Below are positions 1-64,000 of a DNA stretch of 64,000 nucleotides, piece after piece. The translations under genes were made by a program, and so were the position numbers. The notes under the pieces were generated by a model, which was not told the DNA's origin, did not search any database, and saw nothing but the letters and a program-made list of their open reading frames with translations. Numbering within the stretch: the stretch's first letter is position 1; every line of letters starts with the position of its first letter. Source of the DNA: Microtetraspora fusca (GTDB taxonomy: Bacteria > Actinomycetota > Actinomycetes > Streptosporangiales > Streptosporangiaceae); assembly GCF_001570365.1 (NCBI RefSeq), contig NZ_BBYK01000041.1, forward strand, positions 309,970 through 373,969, given 5' to 3'.

Positions 1-1
1 C

Positions 2-717
2 TGCCTGGACCTGCTCGGCTCGGCACGGGCCCGGCGCGAGAGCTACGTGGGCGAATGGATCCCGGAGCCGCTACCCGATCGTACGGAGTGGATCGGCGGG
101 CGGTCCGACGGCATCACCGTCGACCCGGCCGACCGGGTCACCCTCGACGAGTCGGTCAACATGGCCTTCCTCGTCGTGCTCGAGTCGATGACCCCGGCCG
201 AGCGCGTCACGTTCATCCTCCACGACGTCTTCCGCTACCCCTTCGCCGAAGTGGCCGAGATCGTCGGCCGTACCCCGGCGGCATGTCGCCAGCTGGCCTC
301 CTCCGCCCGCCGTCGCATCGGCGCGTCGCGGGCTCCCGCGACGCCGGCATCCCGGCAGGCCCGGATCGTCAGGGACTTCAAGCAGGCCTGGGGGCGAAGG
401 ACATCGAGGCCCTCGTCGGCCTCCTCGACCCCGACGCCACCGGAATCGCCGACGGCGGCGGCCTCGTCAGCGCGGTGCTCCGCCCGATCGAAGGCGCCGA
501 GCAGATCGCCCGCGTGTTGGTGGACATCGCCGACAAGGCACCCGGCATGGGGACCCTGGAGATCCTGGAGCGTACGGTCAACGGTCAGCCCGGCCTGGTG
601 GCTCGGCAGGACGGCGTCACCGTGGTGGTGATGGCGTTCGACATCGCAGGCGACCGGATCAAGCGCTTCTGGGCGGTACGGAACCCGGAGAAGCTCCGGC
701 CCTGGACGACGCGGTGA
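2..717 (+). pseudogene. ECF41/SigJ-type sigma factor, 5'-partial, frameshifted
   Basis: The reading frame is already open at base 2 and reads CLDLLGSARARRESYVGEW, the end of sigma region 2 in SigJ-like (ECF41) factors. Sigma region 4 follows at about 165-345 (ESMTPAERVTFILHDVF, then YPFAEVAEIVGRTPAACRQ). The frame then drifts into nonsense, while the +1 frame supplies the expected SnoaL-like C-terminal domain (AKDIEALVGLLDPDATGIAD onward) up to the stop at 715-717. The switch maps to the five-G run at 390-394; one added base would restore an uninterrupted protein reading KQAW-x-AKDIE. ECF41 factors are known to be controlled by this fused C-terminal domain rather than by an anti-sigma factor. 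This is therefore either a real frameshift mutation or a one-base homopolymer error. The gene start lies outside the window. Confidence 0.85.
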
Positions 718-828
718 CGCGCCGCCCACATCCTCGGGGCTCGGCACCTCACGCGGAGCCGAGGGCTGTGCGCGAACCATGACCGGCTTGGACCTGAACG
801 ATCAAACTCCCTCTAGGAGCGGCGAAGC

Positions 829-1371
829 ATGTCAACCGTGACCACGCTCAGCGAGCTGACCGGCGACTACGTCCTCGACACCGCCCGTACGCGGATCGGC
901 TTCGGCGCCCGGCACACGATGGCCACCAGAGTGCGCGGGCGGTTCGAGGAGTTCGAGGGCGGCGCGCACCTGGACGGCGACGACCCGTCGAAGTCCAGCG
1001 CCCGGCTCACCGTCCAGGCCAAGAGCATCCAGACCGGCAACCGGCGGCGCGACGACCACCTGCGCGGCACGTTCCTGTACGTGGACGACCACCCGGCCCT
1101 CACCTTTATCTCCACCACGGTGCGGTCCGCCGGCCCGGCCGGCTTCACGGTCACCGGTGACCTGACCATCCGTGGCGTGACCAAGCCGGTGACCGTGGAC
1201 TTCGAGCTGACCAGCGCCGAGGACGATCCGCGGGGCGGCTTCCGGGTCCGCTTCACGGGCAGGACCACCATCGACCGCAACGACTGGAACGTGAACTGGA
1301 ACGCCGCAACAAGGATCATGGTCGGCCCGAAGGTGACGCTGGAGTTGGACGTCACCGCGATCCGCCGGTAG
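829..1371 (+). CDS. YceI family protein
   Basis: This 180-residue protein has the YceI-like lipocalin-fold pattern. It opens with LTGDYVLDTARTRIGF and continues through GFGARHTMATRVRGRF, DDHLRGTFLYVDDHPALTF, an ITIRGVTKPV-like strand (LTIRGVTKPVTVDFEL) and NWNAATRIMVGPKVTLELDV at the end. Family members bind polyisoprenoids or other amphiphiles, and some act in stress responses. No signal peptide is visible, so it is probably cytoplasmic, as for most actinobacterial members. The ATG at 829 is preceded by AGGAG at about 815. It lies 111 bp behind the sigma factor on the same strand, so co-transcription is possible but unproven. Assignment to the family is firm; the ligand is unknown. Confidence 0.92.
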   Translation: MSTVTTLSELTGDYVLDTARTRIGFGARHTMATRVRGRFEEFEGGAHLDGDDPSKSSARLTVQAKSIQTGNRRRDDHLRGTFLYVDDHPALTFISTTVRSAGPAGFTVTGDLTIRGVTKPVTVDFELTSAEDDPRGGFRVRFTGRTTIDRNDWNVNWNAATRIMVGPKVTLELDVTAIRR

Positions 1372-1453
1372 GCGGCCGACGGCGGTGTGCGCGGTCTCCG
1401 GTTCGGCCGTGAGCCGGAGACCGCCCTCGACGTCGACGGTCGGGAGAGTCTCG

Positions 1454-2239
1454 TCAGGCGACGATCGCGACGACCGCGGAGGCGTAGCCGACGGCCTCGA
1501 GCGCCGACTTCACCGTGCCGTCGAGGTTGAGCTTGACGCTGTTCTTGCAGCTCACCTGGTAGCTCGAGGACGCGCGCCAGGCCGTGGGGAGGGAGGAGAC
1601 GGTGCCCGACTTGCTCCAGTTGTGGTCACGGGAGCCGGAGTCGAACGTTCCGTGGAGTCGTCCGAAGGTCTCGAACACGAAGGCGGAGCCCGACGACATG
1701 CGGACGACGCAGACACCGGTGTAGTTGTAGCTGGTGGCGCCCGAGTCGTGCATGTGCCCGGACCACTGGTACGTCCCGTTGTCGTACAGGGTCAGCGACG
1801 TCCACCCGCCGACCGGGACCCCTCCGCTGAAGGTGACCTTGCGGTTGACGACGATCGGCGAGGCCGGCTTGGACGACGAGGCGAGGCGGCCGGCCGCGGC
1901 GGCGTTGTCGGCCTGCGCCTGGCTGCGTACGGCGGGGGTGACGCAGACGTCGTCGCCGGAGAACGCCTCGCGCCAGACGTAGCCGGTCACGCAGGTGTGC
2001 GGGCCGTACGCGCCGTTGGTCCAGCGGGACGCCTTGACGGCGTTGTCCTGAGCGGTCTGGGTGCGTACGGCGGGCGTGACGCAGACGTGGTCGGAGGGGC
2101 GGGCCTCGCGCCAGACGTAGCCCTGAGCGCAGGTGTCGGGACCGTAGCCGGCGGCGGACGCGGGCGCGGCGGCGACGACGGGCAGGACCCCGAGGCCGGT
2201 GATCGCGGCGGTGGCGAGACCAAGTGCGGTGCGCTTCAT
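1454..2239 (-). CDS. Secreted protein with duplicated Cys-containing repeat
   Basis: This 261-residue protein starts with a Sec signal peptide (MKRTALGLATAAITGLGVLP ending near ASA). Two tandem copies of a roughly 42-residue unit follow, at about residues 31-72 and 77-118. Both contain YGP-x-TC-x-x-GYVWREA, then D-x-VCVTPAVR and a Q-x-x-DNA segment; each copy carries two Cys, probably disulfide-bonded outside the cell. The remaining 140 residues look like a beta-rich domain (about 140-240) with further Cys residues. The ATG is preceded by AGGAGAT. Repeats of this kind are common in secreted actinobacterial proteins, but no enzymatic function can be assigned. It is transcribed away from the amidase gene across a 385-bp divergent spacer. 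Confidence 0.8.
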   Translation of the reverse strand: MKRTALGLATAAITGLGVLPVVAAAPASAAGYGPDTCAQGYVWREARPSDHVCVTPAVRTQTAQDNAVKASRWTNGAYGPHTCVTGYVWREAFSGDDVCVTPAVRSQAQADNAAAAGRLASSSKPASPIVVNRKVTFSGGVPVGGWTSLTLYDNGTYQWSGHMHDSGATSYNYTGVCVVRMSSGSAFVFETFGRLHGTFDSGSRDHNWSKSGTVSSLPTAWRASSSYQVSCKNSVKLNLDGTVKSALEAVGYASAVVAIVA

Positions 2240-2624
2240 GGTGATCTCCTGAGAGCGGATGCTTCCCGGCGTGACCCTTGCCTTCCGGGCTCGTGTACCG
2301 AGTGAAAGCCCGCCCGGTTACATGTCCCTTGAGCGCGGCCTGCGTAGCGCTTTGTAAGGAGCCTGCAAGGCGCGCCGCCCCTGTCGGGGCGACGTCGGAA
2401 CCGATCGCTCGCCGGCCGGCGAAGGGATCTCCACATGTCGGGGTGCTGCGCGACCAGGAGTACCAGCAAAAAGTATGAAAAGGATGTTATTCATTTGGTA
2501 ATGCGGTTAGGGTCTCTTTGCCGGATTCCCTGGTCGAGCGCGTGGATGAACCGCCGGTTCCGGACCTTTCCATGCCTGGGCGTCCGGCGGTCCCCGTCCG
2601 CCTCGCCCATCCGGGAGTACGTCC
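2240..2624. other. Divergent intergenic region without a gene
   Basis: This 385-bp spacer separates the secreted repeat protein (minus) from the amidase (plus). No convincing open frame was found in it. It contains one markedly AT-rich block at about 2466-2512, the most promoter-like stretch locally, but no clear paired -35/-10 hexamers. On the minus strand TTGCAG and TACGCA lie about 16 bases apart upstream of 2239 and are a weak promoter candidate. Confidence 0.5.
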
Positions 2625-3578
2625 GTGGCCATCGACCTCGTCTCTCGCGCCGCGTGGGGCGCCCGCGCGCCCAGGGGTTCCTACTCGCGGCTGACCTCCA
2701 CCAGGGGAGTCAAGGTCCACTACACCGGAGGCAGGGTCGATCCCGCCATCGTGGACGACCACGCCAAGTGCGTGGCGATGGTGAAGTCCATCCAGAACTT
2801 CCACATGGACGGCAACGGATGGATGGACACCGGATACTCCATGATCGCTTGCCCGCACCGGAAGGTGTTCGTCGGACGGGGGCCGCACAACCTGCCCGCG
2901 GCCAACGGGGCCGGTCTCAACTCCGGGCACTACGCCGTGCTCGGTCTGGTCGGGAACTCCGGCCTGGTCACACCGCCCGACGGGCTCCTGGACGCGATCC
3001 TCGACGCGGTCGAGTACCTCCGTGACAAGGGTGGCGCGGGCAAGGAGATCAAGGGGCACCGGGACGGCTACTCCACCGACTGCCCCGGCGACGCCCTGTA
3101 CGCCTGGGTGCGCAAGGGCGCGCCACGCCCGGGAGGCGGGGGCCAGCAACCCGATCCCGGATCCACCCCGAAGTGGCCCGGACGGCTGCTGAAATATCCG
3201 CCCATCATGCGAGGTGAGGACGTCCGCACCTGGCAGCGGCAGATGGCCCGCCTCGGGTACGCGATCGAGGCCGACGGCGCCTACGGTCCCAAGTCCAAGG
3301 CCGTGTGCGTCACGTTCCAGAAGGACCGGAGCCTCGACCCCGACGGCATCGTCGGCCCGCTGACCTGGAACGCCGCCTTCGCGTCGGCGGCCCGCTCCGC
3401 GACCGCCTCCCCTGCCGCCGTGCCGACCTCCGACGCTGCGCTGATCGCCGACCCGGCCGCGAACGCCGACCCCGCTCCCGCCGCCGATGCCGCACCGGTC
3501 GCCGAGCCTGAGGCGTCTTCCGAAGCGGCGCCGCCCGCCGAGCCGGCGCGCTCCGAGCCAGACACGCCCGGGGCCTGA
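2625..3578 (+). CDS. N-acetylmuramoyl-L-alanine amidase with peptidoglycan-binding domain
   Basis: This 317-residue protein has an Amidase_2/PGRP-type catalytic domain at about residues 1-165. VHYTGG near residue 31 gives the first zinc His; GHRDGYSTDCPGD near 145-157 gives the second His and the Cys ligand. A PG_binding_1 domain follows at about 187-250 (GEDVRTWQRQMARLGY, then DGIVGPLTWNAAF). The last 60 residues are a low-complexity Ala/Pro/Glu tail. The enzyme should cut the MurNAc-L-Ala bond of peptidoglycan. The start is GTG at 2625 with GGGAG upstream. No signal peptide is present, unlike most secreted host amidases. This resembles actinophage endolysins or host proteins released by lysis, but no holin or phage gene is nearby. 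Confidence 0.88.
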   Translation: MAIDLVSRAAWGARAPRGSYSRLTSTRGVKVHYTGGRVDPAIVDDHAKCVAMVKSIQNFHMDGNGWMDTGYSMIACPHRKVFVGRGPHNLPAANGAGLNSGHYAVLGLVGNSGLVTPPDGLLDAILDAVEYLRDKGGAGKEIKGHRDGYSTDCPGDALYAWVRKGAPRPGGGGQQPDPGSTPKWPGRLLKYPPIMRGEDVRTWQRQMARLGYAIEADGAYGPKSKAVCVTFQKDRSLDPDGIVGPLTWNAAFASAARSATASPAAVPTSDAALIADPAANADPAPAADAAPVAEPEASSEAAPPAEPARSEPDTPGA

Positions 3579-3930
3579 GCGGCGCGCACCGGAACGCCGC
3601 AGGCGCTCGGTCTGCTGTACTCCGTGGAGGGGTCGCCTCGCCGACCTTCGGCTGGACCGCCCACGTGCACCGGCACGGGCTCACTGTGATCGTCTCGGCC
3701 GCGCTGTGGGGCGTCTCGGTGGCGATTTCCGCGATCATGCCGAGCGCGTGGCGCTCGTGTGACGGTGTCGGCTCGCCCCGTTGACACGCTCTCCGGAACG
3801 AACGCCGCAGATTCAGCCCGTGGCCTGGGAGTGGGCGGGCCGCCGCACCCGGCGAGAATAGGGGATGCCCCTTCTCATAGACCGGGACCCGGATAAATGT
3901 TCTGGGGACGATACGCCTAGCATCCCTCGC
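3579..3930. other. Intergenic region between amidase and mutA
   Basis: This 352-bp stretch has no intact gene. It includes a short frame resembling one helix of an MFS transporter (listed separately). Just before mutA there is a TAGCAT hexamer seven bases upstream of the ATG at 3931, which would suit a leaderless transcript. No cobalamin riboswitch-like structure was recognised. Confidence 0.5.
3635..3784 (+). pseudogene. Possible MFS transporter remnant
   Basis: The frame ending at the TGA at 3782-3784 reads FGWTAHVHRHGLTVIVSAAL and continues as a hydrophobic stretch WGVSVAISAIMPSAW. This resembles a cytoplasmic loop plus one membrane helix of a major facilitator transporter. It has no credible start codon and is only about 45 residues long. 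If real, it is the last trace of a deleted gene; a chance hydrophobic frame is also possible. Confidence 0.25.
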
Positions 3931-5760
3931 ATGACGGTGCCGCCTCTTGAATTCGCCGCAGGATTCCCGCCCGGCACGCGGGAGCAGTGGCGCACGCTCG
4001 CACTCGGAGTCCTCAGGAAGTCCGGCGTCCTCCCCGAGGACGCCGCGCCCGCCGCCGCGGAGGAGGCGCTGTCCTCCACGACGTACGACGGCGTGACGAT
4101 CGCCCCCCTCCACGACGCCTCGGACCTGCCCGACGCCCCGCGCGTCGTGCGGCCCGCCGGCCCCTGGGACGTACGGCAGCGCCACGCGCACCCGGATCCG
4201 GCGGTCACCGGGGAGGCGGTCCTGGCCGACCTGGAGAACGGTGTCACCTCCATCTGGCTGGACCTGATCTCCATCGGTCCCGAGGCGCTGCCGCGGGTGC
4301 TCGACCGGGTCCTCCTCGACCTCGCCCCGGTGGTCCTGGAGGCGGGCGACCGGGCGCTCGAGGCGGCGACCGCGTTCCTCGACCTGCTCACCGAGCGCGG
4401 CGTGACCCCTCCCGGTGGCAACCTCGGCCTCGACCCGCTCGGCGCGCGGGCCCGGGGCGCGAGCCCTTCGCCCGGATTCGACCTCGGACGCGAGGACGCC
4501 TTCCCCCGCGCCACTGACGCGGTCGGTGATCTCCTGCGGCGCTGCGCGCGCGACTTCCCGGCGTTGCGGACGTTCGTCGTCGACGCCCTGCCGTACCACG
4601 ACGCGGGGGCCGGCGACGCGGAGGAGCTGGGCTGCTCGATCGCCACGGGCGTCGCCTACCTGCGGACGATGACCGCCGCGGGGCTCTCCGTCGAGCAGGC
4701 GCTCGGGCAGCTCGAGTTCCGCTACGCGGCCACCGCCGACCAGTTCCTCACGATCGCCAAGCTCCGCGCCGCCCGGCGGCTGTGGGCCCGGGTCGCGGAG
4801 GTCGTCGGCGGCTCCGGGGAGCAGCTCCAGCACGCCGTCACCTCCTCGGCGATGATGACCGAGAGGGACCCGTGGGTGAACATGCTCCGCACCACGCTGG
4901 CCTGCTTCGGGGCGGGGGTGGGCGGCGCGGACGCGGTGACCGTGCAGCCGTTCGACGCCGTCCTCGGCCTGCCCGACGCGTTCGCCCGGCGCATCGCCCG
5001 CAACACGCAGGCGCTGCTCCTCGAGGAGGCGGGCGTGGCGCGCGTCCTCGACCCGGCGGGCGGCTCCTGGTACGTGGAGCGGCTCACCGCCGACCTGGCC
5101 GAGAGCGCCTGGGCGTGGTTCCAGGACATCGAGCGCGCGGGCGGGATGGCCGTCGCCCTGGAGCGGCTCGTCCCCGAGCGGCTGGCCGCCACCCGCGCCG
5201 CGCGCGCGGACGCCGTCGCCCACCGCCGCGATCCGATCACCGGGGTCAGCGAGTTCCCCAACCTGACGGAGCGGCTGCCGGAGCGCGAGCCGGGCCACGG
5301 CCTCGCCGGCGCCCCTTCCGGCGAGGGGCTGCCCCGCGTCCGGTACGCCGAGGAGTTCGAGGCGCTGCGCGACCTCGCCGACGCCCAGGACGAGCGGCCC
5401 ACCGTGTTCCTCGCCACCATCGGGCCGGTCGCCGTGCACACGGCTCGCACGTCGTTCGCGGCCAACCTCTTCGCGGCCGGCGGCGTCGCCACCGTGACCA
5501 GCGGGCCGGGCACCGACGCCGCGGCCATCGCCGCCGCGTTCCGCGACGCCGGCACGCCGGTCGCCTGCCTGTGCTCCAGCGACCGCCTGTACGGCGAGCA
5601 CGCCGAGGCGGTGGCGGCGGCGCTCCGCGAGGCGGGGGCTCGGCGCGTGTGGCTGGCCGGGAAGGGCGAGTATGAGGGAGTGGACGACCGTGTGTACGCC
5701 GGCTGCGACGCGCTCGGCGTGCTCCGCACGACCTTCGATGATCTGGGAGTGACCCGATGA
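3931..5760 (+). CDS. mutA: Methylmalonyl-CoA mutase small (beta) subunit
   Basis: This 609-residue protein aligns in layout with the non-catalytic subunit of heterodimeric methylmalonyl-CoA mutase. It has a TIM-barrel-like N-terminal region ([20 protein letters not shown], then [12 protein letters not shown] and [20 protein letters not shown]) and a C-terminal Rossmann-like domain. It lacks the DxHxxG cobalamin-binding motif found in MutB, as expected for this subunit. The enzyme interconverts (R)-methylmalonyl-CoA and succinyl-CoA, linking propionate metabolism and the supply of polyketide extender units to the TCA cycle. ATG at 3931 is preferred; an in-frame ATG at 3865 would add 22 non-conserved residues. 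The stop overlaps the mutB start (ATGA), indicating translational coupling. Confidence 0.95.
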
Positions 5761-7874
5761 CCATCCCTGACTTCTCGGGAATCGACCTGGGCCCCGGGGC
5801 GGGGGCCGTGCCGGACGTCGACGGCGCCGTGTGGGAGACGCCGGAGGGCATCGAGGTCAAGCCGTTCTACGCCGCCGGGGACCTCAAGGGGATCGACTTC
5901 CTGGAGACCTACCCCGGCATGCCGCCGTACCTGCGCGGGCCGTATCCCACCATGTACGTCAACCAGCCGTGGACGATCCGCCAGTACGCCGGTTTCTCCA
6001 CTGCCGAGGAGTCGAACGCGTTCTACCGGCGCAACCTCGCCGCCGGGCAGAAGGGCCTGTCGGTCGCGTTCGACCTGGCCACGCACCGGGGCTACGACTC
6101 CGACCACCCCCGGGTCGCGGGCGACGTCGGCATGGCCGGCGTCGCGATCGACTCGATCTACGACATGCGGCAGCTCTTCGACGGGATCCCCCTCGACCGG
6201 ATGAGCGTGTCGATGACCATGAACGGCGCGGTCCTGCCGATCCTCGCGCTCTACATCGTGGCGGCCGAGGAGCAGGGGGTGACCCCGGAGCAGCTCGCCG
6301 GGACCATCCAGAACGACATCCTCAAGGAGTTCATGGTCCGGAACACCTACATCTACCCGCCGGGACCGTCGATGCGGATCATCTCCGACATCTTCGCGTA
6401 CACCTCGCGGCGGATGCCGAAGTTCAACTCCATCTCGATCTCCGGCTACCACATCCAGGAGGCCGGGGCGACCTGCGACCTGGAGCTGGCCTACACCCTC
6501 GCCGACGGCGTCGAGTACCTGCGGGCCGGGGTGGCCGCGGGCCTGGACATCGACGCGTTCGCGCCGCGCCTGTCGTTCTTCTGGTGCATCGGCATGAACT
6601 TCTTCATGGAGGTCGCCAAGCTCCGCGCGGCCCGGCTGCTGTGGGCCGAGCTGGTCCGCGGCTTCGGGGCGAAGAACCCCAAGTCGCTGTCCCTGCGTAC
6701 GCACAGCCAGACCTCCGGCTGGTCCCTGACCGCCCAGGACGTGTTCAACAACGTCGCACGGACCTGCGTGGAGGCGATGGCCGCCACCCAGGGGCACACG
6801 CAGTCGCTGCACACCAACGCGCTGGACGAGGCGCTCGCCCTGCCGACGGACTTCTCCGCCCGGATCGCCCGCAACACGCAGCTCCTGCTCCAGCAGGAGT
6901 CGGGCACCTGCCGGGTGATCGACCCGTGGGGCGGCTCGTACTACGTCGAGCGGCTCACCAACGATCTCGCCGCGCGGGCGTGGGGGCACATCCAGGAGGT
7001 CGAGCGGGCCGGAGGGATGGCCCGCGCCATCGACCAGGGGCTGCCCAAGCTCCGCATCGAGGAGGCGGCGGCCCGCACCCAGGCGCGCATCGACTCCGGC
7101 CATCAGCCGGTCATCGGGGTCAACAAGTACCGCCCGCAGGCCGACGAGCCGATCGAGGTGCTCAAGGTCGACAACACGGCGGTGCGCGAGCAGCAGCTCG
7201 AGAAGCTCCGCAGACTGCGCGAGGAGCGCTCCCAGGCCGACGTGGACGCCGCGCTCGACGCGCTCACCAGGGCGGCGGCCGAGGGCGGGAACCTGCTGGA
7301 GCTGGCCGTGGACGCGGCGCGCGCCAAGGCCACCGTGGGGGAGATCTCGGCCGCGCTGGAGAAGGTGTTCGGACGGCACGCCGCGGAGATCCGTACCATC
7401 TCGGGCGTGTACCGCGAGGAGGTGGGCCAGGGAGTGGACGAGGTCCGCGCGGCCTGTGCCGAGTTCGAGAAGGCCGAGGGCCGCCGCCCGAGGATCCTGG
7501 TCGCCAAGATGGGCCAGGACGGGCACGACCGGGGCCAGAAGGTGATCGCGACCGGCTTCGCCGACCTCGGCTTCGACGTCGACGTCGGCCCGCTGTTCCA
7601 GACGCCGGAGGAGGTCGCGCGCCAGGCGGTGGAGGCCGACGTCCACATCGTCGGCGTCTCGTCGCTCGCCGCCGGGCACCTGACGCTGGTCCCGGCGCTG
7701 AGGCGGGCGCTGCACGACCTCGGCGCGGACGACATCATGATCGTGGTCGGCGGCGTGATCCCGCCGGGCGACTTCGACGCGCTCCGCGAGGCCGGAGCGG
7801 CGGCGATCTTTCCGCCCGGCACCGTGATCGCGGACGCCGCCCTCGACCTGCTGCGCGCTCTCTCCCACGCGTGA
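5757..7874 (+). CDS. mutB: Methylmalonyl-CoA mutase large (alpha) subunit
   Basis: This 705-residue protein is the catalytic, adenosylcobalamin-dependent subunit. The substrate-binding barrel is evident from [33 protein letters not shown] and the conserved [15 protein letters not shown] segment. The C-terminal B12 domain carries [19 protein letters not shown], whose DGHDRG is the DxHxxG motif with the cobalt-coordinating His, followed by the [12 protein letters not shown] and [10 protein letters not shown] elements. Its length is typical of the family. The ATG overlaps the mutA stop by four bases, and meaB follows with almost no gap, so all three genes form one operon for mutase assembly, catalysis and maintenance. 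Confidence 0.97.
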
Positions 7875-7876
7875 CC

Positions 7877-8842
7877 ATGGGGAACGCGCTGAATGACTAC
7901 GTCACCGGAGTGCTGGCGGGCGACCGGCGGTGGATCGCCCGCTCCATCACGCTGGTGGAGTCCACCCGCGCCGACCACCGCGACCTCGCGCAACGCCTGC
8001 TCGCCGAGCTGACCCCGCACGCGGGGAAGGCCCGGCGGGTGGGCGTCAGCGGGGTGCCGGGGGCCGGGAAGTCCACGTTCATCGAGGCTCTCGGCACCCA
8101 CCTCACCGGGCGCGGCCACCGGGTGGCGGTGCTCGCCGTCGACCCGTCGTCGCGGCGCTCGGGGGGCAGCATCCTCGGCGACAAGACCCGGATGGCACGG
8201 CTGGCCACCGACCCGAACGCCTTCATCCGGCCGTCCCCCACCGCGGGCACCCTCGGCGGCGTCGCCGCGGCCACCCGGGAGGCGATGGTCGTCGTCGAGG
8301 CGGCCGGCTATGACATCGTCCTCGTGGAGACCGTCGGCGTCGGGCAGTCCGAGACCGCCGTCGCCGACATGGTCGACACGTTCCTCCTGCTCACCCTCGC
8401 CCGTACGGGCGACCAGCTCCAGGGCATCAAGAAGGGCGTCCTGGAGCTGGCCGACGTGATCGCGGTCAACAAGGCGGACGGCGAGCACGAGGTGGCCGCG
8501 CGCCAGGCCGCGCGCGAGCTCGCCGGGGCGCTGCGGTTCCTGCGATCCGGGGAGACGGCCCCGGTCCTGACCTGCAGCGGGCTGAGCGGCGCCGGGCTGG
8601 AGGAGCTGTGGAAGCACGTCGTACGCCACCAGGAGGGCATCGACCTGGCGGGCAAGCGGCGTCGCCAGCAGGTCGAGTGGACGTGGGCGCTGGTGCGTGA
8701 CCGGCTGCTCGCCCGGCTGCACGAGAAGACCGCCTCGATCGCCCCGGAGATCGAGCGGCAGGTGCTCGACGGGAGCCTCACGCCCGGCCAGGCCGCGGAC
8801 CGGATCCTCGCCGTATTTTCGGGTCCGGCCGGGGATTTGTGA
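7877..8842 (+). CDS. meaB: Methylmalonyl-CoA mutase-associated GTPase MeaB
   Basis: This 321-residue G3E-family P-loop GTPase has Walker [10 protein letters not shown] at about residues 58-66, [19 protein letters not shown], the ETVGVGQSE switch region and a NKAD base-specificity motif. MeaB/MMAA proteins gate loading of adenosylcobalamin onto methylmalonyl-CoA mutase and protect it from oxidative inactivation. The C-terminal helix used for dimerisation is present. The ATG at 7877 starts two bases after the mutB stop. A GTG at 7871, in the same frame and overlapping the mutB stop (GTGA), is an alternative that adds two residues. The mutAB-meaB order supports the assignment. Confidence 0.94.
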
Positions 8843-8946
8843 CAAGCGGGACACGTGATTTCCTCCCGGGTGTTACAGACCGCTACCCCCGGGTGAGGAG
8901 CGCCGCCGGCGCGCGGATTTCCTCACAGGCTGTGATGCCACCATGG

Positions 8947-8970
8947 CCCCGTTGTCGACGAACGGGGAGG
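8947..8970 (+). promoter_or_regulatory. Hairpin overlapping the ribosome binding site
   Basis: CCCCGTT (8947-8953) and AACGGGG (8961-8967) are perfect complements around a 7-base loop. The right arm runs straight into the GGGGAGG Shine-Dalgarno that serves the ATG at 8975. In RNA this would partly sequester the ribosome binding site. The structure is seen directly; a regulatory role is inference. Confidence 0.4.
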
Positions 8971-8974
8971 CACC

Positions 8975-10930
8975 ATGCATCACGACCCGCTGCTGCCGCC
9001 GGCGGTGGCACGTGCGCTCGAGGAGTACGGCGCGCTGCTCGCCGAGCACGGTCTCACCTGGGGGGAACCGCCCCTCGACTACGTCCGGATGATGACCTTC
9101 CTCCGGTTTCCAAAAGAGGCCGAGCGGATGTTCGTGACCCCTGGAGCCGACCTCGCCGCCGCCTTCCGGGACGTGCTCGGCGAGACCCTGCCGGACGGGC
9201 TCGTCGCACTCAGGGTCACGCCGCACGGCCACCGCTTCGACCCGGGGACGGTCCACGCGGTGGTGGCCGCCCGCCCGGTCGAGGCCACGCTCGTCGTCGA
9301 CTCCTCGCGCGACGCCGCGACCGTCGTCACCGTGGACGGCAGGCCGTACGAGATCGCGGCCCGCGGCGCGCTGCTGGTGGACATCCGTAGCGACTCCGAG
9401 GTGACCGTGGACGGCGCGCCGGTGGACCTGTCCCCACTCCGCCGCCACGCCCTGCCGTCGCGGCTGCGCCTGCGCGCCGGCTTCCCCTGCCGCTGGAGCG
9501 TGACCTCGGAGGGCGGCCAGGGCTGGTACCCCGAGGGCGCGCCGCACCGCCGCGACTACCACGGCCGGCCGTTCTTCCACGGCGACGACCTCGTGCTCGA
9601 CGTACCGGCCGAGATCCTCACCGTCCAGGTCACCCGGGGCATGGAGTACGACTGGGCCGAGACGACCGTCGTGCCCGAGCCGTGGGGGGAGACGCTCGTC
9701 GAGCTGACCCCCGAGCGGATCTATGACGCCGCCGCCCGCGGCTGGTACGGCGCCGACCTGCACGTGCACCTCAACTGGGCCGGCGACCTGGTCGCCCCGC
9801 CCGCCGCGGCCGCGCTGATGCAGCACGGCGAGGACCTGCACGTGCTCAACCTCGTCGCGGGCAACGTCTCCGGCGAGCGCGTCTACGACAGGGAGGCGCT
9901 CCAGCACTGGGCGGGACGCGACCTTCCCTGGTCGGACGCCGGGCACATCGCCCGGATGGGCGTGGAGTACCGCAACGACCTGTTCGGGCACGTCCACGCG
10001 TTCGGGGTGACCACCCCGCCCATGCGGTACCACACCGGTTTCGGCGGCGAGGCCGACTGGCCGCCGAACGGCGCCGCGTGCGGCGAGATGCGGGAGGCGG
10101 GGGCGGGGGCGGTGCTGGGCTACGCCCACCCCTTCCACCGCTCCATCGCCACGCCGGAGGACATCATCGCCGAGGGCCGCAGGAACTGCTCGGCCAGGGC
10201 GGTCGTGGTCGACGCCGCGCTCGGCCTCGTGGACGGCATGGAGCTGCTGCACTTCTCCGACATCGAGGGCACGGTCGAGGTCTACCGGCGACTGATCGGC
10301 GCGGGCAACCGGCTGACCGCGCTGGCCGGCACCGACTCCATGCTCTCGTTCACCCGGCAGGAGACCGTGTCCAGCCCGCCCGGCTGGGAGCGCGTCTACG
10401 CCCGGCTCGACGGCCCGCTCACCGCGGAGGCGTACGCCAAGGCGGTGCGGCGCGGCCGTACGTTCGCGACGACCGGGCCGTGGCTGGAGCTGTCGGTGGA
10501 CGGCCACCAGATCGGCGACACCCTCAACCTGTCCCCGGGCGACCGGGTGACGGTGCGGGCCAGGGCGATCGGCCCCGAGGTGGAGCGGGTCGAGATCCGC
10601 ACCGCGGACGGCGTGCTCGCCGAGGGCGGCGGAGGCGAGCTGACCGCCGCGCTCACCGTGACCGTGCCGACGTACCTCGTCGCGGTGGCCTCCGGCGGCG
10701 GCCACCGCCGGTCCCTGCACCGGCAGGTGTACGCGCACACCAGCCCGATCTACCTGGACGTGGCCGGACGGCACGTCGCCAGGGGCGAGGACGTCCGCTG
10801 GTGCCTGCGCTGGCTGGTCCTGCTGGAGGAACTGGTGCGCGGGCAGGCCCGGCTGGAGGGCGAGGGGCAGCTCCGCGACCATCTCGATCTCATCGTGAAG
10901 GCACGCGCGGTCTACCGGTCCCGCCTCTGA
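8975..10930 (+). CDS. CehA/McbA-like metallohydrolase (PHP-type domain)
   Basis: This 651-residue protein has a PHP-like metal-dependent hydrolase domain beginning at about residue 258 with WYGADLHVHLNWAGD, where the HxH pair is the usual first metal-ligand motif. Further candidate ligands are in GYAHPFHRSI and in LAGTDSMLSF. The N-terminal 250 residues form beta-rich domains of unknown role, and a predicted beta-sandwich follows the catalytic region (about 505-600). CehA and McbA are carbaryl hydrolases, but most members of the wider family have unknown substrates, so a phosphoesterase or carboxylesterase activity cannot be chosen. The gene stands alone, with a strong ribosome binding site, and ends against a bidirectional terminator. 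Confidence 0.8.
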   Translation: MHHDPLLPPAVARALEEYGALLAEHGLTWGEPPLDYVRMMTFLRFPKEAERMFVTPGADLAAAFRDVLGETLPDGLVALRVTPHGHRFDPGTVHAVVAARPVEATLVVDSSRDAATVVTVDGRPYEIAARGALLVDIRSDSEVTVDGAPVDLSPLRRHALPSRLRLRAGFPCRWSVTSEGGQGWYPEGAPHRRDYHGRPFFHGDDLVLDVPAEILTVQVTRGMEYDWAETTVVPEPWGETLVELTPERIYDAAARGWYGADLHVHLNWAGDLVAPPAAAALMQHGEDLHVLNLVAGNVSGERVYDREALQHWAGRDLPWSDAGHIARMGVEYRNDLFGHVHAFGVTTPPMRYHTGFGGEADWPPNGAACGEMREAGAGAVLGYAHPFHRSIATPEDIIAEGRRNCSARAVVVDAALGLVDGMELLHFSDIEGTVEVYRRLIGAGNRLTALAGTDSMLSFTRQETVSSPPGWERVYARLDGPLTAEAYAKAVRRGRTFATTGPWLELSVDGHQIGDTLNLSPGDRVTVRARAIGPEVERVEIRTADGVLAEGGGGELTAALTVTVPTYLVAVASGGGHRRSLHRQVYAHTSPIYLDVAGRHVARGEDVRWCLRWLVLLEELVRGQARLEGEGQLRDHLDLIVKARAVYRSRL

Positions 10931-10932
10931 CC

Positions 10933-10979
10933 GCCCTCGCCGCGGGCCCCTTCCCGGTGGGTCAGCCCGCGGCGAGGGC
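10933..10979. terminator. Bidirectional terminator hairpin
   Basis: GCCCTCGCCGCGGGC (10933-10947) is perfectly complementary to 10965-10979, giving a 15-bp stem with a 17-base loop. It lies between the converging metallohydrolase and the minus-strand membrane protein, and the right arm overlaps the 3' end of the latter. No strong U-tract follows on either side, as is common in high-GC actinomycetes. Confidence 0.75.
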
Positions 10980-12854
10980 CTGCGCCATCGCCCGCGCCAC
11001 GGCGAGGGCGCCCACCAGGCTCTCCTTGGCACCCATCAGCGTGGACTTGGGAGAGTTCAGCGGCGCGCCCTCCGGCCGGTCGGCGCCGAAGAAGTCGACC
11101 GTGACGACCGTCGAGCCGTACAGCACGGCCACCTGGCCGACCCCGGCGTGCACGGTGGGCGTCCGGTTGGTCCGGTACTGGCGGAAGGCGGCGTCGCCCA
11201 GGCCCTTGATGTCGGTCGAGGTGTACCAGAACAGGCCGCCGCCGATGCCGCTCCCGGCCAGCCTCCGGCCCTCGGCCCGCAGGTCGATGAACCGGTTCTT
11301 CGCGCCGTTGGGGTCCTCGGCGCCGACCCGGTTCGTGAAGCGCTGCACGGTGACCACCATGTTGCGCATCCGTGACTTGGCCCCCGCGGGGAACTCGCGG
11401 TTCAGCCAGATGCAGTCGGTGCTGGTGGACGCGGAGTCCTGGGTCTGGGTCGCCTTCTGGGTGGCCTGCGGCACGTACCGCAGCGCGACCGCCGACACCT
11501 GCTCGCAGGAGGCGGGCATCGCGATCGGGGTGGGCGACGGGGAGGCGTCGGCCGGCGGCGACGCCGCCGGGGTCGAACCGGAAGCGTCCGTACCGCCCGG
11601 ATCGCCTGGCGTGCTCGCCGGGCCGCGGCCGTTTCGCCACGCCGTCACCGACGCCGCCACCTCGCCCATGACCCCGGAGACCTCGCGCAGCGCGTTCTCC
11701 TCGGTCACGCCCTGCACGCCGTCCATGGAGAGGAGCGGCGCGTCCTTGCGCTGCTGGCTCGCCTGGTACTTCACCTCAATGACCACGTCGCCGACGCGGC
11801 CGATCGCCTGGCCGAAGGAGTACTTGTTGTTGCTGCTCTTGGCGTCCCGCGCCCACGTGTAGCGGGCGAACGCCTCCTCGCCGACACCGGACAGGGGGCG
11901 CACCTTGGAGCTGTAGTACTCCTTGGTCGAGTGGGCCTCGGCGTACTTGCCCGACGTCAGTTCGGCGTCGTAGGAGTCGCGGGCGACGCGGACGGCGGTG
12001 CGCTCGCCGTCCGCCTCGTAGCGGGTCAGCTTGAGCTCGATGCTCCGGGAGCGGACGTACTCGCCGAAGGAGAAGTTGTCATTGCGCAGCGTGCAGACCC
12101 AGGTGATGTAGCCGGTGTCCTCCCGGTGGTCCCGGGTGTCTCTGTCGGTCTTCGCCTGGGGGACCAGCCGCTCGACGGTCGCGCGGCGCGGCATGGCGCA
12201 CGCGTCCGGCGGGGCAAGCGTGGCGCGCGGAGACGAGGTCCCCGCCGGGCGCGCGGCGGCGTCGCCGTCCCCTTCCCGGAACACGAAGAAGGCGGTCGAG
12301 GCACCGGCGGCGACCAGCGCGGTCGCGGCGGCCACCGCCGGGACCACCTTGCTACGGCGGCGCCGGGGGACCGGCGCGACCAGCGCGCTCAGCCCCGTCG
12401 GCCCCGTCGGCGCACCCGGCATACCTGGTCCCGGCGGTACGGCCGGCCCGTTCGGCCCGGCGGGTGCACCGGGTGCGTGGAGCACCGGTGGATAGGACGC
12501 GGCGGGCCCATACATGCCGGCCCCTGATCCGTGGGGGCCGTTCGGCCCGTTCTGCCCGTCGGGGAGCGGGCCGTGGGAGAGACGGGGGCCCATCGGCATG
12601 GCGCCGGAGCCGTTCGGTGAGGAGGGCGTCGGGCCCGAAGCCGCTCCGTTCGGCCAGGACGGCGCGGATCCCGGGACCGGGCCGTTGGGCCAGGGCGGCA
12701 CGGCTCCTGGGGCCGCACCACCGTTCGGCGAGGACGGTGCGGATCCAGGGGGTGGGCCGCCCGGCGGTGGGCCGGGGTGGCCGGGCGGGGGCGTCATGGG
12801 GCGGTCGTCCCCGGCCTCGTTCGGATCGCGTGGGCCGTTTTCCTGGCTGTCCAT
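10962..12854 (-). CDS. Membrane-anchored protein with two DUF3558-like extracellular domains
   Basis: This 630-residue protein has an N-terminal cytoplasmic region of about 160 residues dominated by Pro, Gly, Ser and Asn (repeated PNG motifs such as SAPSWPNG). A membrane helix follows at about 170-190 (VVPAVAAATALVAAGASTAFFVF). The extracellular part has two related domains beginning PPDACAMPRRATVERLVPQA and PASCEQVSAVALRYVPQATQ, each with paired Cys. The domains resemble those at the ends of the two upstream kinases. The ATG at 12854 has GAGGAG at ideal spacing and is 17 bases from the preceding kinase stop, so it is the third gene of the operon. It lacks a kinase domain and could be a substrate or co-receptor; that is inference. 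Confidence 0.75.
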   Translation of the reverse strand: MDSQENGPRDPNEAGDDRPMTPPPGHPGPPPGGPPPGSAPSSPNGGAAPGAVPPWPNGPVPGSAPSWPNGAASGPTPSSPNGSGAMPMGPRLSHGPLPDGQNGPNGPHGSGAGMYGPAASYPPVLHAPGAPAGPNGPAVPPGPGMPGAPTGPTGLSALVAPVPRRRRSKVVPAVAAATALVAAGASTAFFVFREGDGDAAARPAGTSSPRATLAPPDACAMPRRATVERLVPQAKTDRDTRDHREDTGYITWVCTLRNDNFSFGEYVRSRSIELKLTRYEADGERTAVRVARDSYDAELTSGKYAEAHSTKEYYSSKVRPLSGVGEEAFARYTWARDAKSSNNKYSFGQAIGRVGDVVIEVKYQASQQRKDAPLLSMDGVQGVTEENALREVSGVMGEVAASVTAWRNGRGPASTPGDPGGTDASGSTPAASPPADASPSPTPIAMPASCEQVSAVALRYVPQATQKATQTQDSASTSTDCIWLNREFPAGAKSRMRNMVVTVQRFTNRVGAEDPNGAKNRFIDLRAEGRRLAGSGIGGGLFWYTSTDIKGLGDAAFRQYRTNRTPTVHAGVGQVAVLYGSTVVTVDFFGADRPEGAPLNSPKSTLMGAKESLVGALAVARAMAQALAAG

Positions 12855-12871
12855 GTGCTCTCCTCGGGGGC

Positions 12872-14440
12872 TCAGGAGCGACCGATCGCTTCCGCGGCGA
12901 GTTGCGCGGCACGCTCCGCCGTACGCCGGACGGCGGGGGTGACGGCGGGGCCGTCCAGCCGGTGGTACCGGACCTCGGCGATCAGGTTGTCGACGCGGAA
13001 CCAGACCGTGCTGGTGGTGGACTTCTGGAAGGAGTTCGACACGTCCTGCGCGAAGCCCCCGACGCCGGTGCCGGGCACGTCCCGGACCCCGTACCTCGTC
13101 TCGGGGAACGCGGTCCCCTTCAAGGACGCCTGAACGGAACGGCGGGAGGCGAGGGAGAGCCGGGCGGCCTCCCCGCTGTGCTCGACCCGGAGCAACAGGG
13201 TGACGCTGCGCCAGACGATCCCGCTCTTGCGGAACCGCCACGCGCACTCGCCCTCCGCCGCCGAGGTTTCGGTGGGGCCGCCGAGAAGCTCGGTCGCCTG
13301 GGCGTCCGTGAGCAGGGCGCACGGGTCGGGAACCGCGGCGAAACGAACCGCGCCGCTCGTGCTCTCGGATGACGAGGCGCTCGGCCGCAGGGCGAGCCAG
13401 CCCGCCGTTCCGGTGCCGGCCAGGATGACGAGCACGGCGGACACGATCAGCAGCGGCTTCCGCTTGGCGGGTCGCGCCGTACCGCGCCGCGAGGGCGCGG
13501 TGGGCAGGGTGCCCGACACCGGCGACGACGGGTCGGACCGTGCGGCGGGCGCACCGGCCGTGGGATGTGCGGCCGGCGCGGGCGCGAGATCGTGCGCGGT
13601 GGCGACCGCGCGCAGGGCCTCCCGTACCGCGTCGGGGGAGGGACGGGCGGCCGGATCCTTGGCCAGCATGGCGAGCAGGAGCGGGCCGAGCACGGGCCCC
13701 GCCCGCTCGGGCGCCCGTGGATCACGCAGCAGGACCGCGGCGGTCACGGCGGCGGCCAGCTCGCGCTCGAATGGAGCGTGCCCCTCGACCGCCGTATAGA
13801 GCGTGGCGGCCAGCGACCAGAGGTCGGACGCGGGCGTGGCTGCGCCGCCGGACAGCCGCTCCGGCGCCGCGTACCCGGGAGAACCCGCCGTGGTGAGCGA
13901 CGTGTCCCTCTCCCATGCGCCGCTGGGGGCGGGTCCGAACGTGTCGCCGGCGGCGGCCGGTACGGCGATGCCGAAGTCGGCGAGCAGGGCCTGGCCGTGC
14001 TCGTCGAGCAGGACGTTGGCGGGCTTGACGTCGTGATGCAGGATCCCCTGGGCGTGCGCGGCCGAAAGGGCGTCGAGGAGGCGGAGCCCGATCTCGGCGA
14101 CCCGGCGCGCGGGCAGCGGCCCGCCCTCCTTGATCACGCCGTCCAGCGAGCGGCCGGGGATCAGGTCCATCACGATCCACGGCCGGTCCTGGTCGAGTAC
14201 GACGTCGTGGATGACCACGATGGCCGGATGGCTCAGCCTGGCGGCGGAGCGGGCCTCATGGATCGCCTGTCCCCCGAAGGCGCGCCTGGCCTCTTCGGTG
14301 AGCCCGGGTGGCACGCGGATGTCCTTGACCGCGACGTCGCGGTGCAGCATCTCGTCCCTGGCGCGCCACACGGTGCCCGCGCCGCCCGCGCCGAGGGTTT
14401 CGAGCAGGCGGTATCGACCGGCCAGCAGCACGCCGCTCAT
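12872..14440 (-). CDS. Transmembrane serine/threonine protein kinase
   Basis: This 522-residue Hanks-type kinase has its domain at about residues 8-265: glycine loop LGAGGAGTV, catalytic Lys in VAVKDI, catalytic loop HHDVKPANVLL, DFG motif ADFGIAV and GSPGYAAPERL. The HHD in place of the usual HRD is notable: the Arg that normally contacts activation-loop phosphate is missing, so activation may be phosphorylation-independent. A basic linker and one membrane helix (LLIVSAVLVILAGTGTAGWL, about 322-341) precede a roughly 170-residue extracellular domain beginning PDPCALLTDAQATELLGG, a DUF3558-like pattern. The start codon overlaps the stop of the upstream kinase (ATGA). It probably senses an extracytoplasmic signal; the ligand is unknown. 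Confidence 0.9.
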   Translation of the reverse strand: MSGVLLAGRYRLLETLGAGGAGTVWRARDEMLHRDVAVKDIRVPPGLTEEARRAFGGQAIHEARSAARLSHPAIVVIHDVVLDQDRPWIVMDLIPGRSLDGVIKEGGPLPARRVAEIGLRLLDALSAAHAQGILHHDVKPANVLLDEHGQALLADFGIAVPAAAGDTFGPAPSGAWERDTSLTTAGSPGYAAPERLSGGAATPASDLWSLAATLYTAVEGHAPFERELAAAVTAAVLLRDPRAPERAGPVLGPLLLAMLAKDPAARPSPDAVREALRAVATAHDLAPAPAAHPTAGAPAARSDPSSPVSGTLPTAPSRRGTARPAKRKPLLIVSAVLVILAGTGTAGWLALRPSASSSESTSGAVRFAAVPDPCALLTDAQATELLGGPTETSAAEGECAWRFRKSGIVWRSVTLLLRVEHSGEAARLSLASRRSVQASLKGTAFPETRYGVRDVPGTGVGGFAQDVSNSFQKSTTSTVWFRVDNLIAEVRYHRLDGPAVTPAVRRTAERAAQLAAEAIGRS

Positions 14441-16293
14441 CCCTTCGCGCGCAGCGCGGCGTCGGCCATGCGGGCGGCGGAGAGCGCCGCGCTGCGGATG
14501 TCGTCGTCGGTGGGGGTGGTCGAGAGCGTCGAATAGGCGGCCTCGACCACGAGGTCGCCCACCCGGAAGAGGACCACGCCGGTGAACGCGTGGCCCTGCG
14601 ACGTCGTGAACTCGTAGGCGAGCGCCTCGTCTCCCACGCCCTTGACGGTCCGGGGAGTGGTCTGCACGAACGCGATCGGGCGCGTCTGCCCGATCTCCTT
14701 CCACGTCCAGTCGCCCTTGCGCCCCTTGGCGTACTTCTTGGCGAGGCTCTCGAACAGCAGGCCGGAGGACTCCTCGGTCATGGCCCAGGGGTCGGGCGTG
14801 TCGGAGTCCTTCTTGGGGATGAGGCTGACTCCCTCGCCCCGGACCGACCACTCGCAGCCCGCCTCGGCGACCGAGCCCTTCGGCGCCGGCGCCGTACGGA
14901 CGATCTCGTGGACCTGCTCGGAGGTGAGTAGCGTGCAGAAGTCGACGGGACGCGTGAACGACGGGGCCTTCCGAGCGCTGTCGTCCGGAAGCACGACGAA
15001 CGCCACGACCGCGGCCACCACCGCGACCAGGGCCACGACCGCGCTCACCAGGAGCACGCGCCGTCTCGTGGCCGTGGGACCGGTGGTTCCCGGCGTGTCC
15101 GGTACGGCGGGGTGGGTGGGGCCGGTACGTGGGCCGTGGGCGCCCTGGAAGGCGACGTCGGCGGCGGCGTTCGGCATGCCCGGAGCTGCGGCTCGCGGGT
15201 CGTACAGACCGGGCTGTTGGGCGACGTTGTACGGGCCGGGCTGTCGGGCGACGTCGTACGGGGCGGAGCGGTCGGCGACGCCCACAGGATGGCCCGGCCC
15301 TCCCGCGCCCTGCCAGACGGGGTGGCCGGGCGCGCTGCCCTGGCCGCTCTGCGGCCCCGGATAGCCGGGCCCGGGGGCGACCTGTGCCGACGAGATCGGC
15401 TCGTCGTACGGCCCGAAGGAAGCAGGCGGGATCGGCGTCGGCGAGGCCGGCATGGGCGGCAACTCGGGCGAGCGGCCTGCGGCGACGTCAGCGAGCAGGC
15501 GGTGCGCGGTCGCGGTGTCCGGCCGTGCCGCGGGGTTGCGGTCCATCATCCACATCAGCAGCGGCCCCAGGGCGCCGGCACGGCGCGGCGGCGGAGGAGT
15601 CGTGCTGGCCAGTGTGGCGCGGATCCGCTCGACGGGGTCGCCGCCGTACGCGGGAGCGCCCTCGGTCGCGAAATACAGGGTGGAGCCGAGGGACCACAGG
15701 TCGGAGGCGGGTCCGCCGGTGGCGCCGTCGAGCCGTTCGGGAGAGATGAAGCCGGGCGACCCGATCGTGGCGTCGGCCGCGGTCAGCGTGACCTGACCCT
15801 CCAGCCGGGCGATGCCGAAGTCGGTCAGCATCGTACGCCCGTCCTCGTTGAGGAAGACGTTGGCCGGTTTGACGTCCCGGTGCTGGACGCCGTGCGCGTG
15901 CGCCTCCCGGAGGGCGTCGAGCACCTCCGCGCCCACGCGGGCGGCCCGCTCCGGGGACAGCGGCCCCCGTTCCTTGACCTCGTCGGCGAGCGTACGGCCG
16001 CGCAGCAGCTCCATGATGATCCACGGCCGCCCGTCTTCGACCAGAACGTCATGCAGGCTGACGATGCCGGGGTGCCGGACCCGGGCGGCGGCCCGCGCCT
16101 CGCGTACGGCGCGTTCGACCATGTGGGCGCGTTCCGCCTCGTCGAGACCGTCCGGCAGGCGGAGCTCCTTGATCGCGACCTCGCGTTCGAGCATCTCGTC
16201 CCAGCCGAGCCAGACCGTGCCCATCCCACCGCTGCCAAGTTGACGGCGCAGGAGGTAACGAGAGGCGAGTCGTCCCCCAGAGGACTCGGGCAT
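14437..16293 (-). CDS. Transmembrane serine/threonine protein kinase
   Basis: This 618-residue Hanks-type kinase carries LGSGGMGTVWLG, VAIKELRL, HRDVKPANVFLN, TDFGIAR and GSPGFISPERL, so all key catalytic residues are present. A long Pro/Gly/Gln-rich linker (about residues 285-430, including a repeated PGPYNVAQQPGLYD-like unit) leads to a membrane helix (VLLVSAVVALVAVVAAVVAF) and an extracellular domain beginning PVDFCTLLTSEQVHEIV. ATG at 16293 is favoured because the kinase domain starts about 20 residues later. No Shine-Dalgarno precedes it, and a TATCCT hexamer lies six bases upstream, suggesting a leaderless transcript. It is the first gene of the three-gene sensor operon. Confidence 0.9.
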   Translation of the reverse strand: MPESSGGRLASRYLLRRQLGSGGMGTVWLGWDEMLEREVAIKELRLPDGLDEAERAHMVERAVREARAAARVRHPGIVSLHDVLVEDGRPWIIMELLRGRTLADEVKERGPLSPERAARVGAEVLDALREAHAHGVQHRDVKPANVFLNEDGRTMLTDFGIARLEGQVTLTAADATIGSPGFISPERLDGATGGPASDLWSLGSTLYFATEGAPAYGGDPVERIRATLASTTPPPPRRAGALGPLLMWMMDRNPAARPDTATAHRLLADVAAGRSPELPPMPASPTPIPPASFGPYDEPISSAQVAPGPGYPGPQSGQGSAPGHPVWQGAGGPGHPVGVADRSAPYDVARQPGPYNVAQQPGLYDPRAAAPGMPNAAADVAFQGAHGPRTGPTHPAVPDTPGTTGPTATRRRVLLVSAVVALVAVVAAVVAFVVLPDDSARKAPSFTRPVDFCTLLTSEQVHEIVRTAPAPKGSVAEAGCEWSVRGEGVSLIPKKDSDTPDPWAMTEESSGLLFESLAKKYAKGRKGDWTWKEIGQTRPIAFVQTTPRTVKGVGDEALAYEFTTSQGHAFTGVVLFRVGDLVVEAAYSTLSTTPTDDDIRSAALSAARMADAALRAKG

Positions 16294-16360
16294 ATCGGGA
16301 GGATAGTGGATCGAGCTACGTGAGTGTTGGGGTAGCAGTGAGTCAGCTTCTCGGCCTTGA

Positions 16361-16876
16361 AGGGTCAAGCTTGCAGCTCCTCGCCGTCGGTGGCTTCGAC
16401 GGTTCCCGCTTCAGCCCGGGACATGGCGGCTGTTCACCCAGTTCACGCCGGACACCGGCTCGGGCAAGGGCCAAGACTTCGTGCTCAGTCGCACCGTCAC
16501 TGTTCCCGGACCGGTCGCCTCCGTCGCCCTGCCCGAGGCCGCAAGCTCTACGACGGTCGACGGCTATGTCGTGAACGTGAGCGGCGCTCTCAAGGCGGGT
16601 ATGGGCAGCGCGCTGACCGTGTCCTTCGCCAAGTCTGGCAAGCCTGTCACTGACCTGCAGCCCTACCTCGACACTTACGCCCATCTGACCGCTTTCCACC
16701 AGGGCGATCAGGCGTTTGCGCACCTCCACCCAGAGACGAAGGTCCATGGCGCCCACGGTGGGCCGGCCCTGCTGTTCCATGCCAACTTGCCAAGGCCGGG
16801 CAACTGGCGCCTGTTCCTGCAGTTCCAGACCGAGGACAGGCTCCACACGGCCGCTATTACCGTGCACGTCACCTGA
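16361..16876 (+). pseudogene. Truncated FixH/YtkA-like secreted protein remnant
   Basis: The frame ending with TGA at 16874-16876 shows TWRLFTQFTPDTGSGKG, later YAHLTAFHQGDQAFAHLHPE, then GNWRLFLQFQTEDRLHTAA. This pattern belongs to actinobacterial FixH/YtkA-like extracytoplasmic domains, often found beside metal-resistance genes. There is no start codon with a ribosome site, no signal peptide or membrane segment, and upstream homology fades near 16400. It therefore appears to be the last 150 or so codons of a gene cut off at its 5' side. It abuts the wrecked metal ATPase in convergent orientation, consistent with a rearranged metal-homeostasis locus. Confidence 0.65.
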
Positions 16877-16904
16877 CAGCCAACGTATCGCTGTCGCGCT
16901 CTCG

Positions 16905-18235
16905 GGCCAGCCTCGGTCTGCCCCCACACGGAGCCCCGGGCGCGGCGCCAGGCGGCATCGCGCAACAGGCGCAGCCCGTTGAGACCGACGATGACGGTGG
17001 ATCCCTCATGACCGGCGACGACAACGCGGTGACGGTGGTGGCGGCCTCATCACGCAGCCGGTCGGCGACGCCGAGCACCCCCACCGGGGTGCCGTCGCGG
17101 ATGACCACGACAGCGGTGCAGCCGTCGTTCTCCACCTGGGCGGCCACCACGGCGGCCGGGTTGCCATCGCTGTCGCCCAGCAGCCGGGTGGGGCTGCCCA
17201 CTGCGATGGTGCGCCCGCCGACGGTAGCGGTCACGCCGGCTCCGGGGAGGAGGTGAAGTCGGCCACCACGGGGATGTGCAGACCGCGGGTGCGGGCAGCG
17301 TCCATGATGGCGCGGCCCAGCGGGTGCTCACTGGGGTGCTCGGCCGCCGCCGCCAGCGTCAGCAGACCGTCCTCATCCAGGCCGGAGGCAGCCAGCGGGC
17401 GGATGTCCGTCACCCGGGGGGGCCTCGGTGAGAGTGCCGGTCTTGTCCAATGCCACAGCGTCGACCTGCCCGAGGCGTTCCATGACCACAGCGGACTTGA
17501 CCAGAACCCCGTGGCGTCCGGCGTTGGCGATGGCCGAGAGCAGCGGGGCATGGTGGCCAACACCACCGCGCACGGGGAAGCGACGATCATGAAGGTCATC
17601 GCCCGCAGCAGTGTCGACTGCAGGTCCGCACCGAAGATCAGCGGTAGGGCGAACAGGGCCACGGTGGCGGTGACCATGCCGAGGGAGTAACGCTGCTCCA
17701 CTTTCTCGATGAACAACTGGGTCGGCGCCTTGGTCTCGGAGGCCTCCTCCACCATCGCCACGATTCGGGCGATCACGGAATCGGCGGGATCGCGCTCGAC
17801 CTTCACCGTCAATGCGCCGGTGCCGTTCAGGGTGCCCGCGAACACTTCGTCGCCGGTCTCCTTGGCCACCGGCAGCGGTTCGCCGGTGATGGTGGCCTGG
17901 TCGACCTCGCTGGCCCCGCTCAGCACCCGCCCGTCAGCGCCGAATCGCTCCCCGGGCCGGATCAGGATCACGTCACCGATGGCCAACTGGCCGGCTTCCA
18001 CCGTCTCCTCGGTGCCGTCGTCGATGATCCGGGTGGCGGTGGTGGGCGCTAGGTCGAGCAGCCCACGTACCGAGTCCGCGGTTCGGGCGGTGGCGATCGC
18101 CTGCAGGGCGCCGGAGGCGGCGAAGCTGACGATCAGCAACGCACCGTCCAGCTGGCAGTCGATGATCGCCGATACCGCTCGGAGCAGGAACGACCTCGAT
18201 GGTTCGCCATTCAGGGGATCGTCTTGAAGCGTGGC
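16905..18235 (-). pseudogene. Metal-transporting P1B-type ATPase (SPC motif), multiply disrupted
   Basis: Pieces of one heavy-metal ATPase lie in changing frames. The actuator domain has DQATITGEPLPVAKETGDEV; the metal-site helix has MTFMIVASPCAVVLATMP, and SPC instead of CPC marks P1B-4 ATPases such as CtpD, linked to Co/Ni/Fe export. The phosphorylation site is LDKTGTLTE and a nucleotide-binding part is AEHPSEHPLG. Single-base losses at G runs (minus-strand C runs) near 17545-17548, 17416-17422 and 17244-17247 each break the frame. At about 17020-17028, sequence after RDEAATTVTAL jumps to the extreme C-terminus (AGHEGSTVIVGLNGLRLLRD), so the hinge and most of the final membrane region are deleted. 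The N-terminal helices upstream of 18235 are missing too. It is non-functional. Confidence 0.85.
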
Positions 18236-18569
18236 TCAACCCGGTGCTCCGTCTCTGGCCGCGCTGGCCGGCGTGTCGCGGGCTGGCCAGGTGTGCGGTC
18301 GTCGTCCACGTGATCAGCGGCTCCACTCTCGCTGGTCTTTACGGTAATTCGCCCAGACCAAGCTCTTTGCTTGGGTGCTCGCTCGCTGCGGGCCGCTTAC
18401 TGTGAAGATTAGGTCAATAAGCCGTTTCGGCGTCCTCTTGGGAGACCGATTCGACACTCCGTCAGTTCGTAAGCGCCTGAAAACGGGCTGCACCAGCCCC
18501 AATGGGCTCGGTGCCACATGAGATCCGGCCCCAATGCATGAGGGTGTGGATCGCCACGGAGTGGTTCTT

Positions 18570-19025
18570 ATGCTCAGACAAGTTTTCGCTACTGGCGCAC
18601 TGGTGACTTCTGCCCTAGTTGCCCCGGCGACCATATCGGCCCAGCCCGCGAGTGTCGTGGCGCCCTACACAGTCAGCGCCTCCACGTATGTCACGAATAC
18701 GGTTAGTGCCCCCTTCAAGGTCACTAACACCACCGCCTGGTGCTGGTGGGAGCACGGTTGCAAGTTCTGCAGGGGAGAGCTGGTCTTCTGCCACCACCAC
18801 AGGCACTTCTTCTTCCACAGGCACTTCCACCACAGGCACTTCCGTCACGAGCATTTCTTCCACAGGCACTTCCGCTTCCATGAGCACGGCTTCCACGGGG
18901 GTGGCTTCCATGAGCACGGCTTCCACGGGGGTGGCTTCCATGAGCACGGCTTCCACGGGGGTGGCTTCCATGAGCACGGCTTCCACGGGGGTGGCTTCCA
19001 CGGGCACGGCGGCGGACGGCGGTGA
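18570..19025 (+). CDS. Secreted histidine-rich repeat protein, probable metal binder
   Basis: This 151-residue protein starts at ATG 18570 with GGAG eight bases upstream. A signal peptide (MLRQVFATGALVTSALVAPA, cleavage probably near ISAQPA) is followed by a short Thr/Ser/Val segment. Next comes a Cys cluster (CWWEHGCKFCRGELVFC) and then about 85 residues extraordinarily rich in His, Phe and Gly. The last part has four identical decapeptides FHEHGFHGGG encoded by four perfect 30-bp repeats. His-x-His and Cys clusters suggest binding of Ni, Co, Zn or Cu outside the membrane. The adjacent metal-ATPase and FixH-like remnants support a metal-handling origin. No characterised family was recognised. 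Local GC is lower than in neighbouring genes. Confidence 0.65.
   Translation: MLRQVFATGALVTSALVAPATISAQPASVVAPYTVSASTYVTNTVSAPFKVTNTTAWCWWEHGCKFCRGELVFCHHHRHFFFHRHFHHRHFRHEHFFHRHFRFHEHGFHGGGFHEHGFHGGGFHEHGFHGGGFHEHGFHGGGFHGHGGGRR
18876..18995 (+). repeat. Four perfect 30-bp tandem repeats
   Basis: Four identical copies at 18876-18905, 18906-18935, 18936-18965 and 18966-18995, followed by a half copy that diverges. The period is a multiple of three and each copy encodes FHEHGFHGGG. Perfect identity at synonymous sites implies recent expansion or ongoing slippage. Confidence 0.95.
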
Positions 19026-19536
19026 ATCCTAGGCGGATCCCAAGGCGAACTGCTGGGCAGCACAGGACCGGTGAGTCCTGCCATCGTCCCGCCGGGGACC
19101 CTCGCGGGGCGATGGCCGGAGATGGCCCAGGTGCGACCAAGAAGATCAAGATCTCTCTGCCTGATGATCTCGCCGTCGAAGCGCAAGCGTCAGCCCGCTT
19201 TGGCATGGTCGCGGGACACCCAGCGGGCCTCACGTGACTCGTCGCTCGGGGCAGTGCGGGTCGCTTGATGAACGGCATGTGCTGCTCCAGTGCACGGCGG
19301 ATCCGCTCGGCAAAGCGTGGCCGTTGATCTGGAACGGGCAGCCTATCCACGGAAGCGTGAGGTCCGCTTCGGTAGGGCGGCGCCGGTGACGGGCAGGAAG
19401 CCCACGCCGACCGACAGAGCAGCGGTCGCTGCGGCCAGCGCCGCGGTCGGGCCGAGGAAGGCCGGTTCAGCGAGGCGCCTTACCGGATCGAGCTGTCACC
19501 CGCGTCGGTGCTGCCGGGCGGGTAGGCGAGACAGCG
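19026..19536. other. Decayed, gene-poor stretch
   Basis: About 510 bp between the His-rich gene and efeB carry no intact gene. The only recognisable trace is a short ribbon-helix-helix-like frame (listed separately). On the minus strand, short frames such as FAERIRRALEQHM near 19270-19330 and SDESREARWVSRDHA near 19200-19230 look protein-like but do not join into one product. The stretch looks like scar tissue continuing the decay from 16.3 kb. Confidence 0.5.
19112..19237 (+). pseudogene. Ribbon-helix-helix antitoxin-like N-terminal fragment
   Basis: ATG at 19112 opens a 41-codon frame with KKIKISLPDDLAVEAQASA, which resembles the N-terminal beta strand and first helix of RHH/VapB-like antitoxins. 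The frame ends abruptly at residue 41, before the second helix and C-terminal toxin-binding tail, and no toxin gene follows. It is best read as a remnant; similarity of such a short segment is only suggestive. Confidence 0.3.
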
Positions 19537-20787
19537 TCAGGTGAAGAGGGCGCGCCCCCAGTAGTCACCGGCGTCCGTCACGCCGGGCGGGCAGGCGAAC
19601 AGGCCGCTGGAGACGTGCTTGATGTACTCGTTGAGCGCGTCCTTGGCGGCCAGCTCCCGCTGGATCGGGACGAACTGCTTGTGCGGGTCCCGCTGGTACG
19701 CCATGAAGAAAAGGCCGGCGTCGAGACGGCCCAAGCCGTCGGAGCCGTCCACGAAGTTGTAGCCGCGCCGCAGTAGGTGGGCGCCGCCGTGGACGGAGGG
19801 GTGGGCCAGCCGCACGTGGGCGTTGTCGGCGATCATCGGTTCGCCGTCGGCGCCGTTCTTGGCGAAGTCGGGCTCGTCGAACTCCTTCGCGCCGGTCAGC
19901 GGGGCTCCCTCGCCCTTGTCGCGGCCGAAGATGGCCTCCTGCTCCGACAGCGGCGCGCGGTCCCAGGTCTCGATGTGCATCCGGATCTTGCGCGTGACGA
20001 GGTAGCTGCCGCCGTCCATCCATTCCTGGCCGTCGCCCGCCGCCGCCCAGAGCTGCTCGCGCAGGAGCTGGGTGTCCTCCAGCTTGAGGTTGGCGGTGCC
20101 GTCCTTGAAGCCCATCAGGTTGCGCGGGGTCGCCTGCGCCCGCGACGTCGAGGACGTACGGCCGAAGCCGAGCTGGGAGTAGCGCACCGACACCTTGCCG
20201 AACCCGATCCTGGCCAGGTTGCGGATCGCGTGCACCGCCACCTGCGGGTCGTTCGCGCACGCCTGTACGCAGATGTCGCCGCCGGAGATCTCCGGCACGA
20301 TGTCGTCGCCGCGGAACGCGGGCAGGTCGGCCAGGGCGGCCGGCTTCCGGTCGGCCAGGCCGAACCGCTTGTCGAAGAGCGACGCGCCGAAGCCGATCGT
20401 CAGGGTCAGCCCGGAGGCGGGCAGACCGAGCGCCTCGCCGGTGTCGTCCGGCGGCGCCTCACGGTCGCCGCCGACCGCGCCGAACGTCCCGGCCTCCTTG
20501 CCCTGCGTCATCCGCGCGGCGGCGGACGTCCAGTCCTGGAGCAGCTCGACCAGCTCGGCGCGCCTGTCCGTCGTCACGTCGAAGGCGACGAAGTGCAGCC
20601 GGTCCTGGGCCGGGGTGACGATCCCGGCCTGGTGGGCGCCGTAGAACGACACCGGCGCGGACGTCGTCGCCGCGTGCGCGGCGGTGGGCGCGTCGGTGAC
20701 CAGCGCGCGGCCCGCGACCGCGCCCGCGCCGACGGCGGCGACGCCCGCCGCGCCGAGCCCGAAGAGCCTCCTGCGGCTGATGTTCAT
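19537..20787 (-). CDS. efeB: Iron-uptake Dyp-type peroxidase/deferrochelatase EfeB
   Basis: This 416-residue protein begins with a twin-arginine signal (SRRRLFGLGAAGVAAVGAGA), so it is exported folded, with heme. The Dyp-peroxidase signature GFKDGTAN (GxxDG with the catalytic Asp) is present near residue 230, with the distal Arg region in LVTRKIRMHIETWD and a proximal His candidate in LAHPSVHGGAHLLRRGYNF. EfeB supplies the peroxidase/deferrochelatase activity of the EfeUOB iron system. The ATG at 20787 lies 32 bases downstream of the efeO stop, giving the operon order efeU-efeO-efeB. The length is normal for the family. Confidence 0.95.
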   Translation of the reverse strand: MNISRRRLFGLGAAGVAAVGAGAVAGRALVTDAPTAAHAATTSAPVSFYGAHQAGIVTPAQDRLHFVAFDVTTDRRAELVELLQDWTSAAARMTQGKEAGTFGAVGGDREAPPDDTGEALGLPASGLTLTIGFGASLFDKRFGLADRKPAALADLPAFRGDDIVPEISGGDICVQACANDPQVAVHAIRNLARIGFGKVSVRYSQLGFGRTSSTSRAQATPRNLMGFKDGTANLKLEDTQLLREQLWAAAGDGQEWMDGGSYLVTRKIRMHIETWDRAPLSEQEAIFGRDKGEGAPLTGAKEFDEPDFAKNGADGEPMIADNAHVRLAHPSVHGGAHLLRRGYNFVDGSDGLGRLDAGLFFMAYQRDPHKQFVPIQRELAAKDALNEYIKHVSSGLFACPPGVTDAGDYWGRALFT

Positions 20788-20819
20788 TCCCTGCTCCCGT
20801 CCCCGTACGGCCGCCGCGG

Positions 20820-21950
20820 TCACTTGCTCACGGTGGAGGCGATCCGGCTGATCGGCTCGGAGAGCGCGTTGATCACGTCGGACAGCTTCTTGAGGTCGTC
20901 CTTGGACAGGTCGGTGTGCAGCTTCCAGCCGTCGCCCGAGCGGTGCGCCTCCAGGGCGGCCTCGGCGGCGGCGAACTTCTCGTCGAGGGTCTTCACCAGC
21001 GCGGGGTCGCGCTCCTCCAGCACCGGGCGCAGCGCCTGCACCGCGGCCTTGGACCCCTGGAGGTTGGCGTCGAAGTCCCACAGGTCGGTGTGCGAGTAGC
21101 GGTCCTCCTCGCCGGTGATCTTGCCGGTGGCGACCTCGTCGAGCAGGCCCTTGGCGCCGTTGCCGAGCAGGAGCGGGGAGATCGTCGCCTCGTTGGCCTT
21201 CTCGACGATGGTCTTGATGTCGGTCATCAGCTTGTCGGCGATCGGGCCGTCCTCGCTGACGTCCTTCTTCACCCACAGGTCCTTCTCGAGGCGGTGGAAC
21301 CCGGTCCACTCCTCGCCCTTCTCGACATCGTTCTCGCGGGCGTCGATCGCCGGGTCGAGGTCGCCGAAGATCTCGGCCACCGGCTCGATGCGCTCCCAGT
21401 ACGTACGCGCGACGGGGTAGAGCTGCTTCGCCTTGTCGATGTCGCCGGCCTTGACGGCGTCCACGAACTCCTGGGTCTTGGCGAGCAGCGTCTCGCTCTG
21501 CGTCTTGATGTAGCGCTTGTAGCTGGCGGTGGCCTCGGAGAGCTTGGCGTCCTCGCTCAGCGGCTTGTGCTCGCCGGTCACCTTCAGCGGGTTCCTGATG
21601 CCCTTGCCCACCATGCCCGGCTTGCACGCCGTCTCGTACGTGCCGGCGGGCAGCTCGACCATGACCTCGCGGGTGAGGCCGGGGACGATGTTCTCCACCT
21701 CGCCCATCACGCGGTCGCCGCCCGCGTAGACGTAGAACTCGGTCACCTTGCTGCCGTTGTTGGTGATCGCGAAGGTCGAGGTGCCCGCGGGCAGCTCCGC
21801 CGCGCCGACCTTGCACTCGGTGTCGCTGGCCGCCACGGTGATCTTCCCGGGCTTGCCGGCGTCGCCGGAGGCGGTCGTGTCGGCCGTGCCGGAGCAGGCG
21901 GCGGCGAGCAGGCCGAGGACGGCCACGGCGACGGCGGCGGGGGTGCGCAT
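20820..21950 (-). CDS. efeO: Iron-uptake lipoprotein EfeO
   Basis: This 376-residue protein has a lipoprotein signal (VAVAVLGLLAAACSG; the Cys follows LAAA). An N-terminal cupredoxin-like domain at about residues 33-125 includes the potential metal ligands Cys in TECKVG, Cys and Met in TACKPGMVG. The C-terminal M75-type domain has the HRLE motif in EWTGFHRLEKDLW, the metal site of imelysin-like proteins. EfeO captures iron outside the membrane and passes it to the permease EfeU. Start ATG at 21950. It sits between efeU and efeB in a single minus-strand operon. Confidence 0.95.
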   Translation of the reverse strand: MRTPAAVAVAVLGLLAAACSGTADTTASGDAGKPGKITVAASDTECKVGAAELPAGTSTFAITNNGSKVTEFYVYAGGDRVMGEVENIVPGLTREVMVELPAGTYETACKPGMVGKGIRNPLKVTGEHKPLSEDAKLSEATASYKRYIKTQSETLLAKTQEFVDAVKAGDIDKAKQLYPVARTYWERIEPVAEIFGDLDPAIDARENDVEKGEEWTGFHRLEKDLWVKKDVSEDGPIADKLMTDIKTIVEKANEATISPLLLGNGAKGLLDEVATGKITGEEDRYSHTDLWDFDANLQGSKAAVQALRPVLEERDPALVKTLDEKFAAAEAALEAHRSGDGWKLHTDLSKDDLKKLSDVINALSEPISRIASTVSK

Positions 21951-22008
21951 GCGGAGGACTCCAGTTCTGGGGGAAGCTCGGGGACGTCGGGGGAGGCGGG
22001 GGCCGCGC

Positions 22009-22869
22009 TCAGGAGGCGGGCACGGTCGGCGCGCCGTCGGCCGGTACGGCGGGGCCACGCGTCGCTTTCGGACGGCCCGACGGCCGGAGGAAGAGGACGA
22101 GGACCGGAACGGCGTAGGCCACCCACGCCACGGTCTCCAGCACGCTGGGCTGGGCCGTGATGTTGAACATGCCGCTCAGCAGCGCGGAGTACCAGGCGCT
22201 CGGGTCGAGCACGCCGCTGATGTCGAAGGCGTAGGTGCTCAGGCCGGGGACGATGCCCGCCTCCTGCAGGTCGTGCACGCCGTACTTGAAGATGCCCGCG
22301 GCGACCAGGATCAGCAGCAGGCCGGTCCAGGTGAAGAACTTGGTGAGGTTGATCCGCAGCGCGCTCTTGTAGAGGCCCCAGCCCAGCACCACGGAGGTGA
22401 GCAGGCCGAGGGAGATGCCGATCAGCGGACTGGAGGTGGCCGAGGCGCCCTGCGCGGCGGCGAACCACAGGAGGGCCGTCTCCAGCCCCTCCCTGGCCAC
22501 CGCGAGGAACGCCATGACGACGACCGCGGTGGCGCCCAGCTCCAGCGCGTGGCCGAGCTTCTCGCGCAGCTCGCCGGACATCCGCCGCGCCGCCGTACGC
22601 ATCCAGAAGATCATGAACGTCACGAACACGGTCGCGGCGAGCGAGGTGACGGCGTCGAACAGCTCCTGCTGCGTCTGGTTCAAGTGCGCGGCGGTGAAGG
22701 TGAGGAGCGCGCCGAACCCGACGGAGAGGAGGACGGCGCCGCAAACGCCGGCCCACACGAGCGGGAGGCGGTCACGGCGGTCGCTTTTCACGAGGAAGGC
22801 GACGAGGATGGAGACCACAAGGGTGGCCTCCAGGCCCTCTCTGAGGCCGATGAGGTAGCTCGCGAACAC
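22009..22869 (-). CDS. efeU: FTR1-family iron permease EfeU
   Basis: This 286-residue membrane protein has about seven hydrophobic helices. It shows both hallmark REGLE motifs, GLREGLEATL near residue 10 and AREGLETALL near residue 127, whose Glu residues coordinate iron in FTR1 transporters. Its length and the motif spacing match EfeU. It imports iron across the cytoplasmic membrane together with EfeO and EfeB. It is the first gene of the operon, and a DtxR/IdeR-like box lies about 40 bp upstream of its ATG, so iron repression is likely. Confidence 0.95.
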   Translation of the reverse strand: MFASYLIGLREGLEATLVVSILVAFLVKSDRRDRLPLVWAGVCGAVLLSVGFGALLTFTAAHLNQTQQELFDAVTSLAATVFVTFMIFWMRTAARRMSGELREKLGHALELGATAVVVMAFLAVAREGLETALLWFAAAQGASATSSPLIGISLGLLTSVVLGWGLYKSALRINLTKFFTWTGLLLILVAAGIFKYGVHDLQEAGIVPGLSTYAFDISGVLDPSAWYSALLSGMFNITAQPSVLETVAWVAYAVPVLVLFLRPSGRPKATRGPAVPADGAPTVPAS

Positions 22870-22906
22870 GTGCCGCTCCTGCGAGATCGAGTAAGGCGAC
22901 CCTTAT

Positions 22907-22925
22907 TTAGGCCAGCGTTACCTTA
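22907..22925 (-). promoter_or_regulatory. IdeR/DmdR (DtxR-family) iron box upstream of efeU
   Basis: The plus strand reads TTAGGCCAGCGTTACCTTA. Its complement matches the 19-bp DtxR consensus TTAGGTTAGGCTAACCTAA at 14 of 19 positions by my alignment, including GG at the left and CCTAA at the right. It lies 38-56 bp upstream of the efeU start, where a repressor would overlap the promoter. Iron-dependent repression of efeUOB follows from the known role of this family. Confidence 0.65.
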
Positions 22926-23050
22926 CCCGTCTACCGACTCCCTCAGCCAGAGGGGTACCTGATTGTCACTGCAGTGACGTTCGCCACTCCCTTGCCCCGA
23001 TCGGGTACGCGAGCGGCGGCGGAACTCCCTGGCGGCCCTGCCGGAGCCGA

Positions 23051-23460
23051 TCATCGGCCCCGGGCCTTGATCGCACGGTGGACCGCCTCGAGGAGGGTGG
23101 AGGCCCTCCGATCCGGTACGCCTTCCTGGATGCGGTTCATGACATAGCCGAAGGCGAGGCCGTTCGCCGGGTCGGCGAAGCCGAGCGATCCGCCGTAGCC
23201 GGAAACCCGAAGGCGGTCGGGCTGTACCAGAAGGCGTCGGGGGTCGGCAGGCCGAAGCCGCGACGTGGGATCGGCGTAGGCCCGCATCACCTCGCGTGCG
23301 GGTTCGGGAAGGGCGTTCAGGTCGATCCGGGCCGGCGCGTCCAGGTCGATCGGGTCGGCGACGATCCGGCTGACCCGATGGTGCTCGGTTTTCGGCAGCC
23401 CGATCCACAGCCCGCCAGGCGGGAGCTCCGGCGGACCGGGAGCGGGGCCTGCTGGAGGTG
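23051..23460 (-). pseudogene. Serine hydrolase (beta-lactamase/esterase family) remnant
   Basis: Minus-strand pieces spell parts of one class C beta-lactamase-like hydrolase: GLPKTEHHRVSRIVADPIDL, then PEPAREVMRAYADPTSR; in another frame GFGLPTPDAFWYSPTAFGF; then back in the first frame SGYGGSLGFADPANGLAFGY and VMNRIQ, ending at 23051. In intact relatives more than 100 residues separate the AYADP and GFGLP segments, so there is an internal deletion plus two frameshifts. The N-terminal SxxK region is absent. This is a non-functional relic between efeU and the lipoprotein gene. Confidence 0.75.
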
Positions 23461-23535
23461 GACGGCCTCTGGCCGGGGCTGCCCCGGAATGTTCCAGGTT
23501 GACACATCCTGACTGCTGCCGAGAAAGTTGTACGA

Positions 23536-24510
23536 GTGATCTCCCCGCGACTCTCCGCGCTCGCGCTCGCCGCGAGCCTGACGTTGACTCTGGCGGCCTG
23601 CACCTCCGGCGGTGGCACCCGAACCTCCTCCGGTTCCGGCGACCCCGTTCCCGCGTCCGGATCGGGATCGGGGAAGGGTGCGGAGTCGTCGGCCGAGGCC
23701 GCGCTCACCCCGGAGGCGTACCAGGTCGAGCTGGACGCCGTCGGCGTGCCGGTCGGGGACGCGCTGCGGGACATCGCCAAGGCGCGCACGTTCAAGTCAC
23801 TCGGCCAGCGGGTGCGGCGCGCCCAGAACGCGGTGGAGTCGGCGGCGGAGCGGCTCGGGCCGCTACGCCCACCCGCCGAGATCGACACCGAGCACACCGA
23901 CTATCTCGCCGCGCTGCGCGCCATGAACGGCAAGCTCGACGAGCTGGGCCAGGCCGTGGACGACCGGTCGCTGTGCACCGCGTCGAGCGTGCTCGGCCGG
24001 CTCGGCAAGTCCGGAGAGTTCGGCGGGTTGAAGGAGGCCGGGGCCGACCTCGCCGGAGGGGGCGACTACAAGGGCGGGCTGATCAAGTTCACCCCGCCGA
24101 AGGAGCGGAACCGCAGGCTGGGCAACGGCACGATCCTGGCGTCCGGCATCCGGGGCGGGAGGGGCACCCTCACCGTGAAGAACGGCAGCTCCGGCGACAG
24201 CGTCGTCACGCTCGTCCTCGGCAAGAAGAAGGCCGTCAGCGTGTACGTGCGCAAGAGGTCGACGGCCAAGGTGACGAACATCAAGGACGGCAAGTACCGC
24301 GTCTACTACACCAGCGGCAGCGACTACGACCGCGCCGTCCGGGGGTTCACCCACAACTGCGCCTTCCAGAAGTTCGACGACTCGCTGTCCTTCAAGACCA
24401 CCTACACCGCGACCCAGATCCGTTGGAGCAACTGGACGCTGACCCTCAACAAGGTGATCGGCGGCAACGCGCCGACGAGCGACGTCTCCCCGGACGACTT
24501 CCCGGTCTGA
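23536..24510 (+). CDS. Lipoprotein of unknown function
   Basis: This 324-residue protein starts with GTG at 23536 and has a lipoprotein signal peptide with lipobox LAAC (Cys22). A Ser/Gly-rich linker follows, then a helical domain at about residues 57-165 (AYQVELDAVGVPVGDALRDI onward). The beta-rich C-terminal domain (about 185-300) contains GTLTVKNGSSGDSVVTLVLG and a Tyr-rich YRVYYTSGSDYD segment. The C-terminal pattern resembles surface lipoproteins seen in many actinomycetes, but no function is known to me. It appears monocistronic and runs toward the minus-strand zinc-ribbon gene. Confidence 0.75.
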   Translation: MISPRLSALALAASLTLTLAACTSGGGTRTSSGSGDPVPASGSGSGKGAESSAEAALTPEAYQVELDAVGVPVGDALRDIAKARTFKSLGQRVRRAQNAVESAAERLGPLRPPAEIDTEHTDYLAALRAMNGKLDELGQAVDDRSLCTASSVLGRLGKSGEFGGLKEAGADLAGGGDYKGGLIKFTPPKERNRRLGNGTILASGIRGGRGTLTVKNGSSGDSVVTLVLGKKKAVSVYVRKRSTAKVTNIKDGKYRVYYTSGSDYDRAVRGFTHNCAFQKFDDSLSFKTTYTATQIRWSNWTLTLNKVIGGNAPTSDVSPDDFPV

Positions 24511-24574
24511 TCGCCCGCCTGACGGCTTCCTGGTCCGACGGCCCGGCCGAGGAGGCCGGGCCGCCCGCCCGCGG

Positions 24575-24832
24575 TCAGCTCGAGAACAGCATGCCCACCC
24601 AGCTCCGCTCGCGGTGGTGGCCATGGTGGCCGTGGTGCGGAGCGCCCCAGGCGGGCGCGCCGTGCGCGGGCGGCGGCGCGTACTGCTGCTGCGCCCACTG
24701 GCTCTCCAGCCGGGTCAGCGTCTCCAGCTCGCCGTAGTCGAGGAAGATGCCCCGGCAGTTGTCGCACTGCTCGATGTGGATCCCGTTGCGGTCGTACGTC
24801 CGCATGCTCCCGCGGCACTTGGGGCACTGCAT
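24575..24832 (-). CDS. Small TFIIB-type zinc-ribbon protein
   Basis: This 85-residue protein carries MQCPKCRGSM and, 16 residues on, IEQCDNCRGIFLDYGELETL. The two CxxC pairs and the GIFLDYGEL segment are characteristic of the zf-TFIIB small-protein family. The C-terminal tail is Gln/Pro/Ala-rich and ends with HHGHHGHH, a possible additional metal-binding stretch. AAGGAG sits eight bases upstream of the ATG at 24832. The family is widespread but its function is not established. It is followed on the same strand, upstream, by a phosphotransferase gene about 100 bp away. Confidence 0.85.
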   Translation of the reverse strand: MQCPKCRGSMRTYDRNGIHIEQCDNCRGIFLDYGELETLTRLESQWAQQQYAPPPAHGAPAWGAPHHGHHGHHRERSWVGMLFSS

Positions 24833-24933
24833 CAGATTGATCTCCTTGATCACGTAACGGCTGGGTATCGCCGTCTGCTCTGGTGGTGCGGTGCTGCTGT
24901 GGTGGTGCTGGGTACCGCTCGGCGGCGCTCGGC

Positions 24934-25926
24934 TCAGACGCGCGCGGTAGCGAGGATCCTCGCGCAGGAGGACACCAGCGCCCGCGCCGTCTCGTCGAGC
25001 GGCCGCCGGGCTCGCCTCGCCGTCGCGACCGCCGTGGCGGCCAGTTGGACGGTCAACGCCCGGGCCGGCAGGTCGAGTTCCCTCCACGGTTCGTCCCGGC
25101 TCACCGCGCCGCCGCCCGCGGCCAGGTACGCGCCGAGGAACCGGTCCCAGGCCGAGGTAGCGAGCAGTCCGGCGGCGAACCAGGCGGCCGGCCGGGCGAG
25201 GTCCCACGCCGGGTCGCCCTGGCCCAGGTCGTCCGGATCGATCAGGATCCAGGTCCCGCCGATCCGGACGAGCTGGCCGAGGTGCCAGTCCCCGTGGACC
25301 AGCGCGACCGGTGGTTCGCCTCCCGCCGCCGGCCCGGGCCGTACCGGCCGGTGTCCCGCGCGGCTCCACGGCAGGGTTCGGTACGCGGCGCGGATCGCCG
25401 GCGGGACGTCGCGATGCCCGTCGAGCGCGGCGACGGCGCGCGCGAGCCGCGCCGGGCCGCCCGCCGCAGGCAGCCCGGGCGGCAGGGGACGGGTGTGCAG
25501 CCGGGCCAGCAGCCGCGCGCCCTCCGCCCATGGCACGCGGTCGTCGCCGTCCTCCAGATCGGCGGGCGTCAACGGCTCACCCGCCGGCCAGATCGTGACG
25601 AGCCGCGCGCCCAGCCGCTCGACGCCGAGAGGGGCGAGCATCAGGCCCGGCAGGCGGCCCGCCAGGCCGAGCCGGGCGCGTAGGTCGGCCTCCGGCGTCC
25701 CCTCGGGATGGGCCTTCACCACCACGTCGCCCACCCGGACCACCACGACCCCCGCTTCGGAGATCCTCGGAGGAGCGCCCTTGAGCACGGCGACCGGGCC
25801 CTCGCGGGGCGCGAGCCGTACGAGCTCGGCGATCAGGTCGGCGTCCGGCCCGCCGGGGGCAGCGGCGACAAGGAGCGGAGCGTCCGGGGCAGCCGTGTCG
25901 GCCGGTCCCGCCGACGGTTCGATCAC
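24934..25926 (-). CDS. APH-family phosphotransferase
   Basis: This 330-residue protein has the aminoglycoside-phosphotransferase/choline-kinase fold. The catalytic loop is VHGDWHLGQLV (HGDxHxxQ, about residue 215) and the metal-binding segment is ILIDPDDLGQGDPAWDLA. The N-terminal lobe includes VVVKAHPEG with the ATP-binding Lys. Members phosphorylate small molecules, and resistance to an antibiotic is only one option; nothing here fixes the substrate. The start is GTG at 25926, only 22 bp from the divergently transcribed oxidoreductase. Confidence 0.85.
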   Translation of the reverse strand: MIEPSAGPADTAAPDAPLLVAAAPGGPDADLIAELVRLAPREGPVAVLKGAPPRISEAGVVVVRVGDVVVKAHPEGTPEADLRARLGLAGRLPGLMLAPLGVERLGARLVTIWPAGEPLTPADLEDGDDRVPWAEGARLLARLHTRPLPPGLPAAGGPARLARAVAALDGHRDVPPAIRAAYRTLPWSRAGHRPVRPGPAAGGEPPVALVHGDWHLGQLVRIGGTWILIDPDDLGQGDPAWDLARPAAWFAAGLLATSAWDRFLGAYLAAGGGAVSRDEPWRELDLPARALTVQLAATAVATARRARRPLDETARALVSSCARILATARV

Positions 25927-25948
25927 GGCCCCAGCCTATGGTGCCGAT

Positions 25949-26848
25949 ATGAAGATTGGCTTTGCCGTACCGGTCTCCGGCTCGTGGGCGACGCCGGAGA
26001 ACATGAAGCGGATCGCGCGCCGCGCCGAGGAACTGGGCTACCACGAGGTGTGGGCCTTCCAGCGGCTGCTCTATCCGGTCGGGAATCCCATGGGGCCGAT
26101 GTACCGCAGCGTGCGCGATCCGGTCGTCGCCCTGTCCTATCTGGCGGGCGTCACCGACCGGGTCCGCCTCGGCGTCGCGGTGCTGAACCTGCCGTTCGTC
26201 TCGCCCGCCCTGATGGCCAAGCAGCTCGCGACCCTGCAGGACGTCTCCGGCGGACGGCTCGACGTCGGGCTCGGCCTCGGCTGGCTTCCGGAGGAGTTCC
26301 GGGCGTCCGGCGTGCCGATGGAGCGCCGGGGGAGACGGGCGGAGGAGTACGTCGAGCTGCTCCGCCGCCTCTGGACGGACGACGTGGTGGAGCACCGGGG
26401 CGAGTTCTACGAGCTGCCGCCGGTCCACCAGGACCCGAAGCCGGTCAGCGCGCCGCCGATCCTGATGGGCGGCACGGCCCCCGTGGCGCTGCGCCGGGCG
26501 GGGCGGATCGCCGACGGGTGGATCAGCCCCAGCCGCGCCGACCTCGCCACGATCGACGAGCAGATCACGATCGTGAAGGACGCGGCGCGTGAGGCGGGGC
26601 GCGACCCCGCGACGCTGCGGTTCGTCTGCCGGGGCGTCACCCGCGCGCAGGCGGACGACACCGCCCTGCTCACCGGGTCGTACGAGAAGATCCGCGCCGA
26701 CGTCGCGGCCCTGGGCGAGAAGGGGGTGACGGAGGTCTTCCACGACCTCAACTTCGACCCTGAGATCGGCAACCCCGACGCCGATCCCGCCGAGTCGATG
26801 CGCCGGGCGGAGGAGGCGCTCGACGCCCTCGCCCCCGGCCGGTCCTGA
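25949..26848 (+). CDS. LLM-class F420-dependent oxidoreductase
   Basis: This 299-residue protein has the luciferase-like TIM-barrel pattern. It starts MKIGFAVPVSGSWATPENM and includes EELGYHEVWAFQRLLYP, VTDRVRLGVAVLNLPFVSP and GRLDVGLGLGWLPEEF, the last typical of the F420-binding subgroup. These enzymes use F420 (or FMN) in hydride transfers; the substrate is unknown. ATG at 25949 has no Shine-Dalgarno, and a TATGGT hexamer ends six bases before it, which suits a leaderless transcript. It is divergent from the phosphotransferase with a 22-bp spacer, so both promoters must overlap or lie in the opposite gene. Confidence 0.9.
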   Translation: MKIGFAVPVSGSWATPENMKRIARRAEELGYHEVWAFQRLLYPVGNPMGPMYRSVRDPVVALSYLAGVTDRVRLGVAVLNLPFVSPALMAKQLATLQDVSGGRLDVGLGLGWLPEEFRASGVPMERRGRRAEEYVELLRRLWTDDVVEHRGEFYELPPVHQDPKPVSAPPILMGGTAPVALRRAGRIADGWISPSRADLATIDEQITIVKDAAREAGRDPATLRFVCRGVTRAQADDTALLTGSYEKIRADVAALGEKGVTEVFHDLNFDPEIGNPDADPAESMRRAEEALDALAPGRS

Positions 26849-26940
26849 TCTCCGGACGTCCTTCACGCCCGGCTCGCCCCGGTCCCGTCGCGTCGTTCCG
26901 CAGGGTCCGGGGCCGAGCGCGCGGTCACCCGGCTACCGCG

Positions 26941-27987
26941 TCACGCGGTCATGCCGTACGCCTCGGCGATGAGCCGGTAGGAGTGGAGCCGCGCCTCGGC
27001 GCCGTGGACCATCGTCGTGATCATCAGCTCGTCGGCGCCGGTGCGCTTGCGCAGCTCCTCCAGGCCGGCCCGGACCCCGTCGGCGTCTCCGTACACCACG
27101 TTGGACAGCCGGTCGCGGACGAACTCCGTCTCCATGGGCGTGTACGGGTACGCCTCGGCGGTCTCCGGGGACGGGAACAGGCCCGGCGTCCCTCGGCGCA
27201 TCCGCAGCCATGACAGCGCGCCGGGCATGGCCTGCCGGAGCGCCTCCGCCTCGGTGTCCGCCGCCACGGCGGCCACCCCGATCAGCGCGTACGGCTCGGA
27301 GAGGACCTCGGAGGGGCGGAACGAGGACCGGTACAGGTCGAGGGCGGGCTCGGTGTTCGCCGCGCTGAAGTGGTGGGCGAAGGCGAAGGGCAGCCCGAGC
27401 AGCCCGGCCAGCCGCGCGCTGAACCCGCTGGAGCCGAGCAGCCAGACGGGCGGCCGGTCGGCGGTGCGCGGGATCGCCTGGATCCTGGCGTACGGGTGGT
27501 CGTCGGGGAAGGCGCCGTCGAGGAAGGCGGTCAGCTCCGCGACCTGCTGGGGGAATTCGTCGGGGTCGATGTCGGCGGAGCGGCGCAGGGCGTTGGCGGT
27601 GGCCATGTCGGTTCCGGGGGCGCGGCCGAGGCCGAGGTCGATCCGGCCGGGATGCAGGGCGTGCAGCGTGCCGAACTGCTCGGCGACGACCAGCGGGGCG
27701 TGGTTGGGCAGCATGACACCGCCGGAGCCGATCCTGATCGCGCGCGTCGCCGCCGCCAGATGGGCGATGAGCACGGCCGGGGAGGAACTGGCCACGCCGG
27801 GCATCCCGTGGTGCTCGGCGACCCAGATGCGGTGGTAACCCCACTCTTCGGCGCTTCTCGCCAGCTCGGTCGCGGTGCGGAGTGCGTCGGCGGGCGTGTG
27901 CCCTTCGCCGACGGTCGCGAGTTCGAGGATCGACAGGGGGATGTCGGCCGTCCCGCTCGGGACGCCGCGGATGAAGTCCGTGGTCAT
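26941..27987 (-). CDS. LLM-class flavin-dependent oxidoreductase (MsnO8-type)
   Basis: This protein of about 348 residues opens with [20 protein letters not shown], followed by [40 protein letters not shown] and [14 protein letters not shown]. These are diagnostic of the MsnO8-type alkanal-monooxygenase-like family in the luciferase superfamily. They are FMN-linked oxidoreductases or monooxygenases of mostly unknown substrate. ATG at 27987 (MTTDF) is preferred; an upstream GTG at 28026 would add 13 residues not typical of relatives. It lies convergent with the preceding LLM gene, so the two are not one operon. Confidence 0.88.
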
Positions 27988-28137
27988 TATCGGGACAACC
28001 GGAGTGGTTTTCCGTTTATTTCCCACCGGGCGCGGTAACGGCCGGTGGGCGGGTCTCCCCGCACATGTCCTCTGGCCGGACGTCGGGGCCGGTCCGCCTC
28101 ACGGCGTCGGCGGTTCTCGCACGTCCGGAGCCGGAAA

Positions 28138-28178
28138 GCGGTCGAGGGGAGCGCTCCGCGAGCGCTCCCCTCGACCGC
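28138..28178. terminator. Strong terminator hairpin after the amino acid ABC operon
   Basis: Bases 28138-28155 and 28161-28178 form a perfect 18-bp stem with a 5-base loop, starting 15 bases downstream of the last minus-strand stop. On the minus strand it is followed by CTTTCC, a weak U-tract. It ends the three-gene importer operon and could also block read-through from the other side. Confidence 0.8.
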
Positions 28179-28193
28179 CGTGCGGCGCCGTAC

Positions 28194-28994
28194 TCAGAGG
28201 ACCTTGGACAGGAACGCCTGCGTACGGGCGTGCTGGGGGTTGGCCAGCACCTCGCGCGGGACGCCCTGCTCGACGACCACGCCGCCGTCCATGAAGACGA
28301 GCGAGTCGCCGACCTCCCGGGCGAACCCCATCTCGTGGGTCACGACGACCATCGTCATGCCCTCGCGGGCCAGGTCGCGCATGACGTCCAGGACCTCGCC
28401 GACGAGCTCGGGGTCCAGAGCCGAGGTGGGCTCGTCGAACAGCATCAGCTTCGGCTGCATCGCCAGCGCCCGCGCGATGGCGACCCGCTGCTGCTGGCCG
28501 CCGGAGAGCTGCGACGGGTAGTTGCCCATCCGGTCGGACAGGCCCACCCGCTCCATCAGCTGCTCGGCCCTGACCCTGGCGGCGTCCTTCGACTCGCCCT
28601 TGACGAGCATCGGCGCCTCCATGACGTTCTGGAGCGCCGTCATGTGCGGGAAGAGGTTGAACCGCTGGAACACCATGCCGATGTCCCTGCGCTGGGCGGC
28701 GACCTCCTTCTCCCGCAGCTCGTACAGCTTGTCGCCGCGCTGCCGGTAGCCGACGAGGTGGCCGTCCACCCACAGCCGGCCCGCGTCGATCTTCTCCAGG
28801 TGGTTGATGCAGCGCAGGAAGGTGGACTTCCCCGAGCCGGACGGGCCGACGACGCACATCACCTCGCCCTGCCGTACCTCAAGGTCGATGCCCTTGAGGA
28901 CCTGCACGTGGCCGAAGTTCTTGCAGACCTGCTCGGCCTTCACCATCAGGTCCTGGGCCGCCATGTCCAGCGGGGCGTTCATGATCTCGCTCAT
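28194..28994 (-). CDS. Polar amino acid ABC transporter ATP-binding protein
   Basis: This 266-residue ATPase has Walker [10 protein letters not shown], signature [15 protein letters not shown], Walker [14 protein letters not shown] and the switch His in [12 protein letters not shown]. It is typical of GlnQ/HisP-type proteins. Its ATG at 28994 overlaps the permease stop (ATGA), so it is translationally coupled. Together with the permease and substrate-binding protein upstream it drives import of a polar or charged amino acid. The exact substrate (Glu, Gln, Arg, His or an opine) cannot be read from the ATPase. Confidence 0.95.
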
Positions 28995-29845
28995 CGCGCG
29001 TACCCCTTGCCGTAGTGCCGCTCGAGGTAGTGCTGGCCGATCATCATGAGCGACGACAGGAACAGGTACCAGAGACACGCCATGACCAGCATCGGGATGA
29101 TCTGGTAGGTGTGCGAGTAGATGTTCTGCACCGTGAAGGTCAGCTCCACGAACGGCACCGCCACCACCAGGGAGGTGTTCTTCAGCATGGAGATCGCCTC
29201 GTTGCCCGTCGGTGGCGCGATCACCCGCATCGCCTGGGGCAGGATGATCCGGCGGAGTGTCTGCACCCGGGTCAGGCCGAGCGCGCTGGCCGCCTCCTGC
29301 TGGCCCGCGTCCACCGACTGGATGCCGCCGCGCACGATCTCGGCCATGTAGGCCGCCTCGTTGAAGACCAACCCGAGCGCCGCCGCGGCGGCCGCGCTGT
29401 AGAGCGCGTTGGTCTGCGCGGTGACGAACTGCGGACCGAACGGGATGCCCAGGCCGAGCGTGGGGAAGAGCGCGCCGATGTTGCCCCAGATCAGCAGCTG
29501 GGTGAACAACGGGGTGCCGCGGAAGACCCAGATGTAGAGCCAGGCCGCGCCGCGCAGCAGCGGGTTGGCGGACAGCCGCATCAGCGCGAGCAGGATGCCG
29601 AGGATGACGCCACCCACCATGGCGGCGACGGTCAGCCAGATGGTGTTGAACGTGGCTTCGAGCACAGCTGGCGCGAACAGGTATTTCAGCTGTTCAGGCC
29701 AGTTGTACGCCTCGTTGGTGACCAGGTTGTTGACCAGCATCGCGGCGAGCACCGCGACCGCCACGGCCGCCACCCAGCGGCCGGGGTGGCGCACCGGGAC
29801 GGCCTTGATCGTCCCGGTGCGCGTTTCCGTTTCACCCACGGACAT
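28991..29845 (-). CDS. Polar amino acid ABC transporter permease
   Basis: This 284-residue membrane protein of the HisM/GlnP type has an N-terminal helix at about 27-44 and a core of about five helices. The EAA coupling loop is in [20 protein letters not shown], which docks on the ATPase. [17 protein letters not shown] is the conserved RGTP segment of this family. Only one permease is present, so a homodimer is expected. It starts three bases after the substrate-binding protein stop and ends overlapping the ATPase start. Confidence 0.95.
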
Positions 29846-29848
29846 GCA

Positions 29849-30760
29849 TCAGCCGCCGGCGCCGTTGATCACAGGGCTGGTGATGGCACCGTCCTGGACG
29901 CCCCACTTCTCAAGGATCTTGGTGTAGGTGCCGTCCGCCATCAGCTCCTTGAGAGCGCCGAGCACGGCGTCCTTGAACGTGCCCGAGTTCTTCCCTACGG
30001 CGAAGCCGTACGGTGCCGCGTCGTACATCTGGCCGATGGTCTCCAGCTTGTCGCCGGTCTGCTTGATCGCGTAACCCACGATCGGCGAGTCGGCCAGCAT
30101 GCCGTCGATCTTGCCCGAGACCAGGTCGGCGTTGACCTCGGTCTGGCCCTTGCGCACGACCTGCTCGATCGCGGGCTTGCCGTCCTTGACGCACTTCTCG
30201 CTGCGCGCCTTGATGTCGTCGACCTCGACCGTGCCCTGCTGGACGCCGATCTTCTTGCCGCAGGCGTTGTCGGGGTCGATGCCCTGCGGGTTGCCCTTGA
30301 GCGCGGCCCACGAGACACCGGCGTTGTAGTACGTGACGAAGTCGACGACCTTCTCCCGCTCAGGGTTGTCGGTGAAGGACGAGATGCCGAGCTCGTACTT
30401 GCCGGACTGGATGCCCGGGATGATCGTGTCGAAGCCGGCGTTCTGGAAGTCGGCCTTGAGCCCGAGCTTGGCGGCGAGCGCCTCACCCAGGTCGACCTCC
30501 CAGCCGACGATCTTCTGATTTGCCGGGTCGACGGACTCGTTGGGCGGGTAGGATGCGTCACTACCGATAAGGATCTTGCCGTCCGCCGCGATGTTCTCCG
30601 GTACGAGCTTCGCCAGCGTGCTCTCGGCGCTGGGCGCCGGGGCCGCCGTGTCGGTGCCGGCGGAGTCGTCGCCGCCGCACGCCGAGAGGCTGAGCCCCGC
30701 CGCCACGGCGAGCGCGCCCATCATCGCGATACGGCGCCGCGTGATTGATCGTGGAAGCAC
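29849..30760 (-). CDS. Polar amino acid ABC transporter substrate-binding lipoprotein
   Basis: This 303-residue protein starts at GTG 30760 with AAGGAG at ideal distance. A basic n-region and hydrophobic core (MMGALAVAAGLSLSAC) end in a lipobox Cys. The mature part is a type II periplasmic-binding fold: ILIGSDASYPPNESVDP, GWEVDLGEALAAKLGLKADF, DNPEREKVVDFVTYYNAGV. This is typical of the SBP_bac_3 family for polar amino acids. It is the first full gene of the importer operon. A 73-codon frame of uncertain status lies just upstream. Confidence 0.93.
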   Translation of the reverse strand: MLPRSITRRRIAMMGALAVAAGLSLSACGGDDSAGTDTAAPAPSAESTLAKLVPENIAADGKILIGSDASYPPNESVDPANQKIVGWEVDLGEALAAKLGLKADFQNAGFDTIIPGIQSGKYELGISSFTDNPEREKVVDFVTYYNAGVSWAALKGNPQGIDPDNACGKKIGVQQGTVEVDDIKARSEKCVKDGKPAIEQVVRKGQTEVNADLVSGKIDGMLADSPIVGYAIKQTGDKLETIGQMYDAAPYGFAVGKNSGTFKDAVLGALKELMADGTYTKILEKWGVQDGAITSPVINGAGG

Positions 30761-30776
30761 GAGGCACTCCTTGGTT

Positions 30777-30998
30777 CTATCGGCCGGCTCGGGCCCGGCC
30801 ACGCGTGGGGATTCGGCCTGATGCGACCGGTGACCGGTGCCCGGAGCGACGCGACGCTTCGGTATGCGGAAACGGGCACCAGGGTGAACACTCCTCGAAT
30901 GGTTTTTCGGGATGGGACACGTTATCCCAGATGTGGGAATCGTCCGCAACCCTTACGGCCTGCCTGTTCTCCTTGTCGTGATCTTTCGGCGCGGCCAT
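30777..30998 (-). CDS. Possible small ORF upstream of amino acid importer
   Basis: ATG at 30998 opens a 73-codon frame ending 16 bases before the substrate-binding-protein start. The N-terminal half reads MAAPKDHDKENRQAVRVADD and contains SHIWDN and EECSPWCPFPH; the last 25 residues are Arg/Gly/Pro-rich. AAGGG lies upstream at workable spacing. Against it, third positions are much less GC-biased than in neighbouring genes, and the end looks like ordinary GC-rich noise. It occupies the only available 5' leader of the importer, so it could be a regulatory short ORF or chance. Confidence 0.25.
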   Translation of the reverse strand: MAAPKDHDKENRQAVRVADDSHIWDNVSHPEKPFEECSPWCPFPHTEASRRSGHRSPVASGRIPTRGRARAGR

Positions 30999-31061
30999 CC
31001 CTGTGCCCTTCCTGCCCTCCGCGCCTCGCGTGCTCGCGGCGCTCCCTGACATCCTGGAAGC

Positions 31062-31841
31062 ATGAGCGAGCGTAAAGCGATCGAATGCTGGTTGTCGGAC
31101 ATGGACGGCGTGCTGGTTCACGAGGGGCACCCGGTTCCGGGCGCCGACGAGTTCATCGCGAAACTGCGCGCGACCGGACGCCGCTTCCTCGTCCTCACCA
31201 ACAACTCCATCTACACCCCACGTGACCTTTCCGTACGGCTGCGCGCCGCGGGCCTGGACGTTCCCGCGGAGTCCATCTGGACATCGGCGCTCGCGACCGC
31301 GGCGTTCCTGTCCAGCCAGCGCCCCGAGGGCTCCGCGTACGTCATCGGGGAGGCCGGGCTGACCACCGCGCTGCACCAGGCGGGCTACGTGCTGACCGAC
31401 CTCGACCCCGACTACGTCGTGCTCGGCGAGACCAGGACCTACAGTTTCACTTCGATAACGCGGGCGATCCGGCTGATCGAGAACGGCGCCCGGTTCATCG
31501 CCACCAACCCCGACCCGGTGGGCCCGTCGAACGAGGGGTCGCTCCCGGCGTGCGGGGCGGTGGCCGCCCTGATCACGAAGGCCACCGGGGTCGAGCCGTA
31601 CTTCGTCGGCAAGCCGAACCCGATGATGATGCGCAGCGCCCTCAACCGGATCGACGCGCACAGCGAGAGCACCGCCATGATCGGCGACCGGATGGACACC
31701 GACATCGTCTGCGGCATGGAGGCGGGCCTGCACACGATCCTCGTGCTGACCGGCGTCACTCAGAAGGAGCAGATCGACCGGTTCCCCTTCCGCCCGTCGC
31801 ACGTGGCCGCCTCGGTCGCCGATCTGATCGACCTGGTCTGA
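31062..31841 (+). CDS. HAD-IIA family hydrolase (NagD-like)
   Basis: This 259-residue phosphatase-like protein has motif [14 protein letters not shown] (nucleophile DxD), motif II LTNNS, motif III Lys in [10 protein letters not shown] and motif [11 protein letters not shown]. The C2a-type cap between motifs II and III places it in subfamily IIA with NagD, AraL and PNPP-like enzymes. It probably dephosphorylates a sugar phosphate or nucleotide, with the substrate unknown. ATG at 31062 follows TGGAAG. It is divergent from the amino acid importer across about 300 bp and is followed at 55 bp by the DinB-like gene, with which it may be co-transcribed. Confidence 0.9.
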
Positions 31842-31896
31842 CATCTCCGCCGCATACCTGTCGCCGCCTGACAGGATCGGCTGCGATGCTGCCGTT

Positions 31897-32529
31897 GTGA
31901 ACCGCGTCTACCTGGAACTGGGACCGAAGAAGGTCTTCGCCTGTTCCCTCGACTGGCCGGGCTGGTGCCGCATCGGCCGGACGGAGGAGGAGGCGATCGA
32001 GACCCTGACCCACTACGCGCCGCGCTTCCGCCTGATCGCCGAGAGGGCGGGGCTCGGCTTCTCGCCCGGGGATCCGGTGGTGGTCGAGCGGGTCAAGGGC
32101 AGCGGCACCACGGACTTCGGCGCGCCGGACGCCGTCCCGCGGGCCGACCACGCCCCGACGGACGCCGAGGAGGCCGGGCGCGGCGCCGCCCTGCTGCGCG
32201 CCGCCTGGGCGATCTTCGACGAGGTGGCCGCGGCCTCTCCCGAGGAGCTGCGCAAGGGGCCGCGCGGCGGCGGCCGGGACCGCGACCGGATGGTCGACCA
32301 TGTCGTCGAGGCGGAGCGCGCCTACGCGCGTAAGGTCGGCGTGCGGCACAAGCCGTTCCACGGCGACGTGGCGGCCAGGGACGCGATGCGCGAGGAGCTG
32401 GTGGAGGTTCTCACGCGGCCGGGTGAGAGCATGCCCGTGCCGGGCGGCTGGCCGGTCCGCTACGCACTGCGCCGCACCGCCTGGCACGTCATCGACCACA
32501 TATGGGAGATGGAGGACCGCCGCGACTGA
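31897..32529 (+). CDS. DinB-like protein with HicB-like N-terminus
   Basis: This 210-residue protein starts with GTG at 31897. Residues 1-55 (VYLELGPKKVFACSLDWPGW, then CRIGRTEEEAIETLTHYAPR) resemble HicB-type small domains. Residues 95-210 form a helical DinB-like domain, with conserved WAIFDEVAAASPEEL, an acidic HVVEAERAYAR segment and the terminal RRTAWHVIDHIWEMEDR, where His residues are likely metal ligands. The fold is common in actinobacterial proteins; activity is unknown, although DinB-like proteins include thiol S-transferases. It converges on the Nudix gene. Confidence 0.7.
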   Translation: MNRVYLELGPKKVFACSLDWPGWCRIGRTEEEAIETLTHYAPRFRLIAERAGLGFSPGDPVVVERVKGSGTTDFGAPDAVPRADHAPTDAEEAGRGAALLRAAWAIFDEVAAASPEELRKGPRGGGRDRDRMVDHVVEAERAYARKVGVRHKPFHGDVAARDAMREELVEVLTRPGESMPVPGGWPVRYALRRTAWHVIDHIWEMEDRRD

Positions 32530-32598
32530 TCCCGTGCGGCGGTCGGACGGCGGGACGGTCTCCCCGCCACGGCCTTCCTGCTTCCCACGACGCCCTTC

Positions 32599-32633
32599 CC
32601 GCGACCGCTTTCGGGGCGCGGAGCGGGTCGCGG
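32599..32633. terminator. Possible bidirectional terminator
   Basis: CCGCGACCGCT and AGCGGGTCGCGG pair with one bulged base between the converging DinB-like and Nudix genes. The stem is imperfect and lacks a U-tract, so the assignment rests mainly on position. Confidence 0.4.
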
Positions 32634-32636
32634 TCG

Positions 32637-33092
32637 TCAGCCGATCAGCTCGGGCAGGTGGGAGATGTACTCGCCCAGGTACGTCCTGAGCTCCTCGGGG
32701 ATCAGGTTGATCGCGCTGATCTCCTCCGGCCGCAGCGGCAGCCGTACGACCTCGTAGTGGCCGCGGGCGGGATCGTCGAACTCCGGCCCGCAACGTAGCG
32801 CCACGTCCATCGTGACCAGGCGGCAGCCGTACACGTGCTGCGTCTTGACGCCGTTCTCCTGGACGCAGGTCAGGGTGGTGAGCGGGGTGATCGCCTCGAC
32901 GGTCGCCCCGAGCTCCTCCAGCATCTCGCGCCTGAGCGTGTCCTCCAGGGTGGCGTCCTCCGGCTCGACGTGGCCGCCCGGGGCCGACCAGTAGAGGTCA
33001 CGGCCCGGCACGGTGCGCCGGAACAGGATGAGCCGGTACCCCTCGCCGTCGGATTCGAGAATGACGGCTCGCACGCTCGGGGGGAGTTCCAT
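32637..33092 (-). CDS. Nudix hydrolase
   Basis: This 151-residue protein has a complete Nudix box at about residues 39-61: GGHVEP at the start and RREMLEELGA at the end, fitting GX5EX7REUXEEXGU. A short beta-rich frame (AVILESDGEGYRLILFRR) precedes it. Nudix enzymes hydrolyse nucleoside diphosphates linked to another moiety; the substrate is not predictable. The ATG at 33092 follows GGGGGGAG-like sequence on its strand. The ArfB-like gene lies 17 bp upstream on the same strand, so the two probably share a transcript. Confidence 0.92.
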   Translation of the reverse strand: MELPPSVRAVILESDGEGYRLILFRRTVPGRDLYWSAPGGHVEPEDATLEDTLRREMLEELGATVEAITPLTTLTCVQENGVKTQHVYGCRLVTMDVALRCGPEFDDPARGHYEVVRLPLRPEEISAINLIPEELRTYLGEYISHLPELIG

Positions 33093-33109
33093 TCGCTCAG
33101 CCTACGCGG

Positions 33110-33532
33110 TCACTCGGTTCCACGCCGCAGGCGCTTGAGGTCGGAACGGTGCTTCTTGGTGGACAGCCGCCGCTCGACGGACGCGCGGGAGGGCTTGGTC
33201 GCACGGCGCCGCCGGGGCGGCGGGGCGATCGCCTCGGCGATCAGGTGCGCCAGCCGTACCTCGGCGGCCTCCCGGTTGCGGAGCTGCGAGCGGTGCTCGG
33301 ACGCCGTCACCGTGAGCACCCCGTCGTGGAGGCGGGCGCCGAGCCGTTCGAGCGCCCGGGCCTTCAGCGCGGGGCCGAGCGCGGTCGTGGCGGCCACGTC
33401 GAAGCTCAGCTCGACCCGGCTGTCGGTGGTGTTGACGCCCTGGCCGCCGGGACCCGACGAGCGCGAGAAACGCCAGCCGAGCTCCGCCTCCGGGATCACG
33501 ATCGAACCGCGGACGTGCAACGGGCCTGGCAT
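33110..33532 (-). CDS. arfB: ArfB-type peptidyl-tRNA hydrolase (ribosome rescue)
   Basis: This 140-residue protein has the release-factor catalytic motif in RFSRSSGPGGQGVNTTDSRV: the GGQ that hydrolyses peptidyl-tRNA. The C-terminus is a basic tail (PRRRRATKPSRASVERRLST, then KKHRSDLKRLRR) of the type ArfB/YaeJ inserts into the empty mRNA channel of stalled ribosomes. It is short and lacks the stop-codon-reading domains of RF1/RF2. The ATG at 33532 has GAGGAG eight bases upstream. It provides a backup to trans-translation. Confidence 0.93.
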   Translation of the reverse strand: MPGPLHVRGSIVIPEAELGWRFSRSSGPGGQGVNTTDSRVELSFDVAATTALGPALKARALERLGARLHDGVLTVTASEHRSQLRNREAAEVRLAHLIAEAIAPPPRRRRATKPSRASVERRLSTKKHRSDLKRLRRGTE

Positions 33533-33818
33533 GGTCTCCTCTTTCAGTGATCTCCCGGGCGTTCCCGGGGCGGATGTTTCGGGTTTCGGGGGCCGCGCCG
33601 TACGGGGCGGGTGACGGGACGGCCTCGGGATGGTGACGGGTTGGCCTCGGGGGCGGTTCAGCGTAGCGATCCCGCCCGTGACCGGATCAACTGATTTATC
33701 CCCAGTGAACCAGGCGAGGTACTCCTCCGCGACCTGACCGCGGTCGCGCGCGTGGTTCGGCGTGGGCGAGGGCGCGCGTACGTGTGGGGGCTGAGGCAGT
33801 GGAGGCAGGGGGACGGGC

Positions 33819-34652
33819 ATGACGACGGTGGTGGGCGTCCACGGCATCGGCAAGTACCACTACTACCAGGAGGCCGGAGACTCGCCGGGCCGGGCGGCCG
33901 AGACCATGCGGCTGAAGTGGAACGGCTATCTGGACAAGGGGCTCAGCGGCGGAGCCGCGTACGGCGGAGCCGAGTACTTCTCCGAGATCGCCTACTACGC
34001 GCACCACCTGCGCCGGACGGCGCCGACCCCGGTCAGGAAGATGGCGCCGGACGCGAAGCTGGTGTTCTCCGACTGGGCCAAGCAGCTCGACGGCCGGGTG
34101 CGCAGCCAGGCGGGCGAGACCCTCACCGGGATCGCCCACCGGCTCGCCGAATGGCTGCTTGGCAGGCTGGGCGACCAGGCGGTGCGATTCGCCGAGGACT
34201 TCTGCCCGGAGGTGGCGACCTATCTCGGCGGCGGCGACCCGAGGGTCAAGGCGCGGGACACCGTGGCCGACGTCATCCGGCGCAGGCAGCCCCGGGTCGT
34301 GGTCGCGCACTCGCTCGGCAGCGTGGTGGCGTACGAGGCGTTCTGGGCCCACCCCGACCTGTCCGCCGACCTGCTCGTCACGCTGGGCAGCCCGCTCGCG
34401 ATGCGGAACGTCGTGTTCGAGCGGCTGCTGCCCGTGCCCGTCCAGGGTCGGGGAGCCCGGCCGCCGGGCGTCGGCCGCTGGATCAACATCGCCGACAAGG
34501 ACGACATCGCGGCGATCCCGCCCGGCCTGCGCGACCACTTCGACGGCGTCGAGCGCGACGTGAGGTGCAACATCGACTGGCTCGACTTCCACACCGTGCG
34601 GAACTACCTCGGTTGTGGCGCGGTGAACGAGTTCCTGCGGCCGTACCTCTGA
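33819..34652 (+). CDS. Alpha/beta hydrolase, PGAP1-like
   Basis: This 277-residue protein opens MTTVVGVHGIGKYHYYQEAG, an oxyanion-hole HG motif, and has the nucleophile elbow in VVVAHSLGSVVAYEAFW (GxSxG variant A-H-S-L-G, about residue 166). The candidate catalytic Asp lies in the NIADKDDIAAIP segment and the His in DWLDFHTVRNYLG. The pattern matches serine hydrolases of the PGAP1-like or lipase type. No signal peptide is visible, so it should be cytoplasmic. The substrate is unknown. ATG at 33819 has GGGGGACGGGC upstream. Confidence 0.8.
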   Translation: MTTVVGVHGIGKYHYYQEAGDSPGRAAETMRLKWNGYLDKGLSGGAAYGGAEYFSEIAYYAHHLRRTAPTPVRKMAPDAKLVFSDWAKQLDGRVRSQAGETLTGIAHRLAEWLLGRLGDQAVRFAEDFCPEVATYLGGGDPRVKARDTVADVIRRRQPRVVVAHSLGSVVAYEAFWAHPDLSADLLVTLGSPLAMRNVVFERLLPVPVQGRGARPPGVGRWINIADKDDIAAIPPGLRDHFDGVERDVRCNIDWLDFHTVRNYLGCGAVNEFLRPYL

Positions 34653-34897
34653 CCGGCCCGGGGTGCCACACCCTGGGACGCGTGGCGCGGGATGGTGTCC
34701 TCGACGGGCCGGTCCGCACCCGGCGAACCGGACACCCGGCCCACAGGGATCTGAACCTCCCGGGCCGGCCGGCTGAACACGCCTGTCTCCGCTCGCCGGT
34801 GGCGTTCATCGCACACGTACGCGCGCGACGAGGGCGGTCAAAACAGGGCAGTCCTCGTTCGGCTGTGGGCATGAGGCCGACGTGCACTGCGACGGAG

Positions 34898-36373
34898 TCA
34901 GTTCAGCGGGCGGCCGAAGCCCTCGCCCGGCCGTTCGGGGGCGAGCTGGACCGCGCCCGTCGCCGTCTCCGGTCCCGTCCCGGCCGGTCCTGCGCCATCC
35001 GGTCCTGTGCCACCCGGTCCGGGGCTGCCGCTCGCCGCGTCGTGGGGCCCCGGGGAGAGCACCGTCACCCGCTCCTCAATGCGGGTGGACACGACCAGTT
35101 CGGCCGCGCCGTCCCCGTCCAGGTCGGCGAGGGCCACCTCCTGGCCGAAGCCCTGCACCGGGTCTCCGGTCAGGCCGGCCGACCGCGCGTCGTACACCCG
35201 CGCACCCTGGGTCGACAGGCCGTTCCGGCCGCCGTACAGGACGAAGACCGCACCTGTGCCGCCGCTCGCGCCGACCGCCACGTCCGCGTACCCGTCGCCG
35301 TTGACGTCCCCTACGGCGACCGCGCCGCCGAAGCCGTCCACGCCCTCGGGAGCGCGGGGCATGCCGGGGGACGACATCGTCCAGAGCACGGGCTCGCCGC
35401 GCAGACCTTGAGCGGAACCCCGGCTGACGTAGATCTGGCCGCCCGGGTCCTCGGCGTCGGCGTAGGAGTTGCCCGCGATCACGTCGCCGTGTCCGTCCCC
35501 GTCCAGGTCGCCGATCGCCACGTCGCCCACGCCCCAACCGGGGAACGTTCCCGGCAGCCGGCCCGCCAGGCCGTCCCGGCCGCCCCGGTAGATCACCCCC
35601 GTGCCCTCGTCCGCCGGGTCGTCCTCGGAGTAGACGACGGCCAGATCGGCGTACCCGTCGCCGTCCACGTCGCCGGAGGCCAGCGGGCCGACCCGCGCCG
35701 TGGCCCCCATGACGGGCTTCCACTCCACCCGCCCCTTCCGGAACGCGGTTCCTCCGTAGGCGACCCATACCGCGCTGAAGGAGGCCACGGCGAGGTCGTC
35801 GCGGCCGTCCCCGTCGTAGTCGCCGACGGCGAGCGCCGCTCCGAACCCGATCGTGCTCTCCGGCCCGTCCAGCGTGACCGTCCGGGTGGAGAGCCCGGAC
35901 GCGCCGCCGAAGGCGACCGTCACCGAGCCCGCGCGGCCGCCCCTCCCCGGCGCGCCCACGACCAGGTCGGCGTGTCCGTCGCCGTCGAGGTCGCCCGAGG
36001 CGAGCGTCGCGCCGAAGCCCTCACCCTTCACGGCCGCCGCGCCCCTGTCGACCATCTGACGCCGGGTCGCGTTCACCTCGGAGGACGATCCGTAGACCAC
36101 CTGCACCCCTCCGGCCCCCTCGACGCCGTTCACGACCGCCTGAGGGGCGCCGACGGCCAGGTCGCCGTATCCGTCGCCGTCGAAGTCACGGGCCTTCGCC
36201 GCCTCGCGTGCGTCCGTCCCTGGCGTCGCCGCGGGGGAGGGAGCCGCGCTCGTCGCGCGGACGCCCGCGCCGGAGCCCGTCGCGGAGCAGGACGCCGTGG
36301 CGGCCGTGACGATCACTCCGACGAGGAGACAGGGGACGAATTTGCTCAGAGCGGTCGCGGGCACGGGGACCAC
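34898..36373 (-). CDS. FG-GAP/VCBS repeat lipoprotein
   Basis: The extracellular part is built of seven FG-GAP-type blades with calcium-binding cores: DFDGDGYGDLAVGAP, DLDGDGHADLVVGAP, DYDGDGRDDLAVASF, DVDGDGYADLAVVYS, DLDGDGHGDVIAGNS, DVNGDGYADVAVGAS and DLDGDGAAELVVSTR. This predicts a seven-bladed, integrin-alpha-like beta-propeller. Before it comes a hydrophobic segment ending TAATASC, a plausible lipobox. Starts are uncertain: GTG at 36373 gives about 491 residues with a sensible signal peptide, while GTG at 36436 adds 21 residues of poor quality. The C-terminus is Gly/Pro-rich. It probably sits on the cell surface; the function is unknown. Confidence 0.82.
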   Translation of the reverse strand: MVPVPATALSKFVPCLLVGVIVTAATASCSATGSGAGVRATSAAPSPAATPGTDAREAAKARDFDGDGYGDLAVGAPQAVVNGVEGAGGVQVVYGSSSEVNATRRQMVDRGAAAVKGEGFGATLASGDLDGDGHADLVVGAPGRGGRAGSVTVAFGGASGLSTRTVTLDGPESTIGFGAALAVGDYDGDGRDDLAVASFSAVWVAYGGTAFRKGRVEWKPVMGATARVGPLASGDVDGDGYADLAVVYSEDDPADEGTGVIYRGGRDGLAGRLPGTFPGWGVGDVAIGDLDGDGHGDVIAGNSYADAEDPGGQIYVSRGSAQGLRGEPVLWTMSSPGMPRAPEGVDGFGGAVAVGDVNGDGYADVAVGASGGTGAVFVLYGGRNGLSTQGARVYDARSAGLTGDPVQGFGQEVALADLDGDGAAELVVSTRIEERVTVLSPGPHDAASGSPGPGGTGPDGAGPAGTGPETATGAVQLAPERPGEGFGRPLN

Positions 36374-36445
36374 GATAGAAGCGCCCACACCGACGTATCC
36401 GGCTTTATCCGACTTGTCTGGCAGCAGCCGACCCACCCGCGCCGC

Positions 36446-37918
36446 TCACCCGGCTTCCTGGTCCCGCTCCTCCAGCGGCGGCGCCGCCAGGCCGCAGTGC
36501 GTACGCCCCGCGGGTCCGGGAGCCGCCGCCAGCACGTTCGACCTGATCGTGACGAACGCGATCGCGGCCGAGACCGCCAGCATGGCCGCGCCGACGAACA
36601 TCGCGGTGCGGAACCCCGAGGTGAACTCTCCCGGCGAGTCGTAGGCGCTGCCGGTCAGTCCGACCAGCGGCGGGATCGCGGCGACCGCGAGCAGGCTGCC
36701 GGTACGGGCCACCGCGTTGTTGATGCCGCTGGCCAGGCCCGCGTATCGCTCCCTGGCCGACGCCAGCACCGTCGCCGTCAGCGGAGCGACCGCCGCCGAC
36801 AGGCCCAGGCCGTACAGCATGGCCGCCGGGAAGACGTCCACGAGGTACGTGGCGCCCGGCCCGATGCGGCTCATCAGCAGCAGCCCCCCGGCGCACATCA
36901 GGATGCCGGCCGTCATGGGCAGGCGGGGACCGATCCGCTTGGCCAGATCGCCCGCGGGGGCCGACAACAGCAGCATCAGGACGGTGACCGGAAGCATCGC
37001 CAACCCCGCGGCGATCGGCGAGAACCCGGACGACACCTGCAACTGGACCACGAGCAGGAAGAAGACCACGCCCATCGCCGCGTACATGATCATCGTCACG
37101 ATGTTGATCGAGGTGAAGACCCGCGAGGCGAAGATCTGTACCGGAACGAGAGCCTGCGGCGAGCGGCGGACCTCCAGGACGGCGAAGCAGACGGCGAGCA
37201 CGACGCCGGCGGCCAGCGCGGCCCTCCCCGCGCCCGGCTCGATCAGGCCGTACGTGATGCCCGCGAGGGCCAGCGCAGCGAGCGCCGACCCCAGGACGTC
37301 GAAGCGTCCGGACGAGCGGATGTCCCTGCTCTCCGGCACGTGCCGGACGGTCACCAGCACGGTGACGGCCGCGATCGGAAGGTTGATCCAGAAGACCCAG
37401 TGCCAGCCGACCGCCTCCACCAGCCAGCCGCCGAGCAACGGCCCCACGGCCGCGGCGACGCCGCCCAGCCCCGACCACGCGCCGATCGCGCGGGGCCGGT
37501 CGTCCCTGGCGAAGCACGCCTGGATGATCGCCAGCGAGCCGGGGGTGAGCAGCGCCCCGCCGATGCCCTGCGCCGCCCGGGCGATCACGAGCACGGGGAC
37601 GTTGGGGGCGACGCCACAGAGGGCCGAGGCCAGCGCGAACCAGACGATCCCGATGAGGAAGATCTTGCGCCTGCCGTAACGGTCGCCGAGCGAGCCGCCG
37701 AGCAGGATCAGCGCGGCGAGGGTGAGCGTGTAGGCGTTCACCGTCCACTGGAGGCCCGACATGCCCGCGTCGAGGTCCCGGCCGATCGCGGGAAGCGCCA
37801 CGTTGACCACCGTGCTGTCGAGCATCGCCATCCCGGACCCCAGAACGGTCGCCAGGATGACCCACCGCCCGGTGGGGGACCGGAGTTGGATCTGATCGGA
37901 TTCCACACCGCCCATCAT
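36446..37918 (-). CDS. MFS transporter, DHA2 (EmrB/QacA) family
   Basis: This 490-residue membrane protein has about 14 predicted helices. The motif LDSTVVNVALPAIGRDL in helix 1 is the DHA2 motif D1, and LLGGSLGDRYGRRKIFLIG is motif A between helices 2 and 3. LAPLTAT- and NNAVARTGSLLAVA-type segments occur in the second half. These proton-driven pumps export drugs or other amphiphiles. ATG at 37918 has GGGAGG ten bases upstream; a second in-frame ATG follows at once. It is divergent from the STM4015-type operon, so a role in exporting that operon's product is conceivable but unproven. Confidence 0.9.
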   Translation of the reverse strand: MMGGVESDQIQLRSPTGRWVILATVLGSGMAMLDSTVVNVALPAIGRDLDAGMSGLQWTVNAYTLTLAALILLGGSLGDRYGRRKIFLIGIVWFALASALCGVAPNVPVLVIARAAQGIGGALLTPGSLAIIQACFARDDRPRAIGAWSGLGGVAAAVGPLLGGWLVEAVGWHWVFWINLPIAAVTVLVTVRHVPESRDIRSSGRFDVLGSALAALALAGITYGLIEPGAGRAALAAGVVLAVCFAVLEVRRSPQALVPVQIFASRVFTSINIVTMIMYAAMGVVFFLLVVQLQVSSGFSPIAAGLAMLPVTVLMLLLSAPAGDLAKRIGPRLPMTAGILMCAGGLLLMSRIGPGATYLVDVFPAAMLYGLGLSAAVAPLTATVLASARERYAGLASGINNAVARTGSLLAVAAIPPLVGLTGSAYDSPGEFTSGFRTAMFVGAAMLAVSAAIAFVTIRSNVLAAAPGPAGRTHCGLAAPPLEERDQEAG

Positions 37919-38014
37919 TGTCCGCGAACCTCCCATATGGCAGGGGAGGGGGCTTCCGACTCGCACCGGTGTGCTGTATCTGACGTCCGGGGAGGGGCGG
38001 GTAACTCGCGGGCG

Positions 38015-38050
38015 ACGTAGGGGGTCGAGGTGTGCCTCGCCCCCCTACGT
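38015..38050. promoter_or_regulatory. Long hairpin in the leader of the STM4015-4011 operon
   Basis: Bases 38015-38030 pair with 38035-38050 over 16 positions with one mismatch and a 4-base TGTG loop. The element lies between divergent genes (MFS start at 37918, STM4015-family start at 38186), so it cannot terminate an upstream gene. It is either part of the 5' leader (attenuator) or an operator. The structure is seen; the role is inferred. Confidence 0.5.
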
Positions 38051-38185
38051 TGGAAGAACGAGAACTTTGTCGAACAGGCTGGGCGGCGGGGCCGACGAGG
38101 TCGGGGGCCAGATCGCCGATGCGGGAACTGTCGGACGCCTCTGGTAGGACAGTGCCCGCAGCTTTCCCCCGGCGAGGAGTTCGGC

Positions 38186-39154
38186 ATGGTCGACGACGAA
38201 TATCAGCGAGACACCCACGGCTACCGCGACCGCTACGCGGGTCTTCCGGTCGGGGAGGTCGACCTGGACGATGAGGGCGGTGAGCTTCCGGCCCCCGATT
38301 CGGTGGCCTGGCGGTTGTCGGCGGACACCTACGATGCCGAGCACACCTTCGCGGAGACGTTCGCCTGGTTCATGAAGCGGGTGGACACGACCAAGGTGAC
38401 CGCCATTGTGATCGGCGCCTGGGAGGACGCGTACGACACCTCGTCCGAGGAGATCATCCGCCTCCTGGCCGACAACGCCGCCCGCTTCCCCGCGCTGCGC
38501 TCGCTGTTCGTCGGGGCGATGGAGCCCGAGGAGTGCGAGATCTCGTGGATCGTGCAGTCCGACGTGACGCCGCTGCTGGAGGCCTTCCCGCTGCTCGAAC
38601 GGCTGGACGTCCGCGGCGGCACCGGCCTGGGGCTGCGCCCGATCCGGCACGCGGCGTTGAAGTCGCTCCGGCTGGAGACCGGAGGCCTGCCCGGCGCGGT
38701 CGTCCGCGGCGTGGGCGGCTGCGACCTCCCGGCGCTCGAGCACCTGGAGCTGTGGCTCGGCGTGGAAAACTACGGCGGCGACGCGAGCATGGCCGACCTG
38801 GAGGGCATCCTGTCCGGCGTCCGGCTGCCCGCCCTGCGCCATCTCGGCCTGCAGGACAGCGAGATCCAGGACGAGATCGCGGCGGCGGTCGCGTCCGCGC
38901 CCGTCGTCGCCCAGTTGGAGACGCTCAGCCTGTCCATGGGCGTGCTCACCGACGCCGGGGCCGAGGCGCTGCTCACCGGCCAGCCGCTGACCCACCTGCG
39001 CCGGCTCGACCTCCACCACCACTTCCTCAGCGGCGGGATGATGAAGCGGATCCACGAGGCGCTGCCCGGCGTCGAGATCGACCTCTCCGAGCAGGAGCAG
39101 GGCGACGACGACGGCGACGGCCGCGTCTGGCGCTACGTGGCGGTGAGCGAGTGA
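38186..39154 (+). CDS. STM4015-family leucine-rich-repeat-like protein
   Basis: This 322-residue protein has the pattern of the STM4015 family: WRLSADTYDAEHTFAETFAW near residue 45, then irregular leucine-rich repeats at about 110-300 (FPLLERLDVRGG, ALKSLRLETGG, LPALEHLELWLG, LPALRHLGLQDS, LETLSLSMGVLTD, LTHLRRLDLHHHFLS). The N-terminal part is very acidic. GAGGAG precedes the ATG at 38186. LRR-like folds usually serve protein-protein contact, so a scaffold or substrate-recognition role in the operon is plausible. It is the first of five genes. No characterised function for the family is known to me. Confidence 0.85.
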   Translation: MVDDEYQRDTHGYRDRYAGLPVGEVDLDDEGGELPAPDSVAWRLSADTYDAEHTFAETFAWFMKRVDTTKVTAIVIGAWEDAYDTSSEEIIRLLADNAARFPALRSLFVGAMEPEECEISWIVQSDVTPLLEAFPLLERLDVRGGTGLGLRPIRHAALKSLRLETGGLPGAVVRGVGGCDLPALEHLELWLGVENYGGDASMADLEGILSGVRLPALRHLGLQDSEIQDEIAAAVASAPVVAQLETLSLSMGVLTDAGAEALLTGQPLTHLRRLDLHHHFLSGGMMKRIHEALPGVEIDLSEQEQGDDDGDGRVWRYVAVSE

Positions 39155-39196
39155 GCGTGCGACGCGTGCCCGACCGGCGCGCGGAGCGCCGCGCGG

Positions 39197-40603
39197 ATGA
39201 GTGACGAGCAGAGCGACGTGCGGTTCGCCGTCGTCGGCACCCCGGGAGACCGCAGGGTGACGATGTTCCGCGACGCCGTGCTGCGCCGCGATCTCCCCGA
39301 GCCGGTCGTGATCTCCTGGAGCGACGTCCTCGCCGGTCTTCTCGCCCCCGGCGAACCATCCACGCCGACGCCGGACGTGACCGCACCGCGCGGGGGCGGA
39401 ACGGCGGGCGCCGGTGCGGATCGGCTCGGTGTGCCCGTGCACGATGACCATGCTCTCGATCTCCACGGGCCCGGTGCTCAGGGCCTCGGCTCCTGCGGAT
39501 TCGACGCGCTCGCGCCCGGGACGCTGGTCCGGATCGACTCTCCCGGCGAGGACGCCCGGGCCGACGCCCTGCTGCGCGGTCCCGGCGACCCGAGCCGGGT
39601 CACGGGCGGCGCCCGGTGGTACCGCACCTTCGTCGCCGGTCTGGCCAAGGTGCGGGACCTGACCGCGACCGTGCCGTCGGCGTGCCTTCTCGGCGATCCC
39701 GGGGAGATCGCGGTGATGTTCGACAAGCGGCTGAGCCATCGGCGGCTGCGTGACGCGGGCGTCCCCGTCCCGGACGCCCTGGCCGTCCCGGTCACCTCGT
39801 ACGACGAGTTGCGGGGGGAGATGGCGCGACGGCGCTGGACGCGTGTGTTCGTCAAACCCGCCCACGGCTCCTCGGCCTCCGGTGTGATCGCCTTCCAGGT
39901 CCACGGCGCCCGGGTCAAGGCGGTGACCTCGGCGGATCTGGGCCCGGGGCAGTCGTTGCACAACTCGCTGCGGGTCCGGACGTACGAGAGCGAGGACGAC
40001 GTCGCGACCATCGTCGGCGCGCTGGCTCCCGAGGGGCTGCACGTCGAGCGCTGGTTCTCCAAGGCGTCGCTCTCGGGACGGGCGTTCGACCTGCGGGTGG
40101 TGTGCGTGGCCGGGACGCCCACGCACGCGGTGGTGCGCCTCGGCCGAGGCCCCATGACGAACCTCCACCTGGGCGGCGCCCGGGGCGATCTCGACGGCGT
40201 GCGGGCGCGGCTGGGGCCGGCGACCTGGGAGCGCGTCATGGACGTGTGCGCGCGGGCCGCCGCCTGCTTCCCGCACAGCCTCGCGGTCGGCGTGGATGTC
40301 ATGGTGGGGGCGGACCTGCGTTCGGTGGCGGTCGCCGAGGTCAACGCCTTCGGCGATCTGCTGCCCGGCCTGCCCGGCCTCGCCGGGACCCCGGCGGCGG
40401 GCGTCGACACGTACGCCGCGCAGGTCGCGGCCGTGATCGACGGGTGGCGCCCCAAGGGTGGCGGCCTCCCGGCCCCGGCTCCCGATCCCGGCCGTCAGGA
40501 CATCGCGCCGAGCACGGCCTGCGGTGAGCCGCCGCGAGCGGGAGACGTCGCCGGCCAAGCGGATGGCCTGCGGGAGGCGGCGTACGGGGGACGGCATGCG
40601 TGA
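39197..40603 (+). CDS. STM4014-family ATP-grasp protein
   Basis: This 468-residue protein has an ATP-grasp core at about residues 165-405. It includes FDKRLSHRRLRDAGVPVPDA, the nucleotide-binding VFVKPAHGSSASGVIAF with Lys and Gly-rich loop, WFSKASLSGRAFDLRVVCVA, and the metal-binding VAVAEVNAFGDLLPGLPG (ExN). ATP-grasp enzymes join a carboxylate to an amine or thiol through an acyl phosphate, for example in peptide or cofactor synthesis; the substrates here are unknown. The C-terminal 50 residues are low complexity. Its stop lies inside the next gene (8-bp overlap), indicating coupling to the STM4013-type hydrolase. Confidence 0.85.
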   Translation: MSDEQSDVRFAVVGTPGDRRVTMFRDAVLRRDLPEPVVISWSDVLAGLLAPGEPSTPTPDVTAPRGGGTAGAGADRLGVPVHDDHALDLHGPGAQGLGSCGFDALAPGTLVRIDSPGEDARADALLRGPGDPSRVTGGARWYRTFVAGLAKVRDLTATVPSACLLGDPGEIAVMFDKRLSHRRLRDAGVPVPDALAVPVTSYDELRGEMARRRWTRVFVKPAHGSSASGVIAFQVHGARVKAVTSADLGPGQSLHNSLRVRTYESEDDVATIVGALAPEGLHVERWFSKASLSGRAFDLRVVCVAGTPTHAVVRLGRGPMTNLHLGGARGDLDGVRARLGPATWERVMDVCARAAACFPHSLAVGVDVMVGADLRSVAVAEVNAFGDLLPGLPGLAGTPAAGVDTYAAQVAAVIDGWRPKGGGLPAPAPDPGRQDIAPSTACGEPPRAGDVAGQADGLREAAYGGRHA

Positions 40604-41447
40604 CATGAACGCCGTCGTGGGCAGCCACGACATCCTGCTGGTGACCCTCGACACGTTGCGCTACGACGTGGCCGCCGAGCTGGTCGAGGCGGGGCGACTG
40701 CCCACCCTCGCCCGCGTCCTGCCCGGAGGGCGCTGGGAGCGCCGCCACAGTCCCGGCAGCTTCACCTATGCCGCGCACGCCGCGATGCTCGCCGGGTTCC
40801 TGCCGACACCGGCCGAGCCGGGGCCGCATCCCCGGCCGTTCGCCGCCGTCTTCCCCGGCAGTGAGACGACCGCTTCCGGAACCTGGGTCTTCGACGCGCC
40901 AGACCTTCCGGCGGGGCTGGCCGCGGCGGGCTACCACACGGTCTGCGTCGGGGGAGTGGGCTTCTTCAACAAGCTGACGCCGCTCGGCTCGGCCCTGCCC
41001 GGCCTGTTCGCGGAGAGTCACTGGGAGCCCGAGTTCGGCGTGACCTCCGAACACTCCCTGGAGCGGCAGATCGACCGTGCCGAGCGGGCACTACGGGACG
41101 TCGAGCGGCCGGTGTTCCTACTGCTCAACGTGTCCGCGCTGCACCAGCCGAACTGGTTTCACCTGCCCGGAGCGACCCGGGAGCACGGCGACACGAGAGA
41201 GAGCCACGCCGCCGCCCTGGAGTACGTGGACCGGCACATCGGGCGGCTGTTCGCGCTGATGACGCGGCGTCGCCCGTGCTTCGCGATCGTCTGCTCCGAC
41301 CACGGAACGGCGTACGGCGAGGACGGTCACACCGGCCACCGGATCGGACACGAGATGGTGTGGACGGTCCCCTACGCCGAGTTCGTCCTGGACCACGCCC
41401 CGCGCGCGACGCCGACCGGGGAGCGGGAGCCGGGCGATGGCGCATGA
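40596..41447 (+). CDS. STM4013/SEN3800-family hydrolase (alkaline phosphatase/sulfatase superfamily)
   Basis: This 283-residue protein begins like a sulfatase/phosphoglycerate-mutase-type hydrolase: HDILLVTLDTLRYDV (metal-binding Asp) and SPGSFTYAAHAAMLAGFLP, where a Ser/Thr near HSPGSFTYAAH replaces the sulfatase Cys-x-Pro-x-Arg motif. The closing metal site is IVCSDHGTAYGEDGHTGHRI, with DHG and two later His. It is likely metal-dependent, cleaving or transferring a phosphate, phosphonate or sulfate ester. ATG at 40596 follows GGGGGA; ATG at 40605 is an in-frame alternative. Its stop overlaps the next start (ATGA). Confidence 0.85.
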   Translation: MRDMNAVVGSHDILLVTLDTLRYDVAAELVEAGRLPTLARVLPGGRWERRHSPGSFTYAAHAAMLAGFLPTPAEPGPHPRPFAAVFPGSETTASGTWVFDAPDLPAGLAAAGYHTVCVGGVGFFNKLTPLGSALPGLFAESHWEPEFGVTSEHSLERQIDRAERALRDVERPVFLLLNVSALHQPNWFHLPGATREHGDTRESHAAALEYVDRHIGRLFALMTRRRPCFAIVCSDHGTAYGEDGHTGHRIGHEMVWTVPYAEFVLDHAPRATPTGEREPGDGA

Positions 41448-43039
41448 CGTCACCCCGGACGCCGGACGTACGGACGTCGGCGGCGGGCGCGGGGCAGCGA
41501 GGACGGTCGAGCGGGACATGGAACATGAGCGACACAGGGGGCACGGCCGTGCGGACGGAGAGTGACGTGAAGCGGAGCGGCGCCGTCGACATCGGCGTCG
41601 GCGCGCCACGGCCGGAGCGGGTGCACAGTGTGCCGGCGCGCCACGAGGCACCGCGGGCGAATGGCGACAGCCCCCACGACGAAGCGGACGGTGACGGCCT
41701 CTACCACGAAGCAGGCGATGACGGCCTCTACCACGAAGCGGACGGCGACAGCCCTTACCAGGGATACGTGTACGCCTACCCGCACAAGACGGCCTATCGG
41801 GAGCTCGACCCGCGCCCCCTGCTCCGCGATGTGTGGGCGGGGGAGCGCACCGACGCGCTCTTCCTCTACGTGCACATCCCCTTCTGCGAGATGCGCTGCG
41901 GGTTCTGCAACCTGTTCACCCGGACCGGCGCCCCCGAGGAGCTGACCACGGCCTACCTGGACGCCCTCGAACGGCAGGCGGGGGCCGTCCGCGACGCCCT
42001 GGGCGAGGCCCCCCGGTTCGTGACGTCCGCGATCGGCGGCGGCACGCCGACCTATCTCAGCGCGGGCGAGCTGACCCGCCTGTTCGACCTCACCGAGCAG
42101 ATCATGGGAGTCGACCTGCGGACGATCCCGCTGTCGGTGGAGACCTCGCCCGCGACCGCGACCCCCGACCGGCTGGCCGTACTCGCCGAGCGCGGCACGA
42201 CCCGGGTGTCGATCGGCGTGCAGAGCTTCATCGACGCCGAGGCCCGTTCGGCCGTCCGGCCCCAGCGGCGGGCCGAGGTCGAGACGGCGCTCGGCGCGAT
42301 CCGCGCCCAGGGGTTCGAGACGCTGAACATCGACCTGATCTACGGGATCGACGGCCAGACCCCGGTGTCCTGGCGGCACTCCCTCGACGCCGCCCTCGCC
42401 TGGCGGCCGGAGGAACTGTACCTCTACCCGCTGTACGTCCGGCCGCTGACCGGTCTGGGCCGGCAGGGCCGGGCATGGGACGACCAGCGTCTGGAGCTGT
42501 ACCGCGTCGGCCGCGACCATCTGCTGGCCGCCGGATACGAGCAGGTTTCCATGCGGATGTTCCGCCTGCCCGGCTGCGGCGGCAGCACCGAGTACTGCTG
42601 CCAGACCGACGGCATGGTCGGCCTCGGATGCGGCGCCCGCTCCTACACTGGCGACCTGCACTACTCGTACGAGTACGCGGTGGGCGCCCGCCACGTCCGG
42701 GCGATCATCGACGAGTACGTCCGCCTGCCGCGCGAGGAGTTCGCGGTGGCGAACGTCGGCTTCCGGCTCGACGACGAGGAGCGCCGCCGCCGTCATCTGA
42801 TCCAGTCGCTGCTCCAGGCGGAGGGGCTCTCCCGGGCCGACTACGGGAACCGCTTCGGGACCGACGTGCTGGCGGACTTCGGCGACGAACTGGCGCGGTT
42901 CGCGGGACGCGGGTGGATGGAGGTCGGCGACCAGGCGGTGCGGCTCACCGCCGAGGGACTGGCCTACTCGGACGCGGTCGGCCCGGCGCTGTTCTCCCGC
43001 CGGGTCGGGACGCTGATGGACGGCTACGAAGAGCGATGA
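41444..43039 (+). CDS. STM4012-family radical SAM protein (HemN-like)
   Basis: The 4Fe-4S site is CEMRCGFC (Cys148, 152 and 155, numbered from ATG 41444) within LFLYVHIPFCEMRCGFCNLF. Downstream come SAIGGGTPTYLSAGELTRLF, SVETSPATATPDRLA, RVSIGVQSFIDAEARSAVRP and LNIDLIYGIDGQT, the HemN-like barrel signature, plus a HemN C-terminal-like domain. The family is distinct from true coproporphyrinogen dehydrogenase by context and by the VYAYPHKTAYRELDPRPLL entry segment. The first 105 residues are non-conserved and include three 9-residue repeats (HEADGDGLY-like). ATG at 41444 overlaps the previous stop; ATG at 41525 is an alternative. The stop overlaps the STM4011-type start. The substrate is unknown. 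Confidence 0.88.
   Translation: MTSPRTPDVRTSAAGAGQRGRSSGTWNMSDTGGTAVRTESDVKRSGAVDIGVGAPRPERVHSVPARHEAPRANGDSPHDEADGDGLYHEAGDDGLYHEADGDSPYQGYVYAYPHKTAYRELDPRPLLRDVWAGERTDALFLYVHIPFCEMRCGFCNLFTRTGAPEELTTAYLDALERQAGAVRDALGEAPRFVTSAIGGGTPTYLSAGELTRLFDLTEQIMGVDLRTIPLSVETSPATATPDRLAVLAERGTTRVSIGVQSFIDAEARSAVRPQRRAEVETALGAIRAQGFETLNIDLIYGIDGQTPVSWRHSLDAALAWRPEELYLYPLYVRPLTGLGRQGRAWDDQRLELYRVGRDHLLAAGYEQVSMRMFRLPGCGGSTEYCCQTDGMVGLGCGARSYTGDLHYSYEYAVGARHVRAIIDEYVRLPREEFAVANVGFRLDDEERRRRHLIQSLLQAEGLSRADYGNRFGTDVLADFGDELARFAGRGWMEVGDQAVRLTAEGLAYSDAVGPALFSRRVGTLMDGYEER
41681..41761 (+). repeat. Three 27-bp tandem repeats in the radical SAM gene
   Basis: Imperfect copies at 41681-41707, 41708-41734 and 41735-41761 encode EADGDGLYH, EAGDDGLYH and EADGDSPYQ. 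They lie just before the conserved part of the STM4012-type protein. The period keeps the frame, so copy number can change without inactivating the enzyme. Confidence 0.85.
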
Positions 43040-44064
43040 ACGACAGGACGCTCCCGATCGTGTCCCCGGCCCGCCGTGATCCGTATGGGGAGCCCCGCCG
43101 TGAGCCGCACGGGGAGCCCCACCGTGAGCCGCACGGGGAGCCCCACCGTGAGACCGTCCGCCCGGCCGACTGCCCGGCGGAGGATCCGGCACGGCGGGAT
43201 GCCGGGGACGGGCATCTGTCGATCCTCTACCGGGGGCCGCTCGCGAGCTGCGACTACGACTGCGCGTACTGCCCCTTCGCCAAGCGGAGGGACGACCCGG
43301 AGCGCCTGCGCGCGGACCGGTCGGCGCTGCAGCGCTTCACCGCGTGGGTGGCCGGGCGCGACCACCCGGTTTCGGTGCTGTTCACGCCGTGGGGCGAGGC
43401 TCTGGTCCGCTCCTGGTACCGGGCGGCCATGGTGGAGTTGAGCCGCCTTCCGCAGGTGCGCAGGGTGGCCGTGCAGACCAACCTGAGCTGCCGCACCGGC
43501 TGGCTCGCCGACGCGGATCTCACCCGGCTCGCGCTGTGGGTCACCTACCACCCCAGCCAGGTCGCCCACGACCGGTTCCTCGACAAGTGCCGGGAGCTGT
43601 CCCGGCTCGGCGTACGGCACAGCGTGGGCATCGTCGGCCATCCGGATCACCTGGACGCCGCCCGCCGGCTCCGCGCCGACCTGCCCGCCGGCACCTACCT
43701 CTGGGTGAACGCCGAGGAGGGCCGCCGCTACACGGACGACGAGGCGGCGGAGTGGGCCGCGATCGACCCGCTCTTCGGATACAGCAGGTTCGCGCACGCG
43801 AGCGCCGGGCTCGCCTGCCGTACCGGAGAGAGCGTGGTCTCGGTGAGCGGGGACGGCACGGTCCGGCGCTGCCATTTCATCCCCGAGGTGATCGGCAACC
43901 TCTACGACGGGTCGTTCGAGGGAGCGCTGCGGCCCCGGCCGTGTCCCGCCGCCACCTGTGACTGCCACATCGGTTACGTCCATCTGGAGCCGCTCGGCCT
44001 GTACGACGTCTTCGCCGAGGGGATCCTCGAACGGGTCCCCGCCGGATGGCCCGCCCTGCCCTGA
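43036..44064 (+). CDS. STM4011-family radical SAM protein
   Basis: This 342-residue protein has a canonical radical SAM cluster CDYDCAYC (Cys72, 76 and 79) in LYRGPLASCDYDCAYCPFAK. Barrel elements include VSVLFTPWGEALVRSWYRAA, RRVAVQTNLSC and WVTYHPSQVAHDRFLDKC. A C-terminal set of four Cys (VRRCHFIPEVIGNLYDG, then PCPAATCDCHIGY) is well placed to hold an auxiliary Fe-S cluster, as in SPASM/twitch-type enzymes that act on peptides. Residues 15-40 are a repeated GEPHREPH tract. ATG at 43036 overlaps the previous stop (ATGA), so the gene is translated last in the five-gene operon. The function is not established. Confidence 0.88.
   Translation: MNDRTLPIVSPARRDPYGEPRREPHGEPHREPHGEPHRETVRPADCPAEDPARRDAGDGHLSILYRGPLASCDYDCAYCPFAKRRDDPERLRADRSALQRFTAWVAGRDHPVSVLFTPWGEALVRSWYRAAMVELSRLPQVRRVAVQTNLSCRTGWLADADLTRLALWVTYHPSQVAHDRFLDKCRELSRLGVRHSVGIVGHPDHLDAARRLRADLPAGTYLWVNAEEGRRYTDDEAAEWAAIDPLFGYSRFAHASAGLACRTGESVVSVSGDGTVRRCHFIPEVIGNLYDGSFEGALRPRPCPAATCDCHIGYVHLEPLGLYDVFAEGILERVPAGWPALP
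43087..43155 (+). repeat. 24-bp tandem repeats in the second radical SAM gene
   Basis: Units at 43087-43110 and 43111-43134 differ at one base, and a third partial unit follows from 43135. They encode GEPRREPH and GEPHREPH and add a charged His-rich N-terminal tract before the catalytic domain of the STM4011-type protein. Confidence 0.85.
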
Positions 44065-44074
44065 GCGGCGGAGG

Positions 44075-44111
44075 CCACGCGGGCGCGCCGTGAGGCGGGG
44101 CGCCCGCGTGG
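44075..44111. terminator. Bidirectional terminator between converging operons
   Basis: CCACGCGGGCGC (44075-44086) pairs perfectly with 44100-44111 around a 13-base loop. It is centred in the 58-bp gap between the last radical SAM gene and the end of the DUF6745-like gene. Confidence 0.75.
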
Positions 44112-44122
44112 CGGGAGCGGGA

Positions 44123-45475
44123 TCAGGTCTCGCGCTCGGGCTGGTACTCCTCCTCCGTGACGCCGAACGTCCAGGCCACGCCCTGTCGCGCCCGCACGAT
44201 CCACGGGGGCACGCGCAGGAAGTAGGTGCGGCGGGTGCCGTCCGGCTCGGGGGTGGAGTTGACGACCTCGACCATGGTCACGTCCTCGTCCCCGGGCAGG
44301 GAGATCTGCCAGAGCACGCCGGTCTCGTCCGCGTGGACGGGAGACGCGCCCGAGTCGGCGAGATAGCGGTCGTAGCCGTAGTGCTCCAGCATGACCCGGC
44401 GCAGCTCGGCGTTGTCCTCGCCGCGGATCCGGGCGGGGTCGAGCGCGGCCATCGTCTCACCGAATCCGACGGGGACCGGCATCCCGTGCCAGGCGTTCAG
44501 GGCGAAACCGTCCGCGAAGAGCAGCGCGGGGCCCTCAGCGCGGTGCAGCCGGCCGAGGTCGTCGAGGTGCAGCTCCAGCGGCCGCTCGCACAGCAGCGCG
44601 ACCCGCTCGAGGGGCCACCACCAGCCGGCCGACCGCGCCACGTCGTAGAGCCCGCCGAGCGCGGACCGCTCCGCCTCCGCCACTCCGGAGAGGATCTCGC
44701 GGAGCACGCCCGGGTCGGGGGCGAAGGCGCACAGCCACGCGGCGTCATGCTGGCCGAGAACGGCGTCGAGCGTCGCTCCGCGCAGCAGTTCGCCCGCCGC
44801 GCGGTCCAGCCGGGCCGCCGCACTCCCGGCCGCCGCGCCGCCGCCGCTCGTCGCGCTCCCGGCTGCCGCGCTCCTGGCTGCTGCGCTCCCGGCCGCCGCC
44901 GCGCCGCCGCTCGTCGCGGCCCCGGTCGCCTCGGCGCTGTTCGCCTCGGCCGCTGTCGCGCCTCCCACCGGTGCCCCGGCCGCCGCGATCCCCGCGAACG
45001 GGCTGCCGTCCGTGTCGCGATCTCCGGCGATCGCCCGCCGGATCTCGATCACGAGGCGGTTCACCTGCGGCCACAGCTCGCCGCCGCTCGACGCCCACGC
45101 GCCCGACCAGCCCGCCGGGCCGAGCACCTCGTGGACGGCGCGACGGGCGCGTTCCCACGGCCCGGTGCGTACGGCGTCGCGGACGTTGCGCCCGGCGGGA
45201 GCCGTGCCGACGAGGGCGAGCGCCCGGTCGACGATCTCGCCCAGACCGGCGGCGGCCAGGGTCGCCCGGGCCTCGGGCCCCCCGGACAGCGCGGCCGCGG
45301 CCACCGCCCCGGCCGCCGGGGACCCGAACCAGAGAATGCGCTCCGGCTCGGGCAGCCCGGCATCGCGGTACGCGCGACGCACACCGGCCTCCGCGACAGC
45401 ACGGTCCGCGGGCCCGGTGGCGAGCGCCACCTCACGCCAGGCGACGGCGAAATCGACGCTGAGATCGGTCGTCAT
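44123..45475 (-). CDS. DUF6745-like protein of unknown function
   Basis: This 450-residue protein has a helical N-terminal half (MTTDLSVDFAVAWREVALAT onward) and a conserved C-terminal domain: GFALNAWHGMPVPVGFGE, then EHYGYDRYLADSGASPVHAD, VTMVEVVNSTPEPDGTRRTY and FLRVPPWIVRARQGVAWTFG. I associate this C-terminal pattern with DUF6745 from memory. Between the halves (about 165-215) lies a low-complexity Ala/Ser/Gly insertion made of imperfect repeats such as SAAARSAAAGSATSGGGAAA. The start overlaps the stop of the upstream 108-residue gene (TGATG), so the two are a coupled pair. No catalytic motif was recognised. Confidence 0.65.
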   Translation of the reverse strand: MTTDLSVDFAVAWREVALATGPADRAVAEAGVRRAYRDAGLPEPERILWFGSPAAGAVAAAALSGGPEARATLAAAGLGEIVDRALALVGTAPAGRNVRDAVRTGPWERARRAVHEVLGPAGWSGAWASSGGELWPQVNRLVIEIRRAIAGDRDTDGSPFAGIAAAGAPVGGATAAEANSAEATGAATSGGAAAAGSAAARSAAAGSATSGGGAAAGSAAARLDRAAGELLRGATLDAVLGQHDAAWLCAFAPDPGVLREILSGVAEAERSALGGLYDVARSAGWWWPLERVALLCERPLELHLDDLGRLHRAEGPALLFADGFALNAWHGMPVPVGFGETMAALDPARIRGEDNAELRRVMLEHYGYDRYLADSGASPVHADETGVLWQISLPGDEDVTMVEVVNSTPEPDGTRRTYFLRVPPWIVRARQGVAWTFGVTEEEYQPERET

Positions 45476-45801
45476 CAGTCGGCCACCACCCGGAACGCGC
45501 CGGGGACGTACTCCCGCTGCCTGATCACCTGGTACCACCCCTTCGGCAAGGAGATCGCGTCGTGTTCCTCGTGAACGAGCCGTCCGCCGGAGGGCAGATG
45601 CAGAAACCCGGGGTTGTGCGGGCTGGGGTCGAGCAGCAGGGTGCCGGGCCCCGGGATCGCGTGGGCGTGCCCCGTCGCCTCGCCGAGGGCGAGGACGAGA
45701 CGACCACGCGAATCACGCTGCTGCGGCGGCAACGCCCGAGCCCGCGCGGGCACGGCTTCCTCGGCCACAGGAACGATCAGGATGTCTCCCTGCCGGTACA
45801 C
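45475..45801 (-). CDS. Small conserved protein coupled to DUF6745-like gene
   Basis: This 108-residue protein starts with GTG at 45801 behind AAAGGAG. It reads MYRQGDILIVPVAEEAVP, then LVLALGEATGHAHAIPGPGT, GFLHLPSGGRLVHEEHDAIS and a YQVIRQREYVPGAFR end. The His-rich ATGHAHAI and VHEEHDAI segments and the compact beta-rich pattern suggest a small cupin-like or similar fold, but this is not secure. It is the first gene of a two-gene operon divergent from lon and is always likely to be expressed with its partner. No function known. Confidence 0.65.
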   Translation of the reverse strand: MYRQGDILIVPVAEEAVPARARALPPQQRDSRGRLVLALGEATGHAHAIPGPGTLLLDPSPHNPGFLHLPSGGRLVHEEHDAISLPKGWYQVIRQREYVPGAFRVVAD

Positions 45802-46103
45802 GACGGCTCCTTTCGGTCAGCTGATCGCGAAGATAGGGGAGACCACTGACATTTCGCACACCGCTCGGCTTCCCTCGCCCAACCTCGGCGGCGAGGCCCG
45901 CGAGCGGTGCCGCCTCCGTCCCGGCCCGGCCCCTGTTCGGGCATCCGTGGCACGGGGACAAGCCGCCCACAACGCCCGGAAGTCCCGAAACCGCAGGCGA
46001 ATTACAGAATTACGATCGCTCACAGCGAACTCGCGCAACCAAGGGAACACGGAAGGACTCTCGTTAGTTGAGTCGGCATAACTCAACCTTTGGGAGCGAC
46101 CAG
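45802..46103. other. Divergent promoter region of lon and the DUF6745-like operon
   Basis: About 300 bp without a gene. It holds the HAIR element for lon (listed separately) near its right end and an AT-richer block at about 45990-46060 that should contain the lon promoter. No convincing small ORF was seen. Confidence 0.55.
46067..46087 (+). promoter_or_regulatory. HAIR element (HspR operator) upstream of lon
   Basis: GTTGAGT-N7-ACTCAAC is a perfect inverted repeat with the 7-base spacer of the HAIR consensus CTTGAGT-N7-ACTCAAG, differing only at the outermost base of each arm. It ends 16 bp before the lon ATG. In Streptomyces HspR represses dnaK, clpB and lon through this element, so heat-shock control is expected here. 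Confidence 0.88.
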
Positions 46104-48467
<2,364 letters not shown>

Positions 48468-48535
48468 CCGCCGCCCTTCCCGGCGGCCCGCTCGGTCCCC
48501 GGTGCCCGCCGGCGACCGTCAGCAGGACCGCCCGT

Positions 48536-48578
48536 CGCGTACGGCCCGTGCCTCCTTCCGGGGCGCGGGCCGTACGCG
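48536..48578 (+). terminator. Terminator hairpin after lon
   Basis: CGCGTACGGCCCG (48536-48548) is perfectly complementary to 48566-48578, a 13-bp stem with a 17-base loop, about 70 bp after the lon stop. Only TT follows, so it may act as an I-shaped, U-poor terminator. Confidence 0.65.
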
Positions 48579-48603
48579 TTCCGGGCGAGTGTGAGGCAAG
48601 CCA

Positions 48604-48895
48604 CATTGATTGTCGGGAATTATTGGAATATCTCCGACCGGGCCCTCTGTTGCTGTGACCGTGAACGTGATGTGCGACGCTGCCATGCCCCTGCGGATGC
48701 GGGGCGTGATGATGTGCGGCTGTCGCCCGGCCTGAGCCCCATTCCATTGATCGACACTCGCTCCGAAGGCCCGTTCATGATCTCCCCCTCGGACTTCCTG
48801 GTCCTGCGCCGCTTCAGCCACCTGCCCTTCCCGCCCGGGACCCGTCGGCCGCGCCCGTGCTCCGCCGCCGATGTCGTCGTTCCAGGGGAAGTCTC
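48604..48895 (+). promoter_or_regulatory. Promoter and leader of the metNIQ operon
   Basis: A conspicuously AT-rich stretch at 48604-48640 (ATTGATTGTCGG, then ATTATTGGAATATC) is the likely promoter. The remaining leader of about 250 bp contains the Met/Cys-rich short ORF at 48670-48735 and then no other clear gene. A long leader after a short ORF is consistent with attenuation, but no simple terminator hairpin was found by eye. Confidence 0.5.
48670..48735 (+). CDS. Met/Cys-rich leader peptide upstream of metNIQ
   Basis: A 21-codon frame from ATG 48670 to TGA 48735 contains five Met and three Cys and ends MMCGCRPA. In-frame GTG codons at 48661 and 48655 are alternative starts. Short leader peptides with terminal Cys-rich runs are known upstream of sulfur-related genes in actinobacteria. 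The methionine importer follows 160 bp downstream. Ribosome stalling at Met or Cys codons under starvation would fit, although the control mechanism here is inference. Confidence 0.55.
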   Translation: MCDAAMPLRMRGVMMCGCRPA

Positions 48896-49861
48896 GTGAT
48901 CAAAGTGTCCGGCCTGCGCAAGGCCTACGGCTCCGTCGTGGCCGTCGACGGCGTGGATCTCCACGTCCGCGAAGGCGAGATCTTCGGCGTGCTCGGTCGG
49001 AGCGGAGCCGGCAAGAGCACGCTCCTGCGCTGCGTCAACCTGCTGGAACGCCCGACGGAGGGATCCGTCACCGTCGGCGGCCAGGAGCTGACCGCGTTGG
49101 GCGAGCGGGAGCTGCGCCGCGCCCGGCAGGGCATCGGCATGATCCACCAGCACTTCGCGCTGTTGTCCTCGCGCACAGTCGCGGGGAACGTCGCCTTCCC
49201 GCTGGAGATCATGGGCGTGCCGCGCGACGAGCGGGCGCGGCGCGTGGAGGAACTGCTCGACCTGGTGGGGCTGGCCGGGAAGGCGGGCGCGTACCCCGCG
49301 CAGCTCTCCGGCGGTCAGAAGCAGCGCGTCGGCATCGCGCGCGCCCTCGCGGGCCGTCCGTCGGTGCTCCTGTCGGACGAGGCCACCTCGGCGCTCGACC
49401 CCGGCACCACGCAGTCGATCCTCGCCCTGCTCAAGCGGCTCAACCGCGACTTCGGGCTGACCATCCTGCTGATCACGCACGAGATGGACGTCATCAAGTC
49501 CGTCTGCGACTCGGCCGCCATCATGAGCGAGGGCCGGATCGAGGAGGCGGGACGGATCGCCGACCTGCTGGCCCGGCCGGGTTCCCGGCTCACCGAGGAG
49601 CTCTTCCCGCTGCCGCCCGCCGAACCCGGCAGCGTGACGATCACCTTCACCGGAACCTATTCCGGCCGCGCCGACGAGCCGGTCGTCTCCCAGGTCGTAC
49701 GCAAGTTCGACGTGGACGTGAACATCCTCGGCGGCGCCCTCGAGGACGTCGCCGGCGTCTCGGCCGGGCGGCTCCGCGTACGCCTGACGGGCGAGGAGTC
49801 GGATGCGGCGCTCCGCTATCTGCGCGACCGCGGCCTGCTGGTGGAGGTGGCGAGCCGATGA
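48896..49861 (+). CDS. metN: Methionine ABC transporter ATP-binding protein
   Basis: This 321-residue ATPase has Walker A GRSGAGKST, the Q-loop, signature LSGGQKQRVGIARAL, Walker B VLLSDEATSALDPG and switch His in LLITHEMDVIKS. Residues 240-321 form the C-terminal NIL/ACT-like domain (VSQVVRKFDVDVNILGGALE) that binds methionine and inhibits transport in MetN. GTG at 48896 has AGGGGAAG upstream. Its stop overlaps the metI start (ATGA). metN-metI-metQ is the standard operon order for high-affinity methionine uptake. Confidence 0.95.
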   Translation: MIKVSGLRKAYGSVVAVDGVDLHVREGEIFGVLGRSGAGKSTLLRCVNLLERPTEGSVTVGGQELTALGERELRRARQGIGMIHQHFALLSSRTVAGNVAFPLEIMGVPRDERARRVEELLDLVGLAGKAGAYPAQLSGGQKQRVGIARALAGRPSVLLSDEATSALDPGTTQSILALLKRLNRDFGLTILLITHEMDVIKSVCDSAAIMSEGRIEEAGRIADLLARPGSRLTEELFPLPPAEPGSVTITFTGTYSGRADEPVVSQVVRKFDVDVNILGGALEDVAGVSAGRLRVRLTGEESDAALRYLRDRGLLVEVASR

Positions 49862-50514
49862 CCTGGTCGGACATGAGCCCCCTGCTGTGGGAGGCCACCG
49901 GGCAGACCGCGCAGATGGTCGCCTGGTCCACGCTGTTCACCGTCCTGTTCGGGCTGCCCCTCGGCGTCGCCCTGGTCGCGACCGACAGGGGCGGGCTGTT
50001 CCCCGCCCCCGTCGTCCGCCGGGTCCTCGGGGTGGTGGTCAACGTCGGCCGCTCGCTGCCTTTCATCGTGCTGATGATCGCGGTCATCCCCGTCACCAGG
50101 ATGATCACCGGCACCACCATCGGCACCGGCGCGGCGGCGGTGCCGCTCACCATCGGCGCCGTGCCGTTCTTCGCGCGGCTGGTGGAGACCGCCCTGCGCG
50201 GGGTCGGCCGGGACGTCGTCCAGGCCGCGCAGGCCATGGGCGCGAGCCGGGGCACGATCGTGGGCAAGGTCCTGCTGCCCGAGGCGCTGCCCGGCCTGAT
50301 CGCCGCGCTGACTGTCACGGTCGTCACGCTGATCTCGTACTCGGCGATGGCGGGCGTGATCGGCGGCGGCGGGCTGGGCGACCTCGCGGTCCGGTACGGA
50401 TACCAGCGCTTCGAGACCGGCCTCATGATCGTCACGGTCGTGGTGCTGGTGGTCATCGTGCAGGCCGTCCAGAGCCTCGGCGACGCCGTCAGCCACAGGC
50501 TGACCCGCCGCTGA
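49858..50514 (+). CDS. metI: Methionine ABC transporter permease
   Basis: This 218-residue protein has five hydrophobic helices and the coupling loop QAAQAMGASRGTIVGKVLLP (EAA-type, contacting MetN). GRSLPFIVLMIAVIPVTRMI and YSAMAGVIGGGGLGDLAVRY are characteristic MetI segments. It starts inside the metN stop and is separated from metQ by about 130 bp. It forms a homodimeric channel for D/L-methionine. Confidence 0.95.
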   Translation: MTWSDMSPLLWEATGQTAQMVAWSTLFTVLFGLPLGVALVATDRGGLFPAPVVRRVLGVVVNVGRSLPFIVLMIAVIPVTRMITGTTIGTGAAAVPLTIGAVPFFARLVETALRGVGRDVVQAAQAMGASRGTIVGKVLLPEALPGLIAALTVTVVTLISYSAMAGVIGGGGLGDLAVRYGYQRFETGLMIVTVVVLVVIVQAVQSLGDAVSHRLTRR

Positions 50515-50642
50515 CGCCGCCTCCTTTCCCCTTCGACCTGATTTCACCGTTCCCGTCGTTCCCGGAAGGCCCGGCATCGGGCGGCCCGGGAGACGCCGGG
50601 CGGTTTTCCGCACACACCGACCCACCAAGGAGTGGTCACACC

Positions 50643-51485
50643 ATGCGCAAGTTGTTCGGGCTCGTGCTCGCCGTCGGGCTGTCGCTCGGCCTGGCGGCCT
50701 GCGGCTCGTCGTCGTCCCCGTCCTCGTCCGAGGCGACCGCGTCGGGCACCGCCGCCGCGAGTGAGCCGCTCAAGGTCGGCGTGAGCCCGGTGCCGCACGC
50801 GGAGATCATGAAGTTCGTCGCGGACAAGCTGGCCCCCGCCGCCGGGCTCAAGCTGGAGATCGTGGAGTTCAGCGACTACGTCCAGCCGAACCTCCAGCTC
50901 CAGGACGGCCAGCTCGGGGCGAACTACTTCCAGCACAAGCCGTACCTCGACGACTTCAACGCCTCCAAGGGCACCAAGCTGACGTACCTCACGTCGGTCC
51001 ACCTGGAGCCGCTCGGCCTCTACTCCAAGAAGATCAAGGACGTGGCCTCGATCGGGCAGGGCGCGACCGTGGCCGTGCCGAACGACGCCACCAACCTCGG
51101 CCGCGCGCTCAAGCTGCTCGCCGACAACGGCCTGATCACCCTCAAGGACGGCGTCGGCACCGCCGCGACCGAGCGCGACGTCACCGGCAACCCCAAGCAG
51201 ATCAAGTTCCAGCCGCTTGAGGCCGCCCAGCTCCCGCGCTCCCTGGAGGACGTGGACGCCGCCGTCATCAACGGCAACTACGCCCTCGAAGCGGGCCTGA
51301 ACCCGAGCGGCGACGCGCTGGTCCTGGAGAAGGCCGAGGGCAACCCGTACGCCAACGGCCTGGTCGTGGCCGAGGGGCACGAGAGCGACCCCCGGATCGT
51401 CACGCTCTCGAAGCTGCTGACCAGCCCCGAGGTGAAGCAGTTCATCGAGGACAAGTACAAGGGCGCCGTGATCCCGGCGTTCTGA
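50643..51485 (+). CDS. metQ: Methionine-binding lipoprotein
   Basis: This 280-residue protein has signal peptide and lipobox LGLAAC (Cys20), a Ser-rich linker, and the NlpA/MetQ-type domain: LKVGVSPVPHAEIMKFVADK, EFSDYVQPNLQLQDGQLGAN, YFQHKPYLDDFN and AVINGNYALEAGL. Length and motifs match the methionine receptor of MetNIQ. ATG at 50643 follows AAGGAGTGG. The stop lies 24 bp before a long palindrome that separates it from the Fic gene. Confidence 0.95.
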   Translation: MRKLFGLVLAVGLSLGLAACGSSSSPSSSEATASGTAAASEPLKVGVSPVPHAEIMKFVADKLAPAAGLKLEIVEFSDYVQPNLQLQDGQLGANYFQHKPYLDDFNASKGTKLTYLTSVHLEPLGLYSKKIKDVASIGQGATVAVPNDATNLGRALKLLADNGLITLKDGVGTAATERDVTGNPKQIKFQPLEAAQLPRSLEDVDAAVINGNYALEAGLNPSGDALVLEKAEGNPYANGLVVAEGHESDPRIVTLSKLLTSPEVKQFIEDKYKGAVIPAF

Positions 51486-51508
51486 TCGCCGCTCACAAAG
51501 CCGACATT

Positions 51509-51552
51509 CATGGGCGAATCATTCGGTCGCTTGACCGAATGATTCGCCCATG
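51509..51552. promoter_or_regulatory. 44-bp perfect palindrome at the fic promoter
   Basis: Bases 51509-51528 are perfectly complementary to 51533-51552 with only a GCTT centre: 20-bp arms with no mismatch. The right arm sits over the -35 and spacer of the predicted fic promoter. It is either an unusually long operator, a terminator for metNIQ shared with fic, or both. Confidence 0.85.
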
Positions 51553-51559
51553 CTGTTAT
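51531..51559 (+). promoter_or_regulatory. Predicted leaderless promoter of the fic gene
   Basis: TTGACC (51531-51536, five of six to TTGACA) and TGTTAT (51554-51559) are 17 bases apart. Transcription would start about 7 bases later, at or next to the ATG at 51567, and no Shine-Dalgarno precedes that ATG. The promoter overlaps the 44-bp palindrome. Confidence 0.6.
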
Positions 51560-51566
51560 GGGCTGC

Positions 51567-52694
51567 ATGCTGTACGGAACGCCGGACCTCGAACCGGCCG
51601 ATGAGAAGATCCTCGGCGAGGTCGAGGAGATGCGGCGGGACCTGAAGTACCGCCTGGCCGAGACCCATCGCTGGGACGGCCAGCTGCGCCGTCAACTCCA
51701 GGCGCGCGCCATCCAGGGGTCCAACTCCATCGAGGGCTATCGCGCGAGCGTCGAGGACATCGAGTCCATCATGGTCGGCGAGGAGCCGCTGGAGGCCTCC
51801 GCCGCGGTGGCCCGGGAGATCGCGGGGTACCAGCAGGCGCTGACCTACATCTCCCTGCTGGCGAAGGCGTCGTCCTTCCGGTTCGACGTCGGCCTGCTCA
51901 ACGCGCTCAACTTCATGATGATCGGCCACCACGTCGACAAGACGCCGGGTACCGTCCGCCCCGGCGGGATCTACGTGCGCAACGCCGCGACCGGCGAGGT
52001 CGTCTACGAGGGGCCCGACCACGAGGCCGTATCGGCCCTGCTCGACGAGCTGGTGGACTGGCTGAACGCCGGCGACCTTGACGCTCCCAACTACGTCCGC
52101 GGCGCCATGGCCCACCTGAATCTCGTGAAGATCCACCCGTGGAGGGACGGCAACGGGCGCATGTCCCGCGCGCTGCAGACCCTGGTGCTCGCCCGCGACC
52201 AGATCACCATGCCGGAGTTCTCCTCCATCGAGGAGTGGCTGGGGGAGGGGCGGACGACGTACGACTACTACGACGTCCTCGGAGAGGTGGGCCGTGGCCG
52301 CTGGAGCCCCCACGGGGACACGCTTCCGTGGGTGCGGTTCGTGCTGCGCTGCCACCACATGCAGGCGCAGCGCGTCCAGCGGCGGCTGGCCGAGGCGGGC
52401 GAGGTCTGGATGCTGCTGGAGGAGCGGGCGGACGCGGAGGGGCTGCATCCCCGCTGCGTCTCGGCGCTCTACCAGGTCTTCGTCTCCCGACGGCTGCGCA
52501 GGAGCATGTACCAGGCCGACGAGTCCCTCAGCCAGGGGCAGGCGGCCCGCGACCTGCGTGAGCTCGCCGCGCACGACTGGCTCAGCCCGTACGGCGAGAC
52601 CAAGGGACGCTTCTACGCCCCCGGGCCCAAGATGCTGGCCATCCGGGAGGAGTTCGCGGGCCGCGCCGTCCCCCTGCGCGACCCGTACGCGTAG
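51567..52694 (+). CDS. Fic family protein with N-terminal inhibitory motif
   Basis: This 375-residue protein has the Fic catalytic motif HPWRDGNGRMSR at residues 190-201, with Trp for the usual Phe but the essential His, Asp, GNGR and Arg intact. An N-terminal SNSIEG at about residues 52-57 matches the class II inhibitory helix (S/T)xxxE(G/N), which blocks the ATP site until relieved. The C-terminal 100 residues look like a winged-helix DNA- or protein-binding domain (QGQAARDLRELAAHDWLSPY). Fic proteins transfer AMP or related groups to target hydroxyls. ATG at 51567 is preferred from promoter spacing; ATG at 51558 is in frame. The gene stands alone. Confidence 0.92.
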   Translation: MLYGTPDLEPADEKILGEVEEMRRDLKYRLAETHRWDGQLRRQLQARAIQGSNSIEGYRASVEDIESIMVGEEPLEASAAVAREIAGYQQALTYISLLAKASSFRFDVGLLNALNFMMIGHHVDKTPGTVRPGGIYVRNAATGEVVYEGPDHEAVSALLDELVDWLNAGDLDAPNYVRGAMAHLNLVKIHPWRDGNGRMSRALQTLVLARDQITMPEFSSIEEWLGEGRTTYDYYDVLGEVGRGRWSPHGDTLPWVRFVLRCHHMQAQRVQRRLAEAGEVWMLLEERADAEGLHPRCVSALYQVFVSRRLRRSMYQADESLSQGQAARDLRELAAHDWLSPYGETKGRFYAPGPKMLAIREEFAGRAVPLRDPYA

Positions 52695-52932
52695 TGCGGC
52701 GTGCCGATCCGCGGCGGGGCGGGAACAGTCGGAGAACGGCAAGGGTTGGGAAGGGCAGGCGGTCGGACCGCCGAAGCCGGACGAGCGCCGGAACCCCGCT
52801 GTCCACAGGCATGAGGGCGCGGAAGTCCCCGGCTCCCGCTGATCGCTTAGCGTGACCTTACAGGTCGTTTGGCATGGTTGAGACGTACCGGAAAAAGAGA
52901 CCGGAAGACCTGGCAGCACGAGGGGGAAGACG

Positions 52933-54201
52933 ATGAGCTCCGAGGAGCGGACGCCCGAGAACGAGAGCACGACGGGCCACGGATGGAGCCAGTTCGGCAG
53001 CACCCCGCCGCAGCACGGACAGTACGGCACCTACGGCGGCCGACCCCAGCAGGGCGACACGGCGGCGTTCGCCGCGCCCTCGCTCCAGCAGCCCGTGAAG
53101 CAGGGATGGACCGGCGGGCAGAAGGCGATCGCCGGGCTCGCCCTCGCCGCGGTGGCCCTGGGCGGCGGGGTCGCGGGGGCCTTCGTCGCGACCGGTTTCA
53201 GTGGAAGCACGACCGTCGTCTCCTCGCCGGTCCTCCCCGTGTCGAACAGCTCGGGGAACAGCATCGCGGCGGTGGCCAAGGCCATCCAGCCGTCGGTGGT
53301 GTCGATCAAGGTCAAGACCCGGACCGGCGGAGGTGAGGGGTCGGGCGTCATCCTCTCCGGCGACGGTCTGATCCTCACCAACAACCACGTGGTCGCCGAG
53401 GCCGGGCAGGGCGCGATCGTCACCGTCAAGTTCAGCGACGGGAAGACCGCCTCGGCCACGATCAAGGGCACCGACCCGGCCACCGACCTCGCGGTGATCC
53501 AGGCGCAGGACGTCTCCGGCCTCACCCCGGCGAGCCTCGGCGACAGTGACCGGCTCCAGGTGGGCGACTCGGTTCTCGCGATCGGCAGCCCGCTCGGCCT
53601 GGAGGGCTCGGTGACCTCGGGCATCGTGAGCGCGCTCGACCGTACGCTGACGGAGGGCGGCCAGGAGCAGCAGCCGCAGTTCCCCTGGGGGCAGGAGCAG
53701 CAGCAGCCGGCCCAGCAGGTGACCATCGGCGGCATGATCCAGACCGACGCGGCGATCAATCCGGGCAACTCCGGTGGCGCGCTGGTCAACGCGGCCGGTC
53801 AGGTGATCGGCATCAACACCGCCATCGCGACCTCGGGCTCCAGCTCCGGCAACATCGGCGTCGGCTTCGCCATCCCGATCAACACGGCCAAGCAGGTGTC
53901 CGAGCAGCTCATCAAGACGGGCAAGGCGACCCACGCCTGGCTCGGCGTGAGCGTCGCTGACGCGACCGGCGAGGCGGCCGGCGCGGTGATCGCGTCGATC
54001 ACCAAGGGCAGCCCCGCCGACAAGGCCGGCCTCAAGGAGGCCGACCTGATCACCAAGATCGACAACACGCTCGTCGGTGACGCGGAGACGCTGGTCGGCG
54101 TCATCCGCCGCCACCAGCCGGGCGACGAGATCACCCTGACCTACACCCGGAACGGCCGGCCCTCCACCGCCACCTTCACCCTCACCGAGAACAGCAACTG
54201 A
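52933..54201 (+). CDS. HtrA/DegP-type serine protease with PDZ domain
   Basis: This 422-residue protein has a Gln/Gly/Ser-rich cytoplasmic N-terminus of about 60 residues and one membrane helix (AIAGLALAAVALGGGVAGAF). The trypsin-like domain has a full triad: His in LTNNHVVAEA, Asp in DPATDLAVIQ, Ser in NPGNSGGALVN. A PDZ domain occupies about 330-420 (AWLGVSVADATGEAAGAVIA). An insertion rich in Gln (GGQEQQPQFPWGQEQQQPAQ) lies between Asp and Ser. It is predicted to be membrane-anchored with the protease outside, acting in envelope protein quality control. ATG at 52933 follows AGGGGGAAG. It ends at a good terminator. Confidence 0.92.
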   Translation: MSSEERTPENESTTGHGWSQFGSTPPQHGQYGTYGGRPQQGDTAAFAAPSLQQPVKQGWTGGQKAIAGLALAAVALGGGVAGAFVATGFSGSTTVVSSPVLPVSNSSGNSIAAVAKAIQPSVVSIKVKTRTGGGEGSGVILSGDGLILTNNHVVAEAGQGAIVTVKFSDGKTASATIKGTDPATDLAVIQAQDVSGLTPASLGDSDRLQVGDSVLAIGSPLGLEGSVTSGIVSALDRTLTEGGQEQQPQFPWGQEQQQPAQQVTIGGMIQTDAAINPGNSGGALVNAAGQVIGINTAIATSGSSSGNIGVGFAIPINTAKQVSEQLIKTGKATHAWLGVSVADATGEAAGAVIASITKGSPADKAGLKEADLITKIDNTLVGDAETLVGVIRRHQPGDEITLTYTRNGRPSTATFTLTENSN

Positions 54202-54222
54202 CCGGACCCCATCGATTCGTCC

Positions 54223-54276
54223 CCGCCCGGGCTCCGCGCCGACCTCCGAGGTCCGGCTGCCGCCCGGGCGGTTTTT
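54223..54276 (+). terminator. Rho-independent terminator after htrA-like gene
   Basis: CCGCCCGGGC (54223-54232) pairs with GCCCGGGCGG (54262-54271), enclosing a smaller GACCT/AGGTC stem, and is followed at once by five T residues (54272-54276). It is the clearest intrinsic terminator in the window. Confidence 0.9.
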
Positions 54277-54414
54277 CGTCGTCCCCCGGTGACGGCCGGA
54301 AGGGGACCACGCGGGGAAGTCCGGGCCGACGGAGCTCGCCTTCCCGCCGAGAGCGTTCCGAGCGGACGACGCGCGGGACCAGGCGCGCACCGGCGTATCG
54401 GGACGCAGCCGAGG

Positions 54415-56193
54415 TCAGCTGTCGGAGGCGCGGGATGACGCGATCAGGGTCTCGGACTCCCACAGATCCCGGTAGTAGCCGGGTGCCGACACCAGCTCGG
54501 CGTGCGTGCCGCGCTGGGTCACCCGGCCGTCCTCCAGGACCACGATCTCGTCGACCTGCTCCAGCCCGCGCAGCCGGTGGGTGACGAGCAGGGTCGTCCG
54601 GCCCCGCGTCGCGTCGAGCAGGTCGGCGGTCAGCGCGTCGGCCGTCTCCTCGTCCAGAGCCTCCGCCGGCTCGTCGAGCAGCAGCACCGACGGGTCGAAG
54701 AGCAGGGCCCGCGCGAGCGCCAGACGCTGGAGCTGGCCGCCCGACACGGTCCGGCCGTCCTCGCCGAGCACCGTGTCCCAGCCGGTGCGGTCCGCCCACG
54801 CGTCCAGCCGTGCCCGCCGTACGGCCTCGGCCAGCTCGCCTTCGGACGCCTCCGGCCCGGCGAGGCGCAGGTTGTCGCGGAACGGCGCCTGGAACACGTA
54901 CGGATCCTGGGTCAGCCCCGTCATCACCGCGCGGACGTCGTCCGTGGCGTAGGAACGGATGTCCGCCCCGTTGATCCTGATGGTTCCCGACTCGACGTCC
55001 ACGGTGCGCATCAGCGCGGACAGCAGGGTGCTCTTCCCGGCTCCGCTCGGCCCGACGACCGCCATCCTCCGGCCCGGGGTGAGGGTCAGGCTGACCCCGT
55101 CGAGCGCGGGGGCGCGGTCGCCGTGGCGGACGACGAGGTCCGCCACCTCCACGGTCAGCGGCGCCTCCGGCGGCGGCGCGGGCGCGTCCGGTTCGGTCAC
55201 CGCCACCGGGGTCGCCCGGATCTCCGCCAGCCTGCGCAGCGCGGCGGACACCCCCGCGAAGCGCTCCCCGGCCGCGGCCAGCGGCAGCACCGGCTCGAAG
55301 GAGACCAGCGCGGTCAGGGCGAGAACGGCGGTCGCCACCTGGCCGAGCCCGGCGGACTGGGCGATCAGCGTGATCGCCGCCACGGTCGATCCCTGGAGAA
55401 GGACGCCGAGACCGAGGGCGGTCGCGTTGATCCTGGACTGCCCCCGCTCCAGCGCGGCGAGACGGGCGTCCGCCGCCATGCCCTCTGAGAGCGCCCGCTC
55501 CTTCGCCCCGTACGCGGCGAGGTCGGCCGCGCCGTGGACCAGGTCGGCCACCCGGGCCGCCAGCTCGGCTCGCGCCGGGGCGATCCTGGCCGACCAGCGG
55601 CGGGCGGCGGCGGCCGTGCCCGCGGGGAGGAGCACGCCCGCGACCAGCAGCCCGAGGGCGAGCACGAGCGCGGCCACCGGCAGCAGGAACGCGCCGATGA
55701 CGACGGCCGCGACCCCGGTGAGCAGCGCGGCGATCGCGGGCAGCAGGCAGCGGACCAGCAGGTCCTGCACCGCCTCGGTGTCGTCCACCATGCGGCTGAG
55801 CAGGTCGGCGCCGCGCTGGCGGAGCGGCCCGGCGGGGATCAGCGACTCGTACAGCCGCTCCCGCGTGGCCGCCTGCGCGCGCAGCGCGACGTCGTGCCCG
55901 GTGAGGCGCTCCGCGTAGCGCAGCACGCCCTTGCCGGTCGCGAACGCGCGCACTCCGACGATCGCGACCGAGAGCGCGGCCAGCGGCGGCTGCTCGGCGG
56001 CCCGGGTGATCAGCCACGCCGCCGACGCGATCAGCGCGACCCCTGCCAGGTCGGCGGCCGAACCGGCGAGCGCGGCGACGACCAGCCTGCGGGCCATCCC
56101 CGGGCCGAGAAGCGTCCTGATCATCCGGGCTCCCCGGACGCTCCCGCCGGCGCGGCCACTCGCCGTGCCGGTGGTGTCGGTCGTGGCGGTCAT
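54415..56193 (-). CDS. cydC: ABC exporter subunit CydC
   Basis: This 592-residue half-transporter has six predicted helices (residues 20-310) and an ABC domain with Walker A GPSGAGKST, signature VSGGQLQRLALARAL and Walker B VLLLDEPAEALDEE; EPAEALD departs from the common EPTEHLD. VRAFATGKGVLRYAERLTGH is a CydC-type segment. CydDC exports glutathione/cysteine or heme-related compounds and is needed for assembly of cytochrome bd oxidase. Its ATG overlaps the cydD stop. No cydAB genes are in the window, so the pair stands apart from its usual partners here. Confidence 0.92.
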   Translation of the reverse strand: MTATTDTTGTASGRAGGSVRGARMIRTLLGPGMARRLVVAALAGSAADLAGVALIASAAWLITRAAEQPPLAALSVAIVGVRAFATGKGVLRYAERLTGHDVALRAQAATRERLYESLIPAGPLRQRGADLLSRMVDDTEAVQDLLVRCLLPAIAALLTGVAAVVIGAFLLPVAALVLALGLLVAGVLLPAGTAAAARRWSARIAPARAELAARVADLVHGAADLAAYGAKERALSEGMAADARLAALERGQSRINATALGLGVLLQGSTVAAITLIAQSAGLGQVATAVLALTALVSFEPVLPLAAAGERFAGVSAALRRLAEIRATPVAVTEPDAPAPPPEAPLTVEVADLVVRHGDRAPALDGVSLTLTPGRRMAVVGPSGAGKSTLLSALMRTVDVESGTIRINGADIRSYATDDVRAVMTGLTQDPYVFQAPFRDNLRLAGPEASEGELAEAVRRARLDAWADRTGWDTVLGEDGRTVSGGQLQRLALARALLFDPSVLLLDEPAEALDEETADALTADLLDATRGRTTLLVTHRLRGLEQVDEIVVLEDGRVTQRGTHAELVSAPGYYRDLWESETLIASSRASDS

Positions 56194-57890
56194 CGGGCGT
56201 CGCCCCCTTCCGCCGCGAGGGCGTCGGCGTGGCGGTCGTGGACGATCCGGCCCGCCCCGATGCGGACGACCCGGTCGGCGAGGCCGATCATCGCGGGGCG
56301 GTGCGCCACCACGATCGCCGTACGGCCCTCGGCCAGGGTGCGGGTGGCCTCCACCACGGCGGCCTCGCTGCGGCCGTCCAGGCGGGCGGTGGGCTCGTCG
56401 AGCAGCAGAACCTCCGCCGACGGCCGGCAGAAGGCCCGGGCCAGCGCGACCCGCTGGCGCTGCCCCGCCGACAGGTTCACACCGCGCTCGCCGAGCACCG
56501 TCTCGTAGCCCTGCGGCATCGCCTCGACGAAGCCGGCGGCCTGCGCGGAGGCCGCCGCCGCGCGGATCTGCTCGGGGGAGGCGTCGCCGCCCAGCCCGAT
56601 GTTGTCCGCGACCGACATGGCGAACAGGTGCGGCCGCTGCGGCACGAAGGCCAGTCTGCGGCGCCATTCGTCCGGGTCGAGGGTGGCGAGATCGACGCCG
56701 TCGACCAGCACCCGGCCCTCGGACGGCGTGACGAACCCGAGGAGCAGGTGGAGCAGCGTGCTCTTCCCGCCGCCGCTCTCTCCGACGAGCGCGACCCGCT
56801 CGCCGGGCGCGACGACGAGGGACACGTCGTCGAGCGCGGGCTCTTCCCGGCCGGGATAGCGGACGGTCACGTGCTCAAGGCGGATCTCCGGGGGCCGCGT
56901 GCCTTCGCGACGGGCCTCCCGGGGCCGGGCGTCCCGCGTCCCCGCGGCCCGGTCGTCCCGGTCCCCGGACGCCGGGGTGAGCAGGGCGAACGCCTCGTCC
57001 GCGGCCGCCACACCTTCGACGGACGCGTGGAACTTCGTGCCCATCGCCCGCAGCGGCAGGTACGCCTCCGGAGCGAGCAGGAGGACGAGCAGGGCCGTGT
57101 CGAGGTGGAGCGAGCCCGACAGCAGCCGGAGCCCGACGGGAACGGCCACGAGGGCGAGCGAGAGCGAGGCGACGAGCTCCAGCACCAGGGACGACAGGAA
57201 CGCCACCCGCAACGTGCGCATCGTGGCCGCCCGGTGGGCGGCGGCGACCTCGCGGATCACCGTGGACTGGTAGCGCGCCCGCCCGAAGGCCCGGAGCGTC
57301 GGCAGGCCGCGCACCACGTCCAGGAAGTGCCCGCCGAGCCGGGACAGCGCCCGCCACTGCCGTTCGGTCACGGTCTTGGTCGTCCACCCCACCAGAGCGC
57401 CGAAGACCGGGATGAGCGGAAGCGTGACCAGGACGATCAGCGCGCTGGCGAGGTCGGCGACGAAGAGCCGGGCCAGCACGGCGATGGGCACGACGGACGC
57501 GACCGCCGCCGCGGGCAGGTACCCGGTCAGGTAGGGATCGAGCGCGTCGAGGCCGCGGCCCACGAGCGTGACCAGCTCACCCGAGCGCGATCCCGCCGGT
57601 CCGGACTCCTGGAACCGCCGCATCAGCCGGGCGCGCAGGACCGACTTGACGCCGGTGGCCGTACGGCCGGCCGACACACCCTGGAGCCAGCCGAGCGCGC
57701 CGCGCACGACCACGACCCCGACCAGGGGGAGGAGGGCCGCCACGGCGAACCTCCCGGACAGCACGCCCGAGAGCAGCTCGGCCTGCGCGAGCACGAGCAG
57801 ACCGGCGAGGACGGCGGCGGCGAGGCAGACGGCCAGATGGCGCCGCACGGCCGGTTCCGCGCGGGCGAGCCGCAGGAGATCTTTGTGCAT
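56190..57890 (-). CDS. cydD: ABC exporter subunit CydD
   Basis: This 566-residue half-transporter has an N-terminal membrane domain with LVTLVGRGLDALDPYLTGYL and LPTLRAFGRARYQS, segments typical of CydD. The ABC domain has Walker A GESGGGKST, signature LSAGQRQRVALARAF and Walker B VLLLDEPTARLD. It forms the heterodimer with CydC. AAGGA precedes the ATG at 57890. A variable linker of about 30 charged residues (RDDRAAGTRDARPREARREG) joins the two domains. Confidence 0.92.
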   Translation of the reverse strand: MHKDLLRLARAEPAVRRHLAVCLAAAVLAGLLVLAQAELLSGVLSGRFAVAALLPLVGVVVVRGALGWLQGVSAGRTATGVKSVLRARLMRRFQESGPAGSRSGELVTLVGRGLDALDPYLTGYLPAAAVASVVPIAVLARLFVADLASALIVLVTLPLIPVFGALVGWTTKTVTERQWRALSRLGGHFLDVVRGLPTLRAFGRARYQSTVIREVAAAHRAATMRTLRVAFLSSLVLELVASLSLALVAVPVGLRLLSGSLHLDTALLVLLLAPEAYLPLRAMGTKFHASVEGVAAADEAFALLTPASGDRDDRAAGTRDARPREARREGTRPPEIRLEHVTVRYPGREEPALDDVSLVVAPGERVALVGESGGGKSTLLHLLLGFVTPSEGRVLVDGVDLATLDPDEWRRRLAFVPQRPHLFAMSVADNIGLGGDASPEQIRAAAASAQAAGFVEAMPQGYETVLGERGVNLSAGQRQRVALARAFCRPSAEVLLLDEPTARLDGRSEAAVVEATRTLAEGRTAIVVAHRPAMIGLADRVVRIGAGRIVHDRHADALAAEGGDAR

Positions 57891-58185
57891 ATATCCTTCA
57901 GTATTCCCGAAAGCCCGCAGTGCCCCCGACGTGCGCGATCTCGTGAGCCGGAGAGAGCGTGCACGATCGCCACGGCGCCCGGGCGGCCTCTCGGACGGAA
58001 ACGATCGAGGCCGCGGGACCACCATGGCATCCGGTGGGGCCGGTGCCGATTTCGGGGCGGGCGTTGCACCGCCGTCGCCGCCGAGGTGAGCCGGTTCCCG
58101 ATGATCCCGAGACCGTGGTGCGCAGCACGTGGTGCTCGACGGGATCGCGGCCGGAGGTAGCGGCCGTCTCGGTCAGGGCCGGAGG

Positions 58186-59775
58186 TCAGGGCCGCGGCCG
58201 GGGAAGATCGCCGGAATCGCCGGGCCGGCGCGCCACCCGGGCCGTCAGATCGGCGCGTACGGCGACGCCGGAGCGAGTGGGACGCGTACGGGACACAGTG
58301 CCACGGACGGCGGATGCCCCGGCACGCGGGCGGGGCACGACGGCGCGCGCGCCGGGCGGCGGCGCCTGCGCGGGAACGCCGCTCCCCGTCCACGGCGGGC
58401 GGCGGGCCACGTGCTGGGGAGCCGAGGACGACCACAGCAGGCTCCCGGCGGCGACCGCGGCGACGAGGACCAGCCAGGCGAGCGCGCGGCCGGTCCGCAG
58501 GCCGTACCCGCACAGCAGCCAGTAGACGCCGAGGACGGCCCGGGCGGCGGGACCGGCGGCGGCCATCCGGCGCATCTCCATCGCGCCGAACGCGAAGTCG
58601 GTCGCGGTGCGGTCGTCGTCCACCCGCAGGCCCGTGTACAGATGTTTCAGACGGCCGGGATCGAGCGCCGGCCGGGCCGGGCCGAAGCGCCAGGCGTGCT
58701 CGTCGGCGAGGATCTGGCGCCTGCTCCACCACCGGACGGGCGGCCAGCTCAGCCGGAGCTGGACGCCGCGCGGGGTGGTGGCGAACACGCAGCCGGACAG
58801 CCGCAGCCGTCCCGGGTCGGGCACCCCGGCGAGGTGGCATCCGCTCAGGTCCGCGCCCGACAGGGTCAGCCGGTCGACGTCGAGCCGTTCCAGGGACAGC
58901 ACCCGCACCCGGCCGGAGCGGCGCACGACGCTCGCCTGGCCGCGGGAGACGAGGCCGTGCAGGTCCACGTCGGCGTCGTCGAGCCGGAGCGTCAGCCGTC
59001 CCTCGGTCCGGGCGTTCCTGAGGTCGACCAGGCAGCCGGACGCGTCGATCTCCAGCTTGCCGTCGGCCCGCGCCCCCGCGAGGTTGAGCCGCCCGGCGAC
59101 CGATCTGGGAGACAGGAACGCCCCGTCCGTGAACCGCGCGCCCTCGAACGCGGCGGCGCCGTCGAACCAGGCACGGGACAGGGAGACGGCCCGCCGGAAC
59201 CGGGCGCCGCGAAACCGGGCCTCGCCGTGGAACAGGGTGCCGTCGAACGAGGTGAACCCGCGGAACTCGGCCCGGTCGAAGGACGCCGACGACAGGCAGG
59301 CGTCGCCGAAGAGCGCGTCGCTGCCCACGCTGGACCGGTCGAACGAGGCGTGGCCGTGGACGCGGGAGCCGTGCATGGTCAGCTCGCGGGCGAACACCGC
59401 CTCGCCGAAGGAGGCGTTGCCGGTGAACCGGGCGCCGAAGAACGAGGCCAGGCCGTCGAAGCGGGCCCGGTCGAACGTCGCGTCGCCCAGGAACTCCACC
59501 CCGGCGAACCGCGCGGGACCGGTGAAGCGGGCCAGGTCGAAACGGGCCCGGCCGAGGCGGCGGCCGGCCGCGTCCAGCACGAGGTCGAGCAGTTCGGCGC
59601 TCACCGCCGTGCCGCGCAGATCGACGGCGTGTCCGGGGGAGAGGGCCCGGAGCGCGGACTCCAGCTCGCCGGGGTCCAGGTGCGCCAGACAGCGTCCGTA
59701 CGGCGGATGCGCGGCGCCGGGGCAGTCGTCGCGCGCGCACGTGATCCAGCCGACGTCGAGAAGGCTTGGGGGCAT
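58186..59775 (-). CDS. Pentapeptide-repeat membrane protein
   Basis: This 529-residue protein begins with a small Cys/His motif (CARDDCPGAAHPPYGRCLAH) that may bind zinc. About 25 A(D/N)LxF/ARF-type pentapeptide repeats follow at about residues 75-330 (for example RARFDLARFTGPARFAGVEF and DATFDRARFDGLASFFGARF), forming a right-handed beta-helix. A hydrophobic pair of helices at about 415-465 (RALAWLVLVAAVAAGSLLWS) anchors it. The last 65 residues are basic and disordered. Pentapeptide proteins can mimic DNA or scaffold others; the membrane anchor makes a gyrase-protection role less likely. The function is unknown. Confidence 0.85.
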   Translation of the reverse strand: MPPSLLDVGWITCARDDCPGAAHPPYGRCLAHLDPGELESALRALSPGHAVDLRGTAVSAELLDLVLDAAGRRLGRARFDLARFTGPARFAGVEFLGDATFDRARFDGLASFFGARFTGNASFGEAVFARELTMHGSRVHGHASFDRSSVGSDALFGDACLSSASFDRAEFRGFTSFDGTLFHGEARFRGARFRRAVSLSRAWFDGAAAFEGARFTDGAFLSPRSVAGRLNLAGARADGKLEIDASGCLVDLRNARTEGRLTLRLDDADVDLHGLVSRGQASVVRRSGRVRVLSLERLDVDRLTLSGADLSGCHLAGVPDPGRLRLSGCVFATTPRGVQLRLSWPPVRWWSRRQILADEHAWRFGPARPALDPGRLKHLYTGLRVDDDRTATDFAFGAMEMRRMAAAGPAARAVLGVYWLLCGYGLRTGRALAWLVLVAAVAAGSLLWSSSAPQHVARRPPWTGSGVPAQAPPPGARAVVPRPRAGASAVRGTVSRTRPTRSGVAVRADLTARVARRPGDSGDLPRPRP

Positions 59776-59945
59776 AGGAGAGACATACCCGCATTCGCCG
59801 GTGTACAGGACGTTCGCGGTGAGTGAGGCTTCGGTCCCGGAAAGGTGAGGTGGTCGGTCGCCGTGCGCGCCGGGGGCGGCCGGATGGAATGCTGGGCGGT
59901 GGGCACGTGGTTATGCGGGCGAAAACGCAGACGAGAGGAGTCGCC

Positions 59946-60314
59946 GTGGCGACCATCGAGGTAACCGAGAAGAACTTCAACGACATCGCCGACAAGGGCA
60001 TCGTCCTGCTGGACTTCTGGGCGTCGTGGTGCGGCCCCTGCCGTTCGTTCGCGCCGATCTTCGAGAAGGCGTCGGAGCAGCACTCCGACATCACGTTCGG
60101 CAAGATCGACACGGAGGCCCAGCCCGCTCTGTCGGAAGGGTTCGACATCACGGCGATCCCCACGATCATGGCGATCCGGGACGGCATCGTGGTCTTCGCC
60201 CAGCCGGGGGCGCTGCCCGCTCCGGCGCTCGAGGACCTGATCAAGCAGCTCCGCGGGCTCGACATGGACGCCATCCGCGCCGAGATCGCGGCGGAGGTGG
60301 AGCAGAAGAAGTAA
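59946..60314 (+). CDS. Thioredoxin
   Basis: This 122-residue protein has the redox motif WCGPC in [20 protein letters not shown] and the cis-Pro in [13 protein letters not shown]. It is cytoplasmic, with no signal peptide. It differs from a minimal thioredoxin by a 15-residue C-terminal helix ([15 protein letters not shown]), a feature of a common second actinobacterial thioredoxin subgroup. GTG at 59946 follows AGAGGAG. It is monocistronic and divergent from the pentapeptide gene. Confidence 0.93.
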
Positions 60315-60464
60315 GGCCCGTACCGGCCCGCGTGCGCGCGGGCTGGTGGCCGGGCCGTCCCGAGCCGTCGGCGAAGATCCGACGGCCCGGCGAGGGCCGC
60401 CGGTTCACGAGCGGTGCTCGGAACCGGCGGTTCGGCGTCGTACGGCGCCGCCGAAGCGCACCGC

Positions 60465-61802
60465 TCAGTGCTGCGAGCGGTAGAGCTCCGCGACGCGGAA
60501 GGCCAGATCCAGCGACTGGCCGCGGTTGAGGCGCGGGTCGCAGGCGGTCTCGTAGCGCAGCGCCAGGTCCTCCTCCACTATCGGGTGGCCGCCGCCCACG
60601 CACTCGGTCACGTCGTCACCCGTGAACTCGATGTGGATGCCGCCCGGGTGGGTGCCCAGCGCCCGGTGCACCTCGAAGAACCCGGCCACCTCGTCCAGCA
60701 CGTCGTCCAGGTGGCGGGTCTTGTGGCCGCTCGGGGCCTCGAAGGTGTTGCCGTGCATCGGGTCGCAGATCCACGCCACCGAGGCGCCGCCGGCCGTGAC
60801 CTTCTCCACCAGCGTCGGCAGCGCCTCGCGGACCTTGCCGGCGCCCATGCGGCTGATGAAGGTGAGTCGTCCGGGCTCGTTGTCCGGGTTGAGCTTCTCG
60901 ACCAGCGTGAGCGCCTCCTCGGGCGTGGTCGTCGGCCCGAGCTTCACCCCGATCGGGTTCTGGATCTTGCTGAAGAACTCGACGTGCGCGCCGTCGAGCT
61001 GCCGGGTGCGCTCGCCGATCCACACCATGTGCGCCGACACGTCGTACGGCAGGCCGGTCCGGGAGTCGATGCGGGTGAGCGCGCGGTCGTAGTCGAGGAT
61101 GAGCGCCTCGTGCGAGGAGTAGAAGTCCACCGTGTGGAACTCGGCCGGCTCGGGGCCGCAGGCCCGCATGAACGCGAGGGCCTGGTCGATCTCGCGGGCG
61201 AGCTGCTCGTACCGCTGCCCCGCCGGGGACGCGGCCACGAAGTCCTGGTTCCACGCGTGGACCTGGCGCAGGTCGGCGTAGCCGCCCTTGGCGAACGCGC
61301 GGGCCAGGTTCAGCGTGACGGCCGAGGAGTGGTAGGCGCGCAGCAGCCGGTCCGGGTCCGGCGTGCGGGCCTCGGCGGTGAACTCGAAGCCGTTGACCAT
61401 GTCGCCGCGGTAGGCGGGCAGCTCCACACCGTCGCGGACCTCGGTGTTCTTGGAACGCGGCTTGGCGAACTGGCCCGCCAGCCGGCCGATCTTGACGACC
61501 GGGACCTTCGCGGCGTAGGTGAGCACGATCGCCATCTGGAGCAGCGTCTTGAGCTTGTTGCGGACGTTGTCCGCGGTGGCGCCGGAGAAGGTCTCCGCGC
61601 AGTCTCCGCCCTGCAGGACGAAGGCCTCGCCGCGGGCCACGGCGGCCAGGCGCGCCTTGAGATCGTCGCACTCCCCGGCGAACACCAGGGGCGGGAGCCC
61701 CCGCAGCTCGGCCACGACCTTGTCCAGTTCGGCACGGTCGGGCCAGTCTGGCTGCTGGGCCGCAGGCAGGTCACGCCATGAATCGAGATTGTTTGCGCTC
61801 AC
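60465..61802 (-). CDS. aroG: Class II 3-deoxy-7-phosphoheptulonate synthase
   Basis: This 445-residue plant-type DAHP synthase catalyses the first step of the shikimate pathway from PEP and erythrose-4-phosphate. Diagnostic segments include FVLQGGDCAETF (metal-binding Cys), KIGRLAGQFAKPRS, WIGERTRQLDGAHVEF, GVKLGPTTTPEEAL, ISRMGAGKVRE, WICDPMHGNT and GGIHIEFTGDDVTEC. GTG at 61802 (MSANNLDSW) is preferred; the upstream codons to 61865 look non-coding. No Shine-Dalgarno is present and TAGCCT lies eight bases upstream, suggesting a leaderless mRNA. A small GGTGA-GAT-TCACC palindrome lies about 35 bp upstream. Confidence 0.95.
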   Translation of the reverse strand: MSANNLDSWRDLPAAQQPDWPDRAELDKVVAELRGLPPLVFAGECDDLKARLAAVARGEAFVLQGGDCAETFSGATADNVRNKLKTLLQMAIVLTYAAKVPVVKIGRLAGQFAKPRSKNTEVRDGVELPAYRGDMVNGFEFTAEARTPDPDRLLRAYHSSAVTLNLARAFAKGGYADLRQVHAWNQDFVAASPAGQRYEQLAREIDQALAFMRACGPEPAEFHTVDFYSSHEALILDYDRALTRIDSRTGLPYDVSAHMVWIGERTRQLDGAHVEFFSKIQNPIGVKLGPTTTPEEALTLVEKLNPDNEPGRLTFISRMGAGKVREALPTLVEKVTAGGASVAWICDPMHGNTFEAPSGHKTRHLDDVLDEVAGFFEVHRALGTHPGGIHIEFTGDDVTECVGGGHPIVEEDLALRYETACDPRLNRGQSLDLAFRVAELYRSQH

Positions 61803-61892
61803 GATATACCAGGCTATTGCACACGGTCGGTGAATCTCACCGCCCTGTCCACGGAATGAGATCACGTCGCGGACGGCCGCGCCGGGCCGGCG

Positions 61893-62897
61893 TCACCGGC
61901 CGCGAAGGACGTCGAGCGACCGCGCGAGACACTCCGCCGTGCGCGCCCGGACGGGCGCGTACGACTCTTCAGGATACTGCCGGGGGCCGTCCTCCACGAG
62001 CATGATCAGATACAGGTACGCCCGGTAAAGGGCGTCGCGGATCGGCGCCTCCGGATCCGCGGGCACGATCCCGCCCGCCTCCCGATAGCCCGCCAGCATC
62101 GGGTCGTCGTCCCGCAGGTCCTCGAACAGCGTGGGCGTGACGAAATCGGCGAGCGGATCGCCCCAGAACGCCCGTTCATGGTCGATCAGGGCCTGGATCC
62201 GCGGCGCCCCGCCACCGGCGTCTCCCGTGCCGGTGAGGAAGACGTTGCCCGGCCAGACGTCGAAGTGGACGAGCGCGGGCCGGGTCACCCGGTCCAGCGC
62301 GTACGCGTTGGCGTGGACCAGGCCGGCGATCTCCAGGAGCGAGGCGGGCAGCGGCGTCCCGTAGCGCACCGCGTCGTCGAGGATCGCCCCCACCATGGCG
62401 AGGAACGCCTCCCGCCAGCTCCGCCCGGTCAGCCCCGCGTACGGGTAGCCGAAGACGCCGTCGCCGGGGATCGTGTGCAGGCGGGCGAGGTGGCGGCCGA
62501 GCTCGAACCGTAGGTCGCTCTCCTGTTCAGGAGAGAGCGAGGCGCGGTTCCAGGGCACGCCGTCGAGCGCCGTGAGGATCAGATAGTCGCCGCCGACCAT
62601 GGGGTCGTCGTAGCGCGCGTGCAGCAGGGTCGGGAGGGGCAGGCCCGCGGCCGAGGCCAGGTGGTAGACCATGGCCTCGGTCCGCAGCAGGTCCCGCTCG
62701 TACCTCAGCAGCTCCAGGTCCGGGGGAGGTCCGACCTTGAGCACCACGTCGCGGCCGTCGTCCAGCCCGAGCCGCCACACGGCGTTGGCGAAGCCGTCGG
62801 GCAGCTCCCGCGCGGACACGACGCCCGCCCCGAGCGCGTGGAGCACCAGGGTGCTGAGCTGAGCGGGGGAGAGCCTCCGCTTCGTCCTGCTATCCAT
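61893..62897 (-). CDS. APH-family phosphotransferase
   Basis: This 334-residue protein has the APH fold: N-lobe Lys in VVLKVGPPP, catalytic loop ALVHFDVWPGNVFL (HxDxxxxN) and metal site ALIDHERAFWGDPLADF. The pattern resembles aminoglycoside and sugar or hydroxyurea-type phosphotransferases; the neighbouring aldose epimerase and glycosidase make a sugar-related substrate attractive but unproven. AGGAAAT precedes the ATG at 62897, 19 bp after the epimerase stop, so the two are probably co-transcribed. Confidence 0.85.
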   Translation of the reverse strand: MDSRTKRRLSPAQLSTLVLHALGAGVVSARELPDGFANAVWRLGLDDGRDVVLKVGPPPDLELLRYERDLLRTEAMVYHLASAAGLPLPTLLHARYDDPMVGGDYLILTALDGVPWNRASLSPEQESDLRFELGRHLARLHTIPGDGVFGYPYAGLTGRSWREAFLAMVGAILDDAVRYGTPLPASLLEIAGLVHANAYALDRVTRPALVHFDVWPGNVFLTGTGDAGGGAPRIQALIDHERAFWGDPLADFVTPTLFEDLRDDDPMLAGYREAGGIVPADPEAPIRDALYRAYLYLIMLVEDGPRQYPEESYAPVRARTAECLARSLDVLRGR

Positions 62898-62916
62898 TTG
62901 TATTTCCTGAAGGGGG

Positions 62917-63795
62917 TTAGAGGGCGGTTATCGTCCAGGCCGCCTCGTGCGTGTCCCCCGGCTTGAGCACGACGAGGTCGGTCCCCGAGTTGAAGGCGTC
63001 CGGCGGGCAGCTCATCGGCTCCACGGCCACGCCCCGGTGGCCGAGCCCGGTGCCCGTGCAGACCTGCGCCCACGGCATCGTCGCCGTGTCCCAGGAGATC
63101 TCGACCCCGCCCTCCGGCCCGCGCAGCCGCACCCGGCCCTCGGTCAGGCCGGTGAACGCGTGATCGATCGCGGTGGCCCCGATCGGGCGGGGCCGCCGGA
63201 AGTCGTACGGCGTGGCGGAGACGTCCGCCAGCTCGCGCGGGCGGAGCAGGTCGTCCGTCAGCAGCACCCGCCCGGCGGGCAGGTCGAGCTCGTACGCCTC
63301 GACGTCCGGGCCGGCGAGCAGCCAGGGGTGCGGGCCGCAGCCGTACGGCGCGGCGGTGTCGCCGACGTTCTCGGCGGTGAGGGTGGTGGTCAGCCCGTGC
63401 GCGGAGACCTCGTGGCGCACCTGGAGGGCGAGGCGGAAGGGGTAGCCGGGCGTCGGCTCGACGGTGTGGGTCAGCCGGACGAAGCCGTGGTCGTCCTCGG
63501 CCCGCAGCAGCTCGGCGACCGTCCAGGCGACGTCGGCGACGAGCCCGTGCAGGGCGTTCCCGCGGTCGGGCTCGTTGACGGGCAGCTCGTGGCGCGCGCC
63601 CTCGAACTCGTACGCCGCGCCCGCCACCCGGTTGGGCCACGGAGCGAGGATCGTGCCGCTGTAGAAGGGGATGGGCCCGTCCTCCGGCCAGCTCGTCACC
63701 AGGTCGCGGCCGCCGTGCCGGAGCACCCGCAGGGCGGCGCCCAGGGGGCTGATCTCGGCGTGGTAGCCGCCGCCGATGATTTCGTACTGGGCCAC
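62917..63795 (-). CDS. Aldose 1-epimerase family protein
   Basis: This 292-residue protein has the galactose-mutarotase beta-sandwich pattern: GTILAPWPNRVAGAAYEFEG, NALHGLVADVAW (catalytic His region), PYGCGPHPWLLAG with the second His, and the Glu near the C-terminus in GVAVEPMSCPPDAFN. It interconverts alpha and beta anomers of free sugars such as glucose released by glycosidases. It lies directly downstream of the GH1 gene and upstream of the phosphotransferase, forming a likely sugar-use cluster. Confidence 0.93.
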   Translation of the reverse strand: MAQYEIIGGGYHAEISPLGAALRVLRHGGRDLVTSWPEDGPIPFYSGTILAPWPNRVAGAAYEFEGARHELPVNEPDRGNALHGLVADVAWTVAELLRAEDDHGFVRLTHTVEPTPGYPFRLALQVRHEVSAHGLTTTLTAENVGDTAAPYGCGPHPWLLAGPDVEAYELDLPAGRVLLTDDLLRPRELADVSATPYDFRRPRPIGATAIDHAFTGLTEGRVRLRGPEGGVEISWDTATMPWAQVCTGTGLGHRGVAVEPMSCPPDAFNSGTDLVVLKPGDTHEAAWTITAL

Positions 63796-63868
63796 AGGGG
63801 GTGTCCTTTCGCCGGAGGGACGGTCATATCAGCGTAAGCGAGCCAAAACCGCGCGGTCGGGCCGTCCG

Positions 63869-64000
<132 letters not shown>

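Follow-up and report, generated by a model that had tools for sequence, protein, structure and literature searches.

The STM4015–STM4011 operon of Microtetraspora fusca: a candidate system for modifying the invariant C-terminal glutamate of a leucine-rich-repeat protein

On what do the products of the STM4011–STM4015 genes act? The gene families were named two decades ago without an assigned function. The initial annotation of this locus likewise knew of no established role, and no paper assigning a function to STM4011–STM4015 was found in the literature. We analysed a 64,000-nt stretch of Microtetraspora fusca DNA (the window); all coordinates are positions in it. The relevant features are:

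36446..37966, minus strand: DHA2 efflux MFS transporter, divergent from and upstream of the operon (TIGR00711, 235 bits)
38186..39154, plus strand: STM4015 family protein, 322 aa (NF038076, 400 bits, cut-off 275)
39134..39151, plus strand: STM4015 tail YVAVSE, proposed modification site, ending in the invariant Glu
39197..40603, plus strand: STM4014 family ATP-grasp ligase, 468 aa (NF038074, 403 bits, cut-off 175)
40596..41447, plus strand: STM4013/SEN3800 family hydrolase of the alkaline-phosphatase superfamily (NF038075, 412 bits, cut-off 250)
41444..43039, plus strand: STM4012 family HemN-like radical SAM enzyme (NF006067, 639 bits, cut-off 380)
43036..44064, plus strand: STM4011 family radical SAM enzyme (NF038073, 397 bits, cut-off 200)
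44075..44111, no strand: perfect 12-bp inverted repeat (CCACGCGGGCGC / GCGCCCGCGTGG) between the convergent units, read from the sequence
44123..45478, minus strand: DUF6745 protein, 451 aa from the ATG at 45478 (PF20530, 328 bits)
45475..45801, minus strand: small 108-aa protein with a GTG start (profile match, pairing with the DUF6745 gene)

All five operon genes scored far above the curated NCBIfam cut-offs of their own STM4011–STM4015 models, and their coordinates, order and spacing were as first described: a 42-bp gap separates STM4015 from STM4014, STM4014 and STM4013 overlap by 8 bp, and 4-bp overlaps join STM4013 to STM4012 (ATGA) and STM4012 to STM4011. The locus had been called a complete operon, which holds for the five genes, each of them whole; the set also includes the convergent minus-strand pair, which had been missed. 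When STM4012 is read from the ATG at 41444, its first ~100 residues are not conserved and the family profile begins at residue 104, so that the true start may lie further in. Judged from its sequence, the inverted repeat is a possible shared terminator of both convergent units; as it has no T-run, it was missing from the list of the terminator scan.

Among 150 genomes of the order, STM4015, STM4014 and STM4011 each occurred in 87, essentially the same 87, and no full-length STM4015 was found in these genomes without STM4014. Gene order was kept in Actinomycetota, Deinococcota, Bacillota, Alphaproteobacteria and Gammaproteobacteria, phyla beyond that of the host being reached through plasmid records only. 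The families are present in seven or more bacterial classes or phyla, and one scan matched at least 570 species contigs; their distribution is wide but patchy, and plasmid copies exist. The Salmonella STM4011–STM4015 locus has the five genes in the same order as here, and no near-identical copy of it was present in E. coli among 5,426 genomes. The initial annotation had argued from the preserved set for a discrete, transferable system and had named co-occurrence and order across genomes as the check; the near-perfect joint presence of the three families and the order kept across phyla support a discrete, conserved system. The patchy spread and the plasmid copies would be consistent with its being transferable. 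The same two observations contradict a loose association of the five core genes, and it is extremely improbable that all seven genes are housekeeping-type genes (a heme-related radical SAM enzyme and others) without a common pathway, even though the DUF6745/small pair is sometimes missing and a D. ficus plasmid carries it with no STM4015 operon nearby.

The convergent pair accompanied the operon, in alternative arrangements, in 73–74 of 80 relatives: the DUF6745 gene adjoined it in 73, and the small-protein gene, which overlaps the DUF6745 gene by 4 bp, was paired in 74 loci. The DUF6745 protein of the window ends in YQPERET. The 108-aa protein is a predicted beta-barrel (AF2 pLDDT 86) with a C-terminal tail that is conserved yet predicted to be disordered (pLDDT 43 for the last residues); it had no match in Pfam, PDB or known folds, with weak cupin-like rows only. 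Both proteins presumably belong with the operon as accessory partners. In other lineages, including Salmonella, a HAD-IIB phosphatase gene follows STM4011; the Salmonella locus, unlike the window, has no DUF6745/small pair. Neither the pair nor this phosphatase had been noticed initially. The DHA2 transporter gene lay near the operon in eight of 36 loci sampled, including a Paenibacillus plasmid (L012), and is possibly a loose associate only. Besides the small/DUF6745 pair, no further universally conserved neighbour was found as a separate small RiPP precursor, the systematic clustering covering ORFs of 110 aa or more, and PADLOC gave no defence-system match of note.

The STM4015 family profile matched PDB 2RA8 at 4e-92 and ribonuclease inhibitors at 1e-10 to 1e-13, which upheld the first description of this protein as LRR-like and, at the level of sequence profiles, confirmed it as an RNase-inhibitor-like LRR protein. 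No Cys is conserved in the family alignment of this ~300-aa protein. After a hypervariable, mostly acidic linker, the C-terminus follows the consensus [YF]-[VIT]-x-[VA]-[SAG]-E-COOH. The terminal Glu was present in every copy of a first sequence set (150/150) and of the final set (184/184, six phyla), operon-unlinked copies included. Position -6 is Tyr or Phe in 181 of these 184 sequences, -3 is mostly Val or Ala and -2 mostly a small residue. The tail is alike in Deinococcus, Paenibacillus, Methylobacterium, Salmonella, Bacteroides and Calothrix, and the Salmonella protein, ending in AMYTE, retains the Glu. The operon's four enzymes, unlike STM4015, have ragged C-termini.

Up to eight STM4015 copies occur per genome. 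Tandem paralogue pairs were 59% identical in the body, 14% in the linker and 74% in the last six residues, and operon-unlinked copies retain the tail, in the variant typical of their own genome (YYTA[AV][SA]E). At 40–55% body identity, tail identity was 74–80% for pairs within a genome and 43–55% between genomes, with no within-genome excess in the linker; the excess in the tail is gone above 55% body identity and is based on few, non-independent genomes. A conserved C-terminal end could also serve in docking: STM4015 would then be a scaffold or sensor whose tail binds non-covalently to an operon enzyme, while the operon makes a free small molecule. LRR proteins function in binding, a short motif with an invariant last residue suits a recognition signal, and partners of the HAD and phosphodiesterase-like kinds point to phosphorylated metabolites. 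Nevertheless, we regard this as rather improbable, as it leaves the kinship of STM4014 to protein-acting ligases unexplained and as many linked and unlinked paralogues carry the tail, though one scaffold would suffice.

That kinship is apparent from both profile and model. The best PDB matches of the STM4014 profile were LysX and RimK, and the structures nearest to its AF2 model were ArgX:LysW, PsnB, LysX and RimK, the best fit being ArgX bound to LysW (Foldseek 4e-11). In the structure comparison LysX, ArgX and RimK occupied the top nine rows (Z 21.4–22.6); the Z-scores of PPIP5K, PurK and Ddl were within about 1.5 of these, so that the fold alone is no proof of a protein acceptor. Fold similarity to RimK is high, while STM4014 reached 13.7 bits against the RimK family model TIGR00768 (cut-off 143.4) and an E-value of 0.08 against the LysX/ArgX-type model TIGR02144, far under the cut-off of that model. 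The catalytic residues K177, K220, E284, R300, D367, E381 and N383 are conserved. Two operons lacked STM4014; each of the two genomes carries it at another site, adjoining a further STM4015 copy in one (L115) and a tail-keeping STM4015 remnant in the other (L114), and these losses were rejected as counter-evidence. The targets of ArgX/LysX, RimK and graspetide ligases are acidic residues in proteins. We propose STM4014 as a candidate C-terminal-Glu ligase for STM4015; LysX/ArgX- and RimK-type ligases act on the C-terminal Glu of proteins (PMC10433800, PMC4741518).

LysW shares with STM4015 an acidic stretch that leads to a fixed terminal Glu (LysW: EDWGE); LysX/ArgX, with a fold like that of STM4014, joins an amine to this Glu, and other enzymes process the attached unit (PMC10433800, PMC9303977). 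LysW is, however, a ~54-aa zinc protein, whereas STM4015 is a 300-aa LRR protein without a small zinc-binding Cys domain and has many paralogues. The STM4015 operon, unlike the LysW system, has radical SAM and phosphodiesterase-like enzymes and no LysZ/LysY/LysJ/LysK-type genes. RimK, an ATP-grasp ligase that extends the C-terminus of the Glu-ending protein S6 (RpsF) (PMC4741518), equals LysX/ArgX in structural similarity to STM4014 but has no radical SAM partners, and S6 is a ribosomal, single-copy protein. In the pearlins (3-thiaglutamate, 3-thiahomoleucine), an amino acid is built on the C-terminus of a ribosomally made carrier, with radical SAM enzymes doing part of the work (PMC9303977); loading is by tRNA-dependent PEARL enzymes (LanB-like), none of which is among the seven gene products here.

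We consider it somewhat probable that STM4014 couples the C-terminal Glu of STM4015 with an amine and that STM4012, STM4011 and STM4013 remodel the attached unit, in a system that would work like the LysW/LysX or RimK systems and be a member of neither. STM4014 would activate a carboxylate of this Glu using ATP and join it to an amine, which might be an amino acid or another building block with an amine. As a guess from fold class, STM4012 (HemN-like) and STM4011 (SPASM-like) might subsequently alter the attached unit or the tail; STM4013, joined by the HAD-IIB phosphatase in some lineages, might remove or process a phosphate ester. The LRR domain would serve as docking handle, target-binding head or both. 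This model is supported by the invariant tail amid a variable linker, the tail kept by operon-unlinked copies, the fold class and intact catalytic residues of STM4014, the STM4014–STM4015 linkage, the lack of full-length STM4015 in genomes of the order without STM4014 and the likeness of STM4011 to the peptide-modifying SkfB; counting against it, the operon contains no peptidase or carrier-release enzyme and no counterpart of the lysine-pathway enzymes besides the ligase. The ligation, the tail as its site, the step order, the nature of the group, its retention or release and the role of the DUF6745/small pair are inferred. The initial suggestion of a peptide- or protein-modifying pathway is thus better founded, with the tail of STM4015 itself, instead of a separate small peptide, as the likely substrate, and this narrows an uncharacterised radical SAM operon to the C-terminus of one protein and one ligase.

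Up to eight paralogues with different bodies and one kind of tail lead us to lean towards retention of the group by the protein over its release from a single carrier. More tentatively, the operon may represent a new class of protein modification, in which LRR families with varied surfaces receive the same radical-SAM-made group on an invariant C-terminal Glu through a LysX/RimK-like ligase, acting in trans on scattered copies. If true, this would be a new route by which a protein acquires a chemical group built in place; it would unite amino-group carrier proteins, RimK and pearlins in a wider theme of last-residue chemistry, to which radical chemistry and target-binding LRR heads would be added.

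STM4011 contains a CxxxCxxC motif and five C-terminal Cys (C261, C279, C303, C308 and C310), each in 90/90 sequences, where four had been counted initially. The five are predicted to be SPASM-like auxiliary cysteines. SkfB is a peptide-modifying radical SAM enzyme, and its structure (6efn) matched the C-terminal cluster region of STM4011 at 2e-4. In STM4012, C148, C152, C155 and C386 are invariant (87/87). A role of STM4012 in the heme pathway as HemN coproporphyrinogen III oxidase was rejected, its score for TIGR00538 being 123 against 325 bits and below all HemN/HemW cut-offs.

The likeness of STM4011 to SkfB would also fit a RiPP-like pathway, in which the radical SAM enzymes alter the STM4015 tail internally (cross-link, decarboxylation or methylation), STM4014 closes an intra-tail amide or ester, and the modified end is either retained or cleaved to yield a cofactor or peptide. 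The maturation of PQQ, mycofactocin and graspetides provides precedents for modification within a peptide, the nearest STM4014 folds include the graspetide ligases PsnB and MdnC, and the tail has a conserved aromatic residue and the terminal Glu. These ligases share the ATP-grasp fold with STM4014 and modify acidic side chains in a precursor made by the ribosome. Graspetide precursors, however, are short and have several conserved acceptors (a core of Thr/Ser/Lys plus Glu/Asp), whereas in the STM4015 tail the Glu alone is invariant: the Tyr at -6 is Phe in 35 of the 184 sequences, and the tail has neither a conserved Ser/Thr/Lys acceptor nor a conserved Cys. A folded 300-residue LRR protein would moreover be an unusual leader. 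We therefore judge this pathway unlikely, if still worth considering; a PQQ-like Glu-Tyr cross-link in the tail was rejected, as the Tyr is not invariant.

In STM4013, residues D19, T57, H61, D212, D235, H236, H248 and H252 are invariant (88/88), and its best PDB relatives were nucleotide pyrophosphatases (NPP; 7n1s/2gsn, 7e-8 to 2e-7). The position of the nucleophile is occupied by Thr57, and His61 is found where sulfatases have Arg (Thr57-Tyr-Ala-Ala-His61); the formylglycine sulfatase motif Cys/Ser-x-Pro-x-Arg is absent from STM4013. These features point to a nucleotide-pyrophosphatase-like, phosphodiesterase-like hydrolase. A SPASM-like radical SAM enzyme adjoining a sulfatase-superfamily hydrolase could suggest that STM4011 matures STM4013 to its formylglycine form as anaerobic sulfatase-maturating enzymes (anSME) do, the remainder being a sulfatase pathway. 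Such maturation is contradicted by Thr57 and His61, and, with the missing motif and the NPP relatives, the reading is very improbable. Single STM genes do appear in the literature, in a positive selection screen and with a weak sigma54 site inside STM4013.

In the window, five genes matching the STM4015, STM4014, STM4013, STM4012 and STM4011 families lie on one strand, and the gene coordinates agree with the spacing claimed in the initial annotation (overlaps of 4 to 8 bp, except for a 42-bp gap after the first gene). The operon and its convergent gene pair comprise the following features:

38186-44064, plus strand: STM4015, STM4014, STM4013, STM4012 and STM4011 family genes, scoring far above the NCBIfam cut-offs
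44075-44086/44100-44111: perfect 12-bp inverted repeat, separating STM4011 from the DUF6745 gene
44123-45478, minus strand: DUF6745 protein gene (PF20530), convergent to STM4011
45475-45801, minus strand: gene for a 108-aa protein, with a GTG start preceded by an AAAGGAG site and a 4-bp overlap with the DUF6745 gene

The gene set itself is not new, its families being already named. We compared 80 loci fetched by STM4012, all from Actinomycetota. STM4011 was present in all 80, STM4013 in 79, STM4015 in 78 (the remaining two are cut contigs) and STM4014, counted after a tblastn check, in 78; the small 108-aa protein and DUF6745 occurred in 74 and 73 loci, respectively. When 150 genomes were sampled evenly across the order, each of the families STM4011, STM4015 and STM4014 exceeded its cut-off in 87 genomes, and reading the three lists revealed only two mismatches: in G476 a contig end cuts STM4011, and G499, a 480-contig assembly, holds STM4011 alone. 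Phylum-wide, STM4015 is rare (6 of 396 genomes, even sample). The STM4015-STM4011 set is a unit, and one of more than five genes.

The small/DUF6745 pair lies convergently downstream of the operon in the window's relatives and in Deinococcus, upstream and divergent in Streptomyces, and upstream and co-directional in Methylobacterium. Since its arrangement differs among lineages, the pair appears to be tied to the operon by function rather than by inherited position. It is an optional part; the Salmonella, Paenibacillus and Bacteroides plasmid copies of the operon lack it, and DUF6745 was absent genome-wide from four genomes whose operon locus has no pair. Structure prediction gave the small protein a beta-barrel and a C-terminal tail that is conserved though of low confidence; fold comparison returned no clear match, and the conserved last residues are predicted to be disordered. 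Fixed C-termini also occur in this pair (44123-45801 in the window), DUF6745 proteins ending in [EQ]T and the small proteins in AD. On D. ficus plasmid pDFI2 (locus L097, 7989-9325), a pair lies beside a VWA protein with no STM4015 operon nearby.

STM4015 is a leucine-rich repeat (LRR) protein of the ribonuclease-inhibitor type, with a structural-genomics structure for a Bacteroides fragilis family member (2RA8). The LRR body is followed by a mostly acidic linker that varies in length and sequence, and by [YF]-[VIT]-x-[VA]-[SAG]-E directly before the stop. All sequences examined end in this Glu (150/150 in the first set, 184/184 in the final one); in the final set, position -6 is Tyr in 146, Phe in 35 and another residue in 3. 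Unlike this tail, the C-termini of the four enzymes are ragged. The tail is conserved in Deinococcota, Bacillota, Proteobacteria, Bacteroidota and one cyanobacterium. STM4015 occurs once in the window's genome and is often multiplied elsewhere (up to 6 in tandem, 8 per genome), tandem pairs sharing 59% identity in the body, 14% in the linker and 74% in the last six residues. Even where hundreds of kilobases to megabases separate a copy from STM4014, it carries the tail, spelled as in the linked copies of the same genome or genus (YYTA[AV][SA]E). At 40-55% body identity, tail sharing was 74-80% for within-genome pairs versus 43-55% between genomes, although pairs are not independent; the same pairs showed no within-genome excess in the linker, and the tail difference was gone above 55% body identity. 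We read this as a tail maintained by a genome-wide partner working in trans. A Calothrix plasmid (L098, 2014-3288) encodes an STM4015 homologue with the tail RYCSVAE and no STM4011-STM4014 gene within the 11 kb read. At another locus (L155), an orphan STM4015 (3822-4850) lies near a radical SAM gene (363-2315, minus strand) for a B12-dependent RiPP-maturation C-methyltransferase (TIGR03975, 561 bits).

STM4014 is an ATP-grasp enzyme with invariant ATP-site and metal residues. Its profile matched LysX first among PDB entries (1.4e-5) and RimK next (1e-4), with Ddl and cyanophycin synthetase lower. The top Foldseek match of its AlphaFold2 model (pLDDT 82) was ArgX in complex with the LysW carrier (3.7e-11); next came a precursor-bound structure of the graspetide ligase PsnB, then DcsG, LysX and RimK. 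By VIA-align, LysX, ArgX and RimK filled the first nine rows (Z 21.4-22.6). The modelled fold suggests, rather than proves, a protein acceptor, since PPIP5K, PurK and Ddl also reach Z of about 21. LysX couples LysW, through the gamma-carboxyl of its C-terminal Glu, to an amine (PMC10433800), and RimK lengthens S6 at its C-terminus (PMC4741518). In Sinosporangium album and Thermocatellispora tengchongensis, STM4014 is missing from the operon but present elsewhere in the genome, adjoining a second STM4015 in one and an STM4015 remnant that retains the C-terminal end in the other; STM4014 and STM4015 move together.

STM4012 is HemN-like, yet falls under every heme-family cut-off; its cluster Cys and an extra Cys386 are invariant. 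STM4011 combines the radical SAM triad with five invariant Cys in a C-terminal region resembling that of the peptide-modifying SkfB. The nearest relatives of STM4013 are nucleotide pyrophosphatase/phosphodiesterases. Its formylglycine maturation via STM4011 is unlikely because Thr57 and His61 stand where sulfatases have Cys/Ser and Arg. In Salmonella, the gene after STM4011 encodes a HAD-IIB phosphatase; a HAD-IIB gene takes the same place in eleven actinomycete genomes without DUF6745, and the Bacteroides STM4011 carries a fused HAD-like domain. The Bacteroides finegoldii locus (L015; 7669-8742, 10121-11686) has this fusion, a WGR-like domain at the STM4015 N-terminus and only weak fragments of STM4013 and STM4012.

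The gene set, its co-occurrence, the tail, the fold class, the intact active sites and the STM4014-STM4015 linkage form the observed base of a mechanism in which we infer the ligation, its site, step order, product and fate. STM4014 would load an amine onto the C-terminal Glu of STM4015, and STM4012, STM4011 and STM4013, with the HAD phosphatase in some lineages, would remodel it. The group could then be released, as in LysW pathways; the wide multiplication of LRR paralogues favours its staying on the protein. The system would resemble LysW/LysX and RimK in its way of working. However, it belongs to neither: STM4015 differs in fold from the LysW carrier, and STM4014 scores below the LysX and RimK family cut-offs. 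If the proposed chemistry is true, it would extend the C-terminal carrier or tail-modifying systems by a new variant.

A DHA2 efflux transporter gene (36446-37966, minus strand) is divergent from STM4015; the Paenibacillus plasmid and seven further Streptosporangiales-type loci carry it as well, and it could be an exporter or a chance neighbor. The window also encodes a protein rich in pentapeptide repeats (58186-59775, minus strand; PF13576, four stretches).
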